Shown here in pieces: positions 1 to 64,000 of a stretch of DNA of 64,000 nt. This stretch comes from Fibrobacter sp. UWR2 (GTDB lineage Bacteria > Fibrobacterota > Fibrobacteria > Fibrobacterales > Fibrobacteraceae). The notes beneath the pieces are model-generated. The model saw only the letters and a list, made by a program, of their open reading frames with translations. It did no database searches and had not been told where the DNA came from. The stretch lies in NCBI RefSeq assembly GCF_002210285.1, contig NZ_MWQE01000001.1:62001-126000 (forward strand), given 5' to 3'. Numbering within the stretch: position 1 is the stretch's first letter; every line of letters begins with the position of its first letter. Made by a program: the position numbers and the translations under genes.

Positions 1-787
1 CGTGCTTGTGCGCCGCATGGCCCAGAACGGGGTGACGAGTAGCAGTGAACTTGAACTGGCGACTGGTGTTGGCGTCTACGGCAAGCTCCCGTTGATAGGG
101 AAGGATACCGTAAACAACGTGCTCAAGCCTGTGGTGCACGAAAGCCCCGACGAACCGTTCGCTGAAGGCGTGCGCGCCCTCAGGACGGCCCTCGAGTTCT
201 CCCTGATGATGGACAAGGACAAGGTGCTCATGGTTTCGGGCCTCGTCGAAGGCGTGGGCAAGTCTTTTGTCTCTATAAACCTTGCAAGTTCCTTTGCCAT
301 GTCGGGCAAGAAGGTGCTACTTGTGGATATGGACCTGCGCCGCGGGCATATGTTTGAACGTGGCCACAAGGGCCTGTGCGAAATGCTCCGCACCGACAAC
401 TATTCCGATGAATAAATCGAGAAGATTTTCGAGAATTTCTATGTGCTTGCATCTGGCAAGCGTGTGGTGAACCCGGGTGACCTGCTTGGCAAGGATCGCT
501 TCGGAAAGTTCCTCGATGTGGCACGTTCTAAGTACGACCTGATTATCCTGGATACGCCGCCGGTGTTCCAGTGCAGCGATGCGCTGCTTGTCGAAAAATA
601 TGTCGACCACATTTTGTGCGTGCTCAAGTATGCCTCGCATTCCATGGAAAGCATCCAGGATGCGCTTGCCATGTTCGACCGCAGTACAGACAAACCTTTG
701 CCGAAGGCGTTCGTATTCAACAAGTGCGAACACAGCCGTTCGGGGTATGGCTATGGTTACTATGGCTATTACCGCAAGAAGTATTAA
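1..787 (+). pseudogene. Wzc/CpsD-type tyrosine kinase, 3' end, interrupted by in-frame stop
   Basis: This is the cytoplasmic kinase part of a polysaccharide-export tyrosine kinase (BY-kinase); the gene begins upstream of the window. Visible motifs are a Walker A-like GLVEGVGKS (about 240-266), a Walker A' VLLVDMDLRRG (about 316-350), a Walker B YDLIILDTPPV (about 535-567) and a C-terminal tyrosine cluster ending at 787, the usual autophosphorylation tail. A TAA at 413-415 lies between Walker A' and Walker B, and the same reading frame continues immediately (IEKIF...) to 787 with good family similarity (ASGKRVVNPGDLL). A single substitution from GAA, CAA or AAA would explain it. The downstream half has only a GTG at 443 with no clear ribosome binding site. 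Either the kinase is inactivated in this strain or the stop is a sequencing error. The family assignment is confident; the pseudogene status is inferred. Confidence 0.75.
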
Positions 788-804
788 CACACAAAGGAGA
801 ATAG

Positions 805-3261
805 ATGAAAAAATCATTCGCTCTTTCATTACTAGCCGTAGGCTTTGCCTTCGCCCAAAGCGGGTTGATGGCCGGGTCTGACGGTATTCACCAGCAGAAT
901 GCCTACACCCTAGGCCAGTGGAATCTTGCCATTGGCGTGGGTGGCGACCTCGCGCTGGATTCCTGGAGCTTGAGCCGTGGCGGCCAGTACACCGCAAACG
1001 GCAAGACCTACGGGCTCAACGAATGGGATGGCTCCCTTTCGGGCAGAGTCAATTTAGCTCTCGGTTTGCTTGACTTCTTGGATGTGGGCGCAAGCCTCCC
1101 TCTGTACTACGAACATGCGAACGATGATGGCGTTGCCGGCTGGTACGACATGTGGACGACCAGCCGTGGCGACCTCGACCTGTGGTTGAAAGCCCGCATC
1201 CCGTTCGACGATGACCGCGTCTTTGGACTTGCGGCCATGTTCGACTTCTATATCCCGACGGGTGAAACTTCCGTGGGTATGCGTCCCCGCCATGCCTGGT
1301 ACCTGAACGACCAGGGCATTACGCATCCGTTTACCGCCGATGCATTTGCTGTGGCCGGAACCCTCGTGATGACTCTCGACTTCTCCAAGGTGAACGTGCC
1401 TATCCGCTGGAACGGCCATGCCGGCTTCGTGTACGCTACCGGTGACGGTCAGGCCAACACGTTCGTGTATGGCACGGGCTTGAACTGGCTCCCGCTCTCC
1501 TGGATGGATGTCTTTGCCGAATTCTCTGGCGAATTCCGCGTAGAGGAAACTGGATATCCGCGTGACCCGATGGACGACCCGATGCTCATTACTCCGGGTC
1601 TGCGCTTCCACCTGCCGTGGGGTATCGACTTCGCTATGGGTCTGGATGTTGCTGTTCGCGCTCTCAAGAACTTCCGTTACGATTACAAGAAGGAAATGAA
1701 GAACGTCGACGACTACATCGTCCACTACATGGATGAAAAGGGCCACAGGGCTACTTACGGTTACGTCCCGACTCCGCTTTATGCCGGTACTGCCGCTCTT
1801 ACTGTTCGCTTTGGCGACAGGAAGAAGGACTCCGATGGCGATGGCGTAGAAGACAAGAAGGATAGCTGTGCTAATACTCCGTCCGGCGCTGTGATTGATT
1901 CTCTTGGCTGCCCGATCGACAGCGACAAGGATGGCGTTCTCGATGGATTCGACAAGTGCCCGGCTACTCCGGAAGGCGCTACCATCGACTCTGTCGGCTG
2001 CCCGTTCGATACAGACAAGGATGGCGTTTACGACGGCCTCGACAAGTGCCCCGAAACTAAGGAAGGCGCTAGCGTTGGTATCAATGGCTGCGAAGGTGAC
2101 TTCGATAGCGATGGCGTTGAAGATTCCTTCGACCGTTGCCCGAACACCAAGCAGGGTGTACCTGTCGATTCTTCGGGCTGCCCGCTCGATACCGACAAGG
2201 ATGGCGTGTCGGATGATGCTGATAAGTGTGCTGATACTCCGTCTGGCTTCGCTGTTGATTCTACGGGTTGCCCGGTCGATACCGACAAGGATGGCGTGCC
2301 CGATGCTCTCGACAAGTGCCTGAATACTCCGGCTGGCATCCCGGTCGACTCTGTCGGTTGCCCGGCCGATGCCGACAAGGATGGCGTGGCTGATGCTGTT
2401 GACAAGTGCCCGGATACCAAGCCGGGTGCACAGGTGAACGCTGATGGTTGCGAAGGCGACTTCGATGGCGACGGCATCCCGGATGCCGCTGACCAGTGCC
2501 CGAACACCAAGCAGGGCGTGTCTGTTGATTCTACGGGTTGCCCGGCCGATGCCGATAAGGATGGCGTGTTCGATGTGAACGACAAGTGCCCGAATACTCC
2601 TGCCGGAACGACGGTTGACAACACCGGTTGCGCTGCGGACTTCGATAAGGATGGCATTGCCGATGACGTTGACCAGTGCCCGAACACCAGGGCCGGTGTG
2701 ACTGTCGATTCTCTCGGTTGCCCGCTCGATGAAGACAAGGACGGCGTACCTGATGGCATTGACCAGTGTGCCGGTACCCAGAAGGGTGCTCCGGTTGACT
2801 CCGTCGGCTGCCCGCTCGACACCGACAGGGACGGCGTTGCTGATTATCAGGACAAGTGCCCGAACACTCTCGAAGGCATCAAGATTGACAAGAAGGGCTG
2901 CCCGGTCAACAAGAAGGAAGACCTCGAATTCCTCAAGAAGGGCGTCCAGTTCAAGACCGGTTCTTCGAAGCTGACCAAGGCCAGCTACAAGACTCTTGAT
3001 AACATTATCAAGCTCTTGAAGAAGGTCGAATCCGCCAAGATTGAAGTCCAGGGCCATACGGACAACACCGGTTCTGACGTGAAGAACAAGAAGATTTCTC
3101 AGGAACGCGCCGACATGGTGGCTAACTACTTCATCAAGAAGGGCATTGCCTCCGAACGTCTCCGTGCTGTGGGTTACGGCTCCGATATGCCGATTGCCGA
3201 CAACAAGACGAAGTCTGGCCGTTCCAAGAACCGTCGCGTGGAACTCGTTCCGTTCGACTGA
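805..3261 (+). CDS. OmpA-family outer membrane protein with 12 thrombospondin type 3 repeats
   Basis: An 818-residue outer membrane protein that probably ties the outer membrane to peptidoglycan. A signal peptide (cleavage after AFA, about residue 17) precedes a beta-rich domain of about 320 residues. Residues 342-701 are twelve tandem 30-residue calcium-binding type repeats (pattern DxDKDGVxDxxDKCPxTxxG...GCP). Residues about 711-818 are an OmpA C-terminal domain with the HTDNTG and NRRVEL signatures used for diaminopimelate binding. The start is set by an AAAGGAG ribosome binding site at 798-804. It lies 17 bp after the kinase remnant and is followed by a terminator, so it may be the last gene of a surface-polysaccharide operon. 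Similar OmpA/TSP3 proteins are abundant outer membrane proteins in Fibrobacter; that this one has the same role is inference. Confidence 0.9.
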   Translation: MKKSFALSLLAVGFAFAQSGLMAGSDGIHQQNAYTLGQWNLAIGVGGDLALDSWSLSRGGQYTANGKTYGLNEWDGSLSGRVNLALGLLDFLDVGASLPLYYEHANDDGVAGWYDMWTTSRGDLDLWLKARIPFDDDRVFGLAAMFDFYIPTGETSVGMRPRHAWYLNDQGITHPFTADAFAVAGTLVMTLDFSKVNVPIRWNGHAGFVYATGDGQANTFVYGTGLNWLPLSWMDVFAEFSGEFRVEETGYPRDPMDDPMLITPGLRFHLPWGIDFAMGLDVAVRALKNFRYDYKKEMKNVDDYIVHYMDEKGHRATYGYVPTPLYAGTAALTVRFGDRKKDSDGDGVEDKKDSCANTPSGAVIDSLGCPIDSDKDGVLDGFDKCPATPEGATIDSVGCPFDTDKDGVYDGLDKCPETKEGASVGINGCEGDFDSDGVEDSFDRCPNTKQGVPVDSSGCPLDTDKDGVSDDADKCADTPSGFAVDSTGCPVDTDKDGVPDALDKCLNTPAGIPVDSVGCPADADKDGVADAVDKCPDTKPGAQVNADGCEGDFDGDGIPDAADQCPNTKQGVSVDSTGCPADADKDGVFDVNDKCPNTPAGTTVDNTGCAADFDKDGIADDVDQCPNTRAGVTVDSLGCPLDEDKDGVPDGIDQCAGTQKGAPVDSVGCPLDTDRDGVADYQDKCPNTLEGIKIDKKGCPVNKKEDLEFLKKGVQFKTGSSKLTKASYKTLDNIIKLLKKVESAKIEVQGHTDNTGSDVKNKKISQERADMVANYFIKKGIASERLRAVGYGSDMPIADNKTKSGRSKNRRVELVPFD
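1828..2907 (+). repeat. Twelve 90-bp coding repeats (TSP type 3)
   Basis: Twelve consecutive in-frame units of exactly 90 bp (30 codons) encode Asp-rich repeats with one conserved Cys pair each. The length never varies over the array although the units have diverged. They are internal to the OmpA-family gene and are not a CRISPR array. Confidence 0.9.
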
Positions 3262-3283
3262 TCGAAGCTAGGTTCTAGAAACT

Positions 3284-3317
3284 AAAAGGCGTCCGCAGAA
3301 ATGCGGATGCTTTTTTT
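3284..3317 (+). terminator. Rho-independent terminator after the OmpA-family gene
   Basis: An 8-bp stem (3289-3296 with 3303-3310, one G-T pair) is followed by seven T. An ATG at 3301 in frame with the next gene lies inside this hairpin and is therefore unlikely to be its start. Confidence 0.85.
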
Positions 3318-3336
3318 AGTAACTATATTATACCCC

Positions 3337-3753
3337 GTGCTCCACTTCATCAAGTACAACGCCATCGGTATTGTAAATACCCTCATCACGCTTGTGGTGT
3401 CGTGGGTGCTGCTCCATTTGTTGGACTGGAGCCTGGAGGTTTCGAATTTTCTCGGTTTTGTCGCGGGCGGTATCAATAGTTACCTCATGAATCGCATCTG
3501 GAATTTCAAGAGCGAGAACCGCAAGCGCACCGAAGTTGTCCGGTTTATAGTCGTGTTCCTCTTGAGCTATGCTTTGAACTTTGTCGCACTGGAAGCCTGC
3601 GTGTACGTGCTTGACCATGTGGATTGCCTGCAGCCGTTCTGCACCTGGGTTTCGCAGTTCATGAAGCCTTCCTATGTGGCGAACATCGTGGCAAATGTTG
3701 TGTATGTGCTGGCGAGTTATACGCTATATAAAAAATGGGTGTTCAGAAAGTGA
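3337..3753 (+). CDS. GtrA-family membrane protein
   Basis: A small (138 residues from the GTG) integral membrane protein with four hydrophobic segments and the family signature of an N-terminal FxxxGxxxxxxN stretch (FIKYNAIGIVNT) and a GGxNSYxxNRxWxF motif between helices 2 and 3. GtrA proteins are thought to move lipid-linked sugars across the cytoplasmic membrane. The open frame reaches back to an ATG at 3301, but that codon is in the preceding terminator. A TATATT box at 3324-3329 ends 7 nt before the GTG at 3337, the same spacing seen upstream of several other genes here, so a leaderless GTG start is preferred. The context next to an exopolysaccharide-type kinase fits a surface glycan role. 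The substrate is unknown. Confidence 0.75.
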   Translation: MLHFIKYNAIGIVNTLITLVVSWVLLHLLDWSLEVSNFLGFVAGGINSYLMNRIWNFKSENRKRTEVVRFIVVFLLSYALNFVALEACVYVLDHVDCLQPFCTWVSQFMKPSYVANIVANVVYVLASYTLYKKWVFRK

Positions 3754-3799
3754 CGCGAAGGATCCAGACCAGATTGTAGAATGAAAAACGGTTGAGAAT

Positions 3800-5290
3800 A
3801 TGAATTGGATTGAAGGCAAAAAATGCTCCGCGGAAGATGCCGCGTCGATGATTCACGATGGAGATAACCTCGGGGTTTCGGGCTTTACGCTGGCCGGCTA
3901 CCCCAAGGCAGTCCCGCTTGCGATTGCGGCCCGTGCCGAAAAACTGCATGCTGCCGGCGAGCCTTTCCAGGTGACACTCTATGCGGGCGCCTCTACCGGC
4001 GACAGCTGCGACGGGGCCTTGGCCCGCGCAGGTGCGCTCAAGCTCCGCATGCCCTACCAGAGCAACCCGAGCCTCCGCAAGGGCATCAATGACGGCAGCA
4101 TCCGCTATATCGATGCCCACCTCGGCAAGATGGGTTACCTTGTGCGCACGGGCGCAGTCCCTGCGCCCACTGTCGCCGTGATCGAGGTCAGCGCGATATT
4201 GCCCGATGGACGCGTGTGCCTTTCTACCTCGGGCGGCAATTCGGTATGCTACCTGGAAATGGCCCCGAAGATTATTCTGGAGTTGAACACCCGTCTGGGC
4301 GACAGCTGCATCGGCATGCACGACGACGCCCTGCCCGAACTCCCGCCGCACGCAAAACCCCTGCCGGTCTATTCCGCAGGCGATCGCGTGGGTAACGATT
4401 TTGTCAGGATAGATACGAATAAAGTAATTGCAATTGTCGAAAACGATGCCTTTGACGAGGTGACCCCCTTCGTGGAACCCGACGAGGTCTCGAAGAATAT
4501 CGGCGAGCGCATCCTCGACTTTATCCGGTTCGAGGAATCGCACGGCAGGCTCCCGAAGGGCATGGCCTACCAGAGCGGCGTGGGCAAGGTGGCAAATGCC
4601 GTCCTTTGCGCGATGGCCGATGACGACCGCCTCGGGCGCATCGACCTGTTTACCGAAGTCATCCAGGAGGCGGTGCTCCCGCTCCTGAAGAAGGGCAAGC
4701 TCGGGGTGGCGAGCGGTACGGCGCTCACGCTGTCGCAGGCAGCCCAGCAGGAGTTCGTGCAGAACGCCTCCGAATGGAAAAAGCACTTTGTGCTCCGCCA
4801 GCAGGAAGTGAGCAACAGCCCCGATATCATTCGCCGTGTGGGCGTCATCTCGATGAATACCGCCCTCGAGGCCGATATTTTCGGCAACGTGAACAGCAGT
4901 CTCGTGTGCGGTTCGGCGATGATGAACGGGATTGGCGGTGCGGCGGATTTTGCCCGCCATTGTGCCCTCGGGTTCTTCCTTACGCCGTCGGTCGCGAAGG
5001 GCGGCGCCATCAGTAGCATCGTGCCCTACGTGAGCCATGTGGACCATACGGAGCACGATACGCAGATTTTCGTGACGGAGCAGGGCCTTGCCGACCTCCG
5101 CGGGCTCCCCACCGAGGAGCGTGCGCGCCTGATTATCAAGAACTGCGTGCACCCCGACTTCAAGGATGAAATGACGGATTTCCTGGAATACGGCCTGCGC
5201 CATGCCAAGGGGTTACATCAGCCCCTGCCGCTGGACAGGGCTTTCGAGATGCATTTGCGGTTCCTTACAACTGGAAATATGAAAAAATAG
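3800..5290 (+). CDS. Acetyl-CoA hydrolase/transferase family, probable succinyl-CoA:acetate CoA-transferase
   Basis: A 496-residue cytoplasmic enzyme that exchanges CoA between acyl-CoAs and carboxylates; by similarity to Cat1/AarC proteins the likely pair is succinate and acetate, the two main Fibrobacter fermentation products. The likely catalytic glutamate is E286 in the TEVIQEAVLP segment. The conserved GSAMMNGIGGAADFAR block (from about residue 371) and the HVDHTEHD segment are typical of this family, as is the length of about 500 residues. The start is ATG 3800, preceded by a weak GGTTGAGAAT. It is flanked by GtrA (46 bp upstream) and a lipoprotein gene and appears monocistronic. Distinguishing a hydrolase from a transferase by sequence alone is not safe; transferase is preferred on length and the active-site block. 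Confidence 0.85.
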   Translation: MNWIEGKKCSAEDAASMIHDGDNLGVSGFTLAGYPKAVPLAIAARAEKLHAAGEPFQVTLYAGASTGDSCDGALARAGALKLRMPYQSNPSLRKGINDGSIRYIDAHLGKMGYLVRTGAVPAPTVAVIEVSAILPDGRVCLSTSGGNSVCYLEMAPKIILELNTRLGDSCIGMHDDALPELPPHAKPLPVYSAGDRVGNDFVRIDTNKVIAIVENDAFDEVTPFVEPDEVSKNIGERILDFIRFEESHGRLPKGMAYQSGVGKVANAVLCAMADDDRLGRIDLFTEVIQEAVLPLLKKGKLGVASGTALTLSQAAQQEFVQNASEWKKHFVLRQQEVSNSPDIIRRVGVISMNTALEADIFGNVNSSLVCGSAMMNGIGGAADFARHCALGFFLTPSVAKGGAISSIVPYVSHVDHTEHDTQIFVTEQGLADLRGLPTEERARLIIKNCVHPDFKDEMTDFLEYGLRHAKGLHQPLPLDRAFEMHLRFLTTGNMKK

Positions 5291-5338
5291 CCTGCCTGCC
5301 CTACTTTTTTGTAAAAAAAAGTTATTTTAAGTACGGAA

Positions 5339-5356
5339 GTCCCGCTTTGGCGGGAT
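5339..5356. repeat. Short GC palindrome in the intergenic gap
   Basis: TCCCGC and GCGGGA are separated by TTTG in the gap before the phosphatase-lipoprotein operon. An imperfect A/T hairpin lies just upstream (5304-5326). Together they may end the CoA-transferase transcript. Similar CCCGC palindromes occur near 14000 and 54510. Confidence 0.4.
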
Positions 5357-5369
5357 AGGGTAGGATTGC

Positions 5370-7373
5370 ATGGCTACGAAAAGAATAAATATCTGGGGGG
5401 GTATACCCGTATGGTTCGCGCTGTGCGCGGCCCTTTCCCTGTTCGTAGCCTGTGGTGACGGTTCATCGGGCACATCTGCCGATCCGGACGAACCGCTTTC
5501 TTCTGACAGCAATACCTCTTCCCAGACGGCGCTGAGGAGCTCATCGTCGTGGGGAAATTTCGTCTATTCGTCCATCGGGTCCATCTATACTGGTCGGGAT
5601 ACACTGAGGGCGCAGGATTCCCTTGTCGATACGCTTGCGAAGGGCTCTGGTACCGATTCTCTCGGTGATACGCTTCCCGATATCTCCAGAAAGCAGGTGT
5701 ATTCTGTGCGCCGTGTCGTTCTGGATAAACGCATGTCGGCGATGTTCGGCGTGCCTGCGGGCGCGAACGTGAAGGTCGAAGCGCTGGATGTCAAGGCGGG
5801 CCTCTCCGTAGTCGGAGCCGATTCTGTTGACGTTGCCGGTATCGAGACAGCAGGCCTCTCGTTCGAGAGTCCCTACGTGAAGGTGACTGTCGATGGTGTC
5901 ACGCTTGATTTCCCTGGCGTGGCGCAGACGGTGACTGGGTTGTCGCTCTCTGCATTTGAAGACCTGACGTCGAAGGACTCGGTCGAGTTGGATTTTGTTA
6001 CGAGCGCAGCGTTCCCGCGTGTCAGGGCGCTCGTGATGGCAGGGCAGGATCCTGCTGTAGCTGTGGAACAAGCCGGGATGGAAATTCTGCGTGCGTTCCA
6101 CATGGATGAATTTACGGGCATGCCCGAAGAGGAGTCTTCGGCGCGGCTCTTGGCAATCCACCTGCTGGCTTCTTCCAGGGTGGCTGAGGGTGACGGTTTT
6201 ACTTTTGCGGACTTTGGTGACGATATCGCTGTAGATGGCCTGTGGAGCGATTCGGCTTCGCGGGCAAGAATTGCGGACTGGGCTTTGACTGTAGATGCGA
6301 CCGATGGCTTTGCCGCTATCCGGAGTGCGCTTTCTGTGGAATCCGGGTTCGAAAAGTACCTGCGTATATTCTACCAGAAGGAACTCGGAATTTCAGAATG
6401 CTCCGTTGGGAATGCCGGTGAAGTCCTGTATGTGGCTAATACGGCGAGCCGCTACTTTGTTCAGGAAATATCGGACTTTTCCGAGGTGACGGAACGCTTT
6501 GTATGCAAGGAATCGGGCTCGATTGCGTTCGTGTCTGACAACATGAAGGATACCTTCGCGTTCGGGCCGGGCGAAGAGGGCGAGGTGCGGGTTGGTGCCT
6601 TTAGCGGGAATCTCTACTATACCTATGAAGACGGCGCCTGGAGGCCCTCTACCGCACTTGAAAAGGATGCTTACTTTGTACAGGTCTCGGCTACCTCCGT
6701 CTTTACCGATATCAAGGATGTATACGAGAGCATCAAGCCGAACGAGCGTGTCATTTTCGTGGTTCGCCATGCGGAGCGCGGTGACGACACGAGCAAGAGT
6801 GGAACCCTCACTTCTAACGGCAAGAAGCAATCCGAGGAGGTTGGTGCGAAACTTACGAAGTTCCCGCAGGATTTCTTGCTGGGGGCATCCGAGTTCCTGC
6901 GCGCACACCAGACAGTGGAATACATTGCGCGTGGCCGCGGCCAATCGTACGACGTACGTGATACCTTCCCCGAACTGAATGATGACTGGTACGAGAAGAA
7001 CCATGAGGCGAGCGAGAAGGCGAAGTCCGAATGTGGTGGTGGCTGGGAATCGACCTCCAAGTATGCCTACACGGCAGCCTACACGACCGGCGAGAATGCG
7101 GCGTTCTACCCCCTTGCGGAACGTTCTGTTGAACTTATCGAGGATGTGCTCCTTGCCAAATACAACGACCCCACGCAGCGTTTCGTGATACTCAGTTCTC
7201 ACGACAAGGTGATGGTCCCGCTTGTGGTTTACTGCACGAACAAGAAGGTGAACCTCAAGAAATATGACGGTGGAAAGTGGCTCAACTACCTTGCGGGAGT
7301 CGCCATTATCATCGATGAACTCGGAAACAGGCGCTATATTCCCGTGAAAGGCCTGAGTTCGGCATATATGTAA
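5370..7373 (+). CDS. Lipoprotein with C-terminal histidine phosphatase domain (first of three)
   Basis: A 667-residue predicted lipoprotein (basic start, hydrophobic stretch, lipobox FVAC at about residue 27), then a Ser-rich linker. The middle (about residues 110-430) weakly follows the organisation of the FISUMP lipoproteins further downstream: a beta region, an AIHLLASSR helical stretch, an IADWALTVDATDG segment and an FVCKESG strand. Residues about 460-660 form a histidine phosphatase (phosphoglycerate-mutase-like) domain with the RHAER motif (R466, H467) and a second histidine at H611 (SSHD). Three paralogues follow each other on one strand with almost no gaps. The location is periplasmic or outer-membrane-anchored. 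The substrate is unknown; a phytase or sugar-phosphate phosphatase role would be a guess. Confidence 0.8.
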   Translation: MATKRINIWGGIPVWFALCAALSLFVACGDGSSGTSADPDEPLSSDSNTSSQTALRSSSSWGNFVYSSIGSIYTGRDTLRAQDSLVDTLAKGSGTDSLGDTLPDISRKQVYSVRRVVLDKRMSAMFGVPAGANVKVEALDVKAGLSVVGADSVDVAGIETAGLSFESPYVKVTVDGVTLDFPGVAQTVTGLSLSAFEDLTSKDSVELDFVTSAAFPRVRALVMAGQDPAVAVEQAGMEILRAFHMDEFTGMPEEESSARLLAIHLLASSRVAEGDGFTFADFGDDIAVDGLWSDSASRARIADWALTVDATDGFAAIRSALSVESGFEKYLRIFYQKELGISECSVGNAGEVLYVANTASRYFVQEISDFSEVTERFVCKESGSIAFVSDNMKDTFAFGPGEEGEVRVGAFSGNLYYTYEDGAWRPSTALEKDAYFVQVSATSVFTDIKDVYESIKPNERVIFVVRHAERGDDTSKSGTLTSNGKKQSEEVGAKLTKFPQDFLLGASEFLRAHQTVEYIARGRGQSYDVRDTFPELNDDWYEKNHEASEKAKSECGGGWESTSKYAYTAAYTTGENAAFYPLAERSVELIEDVLLAKYNDPTQRFVILSSHDKVMVPLVVYCTNKKVNLKKYDGGKWLNYLAGVAIIIDELGNRRYIPVKGLSSAYM

Positions 7374-7409
7374 TTGATTCTGGAGGGGAATTTACTATTC
7401 TTCGTACCT

Positions 7410-9698
7410 ATGAAGACGTACTGGCCTATAGCACTACTCGCCTTTTTCTTGGTATGCTGCGGTTCCGATAACCCGGCATCTGAAGACTCTGTGGATGGAG
7501 ATCCTTCTTCGAGCGGCTATATGCATAAACCGGGAGACTCTTCTAGTTCGGGTAAGAGTCACTCTCATCACAACAGCAGTTCCAGCGTGTCGCCGGGTGT
7601 TCCCGACGTCGTTACCGATACGCTTATCCATGATTCAACCGTAGTGACCGACGTCGATCACCTGCCCGACTGCACCTCCGAAAAGGAGGGCGAGTCCTTC
7701 ATGGTGGAGAGCGAGAAGAAACTCTATTTCTGCGTGAGCAAGGAATGGGTCGAATCGGAACTCGTACGTGAATTTTTCGAACTGAGCTGCCGCGATGGCA
7801 TGCTCGTGCTCAAGAATCCGGGTGAAGAGATTGTGGAACCGAGTTCGTCCGGTGGCTATGTCTCGCCGTGGGGCGGAAATTTCGGTGGCCAGAATAATTC
7901 GACAATGGACATGGATACCGAACCGCGCATGGTTGGTGCTCACATTGTGGGTGCTGCGCAGAAGGGGCCCTTCCGTTTTGGTACATCGGTGAAGATTGTG
8001 GAACTCGACAGCATGCAGCGTCTCGGGGATTCCAAGCGTAGCCACAGGACCTGCATTACGGATGCTTCGGGCAACTACAGTTTCGATAGTGTGGACCTGG
8101 CTTCGCCGTACCTGCGCATAGAGGCGAATGGATATTTCCAGAACGAACTTACCGGCGGGCTTTCTTCGCATACGGTTACGCTGAAGGCGATTGTCGATGT
8201 GACGGACCGCGATACGGTGAACGTGAACATGCTGACGCACATGGAGGCCGAACGCGTTCTGAAGCTCGTGGAGAATAGCGGCAACAACCAGCCTATACGC
8301 GCCGTGAAGGCTCAGGCCCTCAAGGAAATCCTCTCTTCGTTCGAGATAAACCTGGGAGGCTCCTCCGGCGGTGGCTACACCGGATTCCCGGGATGGGGGC
8401 AGCAACAGCAGACTACGACGACAACGGATGGTCGCTTTGCCGAAGATATCTCGCTGTTCGATGGTGACGAGTACAGTGCGGCACTCCTTGCGGTATCCAT
8501 CATGATGCAGCGCAAGGGCTCGGGTAGCGAGATGCTCCAGTACACGTCGGGCATTGCCGAGCGCATCAAGGGTAACGGCAACTGGGACGACAACAATGCG
8601 AAGGCGGACCTGGCTGACTGGCTCATGGTGCTCGATACGAGCGGCGCGTATGCGACTATCCGGTCGAATATCGCTAGCTGGAACAAGGGCGAGGTCCCAG
8701 ATTTCGAGAAGCACCTGCGCAACTTCTGGACAGGCATCTACCAGTTCGGTAGTTGCGGTTCCATGAATGCGGGGACGGTCAAGTATGTGAACAACAGCCT
8801 GAGTAAGTTCTTTATTTCGTACTACGAACAGCCCGAAGGTACGCGCACGCGCTTTATCTGCGATGCCGAGACGCACCAGTGGCGCACGGCGACCGATATC
8901 GAGAAGGATACGGTGGGCTTTGGCAAGGGTGAATACGACGGTCAGATCAAGAATGGCGTTATAAATCGTGACCGCTACTACGTTTATGAACAAAGTACGG
9001 GCAAGTGGCGCGAGGCCACGAGCGACGATATCATGGAATTCGAGGATATCAAGGACGTGTATGCGAGCCTTGGCTCAAACGAGAGGGTCATCTTTATCTT
9101 GCGCCATGCGGAACGTACCGACGATACGGGCAAGAAGGGCCACCTGACGGATGGCGGTAAGAAGCAGGGCAAGACCGTGGGCGAGAAACTCAAGGGAGAA
9201 AAACTCTCGTTCGCGAATTCTACGTATACGCGTAGCTACGAAACCTGCGAGAATGTTGCTGCCGGTGCCGGCATATCTCCGTTTGTGTCCGATACCATCA
9301 AGGATCTTGACGGTGAATGGTACGTGAAGGACGATTCCAAGTTCGAAAACTACAAGAATTCCGATGGTGGCGGCTGGGTCGTTGTCTCGGCGTATGCCTA
9401 CAAGGGCGCTTATTCCGACGCCTTCTATGACTTCGGTAAGCGTAGCGAGGAATTTATCGACGAAGTGGTGAAACCCGGATTCCAGAGGGTGAACAACCGT
9501 GTCCAGGTCTGGATTTCGCATGATGTTCTTGTGACTCCGTTGACGGTCTACGGTACGGAAAAGAAGGTGAACCTGCGCTACTTTGATACAAAGCAGTGGA
9601 TAAACTACCTTGCGGGTATCGCGATAATTATGGATGGTAGCGGGAAGATTCGCTATGTGCCTGTACGGGGCCTGGATAGCGGAACGATGACGATGTAG
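7410..9698 (+). CDS. Lipoprotein with QKGPF module and histidine phosphatase domain (second of three)
   Basis: A 762-residue lipoprotein from ATG 7410 (lipobox LVCC). The frame is open back to a TTG at 7374, directly after the previous stop, so the exact start is uncertain. After a Ser/His-rich linker, residues about 178-310 form the module seen in the FISUMP lipoproteins downstream: VGAAQKGPF, a GNYSFDSVDL strand, then NVNMLTHMEAERVLKLVE. It is followed by the helical DDNNAKADLADW region and an RFICDAETHQWR strand. The C-terminal histidine phosphatase domain has RHAER (R565, H566) and ISHD (H704). A GGTGG-rich low-complexity stretch with poly-Gln/Thr sits near residue 330. It is co-transcribed with its neighbours. 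The enzymatic assignment is from motifs; the substrate is unknown. Confidence 0.8.
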   Translation: MKTYWPIALLAFFLVCCGSDNPASEDSVDGDPSSSGYMHKPGDSSSSGKSHSHHNSSSSVSPGVPDVVTDTLIHDSTVVTDVDHLPDCTSEKEGESFMVESEKKLYFCVSKEWVESELVREFFELSCRDGMLVLKNPGEEIVEPSSSGGYVSPWGGNFGGQNNSTMDMDTEPRMVGAHIVGAAQKGPFRFGTSVKIVELDSMQRLGDSKRSHRTCITDASGNYSFDSVDLASPYLRIEANGYFQNELTGGLSSHTVTLKAIVDVTDRDTVNVNMLTHMEAERVLKLVENSGNNQPIRAVKAQALKEILSSFEINLGGSSGGGYTGFPGWGQQQQTTTTTDGRFAEDISLFDGDEYSAALLAVSIMMQRKGSGSEMLQYTSGIAERIKGNGNWDDNNAKADLADWLMVLDTSGAYATIRSNIASWNKGEVPDFEKHLRNFWTGIYQFGSCGSMNAGTVKYVNNSLSKFFISYYEQPEGTRTRFICDAETHQWRTATDIEKDTVGFGKGEYDGQIKNGVINRDRYYVYEQSTGKWREATSDDIMEFEDIKDVYASLGSNERVIFILRHAERTDDTGKKGHLTDGGKKQGKTVGEKLKGEKLSFANSTYTRSYETCENVAAGAGISPFVSDTIKDLDGEWYVKDDSKFENYKNSDGGGWVVVSAYAYKGAYSDAFYDFGKRSEEFIDEVVKPGFQRVNNRVQVWISHDVLVTPLTVYGTEKKVNLRYFDTKQWINYLAGIAIIMDGSGKIRYVPVRGLDSGTMTM

Positions 9699-9701
9699 TT
9701 T

Positions 9702-11258
9702 ATGGTGGATTTAAAAAGGGATGTATGGTTTGTAGTTGCGTTTTTCGCGACGTTTTTCCTTGTTGACTGCAGTGACGGTAACGGCCTTATAAACGGCGAT
9801 AACGGTTCCCCTGAGGATCTCGAGGCGATTGACGCTCCGCTCTATGTCTATGAAATCCTGGCAGAACGTACGGCTGCTGATTCGGCCGGTATAGACATAT
9901 TGGACTTGCTGTCTGAACCGCGTGTGGAACAACTCCTGATGAACCATGTCCCGGAAGAGGTGGCGGTGGTGCAGGCAAAATACGAGGCGGCTGCAGCCTT
10001 CGGCGTAGATTCCGTGCAGCTTGCGACGGATTCCGGTGCGGTAATGCTGGCCGTGTCGGCGATGGTGCAGAACCGCGCCAGCAAGGAAGAGACGCAGAAC
10101 TTTATCCGCAATCTGGGAGAAGACCTGAAGGGAGATGGCGTGTGGAGCGACCCGAACTGGAAAATCAGGATTGCAGATTGGGTCGTGGGGCTAGATTCCA
10201 GTTGGCGGTATAACGATGTCCGCAACAACGCGGCTCCGTACTATGGCGGCAACGTGCCGTATTTCGAAAAGTACATGCGGGCGTTTTTCCCAATAGCCTA
10301 CGGCTTTGAACCGTGTGGCGCCTCGAACGCGGGGAAGGTCACGTACGTGAACCAGGGCCAGAGCGTTTATTTTGCAAACGACTATAACCATGCAGACCAT
10401 TCGCGGGTGCGATTCATCTGCGATGCAAATGGGTTCCAGTGGCGTACTGCAAATGCCATCGAAAAGGACACGGCAGGCTTCGGTGCGGGCGAGTATGACC
10501 GCGAGGTGCGTGAAGGCCAGGTCAATCACGACAGCTATTACATTTACGAGGCCGCTAAGGGAGCGTGGCGTGTCGCGACCCCGCAGGAGGCCGACGGCTT
10601 TACCGACATCGTGGATGTCTACGCGAACCTCAAGTCGAGCGAGAAGGTGGTGTTCATCATCCGGCACAGCGAACGCACGAACGATACGGGCCCGAACGGT
10701 CACTTGACCGACAACGGGAAGAAATATGCCCGCGATTTGGGCGCGCGCATCGCAAAAGTTGGTGCAGAAGATTTCTACTTCGGCTACTCCGGGTATACGC
10801 GCACCTACGAGACCTGCGAAGGCATTGCGCTGGGCAAGGGACAGTTGAACTACACTATCGAGGCGCTCCCGTACATGGATGGCGCCTGGTACGTGAAGGA
10901 TGCCGACAAGGCCAATGCTTACGTGGATTCCGACGGCGGTGGCTGGGTGGTGTATTCCAAGTACGGCTTTACCGGCGCCTATCCCGATGCTTTCTATGAT
11001 TTGGAGGCGCGCAGCGAGCAGTTGCTCAAGGACGAAATCCTTGCGAATATCGCCAGCATGAAGCGCGTGAACGTGATGTGCACGCACGACTACCTGGTGG
11101 TGCCACTGCTTGCATACACGACGGACGGCCACGCGAACGTGCGCTATTACGAAAAATACCGCTGGGTCAACTACATGGCGGGCGTCGCGATGATTATCTC
11201 TGCCGACGGTTCCGTGCGCTATATTCCCGTGAAGGGACTCGAATCGGGTACGATGTAG
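9702..11258 (+). CDS. Histidine phosphatase exported protein lacking the QKGPF module (third of three)
   Basis: A 518-residue protein starting 3 nt after the previous stop. It has an N-terminal hydrophobic segment and LVDC at a lipobox-like position; Asp before the Cys is not canonical, so lipidation is uncertain. Compared with the second paralogue the QKGPF beta module is missing, but the helical part (AVSAMVQNRA, IADWVVGLDSS), the RFICDANGFQWR strand and the phosphatase domain remain. The catalytic motif reads RHSER (R321, H322) with Ala replaced by Ser, and the second histidine is H462 (CTHD). The last 60 residues are almost the same as those of the second paralogue (NYMAGVAMII...RYIPVKGLESGTM). 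Tandem duplication followed by loss of the N-terminal module is the simplest explanation. Confidence 0.8.
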   Translation: MVDLKRDVWFVVAFFATFFLVDCSDGNGLINGDNGSPEDLEAIDAPLYVYEILAERTAADSAGIDILDLLSEPRVEQLLMNHVPEEVAVVQAKYEAAAAFGVDSVQLATDSGAVMLAVSAMVQNRASKEETQNFIRNLGEDLKGDGVWSDPNWKIRIADWVVGLDSSWRYNDVRNNAAPYYGGNVPYFEKYMRAFFPIAYGFEPCGASNAGKVTYVNQGQSVYFANDYNHADHSRVRFICDANGFQWRTANAIEKDTAGFGAGEYDREVREGQVNHDSYYIYEAAKGAWRVATPQEADGFTDIVDVYANLKSSEKVVFIIRHSERTNDTGPNGHLTDNGKKYARDLGARIAKVGAEDFYFGYSGYTRTYETCEGIALGKGQLNYTIEALPYMDGAWYVKDADKANAYVDSDGGGWVVYSKYGFTGAYPDAFYDLEARSEQLLKDEILANIASMKRVNVMCTHDYLVVPLLAYTTDGHANVRYYEKYRWVNYMAGVAMIISADGSVRYIPVKGLESGTM

Positions 11259-11285
11259 CCTCTAGTGCAATGTTCAGGGTGCAAA

Positions 11286-11314
11286 AAAGCCGATTTCGCG
11301 AGGAAATCGGCTTT
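11286..11314 (-). terminator. Hairpin between phosphatase operon and tRNA-Lys
   Basis: A perfect 12-bp stem (11286-11297 with 11303-11314) has an A run on its left side, giving a U run on the minus strand after tRNA-Lys. It probably also stops the plus-strand operon. Confidence 0.8.
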
Positions 11315-11317
11315 GAG

Positions 11318-11390
<73 letters not shown>

Positions 11391-11411
11391 ATTGTCGCTT
11401 GGACGGGGTCA

Positions 11412-11439
11412 ATTATAGAAAAATCCCGCCATGTGGCAA
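11412..11439 (-). promoter_or_regulatory. Promoter of tRNA-Lys
   Basis: On the minus strand TTGCCA (11434-11439), a 16-bp spacer and TATAAT (11412-11417) end 21 nt before the tRNA 5' end. Confidence 0.7.
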
Positions 11440-11485
11440 GGGTTTTTACAGCCCTTGCCGAAAAAAAATTCTAAATTATCCCGCG

Positions 11486-11514
11486 TTGATTTTTATCAAA
11501 CAGTTCACTTAATT
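11486..11514 (+). promoter_or_regulatory. Candidate promoter of the decarboxylase operon
   Basis: TTGATT (11486-11491), a 17-bp spacer and TTAATT (11509-11514) lie 18 nt before ATG 11533. No clear Shine-Dalgarno sequence precedes that ATG. Confidence 0.45.
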
Positions 11515-11532
11515 AAATGGACACATTCCTAT

Positions 11533-12387
11533 ATGAATGAAACAGTACAGAATGCAGCTGATTCCGCAGTAGCCCCGGCCCCGGCCGAAGCCCCTGTCGC
11601 CGAAGCGGCTGTGCAGCAACCGGCTATCGTTGCAAGCGAACCGGCAGCCAAGGTGAAGGGCAAGTTCGACGAACAGCTCGGGCTCATGCTCCCCTCCGAC
11701 GCGGCCCAGGTCCAGGCGCAGCTTTCCATGCCGGGCATGAGCGATGACATGGTTTACAAGATCGTGGAAACCCACGGCGGTAACCATGCGGTTCTCTACA
11801 AGACATACGACCAGGCTGTTCTTGCCCGTGACGTGCGCGATTCCATCGAGAATGCCGCCGGCCACAAGGTGCTCCCCATCGCCAAGGCGAAGCTCGGGTC
11901 CACCTACTGCAAGGGCGAATACTCCACCGAACAGGGCTGCAAGGGCGAATCCGACACCTTCGGCATTGGTTCCCTGGTTGAATTCCAGGCCACCGGCCTC
12001 ATCGTGGTGATGTGCGTCATCGTTGGCCTCACGGTGCTCTGCTACCTCATGAACTTCATCATGGCGAAGCTCGGCCTCAACAAGATCAAGGCTCCGGCCC
12101 CCGCGGTCAAGGCTGCTCCGGCTGCCGCCGCTGCTCCCAAGACAATCGCCCCGGCCCACTGTGACTGGGATCCGAACGCCAAGAGCGTCCACCCGGGCTT
12201 CACCAACAAGCAGCTCCAGGCTTTCCTCGGCATTGCCGCCGTCGCCGCCCTGGAAGAACACCCCGGCATGAGCAACGACACGTTCCTCGCCCTGGTGACC
12301 GCTGCTGCGACCCAGGCCATCGGTCAGCCCTGCCGCGTGACCGCCTACAGAAACATTAACTCCCCTGCTTGGACGATCGTCAAGTAA
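11533..12387 (+). CDS. OadG-like gamma/delta subunit of a sodium-translocating decarboxylase
   Basis: A 284-residue protein with an Ala/Pro/Val-rich N-terminus, one clear membrane helix (about residues 157-185, ATGLIVVMCVIVGLTVLCYL) and an Ala/Pro-rich linker followed by a conserved C-terminal region. The single helix plus Pro/Ala tail is typical of OadG-type subunits that hold the carboxyltransferase and biotin carrier to the membrane beta subunit. The first ATG that avoids the upstream tRNA promoter is 11533. It is longer than most OadG proteins (usually about 80-150 residues) and contains a Cys pair (YCKG...GCKG) of unknown role. It is first in a three-gene operon with the biotin carrier and beta subunit. 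The family call rests on topology and context. Confidence 0.7.
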   Translation: MNETVQNAADSAVAPAPAEAPVAEAAVQQPAIVASEPAAKVKGKFDEQLGLMLPSDAAQVQAQLSMPGMSDDMVYKIVETHGGNHAVLYKTYDQAVLARDVRDSIENAAGHKVLPIAKAKLGSTYCKGEYSTEQGCKGESDTFGIGSLVEFQATGLIVVMCVIVGLTVLCYLMNFIMAKLGLNKIKAPAPAVKAAPAAAAAPKTIAPAHCDWDPNAKSVHPGFTNKQLQAFLGIAAVAALEEHPGMSNDTFLALVTAAATQAIGQPCRVTAYRNINSPAWTIVK

Positions 12388-12433
12388 GGCAAACTTTTAA
12401 AACTTAACAGGCTTATAGCCAGGAAAAATCAAA

Positions 12434-12793
12434 ATGAAGAAAACAGTCCGTATCAGTTTCGAAGGCAAGACCTACGACGTCGAAGTTGAAGTTCTTGATT
12501 CCGCCGTCGCCGCCGCTCCGGCAGCCCCGGTCGCCGCTGCCCCCGCTGCCGCTCCTGCCGCAGCTCCCGCCGCAGCCGGTGGTACCGAAGTGAAGTGCCC
12601 GCTCGCCGGTTCCGTGTTCAAGCTGAAGGTCAAGGTTGGCGACAAGGTTGAAGCCAACCAGGAAGTGGCTATCATCGAAGCCCTCAAGATGGAAAACCCG
12701 GTCGTCGCTCCGTGCGCCGGCACCGTCAACTCCATCTCCGTCAAGGAAACCGATACCGTCGTCGACGGCCAGACCCTCATGACCATCGCCTAA
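12434..12793 (+). CDS. Biotin carboxyl carrier subunit of the decarboxylase
   Basis: A 119-residue protein: N-terminal beta segment, Ala-Pro flexible linker (about residues 32-55), then a biotinyl domain ending at the C-terminus. The biotin-accepting lysine is in EALKMENPV; the usual residue before the lysine is Met (AMKM), here it is Leu. The domain length and the downstream APCAGTV turn are normal, so it is probably still biotinylated. It lies 46 bp after the gamma gene and 13 bp before the beta gene. It carries the carboxyl group from the carboxyltransferase (not in this window) to the membrane pump. Confidence 0.9.
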   Translation: MKKTVRISFEGKTYDVEVEVLDSAVAAAPAAPVAAAPAAAPAAAPAAAGGTEVKCPLAGSVFKLKVKVGDKVEANQEVAIIEALKMENPVVAPCAGTVNSISVKETDTVVDGQTLMTIA

Positions 12794-12806
12794 GAGGTAC
12801 AGATAA

Positions 12807-13967
12807 ATGAGTTCACTCTTAAATTCGGTCGTCGAGTTCGCTTGCGATACCGGATTCGCATATGTCACCCCTTCGATGGTGATTATGTGGATCGTGAGTT
12901 TCGTATTGATGTACTTGGCGATTGTCAAAAAGTATGAGCCGCTGCTGCTCTTGCCGATTTCCCTCGGCGCACTGGCGGTGAATATCCCGAGCGCCGGGTT
13001 CTACGATGGCGGCTGGAGCATCGAAGGTATGTTCACGCCGACTGCCGGCCTCTACTACTACATTAGCCAGGGTATCCACCTGGAACTCTTCCCGCCCATC
13101 ATCTTCTTGGGCGTGGGTGCCATGACGGACTTCGGACCGCTTATCGCCAACCCGCGTACGCTGCTTCTCGGCGGTGGCGCCCAGTTCGGCGTGTTCGCGA
13201 CCATGTTCTGTGCCGTGGCCCTCGGTGGCTTTACTCTCGGTGAAGCGGCCTCCATCGGTATCATCGGCGGCGCCGACGGTCCGACCTCCATCTTCACTGC
13301 GAACAAACTCGCAAAACACCTCATCGGACCTATCGCCGTGGCGGCCTACACCTACATGGCTCTCGTTCCGCTCATCCAGCCGCCTATCATGCGCCTGATG
13401 ACCAACGACAAGGAACGCAAGATCCGCATGAAGGCCCTGCGCCCGGTCTCCAAGGCCGAACGCATCGTGTTCGCCGTGATGGTGATGATCGTCTGCATCC
13501 TCGTGGTGCCCGACGCTTCTGCACTTATCATCATGCTCATGCTCGGCAACATCTTCAAGGAAGCCGGCGTCGTGGAACGTCTCGTGAAGACTTCTTCCAA
13601 CGAACTCATGAACATCGTGACTATCTTCCTCGGTACTTCCGTGGGCCTCACGATGTCTGCCGACATCTTCCTGAAGCCGCAGACCCTCATGATTATCGCC
13701 ATGGGCGTTGTCGCCTTCGGTTTCTCGACCGCAGCCGGCCTCTTCCTCGCGAAGATCATGAACTGGTGCTCTCCGAAGAACCCCGTGAACCCGCTTATCG
13801 GTTCTGCTGGCGTGTCCGCCGTGCCGATGGCTGCACGTGTTTCCCAGGTGGAAGGTGCCAAGTATGACCCGCAGAACTTCTTGCTGATGCACGCCATGGG
13901 CCCGAACGTGGCTGGCGTTATCGGTACCGCAGTCTGCGCTGGTTACATGATTAGCCGCCTGAGCTAG
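12807..13967 (+). CDS. Sodium ion-translocating decarboxylase beta subunit (OadB/MmdB family)
   Basis: A 386-residue polytopic inner membrane protein that decarboxylates carboxybiotin and exports Na+. The family hallmark GGADGPTSI with its essential aspartate is at about residue 155, and the second conserved block [15 protein letters not shown] at about residue 335; both contribute to the Na+ site. The start ATG has AAGAGGT upstream. It closes the gamma-carrier-beta operon. The substrate (methylmalonyl-CoA, oxaloacetate or glutaconyl-CoA) depends on the alpha subunit, which is not encoded nearby; methylmalonyl-CoA decarboxylase is plausible in a succinate former but not shown. Confidence 0.95.
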
Positions 13968-13977
13968 TTGACAATAC

Positions 13978-14022
13978 GTCATCCCCGCGACATTAATGTC
14001 ATCCCCGCGAAGGCGGGGATCT
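13978..14022. repeat. Intergenic GTCATCCCCGC palindromic repeat
   Basis: GTCATCCCCGCGA occurs twice; the second copy pairs with GCGGGGAT to form a hairpin. A related element in the opposite orientation (GTCATGCCCGCG...CGGGTATC) lies at about 54508-54532, where it extends the open frame of trpCF. This is the REP-like class found in many genomes. Confidence 0.5.
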
Positions 14023-14027
14023 TTGAG

Positions 14028-14066
14028 CAAAGGAAAGCCCTCGGCAATGCGCCGGGGGCTCCTTTG
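14028..14066 (+). terminator. Long hairpin after the decarboxylase operon
   Basis: CAAAGG (14028-14033) pairs with CCTTTG (14061-14066), enclosing a GC-rich stem (AGCCC...GGGCT). It has no strong T run, so termination efficiency is uncertain. Confidence 0.5.
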
Positions 14067-14095
14067 TTGACACGGCTCCGAATAAAAAGTATCTT
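14067..14095 (+). promoter_or_regulatory. Sigma-70 type promoter of the surface-protein pair
   Basis: TTGACA (14067-14072), a 17-bp spacer and TATCTT (14090-14095) are followed by AGGAGGAG and ATG 14127. It is the best consensus promoter in the window. Confidence 0.75.
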
Positions 14096-14126
14096 CTTTC
14101 TGTTATCCGTAGGAGGAGACCATTTC

Positions 14127-17100
14127 ATGAAAAAACTATTGCTTGTTGCTGTTTCCGTGCTTGCCGTGTATGCGAATGCCGCTAGGGAAATTACTCCGCA
14201 GAAGCCCGAATTTGTTGAGGGCTGCTACCAGATATCGAATGCGGAAGAGCTCTATTATGCGGCTCACTATTATTTGGAAAATGATACCTGCATAAAGCTT
14301 ACCGCCGACATCGTGGTAAACGAGAACGTTATCAATGATGGCTCACTAAATGTGGCCGATACGGCGAATTTTGCCGTGTGGAGAGGGCTTCCCTTTTACG
14401 AATTTGCGGGAGTTTTTGACGGCCAGGGGCACACGATTTCGGGTCTCTACAACAATGATTCTACGGGTTACGAAATGGGGCTGATTTCGTCTGTTGGCGA
14501 TCATTTTTACAATAGCAAAGACAAACCACAGAATCTTGTTGTTAAGGACGTTCATCTTGTAGATGTATATTTCAACGTTGGCCGCTATGATGCCGGAGGG
14601 CTTATTGCATACATAGATGCCGGGGTGAATGTGGTGATAGAACGCAGTAGCGTCGATGGAGTTATTGCTGCGTCGAGTTGTGCAGGGGGTTTGGTTGGTG
14701 AGGTGGAAAACGCTCTGCCTGTTCTCATATACGATAGCTATAATAAAGCCCGCGTGTTGGCTACAGGTTATAATGCCGGAGGCATTGTGGGCTGTGTGGA
14801 TCCTAATTGGAAAACCTATTTTGAAATGGCGAATACGTACAACGTTGGTGTCGTGTCTGCTAAGGATTACGTGGGCGGTATTATCGGAAATGTTGATATT
14901 TGGGCTGATACGGTGAAATTGATGAATGTGTTCAATGTGGGACCGGTGATTGCAACAGGTGAAAATCCAAAAGAAGTTGGTCCTGTGGTAGGTGGTTATT
15001 CTACTATTCTCTTTGAGGGATCTATTTTCGACAATGTCTTTTACGTTGCTGCGGACGGGAATGGTATAGGGGTCCACATGACGGAAGAACAGTTCGCCAA
15101 CGGCACTGTCGCTTCTCTAATGCACGATTATTACTACAGCGGCGTTGACGGCTCAATATGGGGGCAGAATGTCGGTGCTGACCTGCTGCCGAACTTTAGC
15201 GGAAACATTTCCGGAGCGGTAGCCTTGCCTACGATAACGCTCAGTCTCGATACGGGGAGCGCTGTTCCCTGGACTAGTGAGATTGCAGTTGGGTACCGTC
15301 ACAGGATTCCTGATGTCAATCGTGAAAATTACGTGCTGTTTGGCTGGTACGACAATGCGGAACTGACGGGCGAAAAGGTGACGCATGTTCCCGACACGCA
15401 AACTACCGACGTGAAATTCTGGGGTTATTATGAGCGCGTATATAAGGTGACTTTGGAAACGAGCGGGGGAACGGTACCTGTAGACAGTGTGGCGTCTTAC
15501 ATCCATACGGTCGGAGCGAAACTCCCGGGTGGCGCCCTGCGTGAAGGCTATATATTTGCGGGCTGGTACGCCAGGAGCGATTTTAGCGGAAACCCGGTCG
15601 ATTCCATCACTGCGACAGACGAGGGCGACAAGACCTTCTATGCGAAGTGGTTGGAAATGCGCTCTCCAGAAAAGAATTCCGATGGTTGCTATGCCATTTC
15701 GGATGCCGGTGAACTTTATGGCTTTGCCGCAATCATGAACGGATCGGAGGCGGAAGATTTTGAGGAGCCGATATGCGCTGTTCTCACCCAGGATATCGTT
15801 GTCAACAAGAACGTACTGGATTCTACAGGCAAACTCAATACGGCCGAGGCTCCCGCGTTCGTGGCGTGGACTCCGATACAATATTTGTGGGGAACATTTG
15901 ACGGACAAATGCATACGATTTCGGGCCTGTTCGTCGTGGATACGCTGACGCGCGAAGATGAATATGCGGGGCTCAAGGCTTCTGATAAAAAACCGGTCGG
16001 TTTTATCAGGGTCATGGCTGGCTTAGAGGAAGAACCTGCTGTTGTAAAGAATCTAGGCATTGTGGGTTCCTATTTTATGAGCGATGCTCCGCGAGTGGCT
16101 GCTGTTGTCGGTTATGTTGTTGAATCGTGGAAGGACTATAATCTGTATGCCGAAATCAGGAATACTTTTAACACGTCTTCAGTGTATTCTACATATAAGT
16201 ATGGTAATGCAGCGGGCTTGGTGGGCTATGTCGGTTCTTATTCCCACCTGCTTGTAGAAAACTGCTATAATCTTGGTAGGATTGCATCTGAGGATGATGC
16301 TGCCGGATTGGCTGGGGTTGGCGATGATGAACAAATCCGTGTTGTGAATAGCTATAACGCCGGAGATGTTTTTGGTAAACGGAGAAATCATCTTGTTCTG
16401 AATATTTGCCAGTTTTGCACGTTCGATGAGGGAACAATTGTAAACAGTTATTACCTGTATAAATCTTTCGGGAATAGTACCAATGGGGAAATGGGCGGCG
16501 TATCGGTCGATGAGGATGAACTTGCCGATGGAAGGGTCGCGCTTGCCCTGCACATGGGCGAGAACGGTTCTATATGGGGACAGAACGTCGGGGTGGATCC
16601 GTACCCTGTGTTTTCTGGTACCGTTGAAAATTCTGCTACTACGTGGTACAACGTGACATTCCATACTTTTGAAGGCGATACGGCAACCTACTTTGACCAT
16701 TATGTGGCGGGGCTCTACACGTATCTTCCGGAAAAAGTCTCTGTGGAAAATGAGGACATGGTATTTGCCGGCTGGTACAAGACGGCCGATTTCGACGGTG
16801 AAAAGCAGTGGGCTATTTATCCCAAGGATGAAGACGACCTTGAATTCTTTGCCAAGTATGAACTGAGACCGTTCGATATTATTGTTCGTACGAATAGCTC
16901 GCTCTATGGTGAAATTGTTGGCCTTGAGGACGACGACCGTGGTTCGTACAAGTACGGCACGGAAGTCACCTTTGAGGCAGTACCTTACAGGGACTATGAA
17001 TTCTATTACTGGGAAGACGATGTTACTAACACGAACCCTGTCCGCACGGTTACGATTCTGGGCGATACGGCGTTTAAGGCGCATTTTGGTGAGGCGAGGT

Positions 17101-17609
17101 CGAGTTCGTCTAGCGTAATCGAGTCCAGTTCCTCGTCTGCTCCGCGTTCGAGCTCCAGCGTTACGCCGCCTTCCAGCTCCAGCGCAAAGTCCTCGAGCAG
17201 TGCGAAGTCCAGCAGCAGTAAGGGAGATGGCGGATCTTCGTCCGCCATGACGAGCAGTTCTGCGAAGTCCTCGAGCAGCAGCGCGAAATCTAGTTCCTCG
17301 GCGAAATCCAGCAGCTCCGCGAAGTCCTCTTCGAGCAAGGCTCCCAAGTCGTCCAGTTCGTGCAAGAACTGCATTGGCGTGGGCCTGCCTGTCGTAGCTG
17401 TTGCCCCGCAGTTCAATGTGGAAGTTGCCGGCCGCAATATCCTGGTGGCGGGGGCTTCGGCCGGGTATGACTATGCGTTGCTCGACATGCAGGGCCGCGT
17501 ACTCCGCAGGGGGGCGGTCGTTGGTGCGAATTTTGCCATCCCGGTTACACGTGCAGGGACGTATCTGGTGCGTATAGGCGACCGTGTGCGGCGCGTATCC
17601 GTGAGGTAA
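14127..17609 (+). CDS. Giant secreted surface protein, GLUG-like and InlB-type repeats, polyserine linker (first copy)
   Basis: A 1160-residue exported protein; the start ATG 14127 follows AGGAGGAG and encodes a signal peptide ending YANA. It contains two long units, each a CYQIS/CYAIS-type start, a TFDGQ.HTISGL strand, then beta-helix-like GLUG-style repeats (for example YVGGIIGNV). InlB/Listeria-Bacteroides B-repeats (GYIFAGWYARSDF...FYAKW) close the first unit and follow the second, and a divergent InlB repeat ends the repeat region. A polyserine linker (about 17097-17360) leads to SCKNC and a C-terminal domain (LDMQGRVLRRGA...GTYLVRIGDR) resembling sorting domains of type IX secretion cargo. 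The probable role is cell-surface adhesion or substrate binding; no catalytic motif was seen. Confidence 0.75.
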   Translation: MKKLLLVAVSVLAVYANAAREITPQKPEFVEGCYQISNAEELYYAAHYYLENDTCIKLTADIVVNENVINDGSLNVADTANFAVWRGLPFYEFAGVFDGQGHTISGLYNNDSTGYEMGLISSVGDHFYNSKDKPQNLVVKDVHLVDVYFNVGRYDAGGLIAYIDAGVNVVIERSSVDGVIAASSCAGGLVGEVENALPVLIYDSYNKARVLATGYNAGGIVGCVDPNWKTYFEMANTYNVGVVSAKDYVGGIIGNVDIWADTVKLMNVFNVGPVIATGENPKEVGPVVGGYSTILFEGSIFDNVFYVAADGNGIGVHMTEEQFANGTVASLMHDYYYSGVDGSIWGQNVGADLLPNFSGNISGAVALPTITLSLDTGSAVPWTSEIAVGYRHRIPDVNRENYVLFGWYDNAELTGEKVTHVPDTQTTDVKFWGYYERVYKVTLETSGGTVPVDSVASYIHTVGAKLPGGALREGYIFAGWYARSDFSGNPVDSITATDEGDKTFYAKWLEMRSPEKNSDGCYAISDAGELYGFAAIMNGSEAEDFEEPICAVLTQDIVVNKNVLDSTGKLNTAEAPAFVAWTPIQYLWGTFDGQMHTISGLFVVDTLTREDEYAGLKASDKKPVGFIRVMAGLEEEPAVVKNLGIVGSYFMSDAPRVAAVVGYVVESWKDYNLYAEIRNTFNTSSVYSTYKYGNAAGLVGYVGSYSHLLVENCYNLGRIASEDDAAGLAGVGDDEQIRVVNSYNAGDVFGKRRNHLVLNICQFCTFDEGTIVNSYYLYKSFGNSTNGEMGGVSVDEDELADGRVALALHMGENGSIWGQNVGVDPYPVFSGTVENSATTWYNVTFHTFEGDTATYFDHYVAGLYTYLPEKVSVENEDMVFAGWYKTADFDGEKQWAIYPKDEDDLEFFAKYELRPFDIIVRTNSSLYGEIVGLEDDDRGSYKYGTEVTFEAVPYRDYEFYYWEDDVTNTNPVRTVTILGDTAFKAHFGEARSSSSSVIESSSSSAPRSSSSVTPPSSSSAKSSSSAKSSSSKGDGGSSSAMTSSSAKSSSSSAKSSSSAKSSSSAKSSSSKAPKSSSSCKNCIGVGLPVVAVAPQFNVEVAGRNILVAGASAGYDYALLDMQGRVLRRGAVVGANFAIPVTRAGTYLVRIGDRVRRVSVR

Positions 17610-17647
17610 GAAGTTTTAATTTGCGGCGTGTAGTGTTAGGAGGAGTT

Positions 17648-20600
17648 GTGATTTCTAGAAAGTTGTTTTTGTCTGTGGTAATCGCCATGCTGGCTGTGTC
17701 TGCGCATGCCGCGAAGGCGATTGTCTCGGAAGAGCCTGATTTTGTAGATGGCTGTTACCAGATTTCGACTGCCGCGCAACTGTACGGTTTTGCCGAGATT
17801 GTGAACGGCACGTTTGGGAACCTGACGGATTATGCGGGCCTCCGTGATAGCACCGCCTGTGGCAAGCTTACAGCCGATATCGTGGTGAACGAGAATGTTC
17901 TTGGCGCCGACGGAAACCTGAATGTGGCGGACACGGCAGAATTTGCGCCGTGGGCCAAGATTCAGCATTTCATGGGCTCGTTTGACGGCCAGGGCCATAC
18001 GATTTCGGGCCTGTACTTTTATTCTGATGATGTTGACCAGGTGGGGTTATTTTCTTCGGCGGGCTCGTATTCGGAGAATGCCGCTGCCATGGAAGTTTCT
18101 ATCAAGAATGTTCGCCTAGTAGACACCTATTTCCATGCAAGCTTTAACGTGGCCGGAATTATCGGCGTTGTCGATCGTTATGGAAAGGCTACCATCGACC
18201 GGTGCGGTGTCGACGGAGTTATCGAGGGTGAAGCGCAGGTAGGCGGTCTGGTGGGCTGGGGCATTAACAGTCTCTCTATCACCAATAGCTTTAACGCGGC
18301 CCGCGTGAGTGGGGAAGATTATGTTGGCGGAATTGTGAGTTTACTCAAGGATGCCTCGATAGCGAATGTCTATAATGTGGGCTCTATTTCGGGTGATAAT
18401 GATGTAGGCGGGATTGTTGGCATTGCTTATGGTGAGAGCGTGCGCCTAGTGAATGGATTCAGCGCCGGCCCCGTAAATGCGACATCTGATAAGTCTATTG
18501 GCGTGGGTGCTGTGATTGGAGGTGCCAACAAGTACGTCATAGAAAGGGGAACCTTCGATAATATGTTTTTCCTTGCTCCGGGAGTGGATTCGGTCGGAAT
18601 CTCCATGACGGAAGAAGAGTTTGCCAACGGTACCGTGGTCACCCTGATGCGGAATTATAGCTACGAAGGTATTGACGGCCTAGTGTGGGGCCAGGATATT
18701 GGTTCCGATCCGCTGCCAAAACTTACCGGGGTTGTCACTGGCGATGTGGCGTTACCTACGATTACGCTCAGTCTCGATACGGGTAGTGGTGAACCTTGGA
18801 CAAAGGAAATTCTTGCCGGTTACAAGTTCAGGATACCCGATATCGAACGCGAAAATTACAAGCTGATGGCCTGGCATGCCGAAAAGAACTTTGAAGACGA
18901 GCCCGTGACGCATGTTCCTGCAGCGCAGACTACCGACGTGAAATACTGGGGCCATTACGAGCGCGTGTACCGTGTGACGTTTGAAACCAATGGCGGTAAG
19001 GTGGATTCGCTGGGCGTAGATTCGTATGTCCATACTATCGGAGCTAAACTCCCGCGGGCCGTCTCGCGCACGGGATATGTCTTTGCCGGCTGGTATGCAG
19101 AAGAAGACTTCAGCGGGAACGCCGTCGATTCCATTACCGCAGCAGATGAAGGCGATAAGATTTTCTATGCCAAGTGGTTCCAGGCGAAGGTTCCGGAAAT
19201 GGATGGGAATGATTGCTATGTCATTTCGAATGCGGAAGAGCTCTACGGCTTTGCCGCCATCGTGAACGGGGCGGATGGCTTTACCCGTCAGCAAGACGCA
19301 TGCGCCGTCCTTTCGCAGGATATCGTGGTGAACAGGAACGTGCTGGACGATGAAGGTAACCTCAACGAGGCGGGAATGGCGGGATATATTCCGTGGAATC
19401 CGATTGACAGTTTCGAGGGAACATTCGACGGGCAGATGCATACGATTTCGGGCCTGTATTATAACGACCCGAAAGACCATAGTAAAAAGAAGGACGTCGG
19501 GCTCTTCGGTGCCGTTGGAGGCGAAAAGAGCTCGCCCGTTGTTATAGAGAACCTGGGCCTTGTCGATTCGTATTTTGCATCGGATGCGAGGAGTGTAGGG
19601 GGTATTGTCGCGCGCGTTCTGGAATATCGGACAATCTGGATAAGCTATTATGCCGAAATCAGGAATGTCTACAGTACATCTACCCTGGAAACTTCCGACA
19701 GCACTCTTTCTGTGGCCGGAATTGTGGGCCATGTCGACAGGGATGCGTACCTGCATATTGAAAACTGCTATAACCAGGGGGCAATCCGTGGTTACAGGAA
19801 CTATATGTCGGGGCTTGTTGGGTATTCTGGCCTTTCCGACAAGGTTGTTATGTCGAATTGCTACAATGCGAAACCCGTCAGCTATGTGGTGAGTTCGTCC
19901 GTAGTAAGCCAGCTGATTGCCTATTCGGCGCAGTTGGAGGGCGTTGCGGAGATTGTCAATAGTGTTTATATGGATTCGTCGAAAAGGGAACTCGGAGGTA
20001 TCTTGGCTCCGAGAACGCGCTTTGCCGACGGTACGGTCGCGGAAATACTGCGCGAAGGCGTAAATGGCGAAATATGGGGCCAGAATGTCGGTGTAGATTC
20101 GTTCCCGCTGTTCTCCGGGAAAATCCAGAATTCTGGTGCTATTAGGTACAACGTAACGTTCTATACCTTTGATGAAGATACGACGACTTTCTTTAATCAA
20201 TACTGGGCGGGTGTGGAAACGAAACTCCCGCAGGCACAAAGGGAAGGCATGTGGTTTATGGGCTGGTACGATAATGCCATGCTTGGTGGGGACCGTGTTT
20301 CGTACATTAAAGAATCGGATGAGGGCGATTTGAAATTCTATGCCAAGTGGGAACTGAAGACCTTTAGCGTACGCATTTTGATCAATAATCCTGATGGGGG
20401 CCGTATTACGGGCCTTAAGTCGGGTAGTTGGTATACCTATGGCGAATTGGTGTCGGTAACGGTGGAACCCTTTGAAGGCTTCTATCTGAACTATTGGAGC
20501 GACCTCAAAGGCGAAACCGAGCAGCCGCTGGTCCGTGAATTCTATGTCGATAGGGATATGACCATTACAGTTTACTTCGGCAAGTATAGCTCAAGTTCTT

Positions 20601-21070
20601 CTAGCGCGCCGCAGTCCAGCTCCAGCGTCACTTCGCCATCGAGTAGTTCCGCGAAGTCTTCTTCCAGCGTCACACCGCAGTCGAGCTCCAGCTCGACAAG
20701 TGTGTCCACTAGCAGTTCCTCCCTGAAGTCCAGCAGCAGTTCTGCCCCGAAATCGAGCAGCAGCGCGAAGTCCAGTTCTTCGGCGAAGTCTTCTTCGAGC
20801 AAGGCGCCCAAGTCGTCCAGCTCGTGCAAGAACTGCGTTGGAATGGGCCTGCCCGAAATTGCATCCGCGCCTTTGTTCAATGTAGAAGTCGCCGGACGTA
20901 CAATCCAGGTGGCGGGCGCACAAGGCTCGCAGTATGCGTTGCTCGACATGCAAGGGCGCGTAATCCGCAGGGGAGCGGTCTATGGCGCGAACTTCTCCAT
21001 CCCGGTGAGCCGTGGCGGTAATTACCTTGTCCGTGTCGGCGACCGTGTGCGGCGCGTATCCGTGAAATAA
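17648..21070 (+). CDS. Giant secreted surface protein, GLUG-like and InlB-type repeats (second copy)
   Basis: A 1140-residue paralogue of the preceding gene. The open frame begins at TTG 17621, but the AGGAGG at 17639-17644 points to GTG 17648, which gives a proper signal peptide (ISRKLFLSV...SAHA). The domain order is the same: two GLUG-like/InlB units, a third InlB-type repeat, a divergent repeat (GRITGLKSGSWYTYGE), a polyserine linker (about 20590-20823), SCKNC and the C-terminal sorting-like domain ending DRVRRVSVK. It follows the first copy by 38 bp and is probably co-transcribed. Identity is strongest in the TFDGQ blocks and the C-terminus; the middle of each unit has diverged, as expected for surface-exposed adhesins. 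Confidence 0.75.
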   Translation: MISRKLFLSVVIAMLAVSAHAAKAIVSEEPDFVDGCYQISTAAQLYGFAEIVNGTFGNLTDYAGLRDSTACGKLTADIVVNENVLGADGNLNVADTAEFAPWAKIQHFMGSFDGQGHTISGLYFYSDDVDQVGLFSSAGSYSENAAAMEVSIKNVRLVDTYFHASFNVAGIIGVVDRYGKATIDRCGVDGVIEGEAQVGGLVGWGINSLSITNSFNAARVSGEDYVGGIVSLLKDASIANVYNVGSISGDNDVGGIVGIAYGESVRLVNGFSAGPVNATSDKSIGVGAVIGGANKYVIERGTFDNMFFLAPGVDSVGISMTEEEFANGTVVTLMRNYSYEGIDGLVWGQDIGSDPLPKLTGVVTGDVALPTITLSLDTGSGEPWTKEILAGYKFRIPDIERENYKLMAWHAEKNFEDEPVTHVPAAQTTDVKYWGHYERVYRVTFETNGGKVDSLGVDSYVHTIGAKLPRAVSRTGYVFAGWYAEEDFSGNAVDSITAADEGDKIFYAKWFQAKVPEMDGNDCYVISNAEELYGFAAIVNGADGFTRQQDACAVLSQDIVVNRNVLDDEGNLNEAGMAGYIPWNPIDSFEGTFDGQMHTISGLYYNDPKDHSKKKDVGLFGAVGGEKSSPVVIENLGLVDSYFASDARSVGGIVARVLEYRTIWISYYAEIRNVYSTSTLETSDSTLSVAGIVGHVDRDAYLHIENCYNQGAIRGYRNYMSGLVGYSGLSDKVVMSNCYNAKPVSYVVSSSVVSQLIAYSAQLEGVAEIVNSVYMDSSKRELGGILAPRTRFADGTVAEILREGVNGEIWGQNVGVDSFPLFSGKIQNSGAIRYNVTFYTFDEDTTTFFNQYWAGVETKLPQAQREGMWFMGWYDNAMLGGDRVSYIKESDEGDLKFYAKWELKTFSVRILINNPDGGRITGLKSGSWYTYGELVSVTVEPFEGFYLNYWSDLKGETEQPLVREFYVDRDMTITVYFGKYSSSSSSAPQSSSSVTSPSSSSAKSSSSVTPQSSSSSTSVSTSSSSLKSSSSSAPKSSSSAKSSSSAKSSSSKAPKSSSSCKNCVGMGLPEIASAPLFNVEVAGRTIQVAGAQGSQYALLDMQGRVIRRGAVYGANFSIPVSRGGNYLVRVGDRVRRVSVK

Positions 21071-21084
21071 TACCTGCATTTGTC

Positions 21085-21107
21085 ATCGCGGACTCTGTTC
21101 CGCGATC
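21085..21107 (+). terminator. Hairpin after the surface-protein pair
   Basis: ATCGCGGA pairs with TCCGCGAT over a 6-nt loop; GCTTGTTTT follows about 6 nt later. It may act as a terminator and borders the first TIGR02147 cassette promoter. Confidence 0.5.
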
Positions 21108-21114
21108 ATCGCTT

Positions 21115-21254
21115 GTTTTATAGAAATCTGCAATTTGTTTTATGGATTGCAAAAAATTTTTCTATGAAATACTGAATTGCTGAAATTTGCTTAAAATCGC
21201 CAAATTTGTTCTTTGAAAAATATTGCATCGGATTGTTACTTTATCTATTTTATT
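21115..21254 (+). promoter_or_regulatory. Cassette A control region (three element copies, inverted repeat, -10 box)
   Basis: TTGTTTTAT starts at about 21113 and again 22 bp later at 21135; a third variant (TTGTTCTTTG) starts at 21206, 71 bp further. Between them are ATTGCAAAA(AA)TTTTTC and an imperfect inverted repeat (AAATTTGC at 21183-21190, then GCCAAATTT). A TATTTT box at 21246-21251 precedes the start codon. The architecture matches cassettes B and C but the element sequence differs. Operator function is inferred. Confidence 0.6.
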
Positions 21255-21260
21255 GCCATG

Positions 21261-22112
21261 ATGAAATCAATCATTGAATATAAGGACTACCGCGAGTACG
21301 TGCTGGAATACTACCGCGAACGTAAGCGCACATCGGCGTTTACGTGGCGCGAATTTGCCAAGATAGCTGGATTCGCATCGGGGTCGTACTTGAAGCTCGT
21401 TTGCGATGGCAAGACTCGACTTCGCCTGGAGGGGGCGAAGAAGACTGCTCATGCAATGGGGTTGCAGGGCTTCGAGTACGACTACTTTATTTTGATGGTG
21501 CGCTATGAAAGCGCAAAAACTGATAAGGAGAAGAAAATGTGTTACGAGGAAATGGAGGCCCTGAGCTCGGCCCACAATGTGAAGATTTTGGGGAGCGAAT
21601 TCTTTACGTTTTATGAAACCTGGAAGCATTCCGTCGTCCGTGAGCTGGCGGTTGCAATGCCGGGAGCAAAACCGCACGAAATCGCGAAAGCTTGCAGGCT
21701 GCCGATTTCTGCTGCAGAAGTAAGCAACAGCCTCCGTTTCCTCGTAAACTCAGGATTCCTCACGGTGGATATAAAAGGGGATTACCACCAGACGAACCAT
21801 TCTCTCTCGACAGGGCGCTTGAAAGTTGTTTCTGTGGCGGTGCATTCTTTATTGCGCCAGATGGGCGAGTTCGCGCTTGATGCCCTTGATAAGTTGCCAA
21901 TCTCGGAACGTTTTTTTAGTGGTATTACCATGAGCATGACGTCCGAGAGCTATGAGAAAGTCATAGAAGAACTTGTGGAATGCCGCAAGCGTATTGTGTC
22001 TATTGTTTCGGCCGATAAGGGCGTGGAAAAAGTGTGCCGTTTGAATATGCAACTTTTCCCGCTGACGGAAAATTTGAATAGTGGAAAGTCCACGACGGGT
22101 AAAGGAGAATAA
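21261..22112 (+). CDS. TIGR02147-family putative DNA-binding regulator, cassette A
   Basis: A 283-residue protein of the second-largest F. succinogenes paralogous family (TIGR02147). The N-terminus (MKSIIEYKDYREYVLEYY) is followed by a likely helix-turn-helix (FTWREFAKIAGFASGSYLKLV, about residues 27-47) and an acidic helical middle. A second HTH-like segment (ISAAEVSNSLRFLVNSGFL) lies at about residues 155-175, with a C-terminal region ending LFPLTENL. ATG codons at 21258 and 21261 are both possible; homology to the two paralogues favours 21261. The stop is 2 nt before the ATG of the FISUMP lipoprotein, so the two are coupled. A regulatory role is inferred from HTH-like segments and the conserved upstream elements. 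It is the most divergent of the three copies. Confidence 0.8.
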   Translation: MKSIIEYKDYREYVLEYYRERKRTSAFTWREFAKIAGFASGSYLKLVCDGKTRLRLEGAKKTAHAMGLQGFEYDYFILMVRYESAKTDKEKKMCYEEMEALSSAHNVKILGSEFFTFYETWKHSVVRELAVAMPGAKPHEIAKACRLPISAAEVSNSLRFLVNSGFLTVDIKGDYHQTNHSLSTGRLKVVSVAVHSLLRQMGEFALDALDKLPISERFFSGITMSMTSESYEKVIEELVECRKRIVSIVSADKGVEKVCRLNMQLFPLTENLNSGKSTTGKGE

Positions 22113-22114
22113 AC

Positions 22115-23896
22115 ATGTTTATGCGAATGAATCATTTTTTGAGTGTGTCTGCTTTGGGTATCGCGCTTTGTGCGTGTTCTTTTGAAACGGCGGGTACAAG
22201 TGATGAAACTGAAGGCGTTGTTGCATTGGCTGACAAGAAAATTGTGGGTGCGGTGCAGAAGGGACCTTTCGTGAAGGGCTCCGACGTTGTCCTTAGGGAG
22301 ACTTCGGCAGACGGGAGCCTTGAGCCCACGGGCAGGGAATTTACGACTAAGACCATCAATGACAAGGGCGATTTCGAGTTCGACAGTCTTGAATTGGAAA
22401 GTCAGTATGCGCTTCTTTCTGCGGAAGGCTACTATACCCGCGAGGTCAATAGCCAACGCTCTCATTGTGTTTTGCGCCTTAATGCGGTTTCCAACCTGGA
22501 AAAACGTAATACGGCAAATATCAACATGTTGACGCATTTTGAATACAAGCGCGTCTTGAAGTTGGTCGAGGAGGGCAAGAGCTTCGCGCAAGCCAAGAGG
22601 CAGGCCGCAACGGAACTTATGAATGCGTTCGGTGTTGATGTTCCTGCACAATCTGCAGAAGACTTGAATATTTTTAATACCTCTTATGGGGATAGGACGC
22701 TCTACCATCTCAGCGTTTTTGTGGACAGGGACTTTTTCTATCCTCATGATGATGATGTCGATGAATGGGAATACGAACGGGATACGGCCAATATAGACTG
22801 CTCCAAGCTGCAGGAATACGTTGATTCGTTTGCGGATGATCTTGCTGAAGATGGAACTCTCAGTGATTCCCTGATAGCACCTCTTGCTGCCGAAGCGTAC
22901 TTAATCAACACCTACTTTGGCAACGTCATGTATGGTGAAGAACTGGGCTTGAAAGATAAAGATGAATACGCTCTCATGGCGGAGAGGACCTATTTCTACA
23001 AGCTGGTGCTGGACCACTATCTTGGCTTTGAAACCTGCAACGACAGCCGCTGGGGTGAATCTAGAAGGCTCGACAAGCCGTTCAGATCTTACGATGATGA
23101 TGCCGAAATGGAATATGAGAATCCCGCCTACTTCCTTTGTGATGGAACTGACTGGAAACAGACGACGAAAGGACACCTCGATTCCCTCAAGATGCCGATT
23201 CCTCACGAGTCGGGAATTATGAAGGACCCGCGCGACGGCCGGGAATACAAGACGGTAAGTTTCGAGTTCAACGGGAATAAGTATGAGTGGATGGCCGAAG
23301 ACCTGATGTACAGTATTACTCCGGAAACGCCTACAAAGGGAGGCCTTGTAAACCGTCGCCAAGCCGGGGTCTATAGCTGGGCCGAAGCTATGCGCCTTAG
23401 TGAGAGCTATATGTCGAAGCCTGTCAGGGATGGCTCGGTTGATTCGCTCCATCAGGGAATTTGCCCGGACGGCTGGCATATATCTAATAGCCTGGATTGG
23501 GAAGCCTTGGTTACCTATGTTGGAGGTGTCAATAACCTGCTCAATGAATCTTGGAAAACTGATCCCGAAACCGCGGCAGCGAAGGATTTGTTTGGAGTGT
23601 TCTATGACAGGTTCGATTTCAATCTTTACCCGATGGATAAAAAGTACTTGGACCTTTATTACCACACGTATACGGACGAATCGTTTATTGGGGATATAGA
23701 AGCGGAACGTTTAATGTGGTGGGATTACTACGAAGAGCATAAGGACACCGAAGATGTTGAATGGATCCTTGGCTACGCAAATGATTATGGCAACTACAGG
23801 GACATTAAGAATCACACTTTCGAAATCTCTATCGATTATGGAATGCCGACCGATGAACCTCGAAAGGCAGCTCGTGTCCGCTGCGTAAAGAACTAG
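22115..23896 (+). CDS. FISUMP lipoprotein with one domain, cassette A
   Basis: A 593-residue lipoprotein (AAAGGAG ribosome binding site; lipobox LCAC). Residues about 42-155 are the QKGPF module: GAVQKGPFVKGSDV, KGDFEFDSLEL, then NINMLTHFEYKRVLKLVE. The helical region that follows is longer and more acidic than in its relatives. The C-terminus (about 367-593) is a divergent Fibrobacter succinogenes major paralogous domain (FISUMP, TIGR02145) recognised by DPRDGREYKTV, WMAEDLMYS, CPDGWHISNSLDWEAL and the terminal ARVRCVKN. FISUMP domains are predicted to be extracellular; their function is not established. It is co-transcribed with the regulator upstream and followed by a strong terminator. 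Confidence 0.85.
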   Translation: MFMRMNHFLSVSALGIALCACSFETAGTSDETEGVVALADKKIVGAVQKGPFVKGSDVVLRETSADGSLEPTGREFTTKTINDKGDFEFDSLELESQYALLSAEGYYTREVNSQRSHCVLRLNAVSNLEKRNTANINMLTHFEYKRVLKLVEEGKSFAQAKRQAATELMNAFGVDVPAQSAEDLNIFNTSYGDRTLYHLSVFVDRDFFYPHDDDVDEWEYERDTANIDCSKLQEYVDSFADDLAEDGTLSDSLIAPLAAEAYLINTYFGNVMYGEELGLKDKDEYALMAERTYFYKLVLDHYLGFETCNDSRWGESRRLDKPFRSYDDDAEMEYENPAYFLCDGTDWKQTTKGHLDSLKMPIPHESGIMKDPRDGREYKTVSFEFNGNKYEWMAEDLMYSITPETPTKGGLVNRRQAGVYSWAEAMRLSESYMSKPVRDGSVDSLHQGICPDGWHISNSLDWEALVTYVGGVNNLLNESWKTDPETAAAKDLFGVFYDRFDFNLYPMDKKYLDLYYHTYTDESFIGDIEAERLMWWDYYEEHKDTEDVEWILGYANDYGNYRDIKNHTFEISIDYGMPTDEPRKAARVRCVKN

Positions 23897-23928
23897 GATA
23901 GTCTGCAACAGGAAAAAGAAGAGGGGAT

Positions 23929-23955
23929 CCCCCGCCAATCTTGGCGGGGGTTTCT
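23929..23955 (+). terminator. Terminator after cassette A
   Basis: A perfect 9-bp stem (23929-23937 with 23942-23950) has a 4-nt loop and is followed by TTTCTTGTT. Confidence 0.9.
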
Positions 23956-23971
23956 TGTTGTGCAGATTGCG

Positions 23972-24096
23972 GCATGTTCTGGGAACATGTATAGCATGTT
24001 CCAAATTGCAAAATTTTTCAAAATAAAGCAAAAAGTGGTAAAATTTGCTTAAAAACGCAAATTTTATGTTCTGAATCGTGAAAACAAACCTATATT
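23972..24096 (+). promoter_or_regulatory. Cassette B control region (three element copies, inverted repeat, -10 box)
   Basis: GCATGTTC occurs at 23972 and 23994 (22 bp apart), and ATGTTCTG recurs at 24066-24073, 70 bp after the second copy. Copy one also forms an inverted repeat CATGTTC-TGG-GAACATG (23973-23989). A perfect 9-bp inverted repeat AAAATTTGC-8 nt-GCAAATTTT spans 24040-24065. TATATT at 24091-24096 ends 7 nt before ATG 24104. The layout equals cassettes A and C. Operator function is inferred. Confidence 0.65.
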
Positions 24097-24103
24097 TGAT
24101 ACC

Positions 24104-24949
24104 ATGAAGGAAATCATTGAATACACAGATTATCGCAAGTTCATCCAGGACTACTACGATGAACGCAAGCGTTGCTCCGCTTTTTCTTGGCACGCGTTTG
24201 CCCAGAAGGCGGGTTTCTCTTCGGATGTCTACCTGAAGTATGTTTGCGAGGGGAAAAAGAATTTGAGCATCGCTTCGGCGGGCTCGGTGGCGACCGCAAT
24301 GGGGCTGGTCGGTTTCGAGTACGACTACTTTATCTTGATGGTGTCGTATGCGCATGCCAAGAGCGATACGGCCAAGCGGGCCGCATTCGAGGAGCGCTGT
24401 GCACTCGCGCAGGCCCACAAGATTCGGGTGCTCGGGAATGAAGAGTTCGATTATTTCAAGTCGTGGAAAAATTCTGTAATCCGCGAACTTGCCCCGCACA
24501 TGCCCGGCGCAAAGCCGCTCGAGATGGCGAAGGCCTGCAGGCAAAAGATTTCGGCGGCGGAAGTCTCCGAGACGCTCGACTTCTTGGTGAAGGCGAAACT
24601 CCTGAAGAAGGACAGGAGCGGAAACTACCAGCAGACGGACAAGGCCATCGTGATGGGGAGCGTAGATGCGGTTCCGGTGGCGGCACGCGAATTGCAAAGG
24701 CAAATGGGGGAGTTTGCCATCCAGTCGCTGGACCTGCCGCTATCGGAACGCATGATGTCGGGGTACACGCTTGGCCTTACGCGCCGTGCGTACGAACGCA
24801 TCAGAAAAGAAACGGAAGATTACTTCCGCCGCGTGGTGGCGATTGCGACAGAAGACGACGAGACGGAACGGGTCTACCGCCTGAATGTGCAACTGTTCCC
24901 GATGAGCGAACGCCTGGGGAAGAAAAATGAAGATAAAAAGGGGAGATAG
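24104..24949 (+). CDS. TIGR02147-family putative DNA-binding regulator, cassette B
   Basis: A 281-residue paralogue of the cassette A and C regulators, closest to C. It has the N-terminal MKEIIEYTDYRKFIQDYYDERKR block, the HTH-like FSWHAFAQKAGFSSDVYLKYV, and the second helical pair ISAAEVSETLDFLVKAKLLKK. Its end is a conserved VYRLNVQLFPMSERL. The start ATG 24104 has no Shine-Dalgarno sequence but lies 7 nt after a TATATT box, suggesting a leaderless message. It ends 2 nt before the ATG of the following lipoprotein. Differences from copy C cluster in the first HTH-like segment (HAFAQKAGFSSD versus REFARDAGFTSP), which would fit altered DNA specificity; that is inference. Confidence 0.85.
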   Translation: MKEIIEYTDYRKFIQDYYDERKRCSAFSWHAFAQKAGFSSDVYLKYVCEGKKNLSIASAGSVATAMGLVGFEYDYFILMVSYAHAKSDTAKRAAFEERCALAQAHKIRVLGNEEFDYFKSWKNSVIRELAPHMPGAKPLEMAKACRQKISAAEVSETLDFLVKAKLLKKDRSGNYQQTDKAIVMGSVDAVPVAARELQRQMGEFAIQSLDLPLSERMMSGYTLGLTRRAYERIRKETEDYFRRVVAIATEDDETERVYRLNVQLFPMSERLGKKNEDKKGR

Positions 24950-24951
24950 TC

Positions 24952-27627
24952 ATGAAAAAGTGTAGATTTATGAAAAAGGAAACGATTATGAAGTGGAATC
25001 GTATTTTAGGTTGCCTCGCTGCCGGGGCCATGTTCTGGGGCTGTTCGGACACGGGTTCCGACGACAATGGCGTTGCTGGCGGTGCTTCGGGCGATGCGGG
25101 CATTGTTGCCGTCACGGACTGGGAAGTGGCGGGCGTGTCGCAGAAGGGCCCGTTTGTCACGGGTTCTGCCGTGACGGTGCAGGAACTTGACGGCATTACG
25201 CTCAAGCAGACGGGCAAGAGCTTCAAGGGCTCCATCAAGAGCGACAAGGGCGACTTCGCCATCAAGGACATCAATCTGGAATCGCAGTACGCGATTCTCG
25301 AAGCATCGGGCTACTACCGCGACGAGATTTCGGGCAAGAAGTCTTCTGGTCAGGTGACGCTCCGCGCCTTGACCGACCTCAAGGACAGAAAGCACGTGAA
25401 CATCAACCTGCTCACGCACCTGGAATACGAGCGCGTGATGTACCTCGTGACCGAGAAGAAAAAGTCTATTGCCGAAGCGAAGGAACAGGCCGAAAGGGAA
25501 GTGCTCGCGACGTTCGGGATCGAGGGCGACTTCGCGGAATCGGAGGACTTGAACATCTTCGAGACGGGCGACGGAAATGCGGCTCTGCTTGCGATAAGCG
25601 TGCTCTTGCAGAGCGATGTCGACGTGGCCGGGCTTACCGAACGCATGGGCGAGTTCAGCATATCGCTTGCGGAAGGCGGCAGCTGGGACGATGCCGACGC
25701 GAAGACCGCGATTGCGGACTGGGCCTGCGATGTGGATTTGAAGGGGTCGCTTTCGAAGGTGCGCAAGAACGTGGAAGATTGGAAATATGCCGATACCGTT
25801 CCTGCGTTCGAGAAGTATGTGTCTAACTTCTGGTGGGACAATTACGGCCTTGGCGTTTGCAATGCGAAGCGCGAAAACGAAACCAAGCGCAACGTGAACA
25901 AGCTCAGTAAACTGTACAACGAATACTTTGTCTGTGAAGGCGGCCGCTGGGTCATTCCGGGTTACGAACCGCGTTCGAGTAGCAGTTCGAACCAGGATCC
26001 GTCCGGAATATCTTTTGGCGTCATGAAGGATTCCCGTGACGGGCAGGAATATAAGACGGTCCGGATCGGCAATCAGGTCTGGATGGCGGAGAACCTGAAC
26101 TATGCCGCTGAAGGAAGCCGTTGCTATGGCGATGACAAGAAGAATTGTGAAAAGTATGGCCGCCTGTATAACTGGGACATTGCCTTGGATACGACAAGCG
26201 AAGGGTGCGGTAAAAATTTCAATGAATGTACCTTGAAGAGCGATTTCTATCCCCGTCAAGGCGTGTGCCCCGATGGATGGCATTTGCCGGATCTTGGAGA
26301 ATGGGATGACCTTATAGAATATACTGATGATGATAGTGACGAGGAAACTTTTGGATTCAGTTTGCAGTCGTATTACTGGGACGATGATTGGGAAAAGCAG
26401 TATGGTACAGACAAGTTTGGATTCAATGCCATGCCTGCAGGCATGTTTGATAGCGGGAAATATGTAGGGCTGGATTCCGTGGCTATTTTTTGGACGTCGT
26501 CGAAAATAGTAGACGTTATTATGAATGGTTCCATCACTACCTTGAACTATGTGATGCTTGAGAAAAAATCTTCCGGGATTACGAGGTCTCGAGGTGGTGA
26601 TGTCGATTGGGGTCTCTCCGTCCGCTGCGTCAAGGGAACGGGCAATAAGAGGCCGGAATCCTCCTCCAGTATTGCTTCGTCGAGTTCCATATACGATCCG
26701 TTTGCGAAGCAGTCTTCTTCGAGCGTGCATGTGAAAAAGGATACGTTGCCGGATTTGCCCGATGAACTGGCCTTTGTCGAAAAGTATTATGATATAAGAA
26801 CGCAATACAAGGAATATGCGGATGGAAAACAGCTTGTATGGTGGGGAAGATCTCCTTCGTTTGGAGAGATCTCGGGCGGAAGAGACAGTGTTGCGTCTCC
26901 CTGGGATTCTGCGGCTTCTGCGTTGATACGTGAAGCGTCTGACAATGGATTCGAATACCTAGAAGCGTATTCCAACGACTCCCTGGATAACGAATACACG
27001 ACGGAATCCCATGTCTATACCAAGACTGAGGGGGGTAAGGTATACAAGATCATAATCACGATGGATAATGTGAGAATGGTTGTCTTGACGCGGGAAAATT
27101 GTTTCTTCTACCTGAAGGTCATTGTTTATGACAGCAATATTGACGAAGTTCCTTCGGAATCGCGGAAGGATTACAATTCTCCCCAGTATAGGGATTTGCC
27201 TGAAGACTTGAAATTTATTGATGAATCTGTTGAAACTCCTAATAGAAAAGTTAAGGATTATTCAAACGATTCGATGTGGACTTCCTGGGTTTATTCCTAC
27301 CTTACCGACGCGTATGGCACGAGCAATTGGAACGACGCCAAGAAGAAGGCCGATGAGTATGCCGAGTTGATGAAGGCTCATGGCTTCACCTTGATTAGCA
27401 AGAAGGAGTATGCGCTTGAGGAGTACGAAAATATGGGATATTCGAGCCCGATGGGATTGACGGATATCAATAGGGATAGTGAAATGGTGACATTGTACCG
27501 CTTTGAAAAAGAAGTAGACGGCTTCTATTACAAGGCAGAAGTCTATCCGAGCGCTAATTTCTGTTCGGGTCTGATGACCTGGTACGAGACCCGTGCCAAC
27601 ATAAAGATTACGATTTACGACAAGTAG
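24952..27627 (+). CDS. FISUMP lipoprotein with one domain and a duplicated C-terminal extension, cassette B
   Basis: An 891-residue lipoprotein; GGGGAG 7 nt upstream favours ATG 24952, although ATG 24988 would give a more usual signal peptide (lipobox FWGC). The QKGPF module covers about residues 58-170 (GVSQKGPFVTGSAV, KGDFAIKDI, NINLLTHLEYERVMYLV) and is followed by the helical region with GDGNAALLAISVLLQ and AIADWACDVDLKG. A CEGGRWV strand and a single FISUMP domain (about 356-563) come next: DSRDGQEYKTVRIGNQVWMA, CPDGWHLPDLGEWDDL and LSVRCVKG. After a Ser-rich linker come two related units (from about residues 601 and 748, LPDELAFVEKYY / LPEDLKFIDES) absent from the other copies. These are unrecognised. 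It is the last gene of cassette B. Confidence 0.85.
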   Translation: MKKCRFMKKETIMKWNRILGCLAAGAMFWGCSDTGSDDNGVAGGASGDAGIVAVTDWEVAGVSQKGPFVTGSAVTVQELDGITLKQTGKSFKGSIKSDKGDFAIKDINLESQYAILEASGYYRDEISGKKSSGQVTLRALTDLKDRKHVNINLLTHLEYERVMYLVTEKKKSIAEAKEQAEREVLATFGIEGDFAESEDLNIFETGDGNAALLAISVLLQSDVDVAGLTERMGEFSISLAEGGSWDDADAKTAIADWACDVDLKGSLSKVRKNVEDWKYADTVPAFEKYVSNFWWDNYGLGVCNAKRENETKRNVNKLSKLYNEYFVCEGGRWVIPGYEPRSSSSSNQDPSGISFGVMKDSRDGQEYKTVRIGNQVWMAENLNYAAEGSRCYGDDKKNCEKYGRLYNWDIALDTTSEGCGKNFNECTLKSDFYPRQGVCPDGWHLPDLGEWDDLIEYTDDDSDEETFGFSLQSYYWDDDWEKQYGTDKFGFNAMPAGMFDSGKYVGLDSVAIFWTSSKIVDVIMNGSITTLNYVMLEKKSSGITRSRGGDVDWGLSVRCVKGTGNKRPESSSSIASSSSIYDPFAKQSSSSVHVKKDTLPDLPDELAFVEKYYDIRTQYKEYADGKQLVWWGRSPSFGEISGGRDSVASPWDSAASALIREASDNGFEYLEAYSNDSLDNEYTTESHVYTKTEGGKVYKIIITMDNVRMVVLTRENCFFYLKVIVYDSNIDEVPSESRKDYNSPQYRDLPEDLKFIDESVETPNRKVKDYSNDSMWTSWVYSYLTDAYGTSNWNDAKKKADEYAELMKAHGFTLISKKEYALEEYENMGYSSPMGLTDINRDSEMVTLYRFEKEVDGFYYKAEVYPSANFCSGLMTWYETRANIKITIYDK

Positions 27628-27661
27628 CAGAAGCTCGAAGGGGAAAGAAGAGAGAAAAAGA

Positions 27662-27688
27662 CCTCGCTAGTGCGCTAGCGAGGTTTTT
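27662..27688 (+). terminator. Terminator after cassette B
   Basis: A perfect 9-bp stem (27662-27670 with 27675-27683) is followed by five T, two nt before the first cassette C operator copy. Confidence 0.9.
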
Positions 27689-27689
27689 C

Positions 27690-27812
27690 TGTATTCTGGG
27701 GATACGTTGCTTGTATTCCAAAATGCTAAAATTTGCTAAAAAGGCAAAAAGCGGTAAAATTTGCTCAAAAACGCTAATTTTGTATTCTATAAGGGTTGTG
27801 AAAACCTATATT
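27690..27812 (+). promoter_or_regulatory. Cassette C control region (three element copies, inverted repeat, -10 box)
   Basis: TGTATTC occurs at 27690 and 27712 (22 bp apart) and TGTATTCT again at 27781-27788, 69 bp after the second copy. The inverted repeat AAAATTTGC (27756-27764) with GCTAATTTT (27773-27781) has one mismatch relative to cassette B, and a further AAAATTTGC copy lies at about 27728-27736. TATATT at 27807-27812 ends 7 nt before ATG 27820. Operator function is inferred. Confidence 0.65.
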
Positions 27813-27819
27813 TATGCTC

Positions 27820-28683
27820 ATGAAGGACATCGTCGAATATACGGACTACCGCAAGTTCATCCAGGACTACTACGATGAACGCAAGCGCAGTTCGGCCTTT
27901 ACGTGGCGCGAGTTTGCGCGCGATGCCGGGTTCACGTCGCCGGTTTACCTGAAATATGTGTGCGAAGGCAAGAAGAACCTGAGCATCGGCGTGGCGGGCT
28001 CGGTCGCGAACGCCATGGGGCTCGCGGGTTTCGAGAGCACTTACTTTGTGCTGATGGTCTCGTATGCGCATGCCAAGAGCGATGTGGCGAAACGGGCCGC
28101 TTTCGAGGAACGCTGCGCATTGGCGCGGGCGCACAAGGTGCGCGTGCTCGGGAGCGAGGAATTCGATTATTTCAAGTCGTGGAAAAATCCGGTTATCCGC
28201 GAGCTGGCGGTGCAGATGCCTGGAGCGAAACCGCTCGAGATTGCGCATGCCTGCAAGCCGAAGATTTCGGCGGCGGAGGTTTCCGAGACGCTCGATTTTT
28301 TGGTGAAGGCGAAGCTTTTGAAGAAGGGCAAAAACGGCGTTTACCACCAGACGGAAAAGTCCGTGTCAATGGTCTCCGTGGATGCGGTGCCGGTGGCTGC
28401 CCGCGATATGCAGCGGCAGATGGGGGAGCTTGCGGTGAAGGCCTTGGACCTGCCGCTTTCGGAACGCGATATGTCGGGCCTTACGCTCGGGCTTACGCGC
28501 AATGCGTATGAACGCATCAGGAAGGAAATTGCGGATTTTCGCCGCCGCATCGTGGCGATTGCCACAGAAGACGACGAGACTGAACAGGTGTACCGCATGA
28601 ATCTGCAATTGTTCCCGTTGAGTGAACGCCTGGAAAAGAAAAAGGATTTAAAAAATAAGGGAGTAGAACGAGATGAAAAGTAA
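27820..28683 (+). CDS. TIGR02147-family putative DNA-binding regulator, cassette C
   Basis: A 287-residue paralogue. An ATG at 27814 is also in frame, but the 7-nt distance from the TATATT box and alignment with MKEIIEY of copy B support 27820. Segments are the same as in copy B: MKDIVEYTDYRKFIQDYY, FTWREFARDAGFTSPVYLKYV, ISAAEVSETLDFLVKAKLLKK and VYRMNLQLFPLSERL. The last 11 nt overlap the start of the FISUMP lipoprotein gene, indicating translational coupling. The DNA-binding prediction is from the HTH-like sequences; no experimental role is known to me for this family. Confidence 0.85.
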   Translation: MKDIVEYTDYRKFIQDYYDERKRSSAFTWREFARDAGFTSPVYLKYVCEGKKNLSIGVAGSVANAMGLAGFESTYFVLMVSYAHAKSDVAKRAAFEERCALARAHKVRVLGSEEFDYFKSWKNPVIRELAVQMPGAKPLEIAHACKPKISAAEVSETLDFLVKAKLLKKGKNGVYHQTEKSVSMVSVDAVPVAARDMQRQMGELAVKALDLPLSERDMSGLTLGLTRNAYERIRKEIADFRRRIVAIATEDDETEQVYRMNLQLFPLSERLEKKKDLKNKGVERDEK

Positions 28684-31138
28684 CTTGAGTGATATGTTCC
28701 GTGGTGGCATTGTTTGGGCAATGTCGTTGGCATTGGCGTCGACTTTTTTGACGGCGTGTTCCGACGACAAGGGCGTCGCGGGCGGTTCTACAGAAGATGC
28801 CGGCATCATCGCCAACTTGAATGTGGCTGGCTTGACGCAGAAGGGCCCGTTCGTGAAGGGTTCCGAGGTCACGGTGCAGGGAATCGATTGCAAGACGATG
28901 AAGTTGACGAATGAACATTTCGAGGGCAAGGTCAAGAGCGACAAGGGCGACTTTGCCATCGATGGGGTCTCTCTCAAGTCTACATGTGCCTTGTTCGAGG
29001 TGACGGGTAAATACCGCAATGAATTTACCGGCAAGGAATCTTCGGAAGGACTGACGCTCCATGCGCTGACGGATTTGAAGGACCGCAAGAATGTGAACAT
29101 CAACGTGCTCACCGAACTGGAATACGAACGCCTGATGTATCTTGTGACCGAGAAGGGCAAGAAGTTCGCAGAAGCGAAGGCGCAGGCCGAAGAGGAAGTG
29201 CTTGCGGCATTCGACATCAAGGGCGACTTCGGCAATTCTGAAGACTTGACCATCTATGAAAGTGGCGACGGAAACGCGGCACTGCTTGCCGTGAGCGTCT
29301 TGATGCAGGCGAAAACGGACGATGCGGGCCTTGCAACGCGCATCGAAAAGTTTGCCGACTCGTTTGCGGAAACGGGCAAGTGGAATGATGACAAGACGAA
29401 GGCCACGATTGAAGAATGGCAGGTGGCCGCTACGGCCGACGGAACGCTCGATTCAATCCGCAAGAATGTCGAAAGCTGGGGCTATGCCGACGTGGTGCCC
29501 GCATTCGAGAAGTATGTGGAAGCCTTTGGCGACACTGTCATCCTGAGCAGCGATTCCCTTCCGTCGTCATCCTCGACTCCGGTCGAGGATCTGTCAAGCA
29601 GTTCGGTTACTTTGGCGGTTCCGTGCAAGACTGAAACCGAAGACAATTGCGAATACGGTACCTTGACGGATGAACGCGACGGCCAAACGTACAAGACTGT
29701 GAAAATCGGTGACCAGGTGTGGATGGCGGAGAATTTGAATATTGATGCGGCGAATAGTTGTTGCTATCACGATTCCGCTGAATATTGCTCCAAGTACGGA
29801 CGTCTTTATAACTGGGCAGGAGCGATGGATGCTGAAGGCAAATGGTCTACGAACAGTGTGAACTGCCGTTACACTGGGGAGTGCTCTCCGACATATCCTG
29901 TGCGTGGAGCATGTCCCGAGGGCTGGCATTTGCCTGATTCAACAGAGTGGGGAAAACTATTGACAGCGGTTGGCGGCCTCGATGTGGCGGCTAAAATGCT
30001 CAAGTCAACGAGTGGCTGGCAAGATTGTGAAGAAGAAAACTGCAACGGCACGGACGCTTATGGATTCTCGGCGTTGCCTGCCGGCTACATGGATCGTTAT
30101 GGGTCTGCCTTTACCTACTATGAGGGTGTTAGCACGGGGTTCTATACTTCTACGCAGGTGGATAAAAACGATGCGTACCGAGTGTATTTGTACCGTAACA
30201 ATGTTGTGAATTTTACCAGTGATATCAAGGCCGACGGTTTCTCCGTTCGCTGCGTGAAGGATGACGTTTCTGCTCTGGAATCCAGCTCCGGCGTCACACC
30301 GCAGTCGAGCAGTGGCGAGACAAGCGTGTCCAGCAGTTCTGTTGAAGTGCAGCCGAACTCTAGCGAAACTGAGTCAAGTTCCAGTAGTGGCGACGACAAG
30401 ATGAATTGCTCGGCGCTTTTGGAAGGCGAAACGGACTGGAACTGGGATGTGCCGAAGGAATGTCGTTTTAATCCTGATATTGACTATGGCACCATGATCG
30501 ATACCCGAGACAACAAGCAGTACAAGACGGTGAAAATTGGCGACCAGGTATGGATGGCAGAGAACTTGAACTTTGACCCTGGTCAGGGTGGTTCTGGCGA
30601 TGCAAAATACGATTGGTCTTGGTGCCACAACAATAAAGCAGAACACTGTGATGTGGCTGGTCGTTTTTATACGTGGGCTGCGGCCATCGACTCGGTGAAA
30701 CTTGCTACCGATGCGGACAAGACGATGGACTGCGGCTATGGCAAGGAATGTGGCCTCGATTCGGCGGGCTCAGCGACCTTAATTCAGGGAATCTGTCCCG
30801 ATGGCTGGCACTTGCCAAATAACGGTGAATGGAATTCCCTGTTCACGGCTGTAGGCGGGTCAGGGAAGGCTGGCACACTTCTCAAGTCCCAGACCGGTTG
30901 GTATGGTAATGGCAATGGTACGGACGCTTTCGGGTTCACCGCGTTGTCCGTCGGCCGCAGTTACAGCTATGCCAACTTCGACTTCGATGGTCTCTATGCT
31001 TATTTTTGGAGTGCTACTGAGAACGATAGCAGCTACGCCTACGGCATGTACTTGTACTATCGCGGCGACGACGTGGGTGCAGGCCTGTTCGACAGCTATA
31101 AGAACTACGGTTTTTCCGTCCGCTGCATAAAGGATTAA
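28673..31138 (+). CDS. FISUMP lipoprotein with two domains, cassette C
   Basis: An 821-residue lipoprotein starting inside the regulator gene (AGGGAG upstream; lipobox LTAC). The QKGPF module (about 53-165: GLTQKGPFVKGSEV, KGDFAIDGVSL, NINVLTELEYERLMYLV) and helical region (GDGNAALLAVSVLMQ, SIRKNVESWGYADVVPAFEKYV) are nearly the same as in the next gene, also at DNA level. The FICD/CEGG strand seen in cassettes A and B is absent. Two FISUMP domains follow, from about residues 327 and 604, each with KTVKIGDQVWMAENLN, CPEGWHLP/CPDGWHLP and a final SVRCxKD, separated by a Ser-rich linker. There is no terminator before the next FISUMP gene, so both belong to cassette C. Confidence 0.88.
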   Translation: MKSNLSDMFRGGIVWAMSLALASTFLTACSDDKGVAGGSTEDAGIIANLNVAGLTQKGPFVKGSEVTVQGIDCKTMKLTNEHFEGKVKSDKGDFAIDGVSLKSTCALFEVTGKYRNEFTGKESSEGLTLHALTDLKDRKNVNINVLTELEYERLMYLVTEKGKKFAEAKAQAEEEVLAAFDIKGDFGNSEDLTIYESGDGNAALLAVSVLMQAKTDDAGLATRIEKFADSFAETGKWNDDKTKATIEEWQVAATADGTLDSIRKNVESWGYADVVPAFEKYVEAFGDTVILSSDSLPSSSSTPVEDLSSSSVTLAVPCKTETEDNCEYGTLTDERDGQTYKTVKIGDQVWMAENLNIDAANSCCYHDSAEYCSKYGRLYNWAGAMDAEGKWSTNSVNCRYTGECSPTYPVRGACPEGWHLPDSTEWGKLLTAVGGLDVAAKMLKSTSGWQDCEEENCNGTDAYGFSALPAGYMDRYGSAFTYYEGVSTGFYTSTQVDKNDAYRVYLYRNNVVNFTSDIKADGFSVRCVKDDVSALESSSGVTPQSSSGETSVSSSSVEVQPNSSETESSSSSGDDKMNCSALLEGETDWNWDVPKECRFNPDIDYGTMIDTRDNKQYKTVKIGDQVWMAENLNFDPGQGGSGDAKYDWSWCHNNKAEHCDVAGRFYTWAAAIDSVKLATDADKTMDCGYGKECGLDSAGSATLIQGICPDGWHLPNNGEWNSLFTAVGGSGKAGTLLKSQTGWYGNGNGTDAFGFTALSVGRSYSYANFDFDGLYAYFWSATENDSSYAYGMYLYYRGDDVGAGLFDSYKNYGFSVRCIKD

Positions 31139-31162
31139 ATTTAGGGAAAGGGAGAACAAGAT

Positions 31163-33970
31163 ATGTTCACGATGAAGGAATCTGTAATGAAGTGGGGCGC
31201 TGCTCTCGGGATGCTTGCGGTGTGCGCCATGTTCTGGGCGTGTTCCGACGACGGGTCAGATTTTGCGGGCGGTTCTACGGAAGATGCCGGCATTATCGCC
31301 AACCTGAATGTGGCTGGCGTTTCGCAGAAGGGCCCGTTCGTGAAGGGCGCTACGGTGACGGTGCAGGGTATTGACTGCAAGACGCTCAAGTTTACGGACG
31401 AAATTTTTGAGGGTAAGGTCAAGAGCGACAAGGGCGACTTTACCGTCGAGGATGTCTCGCTCAAGTCTACGTGCGCGCTGTTCGAGGTGACGGGTGTCTA
31501 CCGCAACGAAATTTCCGGAAAGAAGTCTTCGGAAAAGTTGACGCTCCACGCACTGACCGACCTCAAGGACCGCAAGAACGTGAACATCAACGTGCTTACG
31601 GAACTGGAATACGAACGCCTGATGTACCTCGTGACTGAGAAGGGCAAGAAGTTTGCAGACGCGAAGGTGCGGGCCGAAAAGGAAGTGTTTGCTGCGTTCG
31701 GCATAGCGGGTGACTTTGACAATTCTGAAGACTTGACCATCTATGAAAGCGGCGATGGCAATGCTGCGCTGCTTGCGGTGAGCGTCTTGATGCAGGCGGA
31801 AACGGACGATGCGGGCCTTGCAAAGCGCATCGAGAAGTTTGCCGACTCGTTCGCGGAAACGGGCGACTGGAACGATGGTAAAACAAAGGCCGCGATTGAA
31901 GAGTGGCAGATTGCCGCTACGGCCGACGGAACACTCGATTCTATCCGCAAGAATATTGAGGGCTGGGGCTATGCCGACGTGGTGCCCGCATTCGAGAAGT
32001 ACATCGAAGCCTTCGGCGATACCGTTATCCTGAGCAGCGATAGCAGCGAAGGATCCAGCAGCAGTTCTGAGCCTGCCGAAGGAACACTTACGGACTCCCG
32101 CGACGGCCAGACTTATAGAACCGTAAAAATCGGCGATCAGGTGTGGATGGCGGAAAACCTGAACTTTGAAACGGATTCCAGTTACTGCTATAATGATTCT
32201 GCCAAATACTGTGCAAAGTATGGTCGCCTTTATGAATGGAGTGCGGCAATGGATGCATGCCCTAGCGGCTGGCACCTGCCTGATACTGCGGAATGGAGAA
32301 CGCTGCTCGATGCGGTTGGTGGGGATTCGATTGCGGGCACGATGCTCAAGTCTACGAGTGGCTGGAATAGTGACGGCAATGGTACGGATGATTTCGGCTT
32401 CACTGTGTTGCCTGCTGGTGGCTGGGATAACAAGATGTTTGAGGGGGAAGCTGCAGGCTTTTGGAGCTCTGTAGGGTACGGAAACTATGCGGCCGCTATA
32501 CGTTTGCTCGCAGATGCCTTTGCCGTACGCCTGATTAGCGGCCGCACGTATGTCGGACACTCGGTCCGTTGTGTAAAGGGTAGTGAATACGATGCGACTG
32601 CAAATACGCTCAAGGACCTGCGTGATGGCAAGGTTTACAAGACTGTGAAAATCGGCGACCAGGTGTGGATGGCGGAGAACCTCAATTATTCAGATAGCAC
32701 GAAGACCGCGAGTCTAAAAGACAAATCTTGGTGCTACGATAATGAATCTGACAATTGCGTAAAGTATGGCCGCCTTTATACCTGGGCTGCAGCGATTGAC
32801 TCTGTTGCCTTGGCGAACGATGCAAAGGCGCCGCTGGATTGCGGTTATGGCAAGTCGTGTACCCTGCCTGCGAAAGTGCAGGGTGTTTGCCCCGATGGTT
32901 GGCATTTGCCGAACTATGATGAATGGGTAGCTATGCTTACGTCTGTGGGTTGGCAGTCAAATGAGAATAAGGTTCTCAAATCCCAGAGCGGTTGGTCCGG
33001 AAATGGAAATGGCTCTGATTCTTCCGGTTTTTCTGCGTTGCCTGCTGGTTACTATAATGGCAGTTTCAATCACGCTGGCGACGAAGCAGACTTCTGGAGT
33101 TCCTTTGATCACTATAGTGACTACGCCTACAAAATGACACTGGATAATAACATGAAATGTGATAGAGGGTGCATAAATGACGAACGGAAAAACGTCGGGA
33201 ATTCTGTCCGCTGCGTGAAGGATGGTATTGCTGTTCCTGCGTCCAGCAGTAGCGAAGTGTCTAGCCCATCATCCAGTTCGGTTGCTTTGGTGGCGCCATG
33301 CAAGACTGAAACCGAAGACAATTGCGAATATGGAACTTTGATCGATTCCCGCGACGGCCAGACCTACAAGACGGTCACCATTGGTACGCAGACTTGGATG
33401 GCGGAGAATCTTAACTATGCATACACTGATGTCCCCTATAGTTATGCAGCCTACGAATCCGATTCTACGAGTTGGTGCTTTGACAATGCCTTAGACAACT
33501 GTGCCATGTACGGTCGTCTTTACACCTGGTCCGTTGCGATGGATAGTGTGGGTGTTTGGTCTACGAAAGGAAAGGGGTGCGGTTATGACAGGACTTGTAA
33601 CGTCGATTCGACGGGCTCGGTGCGAGGCATATGCCCCGAGGGCTGGCACTTGCCTACGCAAACGGAATGGGGAACGTTATTTGCCGCTGTCGGTGGAATG
33701 TCGACGGCGGGCAAGATGCTCAAATCGACAAGCGGTTGGACAAGTAACGGCAACGGAACGGATGGTTATTCCTTTGCTGCGCTGCCTGCTGACAGCAGGA
33801 CCGCCGGTGGCGATTACCGCAACAAGGGCTACTTCACGAACTTCTGGAGTTCTTCTGAGAAAGATAGTGGCACCGTATATACCATGTCTTTGACTTACTA
33901 CGTTGAAAATGCGGACTTGACCTACAGATACAAGCCCGAGGGACTTTCTGTCCGCTGCGTGAAGGATTAA
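31163..33970 (+). CDS. FISUMP lipoprotein with three domains, cassette C
   Basis: A 935-residue lipoprotein (GGGAGAA ribosome binding site; start ATG 31163, alternative ATG 31187; lipobox FWAC). The N-terminal QKGPF and helical modules duplicate those of the preceding gene. Three FISUMP domains follow, starting at about residues 307, 479 and 722, each with TVKIGDQVWMAENLN or a close variant (TVTIGTQTWMAENLN in the third), CPxGWHLP and SVRCVKx. The first is shortened between YGRLYEWSAAMDA and CPSGWHLP. It has no regulator of its own and depends on the cassette C promoter or an unseen internal one. A strong terminator follows. Confidence 0.88.
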   Translation: MFTMKESVMKWGAALGMLAVCAMFWACSDDGSDFAGGSTEDAGIIANLNVAGVSQKGPFVKGATVTVQGIDCKTLKFTDEIFEGKVKSDKGDFTVEDVSLKSTCALFEVTGVYRNEISGKKSSEKLTLHALTDLKDRKNVNINVLTELEYERLMYLVTEKGKKFADAKVRAEKEVFAAFGIAGDFDNSEDLTIYESGDGNAALLAVSVLMQAETDDAGLAKRIEKFADSFAETGDWNDGKTKAAIEEWQIAATADGTLDSIRKNIEGWGYADVVPAFEKYIEAFGDTVILSSDSSEGSSSSSEPAEGTLTDSRDGQTYRTVKIGDQVWMAENLNFETDSSYCYNDSAKYCAKYGRLYEWSAAMDACPSGWHLPDTAEWRTLLDAVGGDSIAGTMLKSTSGWNSDGNGTDDFGFTVLPAGGWDNKMFEGEAAGFWSSVGYGNYAAAIRLLADAFAVRLISGRTYVGHSVRCVKGSEYDATANTLKDLRDGKVYKTVKIGDQVWMAENLNYSDSTKTASLKDKSWCYDNESDNCVKYGRLYTWAAAIDSVALANDAKAPLDCGYGKSCTLPAKVQGVCPDGWHLPNYDEWVAMLTSVGWQSNENKVLKSQSGWSGNGNGSDSSGFSALPAGYYNGSFNHAGDEADFWSSFDHYSDYAYKMTLDNNMKCDRGCINDERKNVGNSVRCVKDGIAVPASSSSEVSSPSSSSVALVAPCKTETEDNCEYGTLIDSRDGQTYKTVTIGTQTWMAENLNYAYTDVPYSYAAYESDSTSWCFDNALDNCAMYGRLYTWSVAMDSVGVWSTKGKGCGYDRTCNVDSTGSVRGICPEGWHLPTQTEWGTLFAAVGGMSTAGKMLKSTSGWTSNGNGTDGYSFAALPADSRTAGGDYRNKGYFTNFWSSSEKDSGTVYTMSLTYYVENADLTYRYKPEGLSVRCVKD

Positions 33971-34000
33971 TTTTAAGAGTTCTACTATCAAAGAAAAAGA

Positions 34001-34026
34001 CCCCGCTTTTTAGCGGGGCCTTTTTT
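34001..34026 (+). terminator. Terminator after cassette C
   Basis: A 7-bp CCCCGCT/AGCGGGG stem (34001-34007 with 34012-34018) is followed by CC and six T. Confidence 0.9.
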
Positions 34027-34028
34027 CG

Positions 34029-34103
34029 GGTGGATGACCGGACTCGAACCGGCAACATCCAGAATCACAATCTGGGACTCTAACCAATTGAGCTACATCC
34101 ACC
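34029..34103 (-). tRNA. tRNA-His (anticodon GTG)
   Basis: The minus-strand cloverleaf has acceptor GTGGATG/CATCCAC, anticodon stem CCAGA/TCTGG with loop TTGTGAT and T arm GCCGG-TTCGAGT-CCGGT. The histidine-specific extra G(-1) is encoded at 34103 and faces C73 at 34029. CCA is not encoded. Confidence 0.95.
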
Positions 34104-34117
34104 ATGTAGCGTGCCCA

Positions 34118-34145
34118 AATATAAAAAAGCCATCCCAAATTTCAA
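34118..34145 (-). promoter_or_regulatory. Promoter of tRNA-His
   Basis: On the minus strand TTGAAA (34140-34145), a 16-bp spacer and TATATT (34118-34123). It overlaps the terminator of the gene upstream. Confidence 0.65.
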
Positions 34146-34153
34146 GGGATGGC
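34123..34153 (-). terminator. Terminator of the zinc-ribbon-like gene
   Basis: An 8-bp GCCATCCC/GGGATGGC stem (34129-34136 with 34146-34153) is followed on the minus strand by six T. Confidence 0.8.
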
Positions 34154-34201
34154 GTGAATTTTTTGGTAAAAAGGCTCGGATTTTGGCCTGATGCTTTAAT
34201 T

Positions 34202-34564
34202 TTACGAGTTTTTCTTCTGCATGACGCGGATGAAGTTCTCGCGCTTGAAGTCGTTCGTGTGTTCCTTGCAGAAACGCGGGTAGACGGTCTGCTTCGGGTA
34301 GATCTTGATGGAGAAGAGTTCGTTGCACCCCTCGAGGCAGCACTTGAACATCAGGTCCATGGATTCGGTGTAGTTGTGGCGGATGACGATGTTCTTGGAC
34401 TCGATGCTCTCCACGTTCTTCTTCTGCTTCTGGCGCAACTTGATGTCGCGGTGCAGTTCGCAGTACTTGGCAATCGGGTGACCCCAGAATTCGCGTCCGC
34501 AGCCGGGTTCCTGGCAGATTTTGAGCTTGATACGCTTCTTTTTCTTGTATTTGGGTAACTGCAT
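34202..34564 (-). CDS. Small basic hypothetical protein with two Cys/His clusters
   Basis: A 120-residue Lys-rich protein of unknown function. Two potential metal-binding clusters are visible: CQEPGC...CELH (about residues 17-38) and CCLEGC...FCKEH (about residues 74-101), each a C-x4-C...C-x2-H type arrangement like small zinc ribbons. The minus-strand frame is chosen over the long antisense frame because of these motifs, the terminator behind it and a TATCTT box (34571-34576) 6 nt before its ATG. It might bind RNA or DNA; no specific role can be assigned. Confidence 0.65.
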   Translation of the reverse strand: MQLPKYKKKKRIKLKICQEPGCGREFWGHPIAKYCELHRDIKLRQKQKKNVESIESKNIVIRHNYTESMDLMFKCCLEGCNELFSIKIYPKQTVYPRFCKEHTNDFKRENFIRVMQKKNS

Positions 34565-34650
34565 GCCTAAAAGATAGTAAAAATGGTGTGGTTTTGGCTG
34601 ATTTTGAGGGGGATAACCGTATTAAGGGTATGAGATACTCTGAAATTTCG

Positions 34651-35580
34651 ATGAAAAAGTGGATTCTGGCGGTCGTGTTTGCCCTGACCGTGTTCTTTTC
34701 GCTGGTGCTGGCGTCATGCAGTTTTGTGGTGGACGATGGCACGTCAGAGCCTGCGCCCCTGAGGGTTTCGTTCCTGGACGTGGGGCAGGGGCTCGCGGTG
34801 CTGGTCGAGAATGGCGGGCGGTACGCGATGTACGATACGGGGCCGGATTCCGCGGGGGTGGTGGATTCGCTTGTCGTGCGCGGGGTGGATACGCTCGAAT
34901 GGGTGGTGATGAGCCATAACCACAGGGACCATGCGGGCGGGTTCATGGAGCTTGCGGGGCGCGGGCCTTCCAAAACGGCGCGTGTCGCCGTGAAGCACCT
35001 GTACGTCGGGCCCGATACCGCGGGTGGTTTCGTGCGCGATAGCGTGCTCGGGTTGGCCCGCAGGTTCGGCATCCCAGTGGATACGCTTGTGCGTGGATCC
35101 TCGCTCGGGCAGATTTCAGGTTGCGGGTCTATTGCGGGTGGTGACTGCGCGGGTGCCGGGGATGCCCCGCGGTTCGACGTGCTCTGGCCGCCGGACTACG
35201 TGCATGAGGGCGGGAACCCTGCAAGCGTTGTTCTGCGGGTGGAGTTCGGGGCGGCCTCCCTGCTGCTGACGGGCGACCTGGACTCTGCGGGCGAGCGCCG
35301 CCTGCTGGAACTTTCCCCCACGCTTGGCGCGGGCTTGTTGCAGGTGGGTCACCACGGGTCTGCGGGGAGCAGTACGCTCCGGTTCCTTTCGCAGGTTGCT
35401 CCGGATTACGCTGTGATAAGTGTCGGCGCGGGTAATGGCTACGGGCACCCGCGCGAAGAGGTCTTGCGCAAACTTGGGCTTGTGCTCGGGGATACGGCGC
35501 GGTTCTTCCGCACCGACCGCGATGGGACAGTGGAATTCGAACTGTGGCCTGATATCGGTGTGGTTACCGGCAGGGACTAG
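34651..35580 (+). CDS. ComEC/Rec2-like metallo-beta-lactamase-fold lipoprotein
   Basis: A 309-residue predicted lipoprotein (start ATG 34651, MKKWILAVVF..., lipobox LASC) with only the metallo-beta-lactamase domain of ComEC-type proteins. Metal-ligand motifs are SHNHRDHAGG (about residue 90), TGDLD (about 208) and GHHGSAGSS (about 234). The early FLDVGQGLAVLVE strand is typical of this subfamily. No competence or multi-helix membrane domain is present. An upstream ATG at 34630 in frame is possible. It is convergent with the thioesterase gene, with 3 nt between stops. It is probably a secreted hydrolase acting on phosphate esters or nucleic acid; the substrate is unknown. Confidence 0.8.
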   Translation: MKKWILAVVFALTVFFSLVLASCSFVVDDGTSEPAPLRVSFLDVGQGLAVLVENGGRYAMYDTGPDSAGVVDSLVVRGVDTLEWVVMSHNHRDHAGGFMELAGRGPSKTARVAVKHLYVGPDTAGGFVRDSVLGLARRFGIPVDTLVRGSSLGQISGCGSIAGGDCAGAGDAPRFDVLWPPDYVHEGGNPASVVLRVEFGAASLLLTGDLDSAGERRLLELSPTLGAGLLQVGHHGSAGSSTLRFLSQVAPDYAVISVGAGNGYGHPREEVLRKLGLVLGDTARFFRTDRDGTVEFELWPDIGVVTGRD

Positions 35581-35590
35581 CGACTAGTCC
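35574..35590. terminator. Palindrome containing both stop codons of convergent genes
   Basis: GGACTAG-CGA-CTAGTCC: the plus-strand TAG (35578-35580) and the minus-strand TAG (35584-35586) sit in opposite arms. It has no T run, so it is at most a weak terminator or a 3'-end protecting hairpin. Confidence 0.4.
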
Positions 35591-36348
35591 GCAAATCCGA
35601 TGCGTGCCTGGAAGTGGCATTCCGCATCGTGCGGGTCGCGCTGCATGCCGACCTCGTTCATCCCGAAAATGTAGGCGTGGTGGTTCGTGTTCTTGAACCG
35701 CACGATGCTCACCTTGCCCCCGAGCGGGACCTGCGAAAGATAATTCATTTGTATGGAACGGATGCGGCGGCTCTTGAGTTCTTCGGCATCGAGAGCGTCC
35801 ATGACCCAGTCCACGTAGCGGCAGTGGTTCACGTGCCTGTTCATGTCGAGGTCGCTGTACTTGGCCGTTTCCGTGCATACCACCCTCGGCTCGATCTGTG
35901 GGTCGAGAATGTCCATCATTTCGGGCAGCGCGTTCTTGCCGGGGAACAGCGGGATGGGGAACGGGCAATCGGCGGGATTCTCGGACCTGCCGGTTTTGAG
36001 GTTCACCAGGAGCCAGCTCGAAGTCGCCTGGGCGATAGAGTGCCCCTGCGAATCGACGATGGAATAGTCCTTCAATACGACTTTATCCTTGATGATGTCC
36101 TTTGCCCAGGTCGAAACTGCAATCTTTTCGCCCCAGACGGGCGTGTGCAAAATGCGAATCTTGAAGCGCGTGATGACGGTGGTGTAGCCTGCCTGCATCA
36201 TCTTCCAGAGGCCGAATCCGTTCTTTTCGGCATCGGCGATGGCAGTCTCTTCCATGAACAGGAAAAGGTTCGAAAGTTTTAGGCGGCTATGGTGGTCACA
36301 GTCCGAGAAGCGGACTTCGAATTCCTTTGTCGTGATGTCTTGTTCCAT
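35584..36348 (-). CDS. Acyl-ACP thioesterase (FatA/FatB family)
   Basis: A 254-residue cytoplasmic enzyme that hydrolyses acyl-ACP to release fatty acids. It consists of two hot-dog folds: the N-terminal one begins FEVRFSDCDHHSRLKLSNLFLFMEE and the C-terminal one carries the family motif SDLDMNRHVNHCRYVDW (about residues 168-184), where Asp, Asn and His form the catalytic network. The length is as expected for bacterial members (about 250). It is divergently placed from aroA and probably monocistronic. The chain-length preference cannot be read from sequence. Confidence 0.9.
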   Translation of the reverse strand: MEQDITTKEFEVRFSDCDHHSRLKLSNLFLFMEETAIADAEKNGFGLWKMMQAGYTTVITRFKIRILHTPVWGEKIAVSTWAKDIIKDKVVLKDYSIVDSQGHSIAQATSSWLLVNLKTGRSENPADCPFPIPLFPGKNALPEMMDILDPQIEPRVVCTETAKYSDLDMNRHVNHCRYVDWVMDALDAEELKSRRIRSIQMNYLSQVPLGGKVSIVRFKNTNHHAYIFGMNEVGMQRDPHDAECHFQARIGFAD

Positions 36349-36426
36349 GGTCTACCTGCCGTTTTACGGTTGTCGTCGAATTTAAGCGGATTTTGCGTCG
36401 CTCCGTGCGCCGCCTTTTCAATAATT

Positions 36427-36432
36427 TATAAT
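36427..36432 (+). promoter_or_regulatory. -10 box of aroA
   Basis: A perfect TATAAT ends 8 nt before ATG 36441, leaving room for only a very short or absent 5' leader. No Shine-Dalgarno sequence is present. No good -35 was found. Confidence 0.55.
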
Positions 36433-36440
36433 TTTGAATT

Positions 36441-37754
36441 ATGGATGATTTTCAGTTCCGCCCTTCTTTTATTCAGTTACCGGCTTTTACATCGTTTAAT
36501 GGCGAGGTCCGCCTCCCGGGTTCCAAGAGCATTACCAACAGGGCCTTTTTGATTGCGGCCCTTGCGCAAGGGGAAACCCGCCTGCATAACCTGCTCAAGA
36601 GCGACGATACGCGCTACATGGGCGAGGCCCTGCAGAAGTTGGGCGTGCGCATTGATTTTTCGGATGACTATTCCGAGGCGGTAGTGGAAGGGAGCGGCAA
36701 GCCTATAGCGGTGGATGGCGCCGTGGACCTGTTCCTCGGCAACGCGGGTACGGCGATGCGCTCGCTTACGGCCGCGCTTTCGCTTGGGAAGGGCCAGTTT
36801 ACGCTTACGGGCGAAGAACGCATGAGCGAACGTCCGATACGCGACCTTGTAGACGCGTTGCTTACGCTTGGCGCAAAGATTGAATACCTCGAAACGGAGG
36901 GATATCCGCCGCTCCGCATCGATGCATCCGGGCTCGAGGGCGGAGAAGTGCATGTGCGTGGCAATATCTCGAGCCAGTACCTCACGGCGCTTCTGGTCTG
37001 TGCCCCGTACTGCAAGGCTCCGCTGAAAATACACGTGGATGGCGAACTGATTTCTGAGCCCTACATCAGGCTTACGCTTGCCGTGATGACGCGCTTTGGC
37101 GTAGAAGTCTCGTGGCCGGCATCGCAGCCGTATCGTTTTGATGTGCCGCATGGCGTGTTCAAGACTCCAGGTGACTTCTTTGTCGAGGGCGATGCGAGTT
37201 CGGCCAGTTATCCGCTTGCCGCTGCCGCCATTACCGGCGGGAAGGTGAAGGTCGTGGGTGTGGGTAAGTGTAGCACGCAGGGTGATGCACAGTTTGCGAA
37301 GGTGCTAGAAAGCATGGGCGCAAAAATTACCTGGGGCAACGAGTTTATCGAATGCGAAGGCCCGAAGGGCAAACTCAGGAGCCTCGGGGAATTCAATGCG
37401 GTTGAAATTCCTGATGCCGCGATGACGGTCGCGGTGCTCGCCCTGTTCGCAGATGCCCCGATGACGATTACCGGTATCGCAAGTTGGCGCGTGAAGGAAA
37501 CCGACCGCATCGCGGCGATGGCTGCGGAATTGCGCAAGGTGGGTGCTACGGTGCGCGAGTCCATGGACAGCATCACGGTGACGCCTCCCGAAGTATTGCA
37601 GCCTGCAACTATTGAAACCTACAACGACCACCGCATGGCCATGTGCTTCAGTCTCGTGTCCCTTGGTGGTGTGCCTATCAAGATTCTTGACCCTGCGTGC
37701 GTGAACAAGACTTATCCGAACTTTTTCGAGGATTTCAGCAAGCTCGCAAAATGA
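36441..37754 (+). CDS. aroA: 3-phosphoshikimate 1-carboxyvinyltransferase (EPSP synthase)
   Basis: A 437-residue shikimate pathway enzyme joining PEP to shikimate-3-phosphate. Signatures are LPGSKSITNRAF near the start, LGNAGTAMRSLTAAL (about residues 94-108), GEERMSERPI, GDASSASYPLAAAA and RVKETDRIAAMA (about 352). In the GNAGTAMR loop the residue after Arg is Ser where the E. coli and Salmonella enzymes have Pro101; a Pro-to-Ser change there is known to lower glyphosate sensitivity in Salmonella. The stop overlaps the start of the next gene (ATGATG), suggesting coupling. Confidence 0.96.
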   Translation: MDDFQFRPSFIQLPAFTSFNGEVRLPGSKSITNRAFLIAALAQGETRLHNLLKSDDTRYMGEALQKLGVRIDFSDDYSEAVVEGSGKPIAVDGAVDLFLGNAGTAMRSLTAALSLGKGQFTLTGEERMSERPIRDLVDALLTLGAKIEYLETEGYPPLRIDASGLEGGEVHVRGNISSQYLTALLVCAPYCKAPLKIHVDGELISEPYIRLTLAVMTRFGVEVSWPASQPYRFDVPHGVFKTPGDFFVEGDASSASYPLAAAAITGGKVKVVGVGKCSTQGDAQFAKVLESMGAKITWGNEFIECEGPKGKLRSLGEFNAVEIPDAAMTVAVLALFADAPMTITGIASWRVKETDRIAAMAAELRKVGATVRESMDSITVTPPEVLQPATIETYNDHRMAMCFSLVSLGGVPIKILDPACVNKTYPNFFEDFSKLAK

Positions 37755-39358
37755 TGGACGTGATGGAAAAGATTATGCGGCATTCGGAGCGCGGCCTGCT
37801 TGCCATGCTGGTTGCCGCTGTTGTACTCTTTGAAAATCCTGTGCATGCAGAGCCGGTACTGCAGAGCGCTCCCTGGTCGGGTCCGCTTAATCTGTGGGTC
37901 ATGGATAACGGGATTGGTTCACAGAAGGCTGTACACAAGCTGGTGAAAAAATTCAAACGCGATACGGGCATCCCTGTCGAAGTGCGCGTACTGAACTGGG
38001 GTAATGCCTACTCGGTCATCTCCGATGCTTTTGCCAATCCGGATTCCGTTCCCGACTTCCCCGACGTACTGCAGTTGGGCTCCACATGGGTTCCGCATTT
38101 TGCCTCGGTCGGTAAACTCCGCACACTCGATACGCTCCTTACGCAAATTGATTCCTCTCGTTTCTATACGGAAGCGTTCAAGGCGAGCCGCATCGCGGGC
38201 CAGGCGGATGTGTATTCGTTCCCGTGGTTCCTGGACGTGCGCACCCTTTTCGCAAATGAATGGCTCTGGCATACGCTTGATATCCAGGATAGCGATATCA
38301 ATGACTTTACCAAGTTCCTCGGGGCCCTCCGCGCAATCAATCGTGGTGAACTGAAGAATTCTGAAATGAAGCGTGTCGCCGCGTTCGCGCTCCCTGGCAA
38401 GGACGACTGGACTGGACCGCAACAGATGGCGCCCTTCGTGTGGGGATTTGGCGGTGATTTCTTGAAGTGCGACGAGGGAAAGTGCAAGAGTAGCCTGCTG
38501 GATTCCCTGACACTTGCGGGCTTTGCCGTGTACGTGAAGATTCTAGGTGACGAGGAACTTGCTCCTCTAAGCCTTTCGGAGAATTCGGCTCAGAACGCGG
38601 CGCGGTTCGTGAATTCCGAACTGCTTATCCATTATGGAACATCGGAATTGGTGCGTCAGCTGGAGTACCCTGCAGATGTCGGCGGTCTCCGGTCGAGCGC
38701 TATCGCGGATGACGGCATCATGATTCTGTCTGGCCCCGAGGGCCCGTACTCCCGTTCTACGTTTGTGGGCGGGAGCCATCTCGCCTTACCTGTACATGAC
38801 GATTCAGTGCGGTTCCATGCTGCAGAAAACCTGCTGGCCTATTTGGTTCGCGCCGATAACATTGATGCCTTCTGCCGTGCGGTCGGGTTCTTGCCTTCGG
38901 ATCGCGGGCTCATTAGCATCTGGAACCAGGACCGTCGCTATTCGCAGATTATCAAGAGCCTCGAAACAGGCAAGAGCTTTCCGAACATTCCTGAATGGGG
39001 CGAAATTGAAGGCGTGTTGAACCTGCTTGCCAATGATATCGGCGCGACGCTTTCTACAAATGCAAATGCCGAGGTTCGCAATCGTGATATTGCAAAACTT
39101 TTGGTGAAGGCGCACAAGGATGTAAACGGAATTCTCCGCAACGATAGCGCGCTCGATGAAGTTGGCGCTATTAAGCGTGTTGAAAAAGCGCTTGCTGCGG
39201 ACATCCCGGAAATCATGCCCGAAGACTTGAAGTTCGAGCCGTCAGCGGCTTCGGTGCATTTGTGGCATTTGATAGACGCTTTTGTCGTTCTAGTTATTCT
39301 TGCCGCAATCATTGTTCCTATTGGCTTGATAACCTACATTGTTCGTCGCAAAAAGTGA
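37751..39358 (+). CDS. Extracellular solute-binding protein (family 1 type) with C-terminal membrane anchor
   Basis: A 535-residue protein. From ATG 37751, which overlaps the aroA stop (37754 is also possible), there is a signal peptide ending NPVHA, followed by a sugar-type ABC binding-protein fold (LNLWVMDNGIGSQKAVHKLVKKF, then PDVLQLGSTWVPHFASVGKL). The last 33 residues form a membrane helix (about 509-531, FVVLVILAAIIVPIGLITYIV) ending RRKK. Such a tail anchor is unusual for binding proteins. No ABC permease or ATPase gene is near, so it may be a sensor or an orphan binding protein. It is followed directly by the PBP4-like gene. Confidence 0.75.
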   Translation: MMDVMEKIMRHSERGLLAMLVAAVVLFENPVHAEPVLQSAPWSGPLNLWVMDNGIGSQKAVHKLVKKFKRDTGIPVEVRVLNWGNAYSVISDAFANPDSVPDFPDVLQLGSTWVPHFASVGKLRTLDTLLTQIDSSRFYTEAFKASRIAGQADVYSFPWFLDVRTLFANEWLWHTLDIQDSDINDFTKFLGALRAINRGELKNSEMKRVAAFALPGKDDWTGPQQMAPFVWGFGGDFLKCDEGKCKSSLLDSLTLAGFAVYVKILGDEELAPLSLSENSAQNAARFVNSELLIHYGTSELVRQLEYPADVGGLRSSAIADDGIMILSGPEGPYSRSTFVGGSHLALPVHDDSVRFHAAENLLAYLVRADNIDAFCRAVGFLPSDRGLISIWNQDRRYSQIIKSLETGKSFPNIPEWGEIEGVLNLLANDIGATLSTNANAEVRNRDIAKLLVKAHKDVNGILRNDSALDEVGAIKRVEKALAADIPEIMPEDLKFEPSAASVHLWHLIDAFVVLVILAAIIVPIGLITYIVRRKK

Positions 39359-41551
39359 GTGGTTGGGTTGGGGTTCTTGCGTAGGTTTGTTGTTGTTCTT
39401 TTGTTTGCGATAGCGCCGCTCCTTGCGGGGTTTGATTTCGCACCTTACCAGGCCTATATTGATTCCGTTATACCCGAAGTGAAGTTCGGGCTTTCGGTGC
39501 GTTCGGTGAGCACGGGTGCCGAACTTTTGAACGTGAATGCGAACGACTATTTTACGCCTGCAAGCACGATGAAGACGCTTTCGACGGCGACGGCGCTACA
39601 TTTTTTGCCGCTTGATTATGCCCCGCAGACAAAGGTTTCCTTGCTCGGGACTCAAAAGCGCAATGTGTTTACCGGCGAGGTGAACGTGCGTGGCGAAGGT
39701 GATCCGAACATTTCGGCCCGCTATTATACCGACCCGATGCTCGTACTTTACGCAATGGCGGATTCCATCAAGTCTCTTGGAATCGATACCGTGCGCGGGC
39801 GCATCGTGCTCGACACGAACTTCTTTACTCCGCCCTGGAAGCCCGAACACTGGCGCAGCGATTTTTTTGACTACTACTACGGTGCCGAAGTGACGCCCCT
39901 GCAGTTTAACGATAACTGCACGGTAATCCGCATTAAGCCTGGTGCAGAAGACGATACGGTGCGCGTATCGGTGGTGCCCGATGTGGGTTACGTGAAGGTC
40001 GTGAATAAACTCATTACGAAGACGGCCCCCCGCAATAAGCGTGGCCGCAAGCAGAAACTCAAGTGGAACCGCGCTCTCGACCCGGTCGCACCCGTGGTGA
40101 CCATCGAAGGCGAGTTCGATATCGAGACGGATTCGACGCAGTTCGTGATTCCTGTGCGCGGAGCCCTCGGTTATTTCCGTGCGGCGCTCTTGAAGGCCTT
40201 CCGTGACCGCGGGCTTATCTTGAACGAGGTCGCCGTCGCCTCTTCTGGCGAGAAGATGAGGCAGTTCTCTTTCTCCTCTGCGCCCCTGCTGAGCGTGATG
40301 GACGAAATCAACCAGCGGAGCCAAAACCTGCATGCCGAAACGCTGTTCCGCAATGCGGCAGCCTACATGTACGGCGTGGGCAGTGTAGAAAACGGCAAGA
40401 AGCTTGAACGACGGTTCCTCGCCGAAATGGGGCTTGATTCCAGCGGGTTCGAAGTTTACGACGGTTGCGGGCTTGCTGCTAAGAACAAACTAAAACCGTC
40501 TGTCGAAACGCAGATGCTTGCCAAGATGGCGCGCCACCCGAAGGGCGAGTACTACATCAATTCGTTTGCGAGCCCGCGTATCGGTTCGGGCAGCAAGCGC
40601 ATGCAGACGCTTCTGTACCCCTGGTTTACGCGCTTCAAGACGGGCTACATTGCCGAAGTCCACGGGCTTGCGGGCTACATCTTCACGATGGCGGGCGACA
40701 CGCTTTCTGTAGCGATGTACCTGAACCAGACGGGCAAAAACAAGGATGCCGATTGCAAGAACACGATGGATTCTGTGTGGATAGCGCTTGTGGAATGGGC
40801 GAATAACGGCTACCCGTCGCTACTGCGCATGAAGGATATGTGGCGCGAGGGCATTGAAGTGAAGGGCCTTGATGCCCGCCTGGAGTATTTCTCCAGAAGG
40901 CTCATGAAAACGCCATATGGCCTGGGCAAGATGGGTGAGGGCCATATCGATACCGTAGAGCAGAAACCGATGGTGTACCTGGATTCCGTGGATTGCGTTA
41001 CCTACGTAGAGCACGTGCTTGCGATGGCGAACGCAGTGAACGAAGATTCCCTGTTCAACATGTTGCAGCGTATCCGCTACATCGACGGGAAAATCAATTA
41101 CCGCACGCGCAAGCATTACATGATTGTCGACTGGCTGGGCGAGGGCAAGTTCGCCCGCATCAAGCCCGTAGAAGGCGATACGCTCATGGAGCGCACCATT
41201 GCGAAGAAGGAATTCTTCAAGTCGAAAAAGATGAAGTACCTGGTCGACGGCAAACCTGCCGATGACCCGAAGGTACAAATCCGCTACCTGCCTTGTGAAA
41301 AGGCCCGCAAGTGGGCCAAGGAAACGCGGTCCGATACGCTGAAGGTTATGGGCGTCGCCTTTATTTCGAAGGCCGAAAAGTACGATGCAAGCCATACCGG
41401 GTTTGTCGTGTTCAAGCCGGGCGAAGCGCCGCGACTCCGCCATGCGTCTTCGCAGCGCAAGCAGGTGGTGGACATGTCCCTTGCCGATTACCTGGACAGC
41501 CGAAAGGGCAAACTTCCGGGAATAACTTTATTTGAATTCATTCCGCAGTAG
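39359..41551 (+). CDS. D-alanyl-D-alanine carboxypeptidase/endopeptidase (PBP4-like) fused to a DUF1460 amidase-like domain
   Basis: A 730-residue exported protein. The N-terminal part (about residues 25-490) is a PBP4/DacB-type serine peptidase with STMK (Ser at about 67), SQN (about 321) and KTGY (about 429) in place of the common KTGT. Residues about 505-730 match DUF1460, an N-acetylmuramoyl-L-alanine amidase-like cysteine domain, with DSVDCVTYVEHVLAMA containing the likely nucleophile Cys, RKHYMIVDW, and SHTGFVV. Both domains would act on peptidoglycan in the periplasm. The start is uncertain: GTG 39359 abuts the preceding TGA, with TTG codons a few residues later. The stop is 9 bp from the convergent hypothetical gene. 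Confidence 0.82.
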   Translation: MVGLGFLRRFVVVLLFAIAPLLAGFDFAPYQAYIDSVIPEVKFGLSVRSVSTGAELLNVNANDYFTPASTMKTLSTATALHFLPLDYAPQTKVSLLGTQKRNVFTGEVNVRGEGDPNISARYYTDPMLVLYAMADSIKSLGIDTVRGRIVLDTNFFTPPWKPEHWRSDFFDYYYGAEVTPLQFNDNCTVIRIKPGAEDDTVRVSVVPDVGYVKVVNKLITKTAPRNKRGRKQKLKWNRALDPVAPVVTIEGEFDIETDSTQFVIPVRGALGYFRAALLKAFRDRGLILNEVAVASSGEKMRQFSFSSAPLLSVMDEINQRSQNLHAETLFRNAAAYMYGVGSVENGKKLERRFLAEMGLDSSGFEVYDGCGLAAKNKLKPSVETQMLAKMARHPKGEYYINSFASPRIGSGSKRMQTLLYPWFTRFKTGYIAEVHGLAGYIFTMAGDTLSVAMYLNQTGKNKDADCKNTMDSVWIALVEWANNGYPSLLRMKDMWREGIEVKGLDARLEYFSRRLMKTPYGLGKMGEGHIDTVEQKPMVYLDSVDCVTYVEHVLAMANAVNEDSLFNMLQRIRYIDGKINYRTRKHYMIVDWLGEGKFARIKPVEGDTLMERTIAKKEFFKSKKMKYLVDGKPADDPKVQIRYLPCEKARKWAKETRSDTLKVMGVAFISKAEKYDASHTGFVVFKPGEAPRLRHASSQRKQVVDMSLADYLDSRKGKLPGITLFEFIPQ

Positions 41552-41560
41552 CGCGTGCGG

Positions 41561-42010
41561 TTAATCGCCGTAATCGAATGCGAGAATGGCTACGAGGCTA
41601 GGCGATTTTTCTGAGCTATCCTCGGTGCCTTCGAATGCGGTCCAGGCGTCGGGCATCCAGCCGTAGGCGTTTGTGGTGAGCTCCTTGCCGAGCGCGATTT
41701 CGGCATGCTCGATCTGTTCCCAGTCAATCTTTTTGCTCGGCGAAGTGTAGTAGCGCAACATGCCGAGCGCTTCCATCGATTCAGGATGGTCGTCTACGAG
41801 TTGGTACACGCAGTCCTTGTAGCTTTCGCCCGTAAAACGCAGCACTTGATAAAGCCGCTTGCGGCCCAGGAATTTCGAAAGATCGTCCCGGTGCGTTTGA
41901 ACCTTCGAGTTGTCGCCAAAAAATACCGCAAGTTCGCGGAATATTTCGGAATCTTCCTCCATGAGCGGGGAAAGTTTCTTGATGAGCGATTCGATGGCTT
42001 CGGTGGGCAT
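41561..42010 (-). CDS. Hypothetical protein
   Basis: A 149-residue acidic protein that I do not recognise. It is largely helical in appearance with no signal peptide or membrane segment. The minus-strand frame is supported by a TATATT box (42019-42024) ending 8 nt before its ATG and by convergence with the PBP4-like gene. The long plus-strand frame over the same bases is an extension of the TIGR02171 gene and not a separate gene. Confidence 0.6.
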   Translation of the reverse strand: MPTEAIESLIKKLSPLMEEDSEIFRELAVFFGDNSKVQTHRDDLSKFLGRKRLYQVLRFTGESYKDCVYQLVDDHPESMEALGMLRYYTSPSKKIDWEQIEHAEIALGKELTTNAYGWMPDAWTAFEGTEDSSEKSPSLVAILAFDYGD

Positions 42011-42018
42011 GCTGAAAA

Positions 42019-42028
42019 AATATATATT
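42019..42028. promoter_or_regulatory. Overlapping divergent -10 boxes
   Basis: AATATATATT is palindromic. Read on the minus strand it gives TATATT 8 nt before ATG 42010; on the plus strand TATATT (42023-42028) ends 7 nt before ATG 42036 of a nine-codon open frame. Confidence 0.5.
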
Positions 42029-42067
42029 TGCAGATATGAAGGTGGAATGGGAAAGAGAAAATTAGCG

Positions 42068-44872
42068 ATGTTTTATAAATGTTCCATAAAAGATGTTGCC
42101 CGTGCTTGCAGGATTCCACTGCTCGTTCTGCTTGCTTTTGCTGCTGTTATCGGGTGTTCGGACGAAGTTTCCTCTAGACCCCCGCAGCCATTTGAACCAC
42201 CTGAAGATTCGCTCTCTGAAAATCCCGGATTCGTAAAGTTTAACGCTGCCGGCGATTCCGTGTATCTCGGGTCTGACCTTGCGACAGTCCCTGCCGGCGA
42301 ACGCCCGCGTATGCTGGTAAAATTAAACTACGATTTTTGGCTCTCGAAACATGAGGTGACTTGCGGTGAATACAAGTCGGTGATGGAAGGTCGAGGGTTT
42401 GTGCCTGCATGCGAAAGCGATTCCTTGCCTGTGACCGATGTGACGTTCTACGATGCGGTGCTTTTCGCAAACGCAAGGAGTATTTCGCAGGGTCTGGATA
42501 CCGCCTACAGGTATTCCTCGATGGTGAAGGATAACCTGGGCCACTGCACCTACTTGGAAGGCTATGCGTTTGATCCGCAGTCCAACGGGATTCGCCTCCC
42601 CACCGAGGCGGAGTGGATGTATGTCGCCCGCTGGCATTGGGACGTGCAACATGTGTGGAGCGCAGAAAATTCCGACGACAAACCCCATGGTGTGTGTTCT
42701 GCCGCCCTGCAGGCGGCTGTCTGCGATATGGCCGGTAACGTGATGGAGTGGGTGAACGACTGGTATGCGAACCTGCGCGATACTTCGCTTGTGAATTTTG
42801 CGGGCGCGCCCGATGGCGGTCATCAGGGCAAGCGCATCGTGAAGGGCGGTTCGTTCCGCATGCCGGCAAATGGAATGCAGAGGTATTCCCGTGGTGACGT
42901 GTACACGGTGACGTCCTCTACTCATGCCGAATATGTCGGATTCCGCCTCGCGATAGGCGCCATTCCCGATGCCGTATGGATGAATGACAAGGGCAATGCG
43001 GGGAACAGCCGCTTTGTCGTCATGTCTACTGCCGCAAAGCTTCGCGGGAAGACGGGTTCGTACAACGTAAAACTCGCCTTCAGGAACGACCTGACGGGGA
43101 ATCTTGCGTACATCGACTACTCCAGCGGGGTCCCGAACGTCGAAGAAATTGTCGACACGCTGGAGGTATATCATCCGGATATTTCGCCCGATGGCAAGTA
43201 TGTCGCATTCTGTACAGGAATCGAGGGTGTTGATGCCAAGTCGCATATATACGTGCGTAGTCTCGATGCCATCTGGAGCTATATCGTAAAGCTCGATGTA
43301 GATGGTGCCGCAATCCCGCGCTGGCGTGTGCTGGATTCGGGCGATACGGTAATAGTCTTTGTGACTTCTGCGGCAAACAACAAGGATGACGCGACGTTCC
43401 TTTCGCAGTCTACGTGGCAGGTGCAATTTGCAAATAACGGCTTTGGCGTACCGCAGAAACTCTTTGACGGGGCGTACCATGGTGGCGTAAGTCGCGATGG
43501 CAAGTTTGCCGTTACGGGTTCCACGAGACTGCGGGCTCATATCACGGACAGCACGGGCGCATTTGTCGATACGGTATGGTATGGTGGCGAGCAGGCATGC
43601 AATGCAAGCCTCGCGCGCGATGGCAGTAACCGCACGTTGTTCTTGGATTTTGGTGGGCAAACGGGCCGTACCTTTGTCGGGCAGGACTATGGCACGCATG
43701 AACGCCTGCTTATTGCCGATAGCACCGGCAATCTGATTGAATCCATCGGGATGTCTCCAGGTTACGCGTTTGACCATACGGAATGGGTGCACGATGCCAC
43801 AATGCGTTCCGACGAAAAACTTGTGGTGACCTCGATTACAAATGCCGAAGGCAGGCACGGTTGGGTCTTGCTGGTGGATGTCTCGGATTCTAGCATGATT
43901 GTCCTCCTGGAAGGCGAAGAAATCTGGCATCCTGCCCTCTGGACTCAAGAAGCGGGCAGTGCTCTCCAGACGGATCTGGATCTCGATAGCGCGGGCGTGT
44001 ACTGCGCGCTCGGTGCGGGTGAGGCTCCCTACATGATGCGTTACAAGCTGGAACTCCTCTGGACGTATAAGGACAGCGCGAACGTGGCTATCGTCGGGTC
44101 GTCGCGCCCGCTCGAAGGCCTTGTGCCGGCCTTGTTCAGTGACGATTACTTTGTTATAAACATGGCAAATGTGCCCAACATGGTCTATGGTTCCAAGTAC
44201 CTGTTCGAGAACTATATTCTCCCGCATGTGAAGAATCTCAAGTACCTCGTCGTATCGCTGGATATTGACCTGTGGTTCCATAGTGAGCGGAGCGACTACA
44301 ACTTCTTCTACAATGAGTACAAGAAATATCCGGGCTATGTGTACGACGCAAATCATAACTTCTGGCAAGACAGCGTCCCTACCGGCCTGGCCGAGGTGGT
44401 GCAGTCTTCGTTCGGGTCGGATTTCTATGCGGGCTATTTCCGTGACGAGATGGGCTATGTGCGGTTCAATGCGAAACCCTGGGAAGACCTGCCTGTCGTG
44501 GAATACGATAGCACCTGGATGGATTTTGCCTCGGACAACTACTATGAGGCGCTGGGACACCTTGTGGAAATCATAGAACTGGCCGAAAGCAAGGGCATAT
44601 ATGTTATCGGTATCGTGTTTCCGCAGAATCCGAACTTCCAGAAGACGGGCTCGTTCGGGCGTTACGGCCCGCGCCGCAGCGAGGCTCCCGCGTTGTTGCA
44701 GGGAATAGCAGACCTGAGCAAGGAACACCCGAACTTCATCTTCATGGACGAGAACAAGATGGGGAACCACGATTTCCTGGGTGAAATGAGCAACGACAAG
44801 GACCATCTCGCATATCCCGGGGCGGTCAAGATGACGGCCAAGGTAGATTCGGTTCTCCGGACCCTTAAGTAA
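42068..44872 (+). CDS. TIGR02171-family lipoprotein: FGE-sulfatase-like, PD40-like and SGNH-like regions
   Basis: About 934 residues; the family is a Fibrobacter paralogous group of unknown function. A lipoprotein signal (AAVIGC) is followed by a formylglycine-generating-enzyme-like domain (about 55-300): SKHEVTCGEYKSVM, RLPTEAEWMYVARWHW, DMAGNVMEWVNDWY, KGGSFRMPANG and EYVGFRLA. The next region is WD40/PD40-like (HPDISPDGKYVAFCTG). The C-terminal 280 residues (VAIVGSSRPLEGLVPAL ... KDHLAYPGA) are reminiscent of SGNH hydrolases but lack a clear GDS motif. ATG 42068 lies 2 nt after the stop of the nine-codon frame 42036-42065; ATG 42047 is an alternative. The FGE-like domain lacks an obvious catalytic Cys pair, so it may be non-enzymatic. 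Confidence 0.8.
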   Translation: MFYKCSIKDVARACRIPLLVLLAFAAVIGCSDEVSSRPPQPFEPPEDSLSENPGFVKFNAAGDSVYLGSDLATVPAGERPRMLVKLNYDFWLSKHEVTCGEYKSVMEGRGFVPACESDSLPVTDVTFYDAVLFANARSISQGLDTAYRYSSMVKDNLGHCTYLEGYAFDPQSNGIRLPTEAEWMYVARWHWDVQHVWSAENSDDKPHGVCSAALQAAVCDMAGNVMEWVNDWYANLRDTSLVNFAGAPDGGHQGKRIVKGGSFRMPANGMQRYSRGDVYTVTSSTHAEYVGFRLAIGAIPDAVWMNDKGNAGNSRFVVMSTAAKLRGKTGSYNVKLAFRNDLTGNLAYIDYSSGVPNVEEIVDTLEVYHPDISPDGKYVAFCTGIEGVDAKSHIYVRSLDAIWSYIVKLDVDGAAIPRWRVLDSGDTVIVFVTSAANNKDDATFLSQSTWQVQFANNGFGVPQKLFDGAYHGGVSRDGKFAVTGSTRLRAHITDSTGAFVDTVWYGGEQACNASLARDGSNRTLFLDFGGQTGRTFVGQDYGTHERLLIADSTGNLIESIGMSPGYAFDHTEWVHDATMRSDEKLVVTSITNAEGRHGWVLLVDVSDSSMIVLLEGEEIWHPALWTQEAGSALQTDLDLDSAGVYCALGAGEAPYMMRYKLELLWTYKDSANVAIVGSSRPLEGLVPALFSDDYFVINMANVPNMVYGSKYLFENYILPHVKNLKYLVVSLDIDLWFHSERSDYNFFYNEYKKYPGYVYDANHNFWQDSVPTGLAEVVQSSFGSDFYAGYFRDEMGYVRFNAKPWEDLPVVEYDSTWMDFASDNYYEALGHLVEIIELAESKGIYVIGIVFPQNPNFQKTGSFGRYGPRRSEAPALLQGIADLSKEHPNFIFMDENKMGNHDFLGEMSNDKDHLAYPGAVKMTAKVDSVLRTLK

Positions 44873-44930
44873 ATGAAAAGATACCTTGAAGCGCTTTTTG
44901 TAAACAAAAAGTGACGAAAAATGGAAAAAA

Positions 44931-44964
44931 GGCGACTTTTATGAAAGTCGCCTCTGTTTTTTTT
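44931..44964 (+). terminator. Terminator after the TIGR02171 gene
   Basis: A 9-bp stem (44931-44939 with 44944-44952) is followed by TCTG and eight T. Confidence 0.9.
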
Positions 44965-45049
44965 GACGATTTGTCCACGGTAAAAAAATGCCTTTACGTG
45001 ACCTTCCGTGTTTTTCGGGATACTTTTAGGGTAACACAAGAGGTGTGAT

Positions 45050-46693
45050 ATGGATGTGAAAAAATTCTCCCAGGTCCTGACGGTTGCGTGCGGGCTTATT
45101 GGCGGTGCACTGCTTGTACCGACGCTTTCGCAGGCTGCTCCGGACCCTAACTTCCACATTTACATTGCGTATGGCCAGTCCAACATGGAAGGCAACGCGA
45201 CGAACTTTACCGATGTCGACAAGAAGGAACATCCCCGCGTGAAGATGTTTGCGACGACGGAGTGCAGCAATCTCGGGCGCCCCACGGTCGGTGAGGTCTA
45301 CCCGGCTATTCCGCCGATGTTCAAGTGTAACCAGGGCCTTTCTGTGGCTGACTGGTTCGGCCGCCATATGGCCGATTCCCTCCCGGACATCACCATCGGC
45401 ATTATTCCGGTGGCCGTGGGCGGTACCAGCATTCGCCTGTTTGACCCGGATGACTACAAGGCTTATCTGAGTACGGCAGAGAGCTGGCTGCAGAACAGCG
45501 CCAAGGCTTACGGTAACGATGGTAATGCCATGAAGCGCATCATTGACGTTGCCAAGAAGGCCCAAGAAAAGGGCGTTATCAAGGGCATTATCTTCCACCA
45601 GGGCGAAACCGACGGCGGTATGGGCCAGGGCGTGTGGGAAGGCAAGGTCAAGAAGACCTACGAATACATGCTTACCCAGCTTGGTTTGAACGCCGAAGAG
45701 ACTCCGTTTGTCGCGGGCGAAATGGTGGACGGCGGTTCGTGTGCGGGCTTTAGCAGCCGCGTACGCGGGCTTTCCAACTACATTGCGAACTTTGGTGTGG
45801 CGAGTTCCGCGGGCTACGGCAGCAAGGGCGACGGCCTGCACTTTACGGTGGAAGGCTACCGCGGCATGGGCGAACGCTACGCCCAGCAGATGCTCAAGCT
45901 TATCAATGTCGAACCGGTGGAACCCGAACCGCAGACTCCGTTTGGCGGCACGGTGGTTGAACTCCCGGGCAAGATCGAGGCCGGAAACTTCGACGTTCCG
46001 GGCAAGGGTAGCGGCAACGATTCCTACAAGGAAAACGATTCCGATGACCATGGTGCCGAAAGCAACGGAGGCAAGAGCTACCGCGAAGGCACGGGTGTCG
46101 ATATCTACAAGAAGGCTACGGGCTATGTGGTGGGCTACAACCAGGAAGGCGAGTGGCTCGAGTATACCGTGAATGTGAAGGAAGCGGGCGACTACACGAT
46201 GTTTGCCGCTGTGGCGACGGATAACGCGACATCCGCCTTCCAGCTTTCCATTGACGGAGAAAATATTACGGATGCGCTCCTTGCCTCAAAAACCGATGTG
46301 GCGGGCACATTCGATGACTTTAGCAAGGTCCAGGCGAACGTGACGCTCCCCGCGGGCGAGCATATCCTGAGGATGACGGTGACGGCCTCCTGGTTCGATG
46401 TGGACTACTTCACCTTCGTGAAGGGCAAGGACGCTACCGACCCCGATGAGCCCCCCTCCTTTGTCAAGCCCGCCTTTGTGTCGCATGCGACTGAAACGGA
46501 GTCCAATTTCGCGGTCGTTGACCTGCAGGGACGTGTGATTTTCAGCATGCAAGCAAAAAATATGAACGAGGCAGTGGCAAAAGTGAAAAATAGTGTGATG
46601 CACAACATTGCCTCTAAGGGCGTATATTTTGTAGTTTCTAACCCAGGAACCTCAAAGCAGCAAATGAAAAAGGTGGTCATCAATGAGAAATAG
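45050..46693 (+). CDS. CE6-type acetyl xylan esterase with CBM6 and C-terminal domain
   Basis: A 547-residue secreted esterase removing acetyl groups from xylan. After a signal peptide ending LSQA, the sialate-O-acetylesterase-like domain (about 33-285) shows the nucleophile block YGQSNMEG (about residue 45), HQGETDGG (about 185) and DGLHFT with the catalytic His. A CBM6 domain (about 301-457: LPGKIEAGNFD, GVDIYKKATGYVVGY, GEWLEYTVNV) binds the polysaccharide. The last 65 residues are the conserved C-terminal domain (FAVVDLQGRVIF ... KGVYFVV). It is the first gene of a four-enzyme hemicellulose locus. It overlaps a 27-codon frame at its 3' end. Confidence 0.92.
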   Translation: MDVKKFSQVLTVACGLIGGALLVPTLSQAAPDPNFHIYIAYGQSNMEGNATNFTDVDKKEHPRVKMFATTECSNLGRPTVGEVYPAIPPMFKCNQGLSVADWFGRHMADSLPDITIGIIPVAVGGTSIRLFDPDDYKAYLSTAESWLQNSAKAYGNDGNAMKRIIDVAKKAQEKGVIKGIIFHQGETDGGMGQGVWEGKVKKTYEYMLTQLGLNAEETPFVAGEMVDGGSCAGFSSRVRGLSNYIANFGVASSAGYGSKGDGLHFTVEGYRGMGERYAQQMLKLINVEPVEPEPQTPFGGTVVELPGKIEAGNFDVPGKGSGNDSYKENDSDDHGAESNGGKSYREGTGVDIYKKATGYVVGYNQEGEWLEYTVNVKEAGDYTMFAAVATDNATSAFQLSIDGENITDALLASKTDVAGTFDDFSKVQANVTLPAGEHILRMTVTASWFDVDYFTFVKGKDATDPDEPPSFVKPAFVSHATETESNFAVVDLQGRVIFSMQAKNMNEAVAKVKNSVMHNIASKGVYFVVSNPGTSKQQMKKVVINEK

Positions 46694-46766
46694 CGAATTT
46701 ATCATCGTTAAGCAGATTGCGTTCTTTATTGTTGTCGCTGTTACCCTTGGGTTCATTTACGGCTAG
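46683..46766 (+). CDS. 27-residue single-helix membrane peptide
   Basis: A short frame overlapping the last 11 nt of the CE6 gene: MRNSEFIIVKQI followed by a hydrophobic run AFFIVVAVTLGFIYG, i.e. a short charged N-terminus and one membrane helix. It ends before a terminator, so it would be translated from the CE6 mRNA by coupling. No homologue is known to me and it may be fortuitous, but the composition looks like a real membrane micropeptide. Confidence 0.4.
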   Translation: MRNSEFIIVKQIAFFIVVAVTLGFIYG

Positions 46767-46791
46767 GTAATTCAATAATCGCATCAAAAAA

Positions 46792-46820
46792 GGCTCCGGT
46801 CATGCCGGGGCCTTGTTTTT
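46792..46820 (+). terminator. Terminator after the CE6 gene
   Basis: An 8-bp stem (46792-46799 with 46805-46812, one G-T pair) is followed by TTGTTTTTTT. Confidence 0.85.
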
Positions 46821-46950
46821 TTGCGCTATCCCTATTGACAAAAAGTCCATAAAAAGCAGCTCTAAAGTATATAAAAAGGGCTCTTCTAGAGGTATTTTTA
46901 GGTTATGGAATTGTGCAGGGGTGGTGCCCTGCGCAAAAAGGAGTTTCTGT

Positions 46951-49287
46951 ATGGGATGTTTCCGTTTACTGGCCCGCGTAGCGTGCGCTACGATGATTTC
47001 TGCTGGCGTTGCCGCAGCAGTCACAGTCAATAACCCGATTATGTTCGTCGATAGCCCGGACCCTTCCATTGTCCGCGTTGACGACGCCTACTACATGGTG
47101 ACAACGACCATGCACTTTGCGCCTGGCGTGCCTGTCTTCAAGAGCACCGACCTTGCGCAGTGGCGCACGGTGGGCTATGCCTACCAGACCCTCACCAATA
47201 ACGACAACATGAACTTGAACGGCGGCAAGGACGCCTACGGCAAGGGTTCCTGGGCATCGAGCATCCGTTACCACAAGGGGTTCTTCTACGTATTGACGCC
47301 GTCTTACACCACGAACAAGACGCACCTTTACAAGACCGCCGATGTGGAAAGCGGCCAGTGGAGCGAAGTGCAGCTCCCGTTCTATCACGATCCGTCCCTG
47401 TTCTTCGATGACGACGGTACCGTTTGGGTGTTCTACGGCAGTGGCGACCAGATCAGCTACGTGCAGCTGAACGACGATGCGAGCGGCGTGAAGGCCGGTG
47501 GCAAGAGCGGTAAGCTCGGCGGCGTGAGCGTGAACCAGGTGACTGGCACTAGCAACTATTACGTGCAGCAGGAAGGCTCGCACATGGAAAAGGTGAACGG
47601 CGAATACTACCTGTTCACGATTTCTTGGCCGGCCGGCAAGAGCCGTAGCGAAATTGTTTACCGTTCCAAGAGCCTGCTCTCCGGATTTAGCGGAAGGTAT
47701 TTCCTCTCCGATAACGGTGTTGCGCAGGGCGGCATTTTCGATACTCCCGAAGGCAAGTGGTATGCCCTGTTGTTCCGCGATTCCGGCCCGGTTGGCCGTA
47801 TGTCGCACCTGGTCCCGATGGAATGGAAGGACGGCTGGCCGGTTCCGACCAGCGGAAGCAAGGCTCCCTCTACGATTGACCTGCCGGAATCCCCGCTCCC
47901 GGGCTACGGCATGGTCACCAGCGATGATTTCGAATCTAGTGAACTTGCTCTTGAATGGCAGTTCAACCATAACCCCGATAACAAGAACTGGAGTTTGTCT
48001 GCAAATCCGGGCTTCTACCGCATTACTACGGGCCGCACCGATAGTCGCGTGGTGAATGCAAAGAACACGCTGACCCAGCGCTCCTTTGGCCCCAAGAGCT
48101 CCGGCCGTACGCTTGTCGATGGCACCGGCATGAAGGATGGCGATATGGCTGGCCTCGTTGCCCTGCAAGATGACAAGGGCTTTGTGGCGCTTGCTAAAGA
48201 TGGCGGCAGCTACAAGGTGGTGATGTACACCGGGAATAAGGACGGTGAAAGCCTGAAGGATAGCAAGGCGATTTCGGGTTCCAAGGTTTACCTGCGAATT
48301 GATTTCGACATTCCGGTTGACCGCGGTACCGCATACTTCTACTACAGCACCGATGGTAACTCTTGGACCAAGATCGGTAGCGACGTGAAACTCAATTACG
48401 ACCTCCACATGTTCGTGGGCGTACGCTGGGGCCTCTTCAACTTTGCGACAAAGACTGCCGGCGGCTATGCGGACTTTGACTGGTTCAAGGTCGGTGTCGA
48501 CGTGAACGATGAAATCTATCTCGATGGTGCCAGCTCGGAACCTGTTCCCCAGACTCCGTTCTGTGCCGCTGGCGAGAACTGCCCCGCAATTTCGCTCCCA
48601 GGCAAGATCGAAGCCGAGAATTTCGATGTGCCGGGCAAGGGCAAGGATGGCTCCTCTTACTATGATGGCGATTCCGAAAATCACGGAACGAGCAACTACC
48701 GCGAAGGCACTGGCGTGGACCTCTACGAAAAGGCAACTGGCGTCGTTGTGGGCTACAATAGCGAAGGCGACTGGCTCGAATATACCGTGAATATCAAGGA
48801 AGCGGGCGAGTACACCATGTTTGCGGCTGTCGCTGCGGCTGGATCCACTTCGAGCTTCAAACTTTCCCTAGATGGCGAGGACATTACTGAAGAAATCGCG
48901 GTGCCGGCAGCAAGTTCCGGTGAAGACAACTACGACGATTATAACAAGGTGAAGGCCAATGTAACGCTCCCTGCAGGCGAACACGTGCTCCGCTTTACGG
49001 TTGTTGGCGCCTGGCTTGACATCGACTACTTTACATTCGTGAAGGGTGCTAATGCTACGGACCCTGAACCTATTGACCCGACAGGTATCGTAAAGAATGT
49101 CCGTTTCGATGTGCAGGGCGTGCAGACCTACCGCGTGTTCTCCCTGAACGGTACGCTCGTGGGCTCCGTGGATGCGGTCAGTACATACGAGGTTCAGTCC
49201 AAGGTCCGCGCGATGGTTTCCGAGAAGGGCGTGTACCTTATCCGTGGCCAGAATGGACTGACTCGCCGCGTTCTAGTTACAAAGTAG
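46951..49287 (+). CDS. GH43 family glycosidase with ConA-like C2 domain and CBM6
   Basis: A 778-residue secreted enzyme, probably a xylosidase or arabinofuranosidase. The open frame reaches back to 46813, within the terminator, but AAGGAG at 46938-46943 sets ATG 46951, which yields a signal peptide. The five-bladed propeller catalytic domain (about 29-310) begins FVDSPDPSIVRVDDAYYMV with the catalytic-base Asp. Residues about 317-530 form the beta-sandwich domain often attached to GH43 xylosidases (DDFESSELALEWQFNHNPDN). CBM6 (about 546-699) and the C-terminal domain (VFSLNGTLVG ... KGVYLIRG) follow. The exact subfamily and substrate are not certain. A strong terminator follows the gene. Confidence 0.9.
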   Translation: MGCFRLLARVACATMISAGVAAAVTVNNPIMFVDSPDPSIVRVDDAYYMVTTTMHFAPGVPVFKSTDLAQWRTVGYAYQTLTNNDNMNLNGGKDAYGKGSWASSIRYHKGFFYVLTPSYTTNKTHLYKTADVESGQWSEVQLPFYHDPSLFFDDDGTVWVFYGSGDQISYVQLNDDASGVKAGGKSGKLGGVSVNQVTGTSNYYVQQEGSHMEKVNGEYYLFTISWPAGKSRSEIVYRSKSLLSGFSGRYFLSDNGVAQGGIFDTPEGKWYALLFRDSGPVGRMSHLVPMEWKDGWPVPTSGSKAPSTIDLPESPLPGYGMVTSDDFESSELALEWQFNHNPDNKNWSLSANPGFYRITTGRTDSRVVNAKNTLTQRSFGPKSSGRTLVDGTGMKDGDMAGLVALQDDKGFVALAKDGGSYKVVMYTGNKDGESLKDSKAISGSKVYLRIDFDIPVDRGTAYFYYSTDGNSWTKIGSDVKLNYDLHMFVGVRWGLFNFATKTAGGYADFDWFKVGVDVNDEIYLDGASSEPVPQTPFCAAGENCPAISLPGKIEAENFDVPGKGKDGSSYYDGDSENHGTSNYREGTGVDLYEKATGVVVGYNSEGDWLEYTVNIKEAGEYTMFAAVAAAGSTSSFKLSLDGEDITEEIAVPAASSGEDNYDDYNKVKANVTLPAGEHVLRFTVVGAWLDIDYFTFVKGANATDPEPIDPTGIVKNVRFDVQGVQTYRVFSLNGTLVGSVDAVSTYEVQSKVRAMVSEKGVYLIRGQNGLTRRVLVTK

Positions 49288-49315
49288 TCTTTAACAATTT
49301 GATAATGCTTTATTT

Positions 49316-49342
49316 CCCCCGCACATGGTTGCGGGGGTTTTT
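49316..49342 (+). terminator. Terminator after the GH43 gene
   Basis: An 8-bp CCCCCGCA/TGCGGGGG stem is followed by TTTTT. Confidence 0.9.
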
Positions 49343-49388
49343 CGTATATATCTTTAGATTGGTGTAAAATGTTCAAAAAGGAGAACAG

Positions 49389-50900
49389 ATGTTTGGACGC
49401 AGATCTCTCTCTGCGAAGGCCCTCTCTGCCTTCGCGCTGGCTGCCGCGACAATCGCGGTGGCCCCGGTTTTTGCTGACAACCTAAACGTGAACGGTGCTA
49501 ACCGTACGATGAACGTGTATGCCCCGAAAAATATCGAGAAGGGCCGCCCGCTCATCATTCAGATGCACGGTATGAACCAGGATGCGCCATACCAGCAGAA
49601 CGCTGCCAAGTGGGAATCGATTGCCGATACGGCACGCTTCGTGGTGGTGTTCCCGAATGGTGAGAACAAGGCCTGGGATATCGGTGGTGACAAGGATATC
49701 AATTTCCTGAAGGCAATCATCAATGAGATGTACAGCAGGTATGGCATCGACAAGAACCGCGTTTACGTATCGGGCTTCTCGATGGGCGGTATGATGAGCT
49801 ACCATGCGGCAAACAAGATGGGCGACATGATTGCAGCCATCGCGCCCGTTTCGGGTGGCGGTGGCGTGAACTCGCCCAAGCGCGCCATGCCGATTATGCA
49901 TACGCACGGCACGAGCGACGACGTGGTGAACTACAACAGCACCGTGAATACCCTCAAGGGCTGGGTCAACGCGCAAAAGTGTTCTAGCAATTCGCAGAAG
50001 ATCAAACCGTATCCCTCGACAAAGCCGGGCTCTGCCGCTTCCCTCGAAATCTGGAGCGGCTGCACCGACAACGTGGAAGTTCGCTTGCTGACTATTGAAG
50101 GCAAGGGCCACTGGTATTCCATGGACGAGGCTGTCAGTGTCAATACGAGCGTGGAAATCTGGAACTTCGTGAAGAACTACTCGCTCGACGGTTCCAGCAT
50201 TACGCCTCCGGCCCCTGCGATTGTGGTGCCGACCAACCGCGACAGCATTTTTAACGGCGGTTTCGATTCCAGCGCGGTGGCCTGGGACTTGCAGCTGCAT
50301 GGCGATGCGAGTGCAGTGGGTGAGGCGAAGGATGGCAAGTACCAGCTCGATATCTCGGCAATCGGCACGCAGAACTACCAGGTGCAACTGATCCAGCACG
50401 ACTTGCACCTAGAAAAGGGCCAGTGGTATGAAATCAGCTTTGACGCGAGTGCGGGGGCTGCCCGTACGCTCGAGGTGAACGTGGAACAGCACAACGACCC
50501 GTGGGATTCCTACCTTACGGAGAAGCAAAATTTTGAAATTGGGACTACATCGAAGACGTTTACGTTCCAGTTCCAGATGACGGCCGCGACCGATACGAAT
50601 AGCCGCCTGAGCTTCAATGCGGGCGCCGCTACCGGCATGCTCACGCTCGACAACGTAAAAATCGTGAAGACGGATGCCCCTGCCGATACGGGAAAAACCG
50701 CTCTGCGCGGGGTGCAGTTTGTGCGCGAACAGCCGGCATCGTATGCCGTGTTCGACCTGCGCGGACACAGGCTCGGGACGGTCGAATTGCAAGATGCGAC
50801 CGAGGCAGAGACACTCCTGCGCGCGGGTTACACGAAGGGAGTTTACCTCCTGCGTGGCCTGAAGGGCGAAAAATCGTTCCTGGTGCCCGTTTCCCGCTAA
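49389..50900 (+). CDS. CE1-type feruloyl/acetyl esterase with carbohydrate-binding and C-terminal domains
   Basis: A 503-residue secreted alpha/beta-hydrolase of the PHB-depolymerase-like CE1 group. AAAGGAGA is 5 nt before ATG 49389; the signal peptide ends PVFA. The catalytic region (about 31-265) has QMHGMNQDAP, the nucleophile elbow GFSMGGMMS (about residue 133) and GKGHWYS with the His. It is followed by a jelly-roll module (about 285-430, FNGGFDSSAVAWDLQLHGDA) resembling CBM4/9 rather than CBM6. The conserved C-terminal domain (AVFDLRGHRLGTVE ... KGVYLLRG) ends the protein. Its position between GH43 and GH27 genes supports a role in removing ferulate or acetate from arabinoxylan. Confidence 0.88.
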   Translation: MFGRRSLSAKALSAFALAAATIAVAPVFADNLNVNGANRTMNVYAPKNIEKGRPLIIQMHGMNQDAPYQQNAAKWESIADTARFVVVFPNGENKAWDIGGDKDINFLKAIINEMYSRYGIDKNRVYVSGFSMGGMMSYHAANKMGDMIAAIAPVSGGGGVNSPKRAMPIMHTHGTSDDVVNYNSTVNTLKGWVNAQKCSSNSQKIKPYPSTKPGSAASLEIWSGCTDNVEVRLLTIEGKGHWYSMDEAVSVNTSVEIWNFVKNYSLDGSSITPPAPAIVVPTNRDSIFNGGFDSSAVAWDLQLHGDASAVGEAKDGKYQLDISAIGTQNYQVQLIQHDLHLEKGQWYEISFDASAGAARTLEVNVEQHNDPWDSYLTEKQNFEIGTTSKTFTFQFQMTAATDTNSRLSFNAGAATGMLTLDNVKIVKTDAPADTGKTALRGVQFVREQPASYAVFDLRGHRLGTVELQDATEAETLLRAGYTKGVYLLRGLKGEKSFLVPVSR

Positions 50901-51033
50901 AAACCGCTGAAATCGCCAATTTTCTCATAGTGCGCCATTGATAAATAATCAATGGCGCCTTCTGTTATGGCGGGTATTTTGCCCATTTTGGAGAGTATTT
51001 TTAAATCAGCAAATCAAAAAAGTGGAGATGAAG

Positions 51034-52875
51034 ATGTTTGGATTAAAAAAGAACTCGCTTGGCGGGGCTGTTGCCCTTGCCTTTTTGGGTATGGCCTCTC
51101 AGGCTTTCGCGCACCCGGATAGTTTGGTGCTTACGCCCCCGCTGGGATGGAACAGCTGGAACGTATTCCACGAAAACATTAACGAAAAGCAGATTCAGGA
51201 AATCGCCGACGCGATGGTCAATTCCGGCTTGAAAGACGCGGGCTACATTTACCTGAACCTCGACGATAACTGGATGGACACCAAGCGTGATGCGCAAGGC
51301 AACCTCCAGAACAACCCGAAGACTTTCCCGAGCGGCATGAAGGCCATTGCCGATTACGTGCATGCGAAGGGCCTCAAGTTCGGCCTTTACGGCGACCGCG
51401 GCAAGCGTACCTGCCACCATTACAACAGCAACTGGCAAAGTGAAAGCGGTTCCAATGGCCGCGAAGAACAGGATGCCAAGAAACTCGCCGAATGGGGCGT
51501 GGACTACTGGAAGTACGATAACTGCGATTCCGACCCGAGCACCCAGGAAAAAGATTACACCGCCATGTCCAAGGCCCTTCGCAATTCCGGACGCGATATC
51601 GTGTTCAGCATTTGCATGTGGGAATACAAGGACTGGATGCCCAAAATCGCTAACCTCTGGCGCACCACTTTCGATATCGGTCCCGAATGGATTTCTACCT
51701 CCTGGTACCGCGGCGTCTACGAAATTATCGATGCCAACAACAAGTATTGGCAAATTGCAAAGCCCGGCCACTGGAATGACCCGGACATGCTCGAAGTCGG
51801 CAACAGGGGCCTCTCTTACGAAGAACAACGCTCCCAGATGACGATGTGGTCCATCATGGCCGCTCCCATCATGATCAGTTCTGACGTGCGCAACATGAGC
51901 AACGAGACCAAGGAACTGTACCTGAACAAGGACATGATTGCCATCAACCAGGATTCCCTGGGCGTTCAGGGCCACCGCATCTCTGACAAGCAAGGCAAGC
52001 AGGTTTGGACCAAGCCCTTGAAGAATGGCGACCTTGCCGTGGCACTCCTCAATAACAACAACTCTACTCAGACTGTGGAATGCAACTTTGCAGACATTGG
52101 CGTAGAAGGTGAAGTGGAAGTCCGCGATGCTTGGAAAAAGAAGGATTTGGGACCGGTTTCCCACGTATCTATAGAACTTCCTGCTCACGGTTCTGCATTG
52201 CTCCGCTTGGTTCTCAAGCCGGTTCCTCGCGGACTGTTCAAGGGTGAGGCTTTCGCCATTCCGGGCAAGATCGAGATGGAAGATTTCGACATTAACGGCG
52301 TGGGTCAGGGCAACACCACCTACAACGAAAACGATACCGATGACCATGGTGCTGAAACCAATGGTGGCACGAGCTACCGCCCGGGTACCGGTGTCGATAT
52401 CTACAAGAAGGCAACCGGATACATTGTGGGCTACAATCAGGCTGGCGAATGGCTCGAGTACACCGTAAAGGTCGCCTCAACTGGAACTTACACCATGAAG
52501 GCTGCTGTGGCTTCGGCAAACAATACTTCGAGTTTCAAGCTTTCTATGGACGGTAAGGACATTACCGAAGAAATTTCTGTGCCGCAGGCAACCACTGGCG
52601 AAGACAATTACGATGAATACAATGTGGTCGAAACCGATGTGAGTTTGACGGAGGGCGAACATATCCTCCGCTTTACGGTCACCGGCGACTGGATGGACAT
52701 CGACTACATCGAATTCTGCGAAAAGGAAAAATGCGAAGATCCGACTTCGATTGGCGTGGTGGCTCCGGCCAAGGTACGCGATGCCTCTACGGCTCGTCTC
52801 CGCGTTAAGGGTAACCAGGCGTTCATTGAAAAGAACGGTATGCGATTTGACCTGACCGGTCATCGCCTGCGTTAA
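51034..52875 (+). CDS. GH27 alpha-galactosidase with CBM6
   Basis: A 613-residue secreted alpha-galactosidase. The frame is open from 50938, but GTGGAG spaced 6 nt from ATG 51034 and the signal peptide (MFGLKKN...SQAFA) favour that start; ATG 51028 is an alternative. The GH27 barrel shows TPPLGWNSWN, YWKYDNC with nucleophile D162, and WNDPDML (about residues 247-253) with the acid/base Asp. A C-terminal beta domain (QVWTKPLKNGDLAVALLNN) is followed by CBM6 (about 408-565). The tail ends at FDLTGHRLR, equivalent to only the first part of the C-terminal domain of the neighbouring enzymes. It would release galactose from galactomannan or side chains of xylan. Confidence 0.94.
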   Translation: MFGLKKNSLGGAVALAFLGMASQAFAHPDSLVLTPPLGWNSWNVFHENINEKQIQEIADAMVNSGLKDAGYIYLNLDDNWMDTKRDAQGNLQNNPKTFPSGMKAIADYVHAKGLKFGLYGDRGKRTCHHYNSNWQSESGSNGREEQDAKKLAEWGVDYWKYDNCDSDPSTQEKDYTAMSKALRNSGRDIVFSICMWEYKDWMPKIANLWRTTFDIGPEWISTSWYRGVYEIIDANNKYWQIAKPGHWNDPDMLEVGNRGLSYEEQRSQMTMWSIMAAPIMISSDVRNMSNETKELYLNKDMIAINQDSLGVQGHRISDKQGKQVWTKPLKNGDLAVALLNNNNSTQTVECNFADIGVEGEVEVRDAWKKKDLGPVSHVSIELPAHGSALLRLVLKPVPRGLFKGEAFAIPGKIEMEDFDINGVGQGNTTYNENDTDDHGAETNGGTSYRPGTGVDIYKKATGYIVGYNQAGEWLEYTVKVASTGTYTMKAAVASANNTSSFKLSMDGKDITEEISVPQATTGEDNYDEYNVVETDVSLTEGEHILRFTVTGDWMDIDYIEFCEKEKCEDPTSIGVVAPAKVRDASTARLRVKGNQAFIEKNGMRFDLTGHRLR

Positions 52876-52909
52876 TCTAAAAAGTTCTCCTCCTAACAAG
52901 AACAAAACG

Positions 52910-52936
52910 CCCCGCTATTGCTAGCGGGGTATTTTT
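52910..52936 (+). terminator. Terminator after the GH27 gene
   Basis: An 8-bp CCCCGCTA/TAGCGGGG stem (52910-52917 with 52922-52929) is followed by TATTTTTT. Confidence 0.9.
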
Positions 52937-52972
52937 TATATGCATCAAGCAGCCGGACGAATATCGGAATCA

Positions 52973-54481
52973 CTAATCAATGCATGAGAACAAGGCGCGC
53001 ATCTTGTCGTGATTCTTGATTCCGGGAGCGTCTTCGACACCGCTGGAAACGTCGATGAGTTCAGGCTGGAACTTGTTGATGAGGGTTGCGGCATTTTCGG
53101 GGTTGATGCCGCCTGCAAGCCAGAGCGGCAAATCGCCTGCTTTTTCGCGCAGCAGTGTTTCGGGAATGGTCTTGCCGGTACCGCCGGGAATGCCTTCTAC
53201 CTTAGCATCCAGCAAGATGCGGGGTTCTCCGCTCTTGCGGAGGGAAGCAACTTGCTCGAAGTCTGCGGATTCGCCCACTCGGGCGGCGCAGTAGTGGGCG
53301 AGGTTGGTGTCGGCTGCTGATGGCGCGATTCCGTGGAACTGGACTGCATCCAAGATGCCTTCCTGTGCAAGCCGGATGGCGGTCTTGCCTTCTTCGGAAT
53401 TCGGGTCGGTAATGACGCCGACGAGGAGCGGACCGTTTTTGTTTGCGTTAGATGTGCGAAGTTTTGTGGCGAAACTGCGCACGAAGCTTTCGGTCGTGAG
53501 ACGCTTTGTGGTGCTGAAAACAAACCCGAGCATGTCGGCTCCGAGTTCGGCGGCAAGCATGCCGTCTTCTTCGCGCGTGATGCCGCAGATTTTGACCAAC
53601 GGGCGGCGCACATCTTGTCGTCCAAATTTGCGTTCGGCAAATTTTTTCCAGAACTTGCCCTTCGCATTTTCGCGCCCGCTTTCGAATGCGTTCACGACTT
53701 CCTTGGCAAGCGGAGGATTCTTGGCTACAGCTTCGCCTACGAGGATTCCTGTAAACCCGAGGCTACGTGCATAGTCGGCATCAGCCGGCGTGAGGATTCC
53801 CGATTCGAAAACCGCCTTTGCCGGGAGCTTGCTGCGAACCGATGCCGGTACCAGCGGGTCCGTATGGAACGTGGCGAGGTCGCGCGAGTTCACGCCTGCG
53901 ACAATCGTCTTTGCGGCGCCGTCTCCGAGGGCTTCCGTCACGATTTGCAACTTGCGGAAGTCATCCTTTTCGCGGACTTCGACAAACGCCTGCATGTCGT
54001 AAGACTGCGCGCGCTTTGCCATCTTCACAAGTTGCTCGTCATCTAGGATGCGTGCAATCAAAAGGACGGCATCGGCGCCGCAACGGTAGGCGATGTTGAT
54101 TTCGTCTTCGTAGAGCAAGAAATCCTTGCGGAGCACGGCGCAGGCGTGTAGCCCCTGCTGGCGGCGCTTTTCCATCAGGTCTGCAACCGCAATCAAGTCG
54201 CGGAGCGAGCCTTTAAAGAAATTGCCTTCGGTCAGCACCGAAACCGCCTGGGCATGCGCTTCGGCGTATGTCGTCGCGAGCCTTACCGGGTCCAAGTCCG
54301 GAGCGATATCGCCCTTCGATGGCGATGCGCGCTTGACTTCGAGAATCGCACCCGCATTGCCGAGGAATTCCGTATGGCCTACGCGGCGCTTTTCCGGAAT
54401 GTCGATGCCAAAGTTAAGCCCAAGCCGTTCGATGTCGGCTTTGCGCATCCGCACTATCTTCGCAAGAATATCTTCGCTCAT
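52973..54481 (-). CDS. trpCF: Indole-3-glycerol-phosphate synthase / phosphoribosylanthranilate isomerase fusion
   Basis: A 502-residue bifunctional enzyme for two consecutive tryptophan steps. TrpC (about 1-265) shows ILEVKRASPSKGDI, AVSVLTEGNFFKGS, LRKDFLLYEDEI, GVNSRDLATF and the FESGI phosphate-binding segment. TrpF (about 285-502) begins RPLVKICGITREEDGMLAAELGADMLGFVF. The frame is open to 54532, but the extra N-terminal residues come from a REP-like intergenic repeat, so ATG 54481 (MSEDILAKIV) is chosen. It follows trpGD with about 65 nt containing that repeat. The fusion is the same as in enterobacteria. Confidence 0.94.
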   Translation of the reverse strand: MSEDILAKIVRMRKADIERLGLNFGIDIPEKRRVGHTEFLGNAGAILEVKRASPSKGDIAPDLDPVRLATTYAEAHAQAVSVLTEGNFFKGSLRDLIAVADLMEKRRQQGLHACAVLRKDFLLYEDEINIAYRCGADAVLLIARILDDEQLVKMAKRAQSYDMQAFVEVREKDDFRKLQIVTEALGDGAAKTIVAGVNSRDLATFHTDPLVPASVRSKLPAKAVFESGILTPADADYARSLGFTGILVGEAVAKNPPLAKEVVNAFESGRENAKGKFWKKFAERKFGRQDVRRPLVKICGITREEDGMLAAELGADMLGFVFSTTKRLTTESFVRSFATKLRTSNANKNGPLLVGVITDPNSEEGKTAIRLAQEGILDAVQFHGIAPSAADTNLAHYCAARVGESADFEQVASLRKSGEPRILLDAKVEGIPGGTGKTIPETLLREKAGDLPLWLAGGINPENAATLINKFQPELIDVSSGVEDAPGIKNHDKMRALFSCID

Positions 54482-54546
54482 GTTTTTGTACTTCAAAATG
54501 AAAGGAGATACCCGCCTGCGCGGGCATGACATCCATTATTGTTCTT

Positions 54547-56142
54547 TTAGCTATTCGTTTCGACCTTGACTTCCTCGATCTTCTTCAGAACGGAGCCGTC
54601 TTCCATCGCCTTCATGGCCTTGTCGAAGCCTTCCTTGATGCTCTCCGCCTTCTTGCTGATGTAGAGGGCGGCACCGGCGTTCAGGGCGCAAGCGTACTTG
54701 ATGCCCGGGCGGCCCTTGCCGTTCAGCACGTCGAGAGCGAGGTTGAAATTGTCGACACCCGTACCGCCGGCGAGGTCTTCAGGATCCACGGAAGGGATGC
54801 CGAAGTCCTTGGGATCGATGCGGTAAGTCTTGTACTCGCCATCTTCCAGGATTTCGGCGATGGTCGTCGGCACGCAGGGCGAAATTTCGTCGTAGCCGTC
54901 GTCACTGATGGCGACCATCACGCGCTTCGCGCCGAGGGCCTTTGCCGCCTTGGTGAACGGTTCCAGCACGGTCGTGCTATAGACACCGAGCATCAGGTAC
55001 TTGGCTTCGGCCGGGTTCGTGAGGGGGCCGAGCAAGTTCATGATGGTCTTTACGCCGAGAACGCCGCGAACCGGGCCGGCAAAGCGCATGGCACTGTGGT
55101 AAACAGGCGCCATCAGGAACACGAAATTCGTCTTGTTGATGACGCTCGCGGCCTTGTCCGGAGTCATGTCGAGCTTGAAGCCTGCGGCCGTGTAGAAGTC
55201 GGCGGCACCGGACTTGCTAGAAACCGCACGGTTGCCGTGCTTTGCAATCTTTGCGCCACAGCTGGCGGCAATCAGGCCGGAGAGCGAGCTCACGTTGAAG
55301 CTGCCCTTGCCGTCGCCACCGGTACCCACGATGTCGGTGAGTTCGTCACCGCTGTAGGGGAACTTGCGCTTCTTGCTGCTGAGTACCTTCGCGCAGCCGG
55401 CGATTTCGTCGGCGACAGGGCCCTTGCTGGAAAGTGCGGTAAGGATTGCGGCCATCTGGCGTTCGTCCATGATGCCGTCGGTCAAGTCTTCCATGAACAT
55501 TTCGGCGGTTTCGCGGCTCAAGTCCTTGCCCTCGGTAAGCGTGTTCAAGATTCCACGCACGTCGAGCGGTTCGCGACGGTAGTTGAGGAACGCCTTGAAG
55601 AATTCGTCGGCGCGGCCGCTGGCAATAGATTCCGGGTGGAACTGCACGCCTTCAATCGGGAGCGTCTTGTGGCGGATGCCCATGATGTCGCCGTCGGTGG
55701 CTCGGGCGGTCACTTCGAAGTCGGCAGGAAGTGTCGATTCATCGATGACGAGGCTGTGGTAACGCGTGAAGATGTTCTTCTTGCCGATGGTGCGGAACAG
55801 TCCCTTGCCGTCCAGGTCGATTTCTTCGGCGATGCCGTGCTTGATGAACTTGGCCTGCACAATCTTTGCGCCAAAGGCGTAACCGATGGCCTGGTGACCG
55901 AGGCAAACGCCGAGAATCGGGAGCTTGCCCGCAAAGTGCTTGATGGCTTCCACGGATATGCCGGCGTCTTCGGGGCGGCCCGGGCCCGGACTCACGATAA
56001 GGCGGCTCGGGTTCAGCTTTTCGATATCGGCGATGGTGCATTCGCGGCTACGGAGCACGCGGATTTCTTCAGTAGTAATCTTGGCCAACGCTTGGTAAAC
56101 GTTGTAAGTAAAAGAGTCGTAGTTATCGATAATGACGATCAT
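54547..56142 (-). CDS. trpGD: Anthranilate synthase glutaminase / anthranilate phosphoribosyltransferase fusion
   Basis: A 531-residue bifunctional protein. The TrpG part (about 1-190) has IIDNYDSFTYN, the glutaminase nucleophile in LGVCLGHQ and FHPESIASG. The TrpD part (about 198-531) has VGTGGDGKGSFNVSS, KHGNRAVSSKSGAADFY and GPLTNPAEAKY. The start ATG 56142 follows the trpE stop by one nucleotide (TAAGATG), so the two are translationally coupled. TrpG supplies ammonia to TrpE, and TrpD uses the anthranilate produced. A large antisense frame over the same bases is not a gene. Confidence 0.95.
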   Translation of the reverse strand: MIVIIDNYDSFTYNVYQALAKITTEEIRVLRSRECTIADIEKLNPSRLIVSPGPGRPEDAGISVEAIKHFAGKLPILGVCLGHQAIGYAFGAKIVQAKFIKHGIAEEIDLDGKGLFRTIGKKNIFTRYHSLVIDESTLPADFEVTARATDGDIMGIRHKTLPIEGVQFHPESIASGRADEFFKAFLNYRREPLDVRGILNTLTEGKDLSRETAEMFMEDLTDGIMDERQMAAILTALSSKGPVADEIAGCAKVLSSKKRKFPYSGDELTDIVGTGGDGKGSFNVSSLSGLIAASCGAKIAKHGNRAVSSKSGAADFYTAAGFKLDMTPDKAASVINKTNFVFLMAPVYHSAMRFAGPVRGVLGVKTIMNLLGPLTNPAEAKYLMLGVYSTTVLEPFTKAAKALGAKRVMVAISDDGYDEISPCVPTTIAEILEDGEYKTYRIDPKDFGIPSVDPEDLAGGTGVDNFNLALDVLNGKGRPGIKYACALNAGAALYISKKAESIKEGFDKAMKAMEDGSVLKKIEEVKVETNS

Positions 56143-56143
56143 C

Positions 56144-57592
56144 TTAGTTTTCTCCTTCGAGCACGGCGCGGATGGCACCCAATTTTTCATTCGTTTCTTC
56201 GAATTCGCGGTCGGCGTTCGAGGCCGCGACAATGCCACCACCGGCCTGCAGGCTGATGGTCTTGCCCTGCTTGAGGCAGCAACGGATGGCGATGCAGAAA
56301 TCCAAGTCACCGTCGGATTCCATGTAGCCAACCGCACCGGCGTAGAAGCGGCGCTTGACCTTTTCGAGGCCAGAAAGGATTTCGATCGCGCTGATTTTCG
56401 GAGCGCCGCTCACCGTACCTGCCGGGAAGCTGGAGCGCAGCACTTCGATGGCCTTCTTGTTCTTTGCCACACGGCCCTGCACGTCAGAGACCAGGTGAAT
56501 CACGTGGCTGAACTTTTCGCATTCCATGTACTTGGTCGTTTCCACCGTACCGGCTTCGCAGACGCGGCCCAGGTCGTTACGGGCCAAGTCCACGAGCATC
56601 AGGTGTTCGGCGCGTTCCTTCGGGTCACTCTTCAAGTTCTTCATCAGGGCTTCATCTTCGGCATCATCCTTGCCGCGGCGGCGGGTACCTGCAATCGGGT
56701 GAATCGTCGCAATGCCTTCACGCACGCGCACGAGGCTCTCCGGCGAGGCACCGATAAACTGGTGCGTACCGTAATCGAGGAAGAACATGTACGGAGACGG
56801 GTTCACCGTACGGAGGCGGCGGTAAATGTCGAGCGCCGCGATGTCGCTTGCAAACTGAATGCGGCGGGAAGGCACGGCCTGCACGATGTTGCCGGCGATG
56901 ATATGCTTCTGCAAAGCTTCGACCTTTTCCACGTATTCCTTGCGGGACTGTTCCAGGTCGGTCATCGTAATGCCCTTGCCGTACTGCTGTTCCGGGGCGA
57001 GGTAGCTGAAGTCGAGGTCGGCGAGGCGGGCTTTCACCTTTTCGATGGCGGCCTTCAAATCAATCTGGTGTTCTTCATAGTTCAGGGCGAACAAGTGAAG
57101 CTTTTCGGTAAAGTGGTCAAACACGATGTAGATGTGGCCCACCAGGAATTCCGCTTCGGGAATGTTGAGTTCATCGACCTGCGGGGCGAGGCGAATCGTA
57201 TCGCAACGGGCACAGAATTCGTAACCGAGGTAGCCCACGCCCGAAGAAGGAATAGGAATCTGGTTGGGCGGCACTGTATTTTCGGCAGAGATCAGCGTGA
57301 GGGCGTCGAGAATATCACCTTCGCCTTCCTTGAGGAACGTGCTTTCCTTGCCGTCGATGATGATGCTCACGTCCTTCTCGTTCTGGCGCAGACGGAAGCC
57401 TTCGTCCACCATCAGAGTGGAGTAGCGGCTACGGCCATGCGAGAAGCTAGCCGATTCGAAGATTGCCTTCGCGCCGAGCTTCCTGCCGAGCGAAAACGGG
57501 GTGTAACGTTCACCGGGCAGCGCCACGTAGATGCTGTCGGTACGCGGCTCGTAACCCGGTTGTTCTGTGATGTGCTTGATCTTGTTCGTCAT
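56144..57592 (-). CDS. trpE: Anthranilate synthase component I
   Basis: A 482-residue chorismate-binding enzyme that makes anthranilate with TrpG. Signatures include GYLGYEFCARCDTIRL, QAVPSRRIQF, SPYMFFLDYGTHQFIGASPESLV, IAGTRRRGKDD, HLMLVDLARNDLGRV and the C-terminal RSSFPAGTVSGAPKISAIEIL with RRFYAGAVGYM. The frame is open to 57745, but the upstream part overlaps the attenuator; ATG 57592 with AGAGGATC upstream is chosen. It is the first structural gene of the trp operon and is controlled by the leader at 57690-57829. Confidence 0.95.
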   Translation of the reverse strand: MTNKIKHITEQPGYEPRTDSIYVALPGERYTPFSLGRKLGAKAIFESASFSHGRSRYSTLMVDEGFRLRQNEKDVSIIIDGKESTFLKEGEGDILDALTLISAENTVPPNQIPIPSSGVGYLGYEFCARCDTIRLAPQVDELNIPEAEFLVGHIYIVFDHFTEKLHLFALNYEEHQIDLKAAIEKVKARLADLDFSYLAPEQQYGKGITMTDLEQSRKEYVEKVEALQKHIIAGNIVQAVPSRRIQFASDIAALDIYRRLRTVNPSPYMFFLDYGTHQFIGASPESLVRVREGIATIHPIAGTRRRGKDDAEDEALMKNLKSDPKERAEHLMLVDLARNDLGRVCEAGTVETTKYMECEKFSHVIHLVSDVQGRVAKNKKAIEVLRSSFPAGTVSGAPKISAIEILSGLEKVKRRFYAGAVGYMESDGDLDFCIAIRCCLKQGKTISLQAGGGIVAASNADREFEETNEKLGAIRAVLEGEN

Positions 57593-57689
57593 GTGATCCT
57601 CTGGTTTATAAATTCTTTTGCGTTTCTCGGTTTCGGGTTCCGCAAAGGCTTTTTTGTCCCGGAGGATTTCAGCGATTTGGGTAAAAGAG

Positions 57690-57769
57690 AAAGGCCTCCG
57701 TGAGTCCGGAAGCCTTTGCTTAAAATCTTGGGTGATTTGCGACAAATACCGGGCTCTATGTTAGAGTCC
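57690..57769 (-). promoter_or_regulatory. trp operon attenuator (alternative hairpins)
   Basis: Minus-strand RNA can form a 1:2 hairpin (57751-57769, GGACTCTA with TAGAGCCC). Alternatively it forms a 2:3 antiterminator (GAGCCCGG at 57749-57756 with CCGGACTC at 57702-57709, one mismatch). The third option is a 3:4 terminator (57690-57700 with 57707-57717, one mismatch) followed by CTCTTTT. Strand 1 overlaps the end of the leader peptide just after its Trp codons, as in classical attenuation. Confidence 0.75.
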
Positions 57770-57817
57770 GCGCCACCAACGACGGTTGAAGCATGCTGTT
57801 GTCACAAAGTTCATCAT
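57761..57817 (-). CDS. trpL: trp leader peptide
   Basis: An 18-residue frame, MMNFVTTACFNRRWWRGL, with two adjacent Trp codons four codons before the stop. The stop codon lies within the 1:2 hairpin sequence. Low charged tRNA-Trp would stall the ribosome at WW, freeing strand 2 to pair with strand 3 and letting transcription reach trpE. The ATG is 6 nt after a TAATTT box, so the leader mRNA may have almost no 5' untranslated region. Confidence 0.8.
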   Translation of the reverse strand: MMNFVTTACFNRRWWRGL

Positions 57818-57823
57818 GGTCCA

Positions 57824-57852
57824 AAATTACCAATCGGGCGGATTTTTGGCAA
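57824..57852 (-). promoter_or_regulatory. trp operon promoter
   Basis: On the minus strand TTGCCA (57847-57852), a 17-bp spacer and TAATTT (57824-57829). Confidence 0.6.
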
Positions 57853-57914
57853 GGGGTTGTCCCTAAAAAAGTGTTTTTCTCTGAAAAAATGGCGTTTTTT
57901 CGCAAAAAAAAGGA

Positions 57915-57944
57915 AGAGCGACTCCTGGTGAAGGGAGCCGCTCT
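57915..57944 (-). terminator. Terminator-like hairpin upstream of trp
   Basis: AGAGCGACTCC pairs with GGGAGCCGCTCT (one mismatch); on the minus strand it is followed by TTCC and eight T. No minus-strand protein gene precedes it. Confidence 0.6.
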
Positions 57945-58229
57945 AGTATGGTCTCAACAAAGAGAGGTGTAAGTCTAACCAGTAAATTCCCATCCGGGAA
58001 CGTGTATTTTTAGTTTATGCGTTACGTACAAAATATATACAATTATGAGCAAGAGGATTGTTATTAAATTCTGTTTTTTATTTGCCTTGTGTCCTACTCT
58101 TCATATACAGCCTATTACAACGCGTCTTACAAAAGGTTTATGTGTAATAAAATTGTAAGTTATTTGCCCGATTTGCGACCCTGCATAAAAAATATCATAA
58201 TGCTATTATTAGGCATCTTTTGAGGTTTT
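57945..58229. other. Intergenic region between trp and the LplT-Aas gene
   Basis: No coding frame was recognised. On the minus strand a TATATT (forward AATATA near 58032-58037) could start a transcript of about 110 nt ending at the 57915-57944 terminator, including a TTCCC-GGAT-GGGAA hairpin near 57986-57999; this may be a small RNA. The part nearest 58230 is AT-rich and probably holds the promoter of the plus-strand gene. Confidence 0.3.
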
Positions 58230-61200
58230 ATGAAACTGAGCAAGTACCCCAGCGCGATTTTGTTCCTGCTGTTCGTGTTTTGTAGCATCTTTGTCCAGAT
58301 GGGCCTTTTTGTCCATTTTCAGCGCTGGCTCTCTTTCTCGTTCGAAGGTTCGGCTTTTTGGTGGCGCAGCATGCTGCTCCAGGTCGCCATCTTCTCTCCT
58401 GCCATCTTCATGATGCCTGCGGCGAGTTTCTTTGCTGGGCGCTACCACAAGGGTCGCGTGATGGCCTGGTCCTCGGTAGGCATGCTTGCCTCCGTCATCG
58501 CCATTGTCGTCTGCTATGTGGCCGGAGCCGAATGGGTGGCCTATGGCCTGCTTGGCCTCTATGGTGTTTTTCTTGCGATTCTGACTCCAGCGAAACTCGG
58601 TATCATGAAGGAAATGGTCGAGGGCGAGGACCTCGTAAAGATCAATTCGTGGTACATGGCTCTTTCCGTACTCGGAACCGCTAGCGCCGCGTTCTTTGCG
58701 ATGGGACTTTCGGGCAGGCCCGATTCTCCGGTGAGCATCGAACTCACGCTCTGGATTTACCTAGGCCTGAGCGTTGTCACGACAATCGCGGGGTTCTTTA
58801 TCCGCGTCGGCGCTACGCACGATACCTTGAAGTTCCGTTCTCCCCGGCGCAATTTCGCTGCCACGTGGCGGCATCCGATTGTGCGCCTTGCCATCCTTGG
58901 ACTTTCCGCCATTTGGGGGGTCACGCAGATATTCCTCATCCTTATCCAGAACATGACGGACATGCTCAACACGGCCGTCATACCTGTTTCGATGTTTATC
59001 GTCACGATGGGTTATGTGCTGGGTGCGCTTTCTGCCAGCTGGGCGTCGAAGGGCTTTGTCGAGACCGGGCTTATCCCGTTCTCTGCTGCAGCTTCGGCCA
59101 TCACGATGTTTGCTCTCCCGTTCGTGCATAACGCCTGGCTGCAGGCGGTACTCTACGGCATTATCGGTTTTTGCGCTGGTTCCTCGTTCGTCATCTTGCG
59201 CACGGTTATTCAGAACTTCACGCGTCCCGATACCGCTGGCCGCATCCATGCGGTGGCGAACACCATCCAGATGGCGTTCCTCGTGCTCATCATGGGTGGG
59301 CAGACCTTGCTGCTTATCTTTACGCCTGTGACGCTCGACTATTGCTTCATGATTCTCGCGGTGATTCTCACACTGTGCTTTGTGATGAACCTGAGGCATA
59401 CCCCGATGCCGCTGTTACGTGCCGCGCTCCGCTTTGCGTTTGCGTTCGTGTTCCGCTACCGCGTGAAGGTCGTGGGCGTGAAGAACATTCCTGAAACGGG
59501 CCCGGTTCTTTTGGTGGGGCCGCATTTCAGTTTTATTGACTGGGCTGTACTCCAGATGTCGTCGCCCAGACCGCTTCGCATTGCGAGCAACAGGAACACT
59601 TTTGCGGACTGGTATCAGCGTTGGTTCTCGCACGGAAAGTTCTTTATCAATATCAACCGCCGCGACCCGGCCCCTGCAATGCAACGCATTCACGACGCCC
59701 TTCTGAAGGGCGAGGCGGTCGTCATTTTCCCCGAAGGCGAAGTCTCGAAAAAAACGTTTATGCCTGCGTTCTCGCTGGACTACTCGAAGGCTACCGAAGG
59801 CACGAACGCTCCGATTGTCCCGTTCTATATTCAGGGGCTGTGGGGGAGCCGCTATAGCCAGGCTTCGGAATGTGTGAACCGTCCGCAGGCATTCAACCGC
59901 GTGATTAGTGTCGGTTATGGCAAGGTCCTGCCGGCGAACACTCCCGAAGAGACTATCCTCCGTGAATTGCATTTCCTGGGTGCGGACATATGGAATGTCG
60001 CCATAGACCATTCCGAAACGATTGTCCCGCTCTGGTTCAAGGCGATGCGCAAGCGCCGCTTCCGCCCGATTCTCATTGACCCTGCGGGTAACCACGTGAA
60101 CGGTTATGGCATGATCCGCCTCTGCCGTTATTTCGGGCGTGTAATCCGGTCTGTTACCAAGAACGAGAAAAATGTCGGCTTCATGATGCCTACGAGCAGG
60201 GATGCCGCCCTCGGGATTATCTCCATTCTCGGGACGGGCAAGACGAGCGTGAACCTGAACTATTCCGCCCCTGTCGATACAATCCTCGGGTGCATTGCAA
60301 AGGCGGACGTGAATACCGTCGTGACGACGCATGCCTTTTTCGATAAGCTGTGCGGCAAGAATTCCGCCTTCATGCAGATCGCAGAAAAATGCAAGATGCT
60401 CTACCTGGATGAAGAAGAGACCAAGATTTCTTCGATTGGCAAGGTGCTCTCTACTGCGATTATCATGGCATGCCCGGGTGCGCTCCTTCGCAGGCTGTGG
60501 TTCACTGCCGCAAAACTTGGCGACGATGCCGTTATCCTGTTCAGTTCGGGTTCCGAAGGTACTCCGAAGGGCATTGAACTCACGCACAAGAATGTCATTG
60601 CGAATGCGCAGCAGTGCGATTATGTCGTAAAGCTTAGCCGTACCGACGTGATGACCGCGCTACTCCCGCTGTTCCATTCCTTCGGGTTTACGCTGACGTT
60701 TGTTATGCCGCTTCTCGATGGCGTGCCGATGGTGCTTTGCCCCGACCCGACGGATATCAAGACGCTTGCACGCGTGTGCGCACAGTACAAGACTACTATC
60801 ATGATGGGTACGCCGACCTTCTTGCGCGCTATTGCCATCAACCGCTGGGTGCACCCGATGTGTCTGGATTCGCTGCGCTTCATTATCGCCGGCGCCGAAA
60901 AGCTCCGCCCCGAAATGCGCGAGGCGTTCAAGCTCAAGTTTGGCAAGGACATCTACGAAGGCTACGGCTGTACGGAACTTACTCCGCTGGCAACCATCAA
61001 TGCCCCGAACGTCTTGCTCGACGACTTCCTCACTATGGAAAAGTGCTGCGACCCCTCCAGCATTGGGCTCCCGCCTCCGGGTACCGTGACTGCGATTGTC
61101 GACCCCGAAACAAACGAGTTCTTACCGCAGGGTGCCGAAGGCATGCTGGTCGTGACCGGCCCGCAGGTGATGAAGGGCTACCTGAAGGACAAGGAAAAGA

Positions 61201-61634
61201 CGGACAATGTCGTCCTTGAAATCGATGGCCGCCGCTGGTACAAGACGGGTGACAAGTGCCTGATTACGCCGGATGGTTTCGTGCAGATTCTCGGCCGTTA
61301 CAGCCGCTTTGCCAAACTCGGTGGCGAAATGATTTCGCTTACCGCGGTGGAACTCCGTATTGCAGAATCGAAGGTACTGGACAATCAGGAATTTGCCGTG
61401 ACGGCGGTTCCGGATTCATCGAAGGGCGAACGAATCGTGCTATTGGTCAAGGGAGACATGGATACCGAAGAAATTTCCCGTAACCTGCGCAAGTCGGGAA
61501 TCCCGCCCCTCATGCTGCCGGGCTCCGTATTCAGCGTGAATGAAATCCCGAAACTCGGTTCCGGAAAGTGGGATTTCCCCGGCATGAAGAAAATGGCCCA
61601 GGAACTTGTCGACAGCAAGCTCCAAGGCCGTTAG
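58230..61634 (+). CDS. Fusion of LplT-like lysophospholipid transporter, acyltransferase and acyl-ACP synthetase (Aas-type)
   Basis: A 1134-residue membrane protein for lysophospholipid recycling. Residues about 1-395 are an MFS transporter resembling LplT. Residues about 410-600 are a PlsC-type acyltransferase with PHFSFID (H-x4-D) and VIFPEGE. Residues about 640-1134 are an AMP-forming acyl synthetase with ILFSSGSEGTPKGIELTHKN, EGYGCTELTP, YKTGDKCLITPDGF and the terminal lysine region KLGSGKWDF. E. coli has separate lplT and aas genes; the triple fusion would import a lysolipid and re-acylate it on one polypeptide. The start ATG follows TTGAGG. It converges with the sigma-54 activator gene 18 nt away. 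Confidence 0.9.
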   Translation: MKLSKYPSAILFLLFVFCSIFVQMGLFVHFQRWLSFSFEGSAFWWRSMLLQVAIFSPAIFMMPAASFFAGRYHKGRVMAWSSVGMLASVIAIVVCYVAGAEWVAYGLLGLYGVFLAILTPAKLGIMKEMVEGEDLVKINSWYMALSVLGTASAAFFAMGLSGRPDSPVSIELTLWIYLGLSVVTTIAGFFIRVGATHDTLKFRSPRRNFAATWRHPIVRLAILGLSAIWGVTQIFLILIQNMTDMLNTAVIPVSMFIVTMGYVLGALSASWASKGFVETGLIPFSAAASAITMFALPFVHNAWLQAVLYGIIGFCAGSSFVILRTVIQNFTRPDTAGRIHAVANTIQMAFLVLIMGGQTLLLIFTPVTLDYCFMILAVILTLCFVMNLRHTPMPLLRAALRFAFAFVFRYRVKVVGVKNIPETGPVLLVGPHFSFIDWAVLQMSSPRPLRIASNRNTFADWYQRWFSHGKFFININRRDPAPAMQRIHDALLKGEAVVIFPEGEVSKKTFMPAFSLDYSKATEGTNAPIVPFYIQGLWGSRYSQASECVNRPQAFNRVISVGYGKVLPANTPEETILRELHFLGADIWNVAIDHSETIVPLWFKAMRKRRFRPILIDPAGNHVNGYGMIRLCRYFGRVIRSVTKNEKNVGFMMPTSRDAALGIISILGTGKTSVNLNYSAPVDTILGCIAKADVNTVVTTHAFFDKLCGKNSAFMQIAEKCKMLYLDEEETKISSIGKVLSTAIIMACPGALLRRLWFTAAKLGDDAVILFSSGSEGTPKGIELTHKNVIANAQQCDYVVKLSRTDVMTALLPLFHSFGFTLTFVMPLLDGVPMVLCPDPTDIKTLARVCAQYKTTIMMGTPTFLRAIAINRWVHPMCLDSLRFIIAGAEKLRPEMREAFKLKFGKDIYEGYGCTELTPLATINAPNVLLDDFLTMEKCCDPSSIGLPPPGTVTAIVDPETNEFLPQGAEGMLVVTGPQVMKGYLKDKEKTDNVVLEIDGRRWYKTGDKCLITPDGFVQILGRYSRFAKLGGEMISLTAVELRIAESKVLDNQEFAVTAVPDSSKGERIVLLVKGDMDTEEISRNLRKSGIPPLMLPGSVFSVNEIPKLGSGKWDFPGMKKMAQELVDSKLQGR

Positions 61635-61652
61635 TTTTTCGCGGAATATACT

Positions 61653-63173
61653 TTACTTGTGGGAAGCGATTCCCAGCTTGTTCATGCGGTAGTTCATCAT
61701 GCGGGGTGAAACGCCGAGGCTCCTGCCAGCAGCGGAGAGGTTCCCGTCGTTCTGCTTGATGGCTTCCGTCAGGATTTCCTTCTCGTAGTTCTGCAACATC
61801 ACGTCGAGAGGCGCTCCCGTCAATACGATAGAATTCCCGTTGCCCGATGTGACGCTTGTCTGCAGTGAAGGCGGCAAGTTGAAGCTGTGGATACATTCGT
61901 CCTTCGCGGTAAGCACGGCGCGCTCGATGCAGTTTTCGAGTTCGCGTACGTTACCCGGCCAGTAGTAGCTCATGAGCAGGTTGATGGCGGTTGTCGAAAG
62001 ACGGGCAATCTTTTTCCCGTACTTGAGATTGAACTTGTCGATAAAGTGTTCCGCAAGCAAGATGATGTCGCTCTTGCGTTTTGCAAGGTCGGGTACTACG
62101 ATGGGGAATATATTCAGGCGGTAGTAGAGGTCTTCGCGGAACTTGCCCTGGGCCATGAGTTCCTCGAGGTTTCGGCTAGTTGCTGCCAAGAAGCGGACAT
62201 CCGCATGGATTTCCTCGTTGCTACCCACGCGACTGAATGTGCGTTCCTGCAAAAAGCGTAACAGCTTGACTTGGGTCTGTATTGTCAGGTCACCGATTTC
62301 ATCGAGGAAGAGCGTTCCCCCATTTGCCGCTTCTGCTCGCCCGATACGGCGGGCCATGGCCCCCGTAAAGGCTCCCTTTTCATGGCCGAAAAGTTCGCTT
62401 TCTACGAGATTCTCCGGGAGTGCGGCGCAGTTGAGCGTAATGAAGGGCTTGTCCTTTCGGGACGATAGATTCACGATAGCCCGGGCAATCATCTCCTTAC
62501 CCGTACCGCTCCCACCGCGGATAAGCACGGTCGCGTCGCTTGGGGCGACTTGACGGACCTGCTCGTAGACAATCTGCATTTCGCGGCAGTTGCCCACGAT
62601 TTCGGTGGGATTGTTCGAGAGCATGTCGCGCAGTTTGCGGTTCTCGTCAATCATGGCCTGCTGTTCGTTGCGCAGTTCGATGCACTCGTTTGCTGCATCG
62701 CCCGTGATGTTGGCGATGATTTCGAGCAGGGCCACGTCACGGTCCAGGTCCGTCGTACCGTCTACGGGGCGGTCAATGGAGAGGGTCCCGATAATTTGTT
62801 CGTCATGGATGAGCGGCACGCAAATGAAGGCCACCTGGCTATCGTAGTGGCGGCTACCGGTGCGGTTCAGGAACCTGGAGTCCTTGCGCAAATCGGGAAT
62901 GACATGGCTTATGCCGCGTTCGGCGACATGTCCTGTAATGCCTTCGCCCATACGGTAGAAGCCTTTCTGCTTTTCGGATTCGTCGAGCCCACGCGACGCC
63001 TCGATCTTGAGTGTGTCCCCAAAGAGGAGCGCGAACGTGCCGCGCAACATGCCGAGTTCGGATTCTAGGATACCGAGAACATTCTCGAGCAACTTCTCCA
63101 CGTTGCGTTCGTGAATAATCGCGACGCTAATCTTCTGGATGACCGAGATTTCCGGGCCTATGGGTGTTGACAT
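61653..63173 (-). CDS. Sigma-54-dependent transcriptional activator with GAF domain (NifA-like architecture)
   Basis: A 506-residue enhancer-binding protein. Residues about 10-180 form a GAF sensor domain. The central AAA+ domain (about 190-420) has Walker A GGSGTGKE, the sigma-54-contacting GAFTGA loop, Walker B GGTLFLDEIGDL and the arginine-finger region REDLYYRLNIFPI. The C-terminal Fis-type HTH is NLSAAGRSLGVSPRMMNYRM. ATG 63182 is possible, but ATG 63173 lies 9 nt after a TATCTT box and is preferred. There is no receiver domain, so it is not a two-component regulator. NifA-like order does not by itself mean nitrogen fixation control; the target genes are unknown. dapL lies just upstream on the same strand. 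Confidence 0.92.
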   Translation of the reverse strand: MSTPIGPEISVIQKISVAIIHERNVEKLLENVLGILESELGMLRGTFALLFGDTLKIEASRGLDESEKQKGFYRMGEGITGHVAERGISHVIPDLRKDSRFLNRTGSRHYDSQVAFICVPLIHDEQIIGTLSIDRPVDGTTDLDRDVALLEIIANITGDAANECIELRNEQQAMIDENRKLRDMLSNNPTEIVGNCREMQIVYEQVRQVAPSDATVLIRGGSGTGKEMIARAIVNLSSRKDKPFITLNCAALPENLVESELFGHEKGAFTGAMARRIGRAEAANGGTLFLDEIGDLTIQTQVKLLRFLQERTFSRVGSNEEIHADVRFLAATSRNLEELMAQGKFREDLYYRLNIFPIVVPDLAKRKSDIILLAEHFIDKFNLKYGKKIARLSTTAINLLMSYYWPGNVRELENCIERAVLTAKDECIHSFNLPPSLQTSVTSGNGNSIVLTGAPLDVMLQNYEKEILTEAIKQNDGNLSAAGRSLGVSPRMMNYRMNKLGIASHK

Positions 63174-63206
63174 ATGTGACATAAGATAGAAAATCGGGAA
63201 TAGGGG

Positions 63207-64000
63207 TTAGAGTTTTTCCTTAATTCTCTTGAGGGCTTCGCAGGTGCGTTCGTAGTCACCGAAGGCGGTCAGGCGGAAATACCCTTCGCCGCAGGGGCCA
63301 AAGCCGCTGCCGGGGGTGCCCACGACCTCGCAGGTGGCAAGCAGGCGGTCGAAGAAGTCGAAGGACTTTTCGCCATCGGGAATCTTCCACCAGATATACG
63401 GGGCATGCTCGCCGCCGAACACCGTGTAGCCCGCCGCGGTCAGTTCCTTGCGGATGACGCCGGCAGTCTTCATGTAGCCCGCGATAACGGCCTTTGTCTG
63501 CTGCCAGCCGACCGGGGAGTATATAGCCTCGGCGGCACGTTGGGTCACGTAGCTCACGCCGTTGAACTTGGTGCACTGGCGACGGTTCCACATGGAGCGG
63601 AGTTTGGATAGTTCATGCGGGATGACCGTATAGGCGCAGCGAACGCCAGTAAAGCCGGCGGTCTTGCTGAAACTGCGGAATTCGATGGCGCAGGTGCGGG
63701 CTCCCGGAATCTCGTAGATGGAATGCGGGAGGCTCTCGTCCTGGATGTAGCAGTTGTAGGCGCCGTCGAACAGGATAATCGCACCGTTCTCGTTCGCGTA
63801 GTTCACGAACTTCTGGAGCGTCTCGCGGCTGAGCACCGTACCCGTCGGGTTGTTCGGGCTGCAGAGGTAGATCATCTGCACCGGGTTCTTGGGCAGGTCG
63901 GGCTGGAAGTTGTTCTCGGCAGTCGACGCAAGGTAGGTGACCTTAGAAAAATGTCCGTCATCCTGCAACACGCCTGCACGCCCGGCCATCACGTTGGAGT
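63207..64000 (-). CDS. dapL: LL-diaminopimelate aminotransferase, C-terminal part
   Basis: A PLP enzyme that converts tetrahydrodipicolinate directly to LL-diaminopimelate for lysine and peptidoglycan. The reading frame runs off the window end (codons for SNVMAGRAG reach 64000), so the N-terminus is missing. Family motifs are [27 protein letters not shown], the PLP lysine in [36 protein letters not shown] and [23 protein letters not shown]. These distinguish DapL from general aminotransferases. Confidence 0.93.

Follow-up and report, generated by a model that had tools for sequence, protein, structure and literature searches.

Three genes for TIGR02147 regulators stand close together in the window, the whole stretch of 64,000 nucleotides of Fibrobacter sp. 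UWR2 DNA that was analysed, each followed by a gene for a FISUMP lipoprotein and each preceded by a short repeated word of its own. This raises the question whether every regulator recognizes its own operator, and what would be controlled in this way. The source genome of 3.28 Mb carries 31 TIGR02147 genes, three of which are those of cassettes A, B and C:

21261..22112, + strand: TIGR02147 regulator of cassette A, assigned by family score; helix 3 ASGSYLKLV at 21375-21401
22115..23896, + strand: FISUMP lipoprotein (TIGR02145) of cassette A
23929..23950, + strand: terminator-like hairpin between cassettes A and B
24104..24949, + strand: TIGR02147 regulator of cassette B; helix 3 SSDVYLKYV at 24218-24244
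24952..27627, + strand: FISUMP lipoprotein of cassette B
27657..27688, + strand: terminator-like hairpin, ending immediately before the first repeat (F1) of cassette C
27820..28683, + strand: TIGR02147 regulator of cassette C; helix 3 TSPVYLKYV at 27934-27960
28673..31138, + strand: first FISUMP lipoprotein of cassette C, its start overlapping the regulator end
31163..33970, + strand: second lipoprotein of cassette C, lacking its own regulator; FISUMP-like repeats read from the sequence
34001-34018: terminator-like hairpin 3' of the second lipoprotein of cassette C

The hairpins between A and B and between B and C suggest that cassettes B and C are transcribed separately. Cassette C has two large lipoproteins with FISUMP-type repeats in tandem (28673-33970). 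On the 5' side of cassette A, two similar large secreted-looking proteins are encoded in tandem (13968-17609 and 17621-21070), both with internal repeats and Ser-rich linkers.

The regulators of A, B and C score 276, 330 and 330 bits for TIGR02147 (Fsuc_second, cut-off 50) and 85-107 for PF14394 DUF4423 (cut-off 30), while Pfam HTH_3 matches C only, below its cut-off (E=0.1). In the AlphaFold2 model of B (pLDDT 84.7) an N-terminal HTH-like pair, helix 29-35 and then helix 43-48, is followed by a winged helix around 121-177 and by C-terminal helices. The fold search with the regulator model gave no solved-structure match at E<=0.001; weak sequence matches were to 3kxa, an HTH protein, and to C.BclI. 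TIGR02147 occurs in 12-45 copies per Fibrobacter genome searched and in 54 of the 61 genomes of the phylum searched. One genome from another family of the phylum has 54 TIGR02147 genes, and the expansion is phylum-wide. Our literature search found no paper mentioning TIGR02147; DUF4423 is named in one Bdellovibrio paper, and word searches of papers on the S85 genome and on expression turned up no reference to TIGR02147 regulators.

The genes downstream of the regulators in A, B and C reach 73, 172 and 379 bits for TIGR02145 (cut-off 41.65). A lipoprotein-like gene lies downstream in nearly all units of the source genome, and by a strict rule in 268 of 326. FISUMP (TIGR02145) has been counted 17 to 119 times in most Fibrobacteres genomes, and FISUMP lipoproteins have been suggested as a cohesin analogue (PMC4704652). 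The relevant passages of that paper deal with the lipoprotein domain only and do not mention a paired regulator, whereas the lipoproteins described here are the regulator-paired genes. Lipoproteins paired with TIGR02147 (the downstream genes of L001-L031 and of L294-L334) have a motif in common downstream of the lipobox Cys, roughly CS...(A/S)G(G/T)..E(T/D).N.IA, which is also found outside the genus and may be a sorting or interaction signal.

The original prediction placed three copies of a cassette-specific word in front of each regulator gene. All repeat positions in A, B and C proved exact (the third copy of B being [T]ATGTTC, 24065/24066), and the spacings hold, with 22 bp from F1 to F2 in each cassette and 69-71 bp from F2 to F3. 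The elements are:

21113..21121, + strand: A, half-site F1 TTGTTTTAT, checked base by base
21135..21143, + strand: A, half-site F2 TTGTTTTAT, 22 bp after F1
21144..21205, + strand: A, spacer rich in A-tracts
21206..21214, + strand: A, F3, variant TTGTTCTTT, upstream of the -35
21223..21251, + strand: A, predicted class 2 promoter TTGCAT, 17 bp, TATTTT, read from the sequence
23972..23979, + strand: B, F1 GCATGTTC
23983..23988, - strand: B, inverted half-site R (GAACAT on the + strand), forming with F1 the palindrome ATGTTCtggGAACAT
23994..24001, + strand: B, F2 GCATGTTC
24002..24064, + strand: B, spacer with phased A-tracts, common to the cassettes
24065..24071, + strand: B, F3 TATGTTC, occupying the -35 position
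24091..24096, + strand: B, -10 TATATT with a 7 nt gap to the ATG; predicted leaderless mRNA
27690..27696, + strand: C, F1 TGTATTC
27700..27705, - strand: C, inverted half-site R (GGATAC on the + strand)
27712..27718, + strand: C, F2 TGTATTC
27719..27780, + strand: C, spacer
27781..27787, + strand: C, F3 TGTATTC, occupying the -35 position
27807..27812, + strand: C, -10 TATATT, with the ATG 7 nt after it

Three direct copies are thus present, but a simple triplication they are not, since an inverted half-site and a conserved spacer belong to the arrangement as well. With R between F1 and F2 and the spacer joining F2 to F3, the element is better described as F-R-F plus F. Base-by-base reading of cassette A revealed no clear R half-site between F1 and F2.

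The arrangement was followed through a set of 327 unique TIGR02147 genes for which upstream DNA was available, taken from the source genome, 12 congeners and 68 loci of a named genome collection, many of the sampled genomes being draft metagenome assemblies. Layout statistics refer to the 276 genes that carry a cassette-type HTH. A model-free spectrum of repeated 9-mers (>=8/9 bases) in the 210 bp upstream of these 276 genes has peaks at 21-22 bp (69 and 66 genes versus about 14 in shuffles), at 70-71 bp (68 and 74 versus about 8) and at 92 bp (44 versus 5). Chance repeats in AT-rich promoters might be suspected because the words are short and AT-rich and shuffled sequences yield a few 8/9 matches whatever the spacing; however, the sharp spacing peaks and the nulls with other genes' words refute this explanation, whose probability we consider negligible. 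A gene's own word recurs upstream 309 times, compared with 146 times for a threefold number of other genes' words.

A first repeat caller produced false AT-rich pairs in long-leader genes, and a spacer-plus-repeat model, with the word register seeded with TGT, was used instead. With this model a site was placed in 256 of the 276 cassette-type genes, so that within the genus the spaced repeat expected by the original prediction upstream of other TIGR02147 genes is indeed found. The common layout is F1, R (+10), F2 (+21/22), a spacer of about 60 bp and F3 (+70/71) next to the promoter; counted from F3, direct copies lie at -71/-70 and -92 and the inverted R at -82/-83. This arrangement of F at -92/-71/0 and R at -82/-83 (52 genes versus 1 in the null) stands out from the null, and R was found in 120/230 genes versus 9/162 when the word of another gene was used. 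Since F1, R and F2 are 10-11 bp apart, these half-sites lie on one face. Layout and spacer are common to the cassette-type genes, and the 7-8-bp word is gene-specific; the spacer consensus of the 256 sites, TgcTaAAATTT...tAAAAAcgcaAaTTT, leads straight into the F3 word. Autocorrelation of the spacer A-tracts has peaks at 9-10, 19 and 28-29 bp. The period of 9-10 bp suggests a curved spacer, and as the spacers are related by descent, the phasing counts as one feature and not as 256 independent ones.

In the other genera of the phylum with TIGR02147 genes that we examined, the 22/70 layout was not seen, and many of their TIGR02147 genes have different inverted or direct repeats upstream. Among these are the palindromes GTGTACAC, TGTATACA and GTTGTTTCTAGACAAC (loci L311, L324, L326, L329 and L335), without the 22/70 spacing. 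A separate TIGR02147 subfamily (L002, L294-L298) has conserved GTGTTC copies near the promoter, namely GTGTTCTCAAAxGTTC and GGTGTTCCC, which represent a second operator type.

If the regulators read these words, a change of word should go along with a change in the recognizing part of the protein. Helix 3 of the N-terminal HTH comprises residues 39-47 (numbered in C), and its variants are associated with different words: SPVYLKYV with TGTATTC (TATATTG in a long-leader subgroup), SAVYLKYV with TGTGTTC (in some cases TGTATTC), SDVYLKYV with TATGTTC, ASGSYLKLV with TGTTTTAT, SSGYLKLV with TGTTTCAT, SP[TSV]YLKLV with TGTATCAT, SSSYMKVV with TGTTGCAT, SP[SN]YMKVV with TGTAGCAT, SPSYLKMV with TGTACTAT and SSNYLKLV with TGTGTTAT. 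Residue 41 corresponds closely to base 4 of the word, with P going with A in 105/107 cases, G with T in 22/22 and D with G in 18/19. Alanine at this position is ambiguous (G in 30/53 and A in 22/53), and locus L237 combines the helix SAVYLKYI with the word TGTACAC. Due to these exceptions, residues besides 41 must also matter.

A per-column distance test without phylogenetic control was dropped: it ranked residue 41 second, but columns all over the protein scored as well. Because of this lack of specificity, and because operator and gene are inherited together, we adopted independent nearest-relative pairs and an identity-stratified permutation. In 114 non-overlapping pairs, the strongest associations with a changed word among the 228 variable columns are those of residues 39 (p 2.5e-6) and 41 (1.9e-5). 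In the identity-stratified permutation the signal is confined to helix 3 (p<1/2000), with a mean z of 2.19 compared with 0.36 for the rest of the HTH, 0.12 for the winged HTH and 0.01 for the C-terminal part. Under strict family-wise permutation residue 39 remains significant (p 0.0135) and residue 41 alone does not (p 0.13). With donors of <60% identity, the best helix predicts 2.61 of the 4 bases at positions 4-7, compared with 1.89 for identity-matched donors, a test whose p value is inflated by relatedness.

The words could also be bound by another factor, such as an alternative sigma factor or a global regulator, and the match with the regulator would then be inherited linkage only. Operator and gene are inherited together and relatives share both, as this explanation demands. 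However, the words differ from gene to gene within one genome, and in the identity-stratified independent pairs the word change tracks helix 3 and not the rest of the equally linked protein, which fits a protein-DNA contact and is not predicted by linkage alone. We therefore regard this explanation as very improbable. The co-variation of word and first HTH-like segment, proposed originally as a check, is borne out for helix 3 in particular. Together with the conserved layout and the private word, it makes recognition of their own operators by the adjacent TIGR02147 regulators well supported at the level of sequence.

Pattern searches of the whole genome found the spaced pair of A once and that of C once, and the palindrome of B upstream of B and in one unrelated match elsewhere. 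Most words are unique within a genome. GTATCAT, on the other hand, is common to 2-5 paralogs per genome, and privacy is therefore incomplete. At 80-90% identity the same word was found in 2/14 cases within a genome versus 35%, a suggestive comparison, but one that confounds paralogs with orthologs. The suggestion that the cassettes diversified to avoid cross-talk thus holds insofar as most words are genome-unique; it does not hold for the GTATCAT paralogs, and avoidance is inseparable from ordinary paralog divergence.

There are two promoter classes with fixed distances from F3 to the -10, 26 bp and 37-39 bp. In class 1 (90 genes, including B and C) F3 lies 26 bp upstream of TATATT and a -35 is lacking, which argues for activation. 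In class 2 (156 genes, including A) the distance from F3 to the -10 is 37-39 bp; a TTGAC-like -35 follows F3 by 14-15 bp, and this near-consensus element argues for repression. The classes differ by about one helical turn, so that F3 keeps its face toward RNA polymerase. In B and C 7 nt separate the end of the -10 from the ATG, and other class 1 genes are similar. As this short gap of about 7 nt recurs in many cassettes (e.g. 24091-24106), leaderless mRNAs are predicted to be widespread in Fibrobacter.

One possible mechanism is pure negative autoregulation by DNA looping, in which F1-R-F2 and F3 are bridged over the curved spacer and the promoter stays closed until a signal frees the regulator and the lipoprotein is made. 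Class 2 promoters, with their TTGAC-like -35 and TATATT -10, should not need an activator, and their upstream A-tract spacer could act as an UP element. The phased A-tracts of the spacer are also in line with looping, as is the deviation of F3: where the copies disagree, F3 is the deviating one in 40/77 resolved cases (24 and 13 for the others), as for a weaker auxiliary site. However, class 1 promoters would be poor unless activated, the 70-71 bp from F2 to F3 are not an integral number of turns, and the fixed phase of F3 with its shift of about one turn between the classes suggests a contact with RNA polymerase. We consider pure looping repression a serious possibility, albeit a somewhat improbable one. 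Conversely, cooperative self-activation could turn the cassettes into bistable positive-feedback switches, with each lipoprotein on or off per cell and a combinatorial surface. F3 adjoins or replaces the -35, there are multiple half-sites, and, as in C-protein operons, the regulator mRNA is predicted to be leaderless and the downstream gene overlaps; measurements on such operons have shown hysteretic bistability (PMC3695507). The consensus -35 of class 2 speaks against this explanation, which seems unlikely to us.

More probably, regulator and lipoprotein of each cassette form an operon that the regulator itself controls through a private operator, much as the controller (C) proteins of restriction-modification (R-M) systems do. 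Layout, privacy, helix-word co-variation and gene order are properties of the sequences themselves; from them we infer binding, cooperativity or looping, whether transcription is raised or lowered, and how the surface repertoire is affected. The TIGR02147 protein would use helix 3 of its N-terminal HTH to bind its own upstream DNA. The distal F1-R-F2, with half-sites one helical turn apart in alternating orientation, would form a cooperative and probably higher-affinity site. About 70 bp downstream, across A-tract-phased and probably curved DNA, F3 would touch the promoter, in class 1 in place of the -35 and in class 2 about one turn further upstream, beside the TTGAC-like -35. Occupancy would set the transcription of regulator and lipoprotein together, most plausibly by activation from the distal site and/or repression from F3, as in C proteins. 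Paralogous cassettes would keep the geometry and change helix 3 and word together, leaving most feedback loops private.

The dozens of units per Fibrobacter genome look like separately addressable, self-controlled switches for surface display. We speculate further that tens of nearly orthogonal, self-feeding switches are built on one scaffold of fixed geometry and exchangeable helix-3/word pairs, each committing the cell to one surface lipoprotein. Individual cells would then differ in their surface with no rearrangement of DNA, and duplication together with a coupled change of helix 3 and word would create new switches; we consider this scenario unlikely. The elements described here would be the first operator and a testable recognition code for the large, unstudied TIGR02147 family, and offer a way to study how the FISUMP surface lipoproteins, which are proposed to take part in cellulose adhesion, are regulated. 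Natural paralogous regulator-operator pairs that are few helix residues and bases apart also provide a data set on how specificity diverges among duplicated genes, and orthogonal parts might be drawn from them.

Helix 3 determines private operator specificity in immunity repressors such as lambda CI and its relatives, for which auto-activation beside the -35 and looping are known. The likeness is one of mechanism only, as the cassettes have no phage context, different C-terminal domains and a lipoprotein effector. Direct repeats upstream of its own operon, (GTGTTAN5)2, are also bound by HsdC, a C protein of Mollicutes (PMC5282649). In contrast to the cassettes, the HsdC repeats are adjacent, the effector is a restriction-modification system and other promoters are bound too.

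The R-M C proteins C.PvuII, C.Csp231I and C.Esp1396I are likewise HTH regulators encoded first in an operon with an effector gene that often overlaps. The operator precedes the regulator gene itself; its distal site activates and its promoter-proximal site represses, and the regulator mRNA is leaderless (PMC3695507, PMC2997769, PMC4824078). The cassettes resemble such operons most closely, in the distal sites, the proximal site at the -35, the predicted leaderless mRNA and the overlapping effector, a likeness by site arrangement only. Membership of TIGR02147 in the C proteins is ruled out by size and by the type of neighbouring gene: a C protein is a small stand-alone HTH of ~80 aa encoded beside restriction/methylation genes, whereas TIGR02147 proteins comprise ~280 aa, including a winged helix and C-terminal helices, and are partnered by a lipoprotein-like gene in nearly all units. 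Unlike in C-protein systems, a phased A-tract spacer sets the sites of the TIGR02147 cassettes ~70 bp apart, and 12-45 members coexist in each Fibrobacter genome.

Follow-up and report, generated by a model that had tools for sequence, protein, structure and literature searches.

Our comparative analysis indicates that the trpE-trpGD-trpCF unit of Fibrobacter sp. UWR2 is, with high probability, controlled by a ribosome-mediated transcription attenuator. All three genes lie on the minus strand of the window (the whole stretch of 64,000 nt analyzed here):

56144-57592, minus strand: trpE, anthranilate synthase component I (best NCBIfam match TIGR00564)
54547-56142, minus strand: trpGD fusion (NF011201; start approximate; translation MIVIIDNYDSF..., as in locus L047)
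52973-54532, minus strand: trpC-trpF fusion, the last trp gene of the unit

The original prediction had placed a promoter, an 18-residue leader with tandem Trp codons and mutually exclusive 1:2, 2:3 and 3:4 pairings 5' of trpE, and all of these elements were found on the minus strand, with promoter, leader, and terminator about 225 nt upstream of trpE. The features brought out by comparison with relatives are a leader that is conserved and very probably translated, alternative pairings supported by compensatory changes, a hairpin resembling a terminator, the spacing between Trp codons and pairing segments, and the complementarity of a fifth segment. As a side observation, the trpE match came in abutting pieces in several assembled relatives, the break lying mostly near residues 315-345 (for example, G033:C8:85632-87030, G152:C17:75026-76421, L048, and L056), which may reflect a frameshift, a deletion, or an assembly error.

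The promoter and the leader ORF are composed of the following elements:

57847-57852, minus strand: -35 hexamer TTGCCA (TTGACA in some relatives)
57824-57829, minus strand: -10 hexamer TAATTT (TATTTT in most relatives)
57761-57817, minus strand: leader ORF trpL, MMNFVTTACFNRRWWRGL plus UAA, 18 codons and stop
57773-57778, minus strand: tandem Trp codons UGGUGG, the proposed stall site

Of the 30 relatives compared first, 29 carry trpL before trpE. In the one exception (L002), trpE has been relocated to a position downstream of trpBA, a unit with a WWW leader of its own (MKMNSAIRFNRWWWGSRT). Within the genus, a leader pattern matched 49 of 61 genomes and the reversed control pattern matched none; in a collection with one genome per species, the 58 pattern matches belonged to Fibrobacter or its order, except for nine scattered in other phyla, downstream of which no trp gene of this operon was found. 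When 59 distinct leaders were aligned, the promoter and the pairing segments were nearly invariant and the spacers variable. The coding constraint on the ORF was assessed by pairwise comparison of 31 distinct 18-codon leaders, in which synonymous changes made up 48.6% of the codon differences in the leader frame versus 6.9% and 4.2% in the other frames. Because synonymous differences are concentrated in this way, the leader ORF is very probably translated. Leader lengths are 17, 18, 19, or 23 codons, with no difference that breaks the frame, and either UAA or UGA serves as the stop. Conservation of the WW peptide in relatives, which had been proposed as a check, was borne out, with the core NRRWWRGL across the genus and DGRWWRGL in one genus clade.

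That the WW frame is incidental, and that the leader serves some other Trp sensor (a T-box, TRAP, or a TrpR operator), is an explanation to which we give very little credence. The position of the leader ahead of trpE is the single observation that speaks for it, but the frame is under coding constraint, Trp runs recur in leaders that are otherwise unrelated, and no match to TrpR, TRAP, or a T-box was obtained in the genome with searches that detect them in control genomes. The leader likewise gave no match to Rfam RF00513 (Trp_leader), neither at the gathering score nor at E-values up to 10. Weak matches to the Rfam families ctRNA and Phe_leader fell below threshold, and nothing relevant was found among them.

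In the window promoter, a spacer of 17 nt separates the -35 and -10 hexamers, and 6 nt separate the -10 box from the ATG at 57817. The same geometry was seen throughout the aligned leaders: the spacer measures 17 nt in 57 of the 59 and 18 nt in the other two, and the distance from the -10 box to the ATG is 6-7 nt in every one. Since this distance puts the usual start site on or beside the A of the ATG, the leader is probably translated from a leaderless RNA, whose first nucleotide is predicted to be the A of the AUG or the one before it. A nearly leaderless RNA had been suggested from the 6 nt seen in the window, and the constancy of the spacing across leaders strengthens that reading. The trp attenuator RNA of Sinorhizobium meliloti begins with the ATG of trpL (PMC7298713). 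A Bacteroidetes-type box, TAnnTTTG, fits many of the leaders, yet it is rare before other genes and is not kept in all leaders. We therefore prefer a sigma-70-type promoter, whose pattern (TTG-N-C-A/G, 17-18 nt, TAnnnT) is present in 59 of 59. Separately, two ORFs of the window, at 24104 and 36441 (plus strand), have a TAnnTTTG box 4-5 nt 5' of their ATG, which suggests that leaderless mRNAs are not restricted to leaders.

The pairing segments run from the end of the leader ORF to the terminator:

57763-57770, minus strand: segment 1, CGGACUCU, the end of the leader ORF and the first base of its stop
57749-57757, minus strand: segment 2, AGAGCCCGG, partner of segment 1 or 3
57702-57717, minus strand: segment 3, AAAGGCUUCCGGACUC, of which 3b, CCGGACUC (57702-57709), pairs with segment 2 and AAAGGCUUCCG pairs with segment 4
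57690-57700, minus strand: segment 4, CGGAGGCCUUU, the 3' arm of the terminator, followed by a broken U tract, CUCUUUUACC

Segments 3 and 4 form a terminator-like hairpin (57717-57690) of 11 pairs and -18.0 kcal/mol. The U tract after it is interrupted in the window, imperfect in the genus, and poor in L020 and L021. Segments 1 and 3b have a common sequence and are rivals for segment 2, just as segments 2 and 4 are rivals for segment 3. Pairings 1:2 and 2:3 each contain one C.A mismatch in the window leader, and owing to this mismatch the 2:3 complementarity of the window alone does not beat shuffled sequences, 25% of which are as good. Across 20 leaders tested, the window included, 2:3 beats shuffles at 5% or better in 18, so that the case for this pairing comes from the relatives and not from the leader of the window itself. 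In all 20 leaders segment 2 begins 7-18 nt past the last Trp codon (15 nt in the window), and, judged by this spacing, the placement of the Trp codons fits a stalled ribosome that covers segment 1 and frees segment 2.

Compensatory changes in the stems had also been proposed as a check, and we found them in the 2-3, 3-4, and 1:2 pairs. In one genus clade, the C of segment 2, the G of segment 3, and the C of segment 4 change together to U, A, and U. Thus the 2-3 pair goes from C-G to U-A in 9 of 27 distinct rows and the 3-4 pair from G-C to A-U in the same 9, and it is this change in step through three segments that supports mutually exclusive pairings. At one position of 1:2, G-C is replaced by G-U or A-U (A-U in 2 of the 27 rows), and all 27 rows are paired at each of the three changed positions. 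For both structures, the covariation score and the percentage of paired cells were reached by none of 500 shuffles, and slid registers paired at most 62% of cells versus 91-95% in the true register; these counts lean towards the structure, as segments were cut by hand and the loops and one bulge in L020/L021 were removed. The key change from C/G/C to U/A/U is a single event inherited by a clade. We regard the leaders of other genera (such as MNYTIITLNGNNWWWRTSKSEYAC, MNFICNNNAWWWQTQ, and MQVQYIVNGFWWWSLS) as stronger evidence for the pairings than this clade-bound covariation: their sequences are unrelated, yet a segment 2 complementary to the terminator arm has been rebuilt in them.

In the mechanism that we propose, RNA polymerase would start at or beside the AUG of the leader, and a ribosome would load on the leaderless 5' end. 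With charged tRNA-Trp low, the ribosome would stall at UGGUGG with its footprint over segment 1; segment 2 would then pair with 3b, no terminator would form, and the operon would be transcribed. With Trp plentiful, the ribosome would reach the stop codon, which lies in the 1:2 loop, and cover segment 2, and the 3:4 hairpin would terminate transcription. If the leader were not translated, 1:2 would form and 3:4 would again be left to form. Stalling, termination, the start site, and the effect on translation discussed below are the steps that we infer. The enterobacterial type of logic put forward in the original prediction is supported by the conservation, the coding constraint, and the compensatory changes.

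A terminated leader RNA or its peptide might also act in trans, besides or instead of in cis, as is the case for rnTrpL and peTrpL of Sinorhizobium meliloti. In favor of such a role, the NRRWWRGL peptide shows no letter changes in most of the genus, and the product of termination, if leaderless, would amount to a small mRNA. Against this, the invariant codons CGC GGA CUC are accounted for by segment 1, and the peptides of other genera are unrelated except for the Trp run, and we consider action in trans unlikely.

Elements 3' of the terminator go beyond the original account and suggest that attenuation in cis may have a second layer, acting on translation of trpE:

57657-57670, minus strand: segment 5, GAAAUCCUCCGGGA, with complementarity to segment 4 at CGGAGG as well as to the Shine-Dalgarno region of trpE
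57640-57651, minus strand: AAGCCUUUGCGG, inner helix of the predicted stem masking the Shine-Dalgarno region (UUUGCG:CGCAAA), with GCAAAGGCUU of segment 3 as alternative partner
57596-57604, minus strand: the trpE Shine-Dalgarno (SD) region, CCAGAGGAU

In RNA that has read through with 3:4 formed, segment 5 would pair with the trpE SD; with segment 3 held by segment 2, the freed segment 4 would take segment 5 first and leave the SD open. The whole would be a relay of six elements (1-2-3-4-5-SD), in which the off state is 1:2, 3:4, and 5:SD and the on state is 2:3 and 4:5, so that one stalled ribosome would control first termination and then the translation of trpE. We put this relay forward tentatively, with close to even confidence. 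We also considered that AAGCCUUUGC, which follows segment 5, pairs with GCAAAGGCUU in segment 3; this is possible, but would form a pseudoknot with 2:3.

Segment 5 is retained 3' of the terminator in nearly all genus leaders and in one sister family. It follows the changes of segment 4, with C-G in 17 distinct rows, U-A in 7, and U-G in 1. The helix between segment 5 and the SD covaries in L025 and L060, where A-U becomes G-C and GUCCU pairs with AGGAC, and it has been rebuilt in L020/L021, where GCUCCCCGG pairs with CCGGAGGAGC. L025 and L060 are not sisters in the TrpE tree, which allows two events without proving them, and the compensatory events for the second layer are few and clade-bound. 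In 17 of 23 loci, the predicted masking of the SD was stronger than in dinucleotide shuffles (at 4% or better); the other six, L020/L021 included, did not beat shuffles. L083, which has lost segment 5 by a natural deletion, showed masking no better than in shuffles, and masking was weaker in loci where about 90 nt more precede trpE.

These data have to be weighed against a purely transcriptional attenuator, in which segment 5 would help to keep segment 4 in its antiterminated form or would serve mRNA stability or processing. Consistent with this alternative, pairing 4:5 is kept in 98.7% of cells versus 80% for 5:SD, and some copies of the leader before trpB keep CCUCCAG with no matching SD recognized there. 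Moreover, when 2:3 was forced in equilibrium folding, the SD stayed masked in most loci and was clearly open in a minority. Because the mask stays closed at equilibrium in most loci, the relay would have to act kinetically, with 4:5 forming before the SD is made. On the other side, changes in the SD are matched by segment 5 in L025, L060, and L020/L021, SD masking exceeds shuffles in most loci, and the GAGGAU of trpE is unusual in the window, whose genes with a recognizable SD mostly have AAGGAG- or GGAGA-like sequences. Overall, we view a purely transcriptional device as possible but somewhat doubtful.

With regard to the relay, the quality of the U tract varies with segment 5. Its mean T score is 5.7 in other genera, which have no segment 5 and mostly unbroken tracts, 4.3 with segment 5 present and the tracts broken, and 3.7 in the sister family f2, a contrast that rests on few evolutionary transitions. 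In f2, decay of the U tract goes together with the strongest 5:SD helix, and the device may for this reason have turned into a translational attenuator.

The core attenuator appears, from the genomes compared, to be conserved across the bacterial family. Upstream of trpE, a WW or WWW leader followed by a terminator was found in most other genera of the family (g15 and g17-g23) and in two further families of the phylum, f6 and f9; outside the family, the genomes with a WW leader and a terminator include G052 (L099) and G096 (L177). In the genomes examined of families f3, f4, f7, f8, and f10-f13 there was no WW leader with a terminator ahead of trpE; f5 was left out, as the contig ended there. 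Genus g16 (L157-L159, L161, L162, and L164), unlike its sister genera, has no WW leader before trpE, a possible loss of the leader. Further copies accompany split operons. The same genome carries a second trp leader ahead of trpB, MMMNTAIRFNRWWWGSRT (L186; G000:C1:179308-179346, minus strand), which has the same segment plan without segment 5, and leaders stand before trpGD in L047 and before trpBA in L061, with additional copies in L066, L069, L118, and L133 that are likely ahead of trpBA.

Leaders of related design may serve other amino acids. A leaderless leader with a terminator, MRKILNLRLLLCIAHGARF (L188; G000:C1:983269-983307, plus strand), lies before a 2-isopropylmalate synthase gene (NF042434) and is a candidate leucine attenuator. 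Another, rich in alanine and also followed by a terminator, MSKIFGQNFIAAAAIAASPAAARAIMGLSRETKVCKA (L191; G000:C2:362784-362823, minus strand), precedes a PLP aminotransferase (NF005334; alanine aminotransferase was matched less well). Six relatives have Ala-rich leaders like it, and L191 is a possible alanine attenuator, for which our literature search found no precedent. A scan of the genome for histidine runs yielded no convincing his leader among the loci inspected.

Judged from genome comparison by its testable features, the Fibrobacter switch is, and would work like, a ribosome-mediated trp attenuator. It shares with the enterobacterial system (RF00513, the Yanofsky model) the tandem-Trp leader peptide, segments 1-4, a predicted stall position that covers segment 1, and the terminator before trpE, but it differs in having no Rfam match, a probably leaderless leader, no detected TrpR, the extra segment 5, and a second copy before trpB. 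S. meliloti trpLE(G) has the RNA start at the leader AUG that is predicted here, shares the distribution of trp genes over several units, and is described as free of transcription repression. It differs in its 14-residue peptide of other sequence and in that attenuation is confined to trpE(G) among three trp operons, and the available part of the report makes no mention of a segment 5 (PMC7298713). Actinobacterial trp attenuators, which belong to another phylum, share predicted leaders with two or three UGG codons, and in Corynebacterium diphtheriae such leaders are predicted before both trpB1EDGC and trpB2A; an SD mask for trp is not reported in the portion of that work consulted (PMC1262725). 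Bacillus subtilis trp also has two layers on trpE, a terminator and an SD-masking hairpin, but its sensor is the Trp-binding protein TRAP and not a ribosome on a leader peptide (PMC11255114). The B. subtilis tlrB (yxjB) leader combines leader-peptide stalling with transcription and translation attenuation, but it responds to macrolides and not to an amino acid, and the stalled ribosome itself blocks the mask, with no pairing relay (PMC6851288).

The original prediction knew of no trp attenuator in Fibrobacterota, and in the open-access literature, with most subscription papers outside its reach, we likewise found no prior description of one, nor of any two-layer amino-acid attenuator with a leader peptide. 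Attenuators were reportedly described by Vitreschak et al. in 2004 in proteobacteria and in some Bacteroidetes/Chlorobi.

Our results extend Trp-codon attenuation to Fibrobacterota, and they add to the original account a segment after the terminator that could mask the SD, the second leader before trpB, and the spread through the phylum. Since the same promoter-ATG pattern is seen at leucine-rich and alanine-rich leaders, amino-acid control in Fibrobacterota may generally make use of attenuators with leaderless leaders. Should the relay be real, it would mean that a transcriptional attenuator can gain a translational one and may even give way to it, the intermediates being present in living genera.
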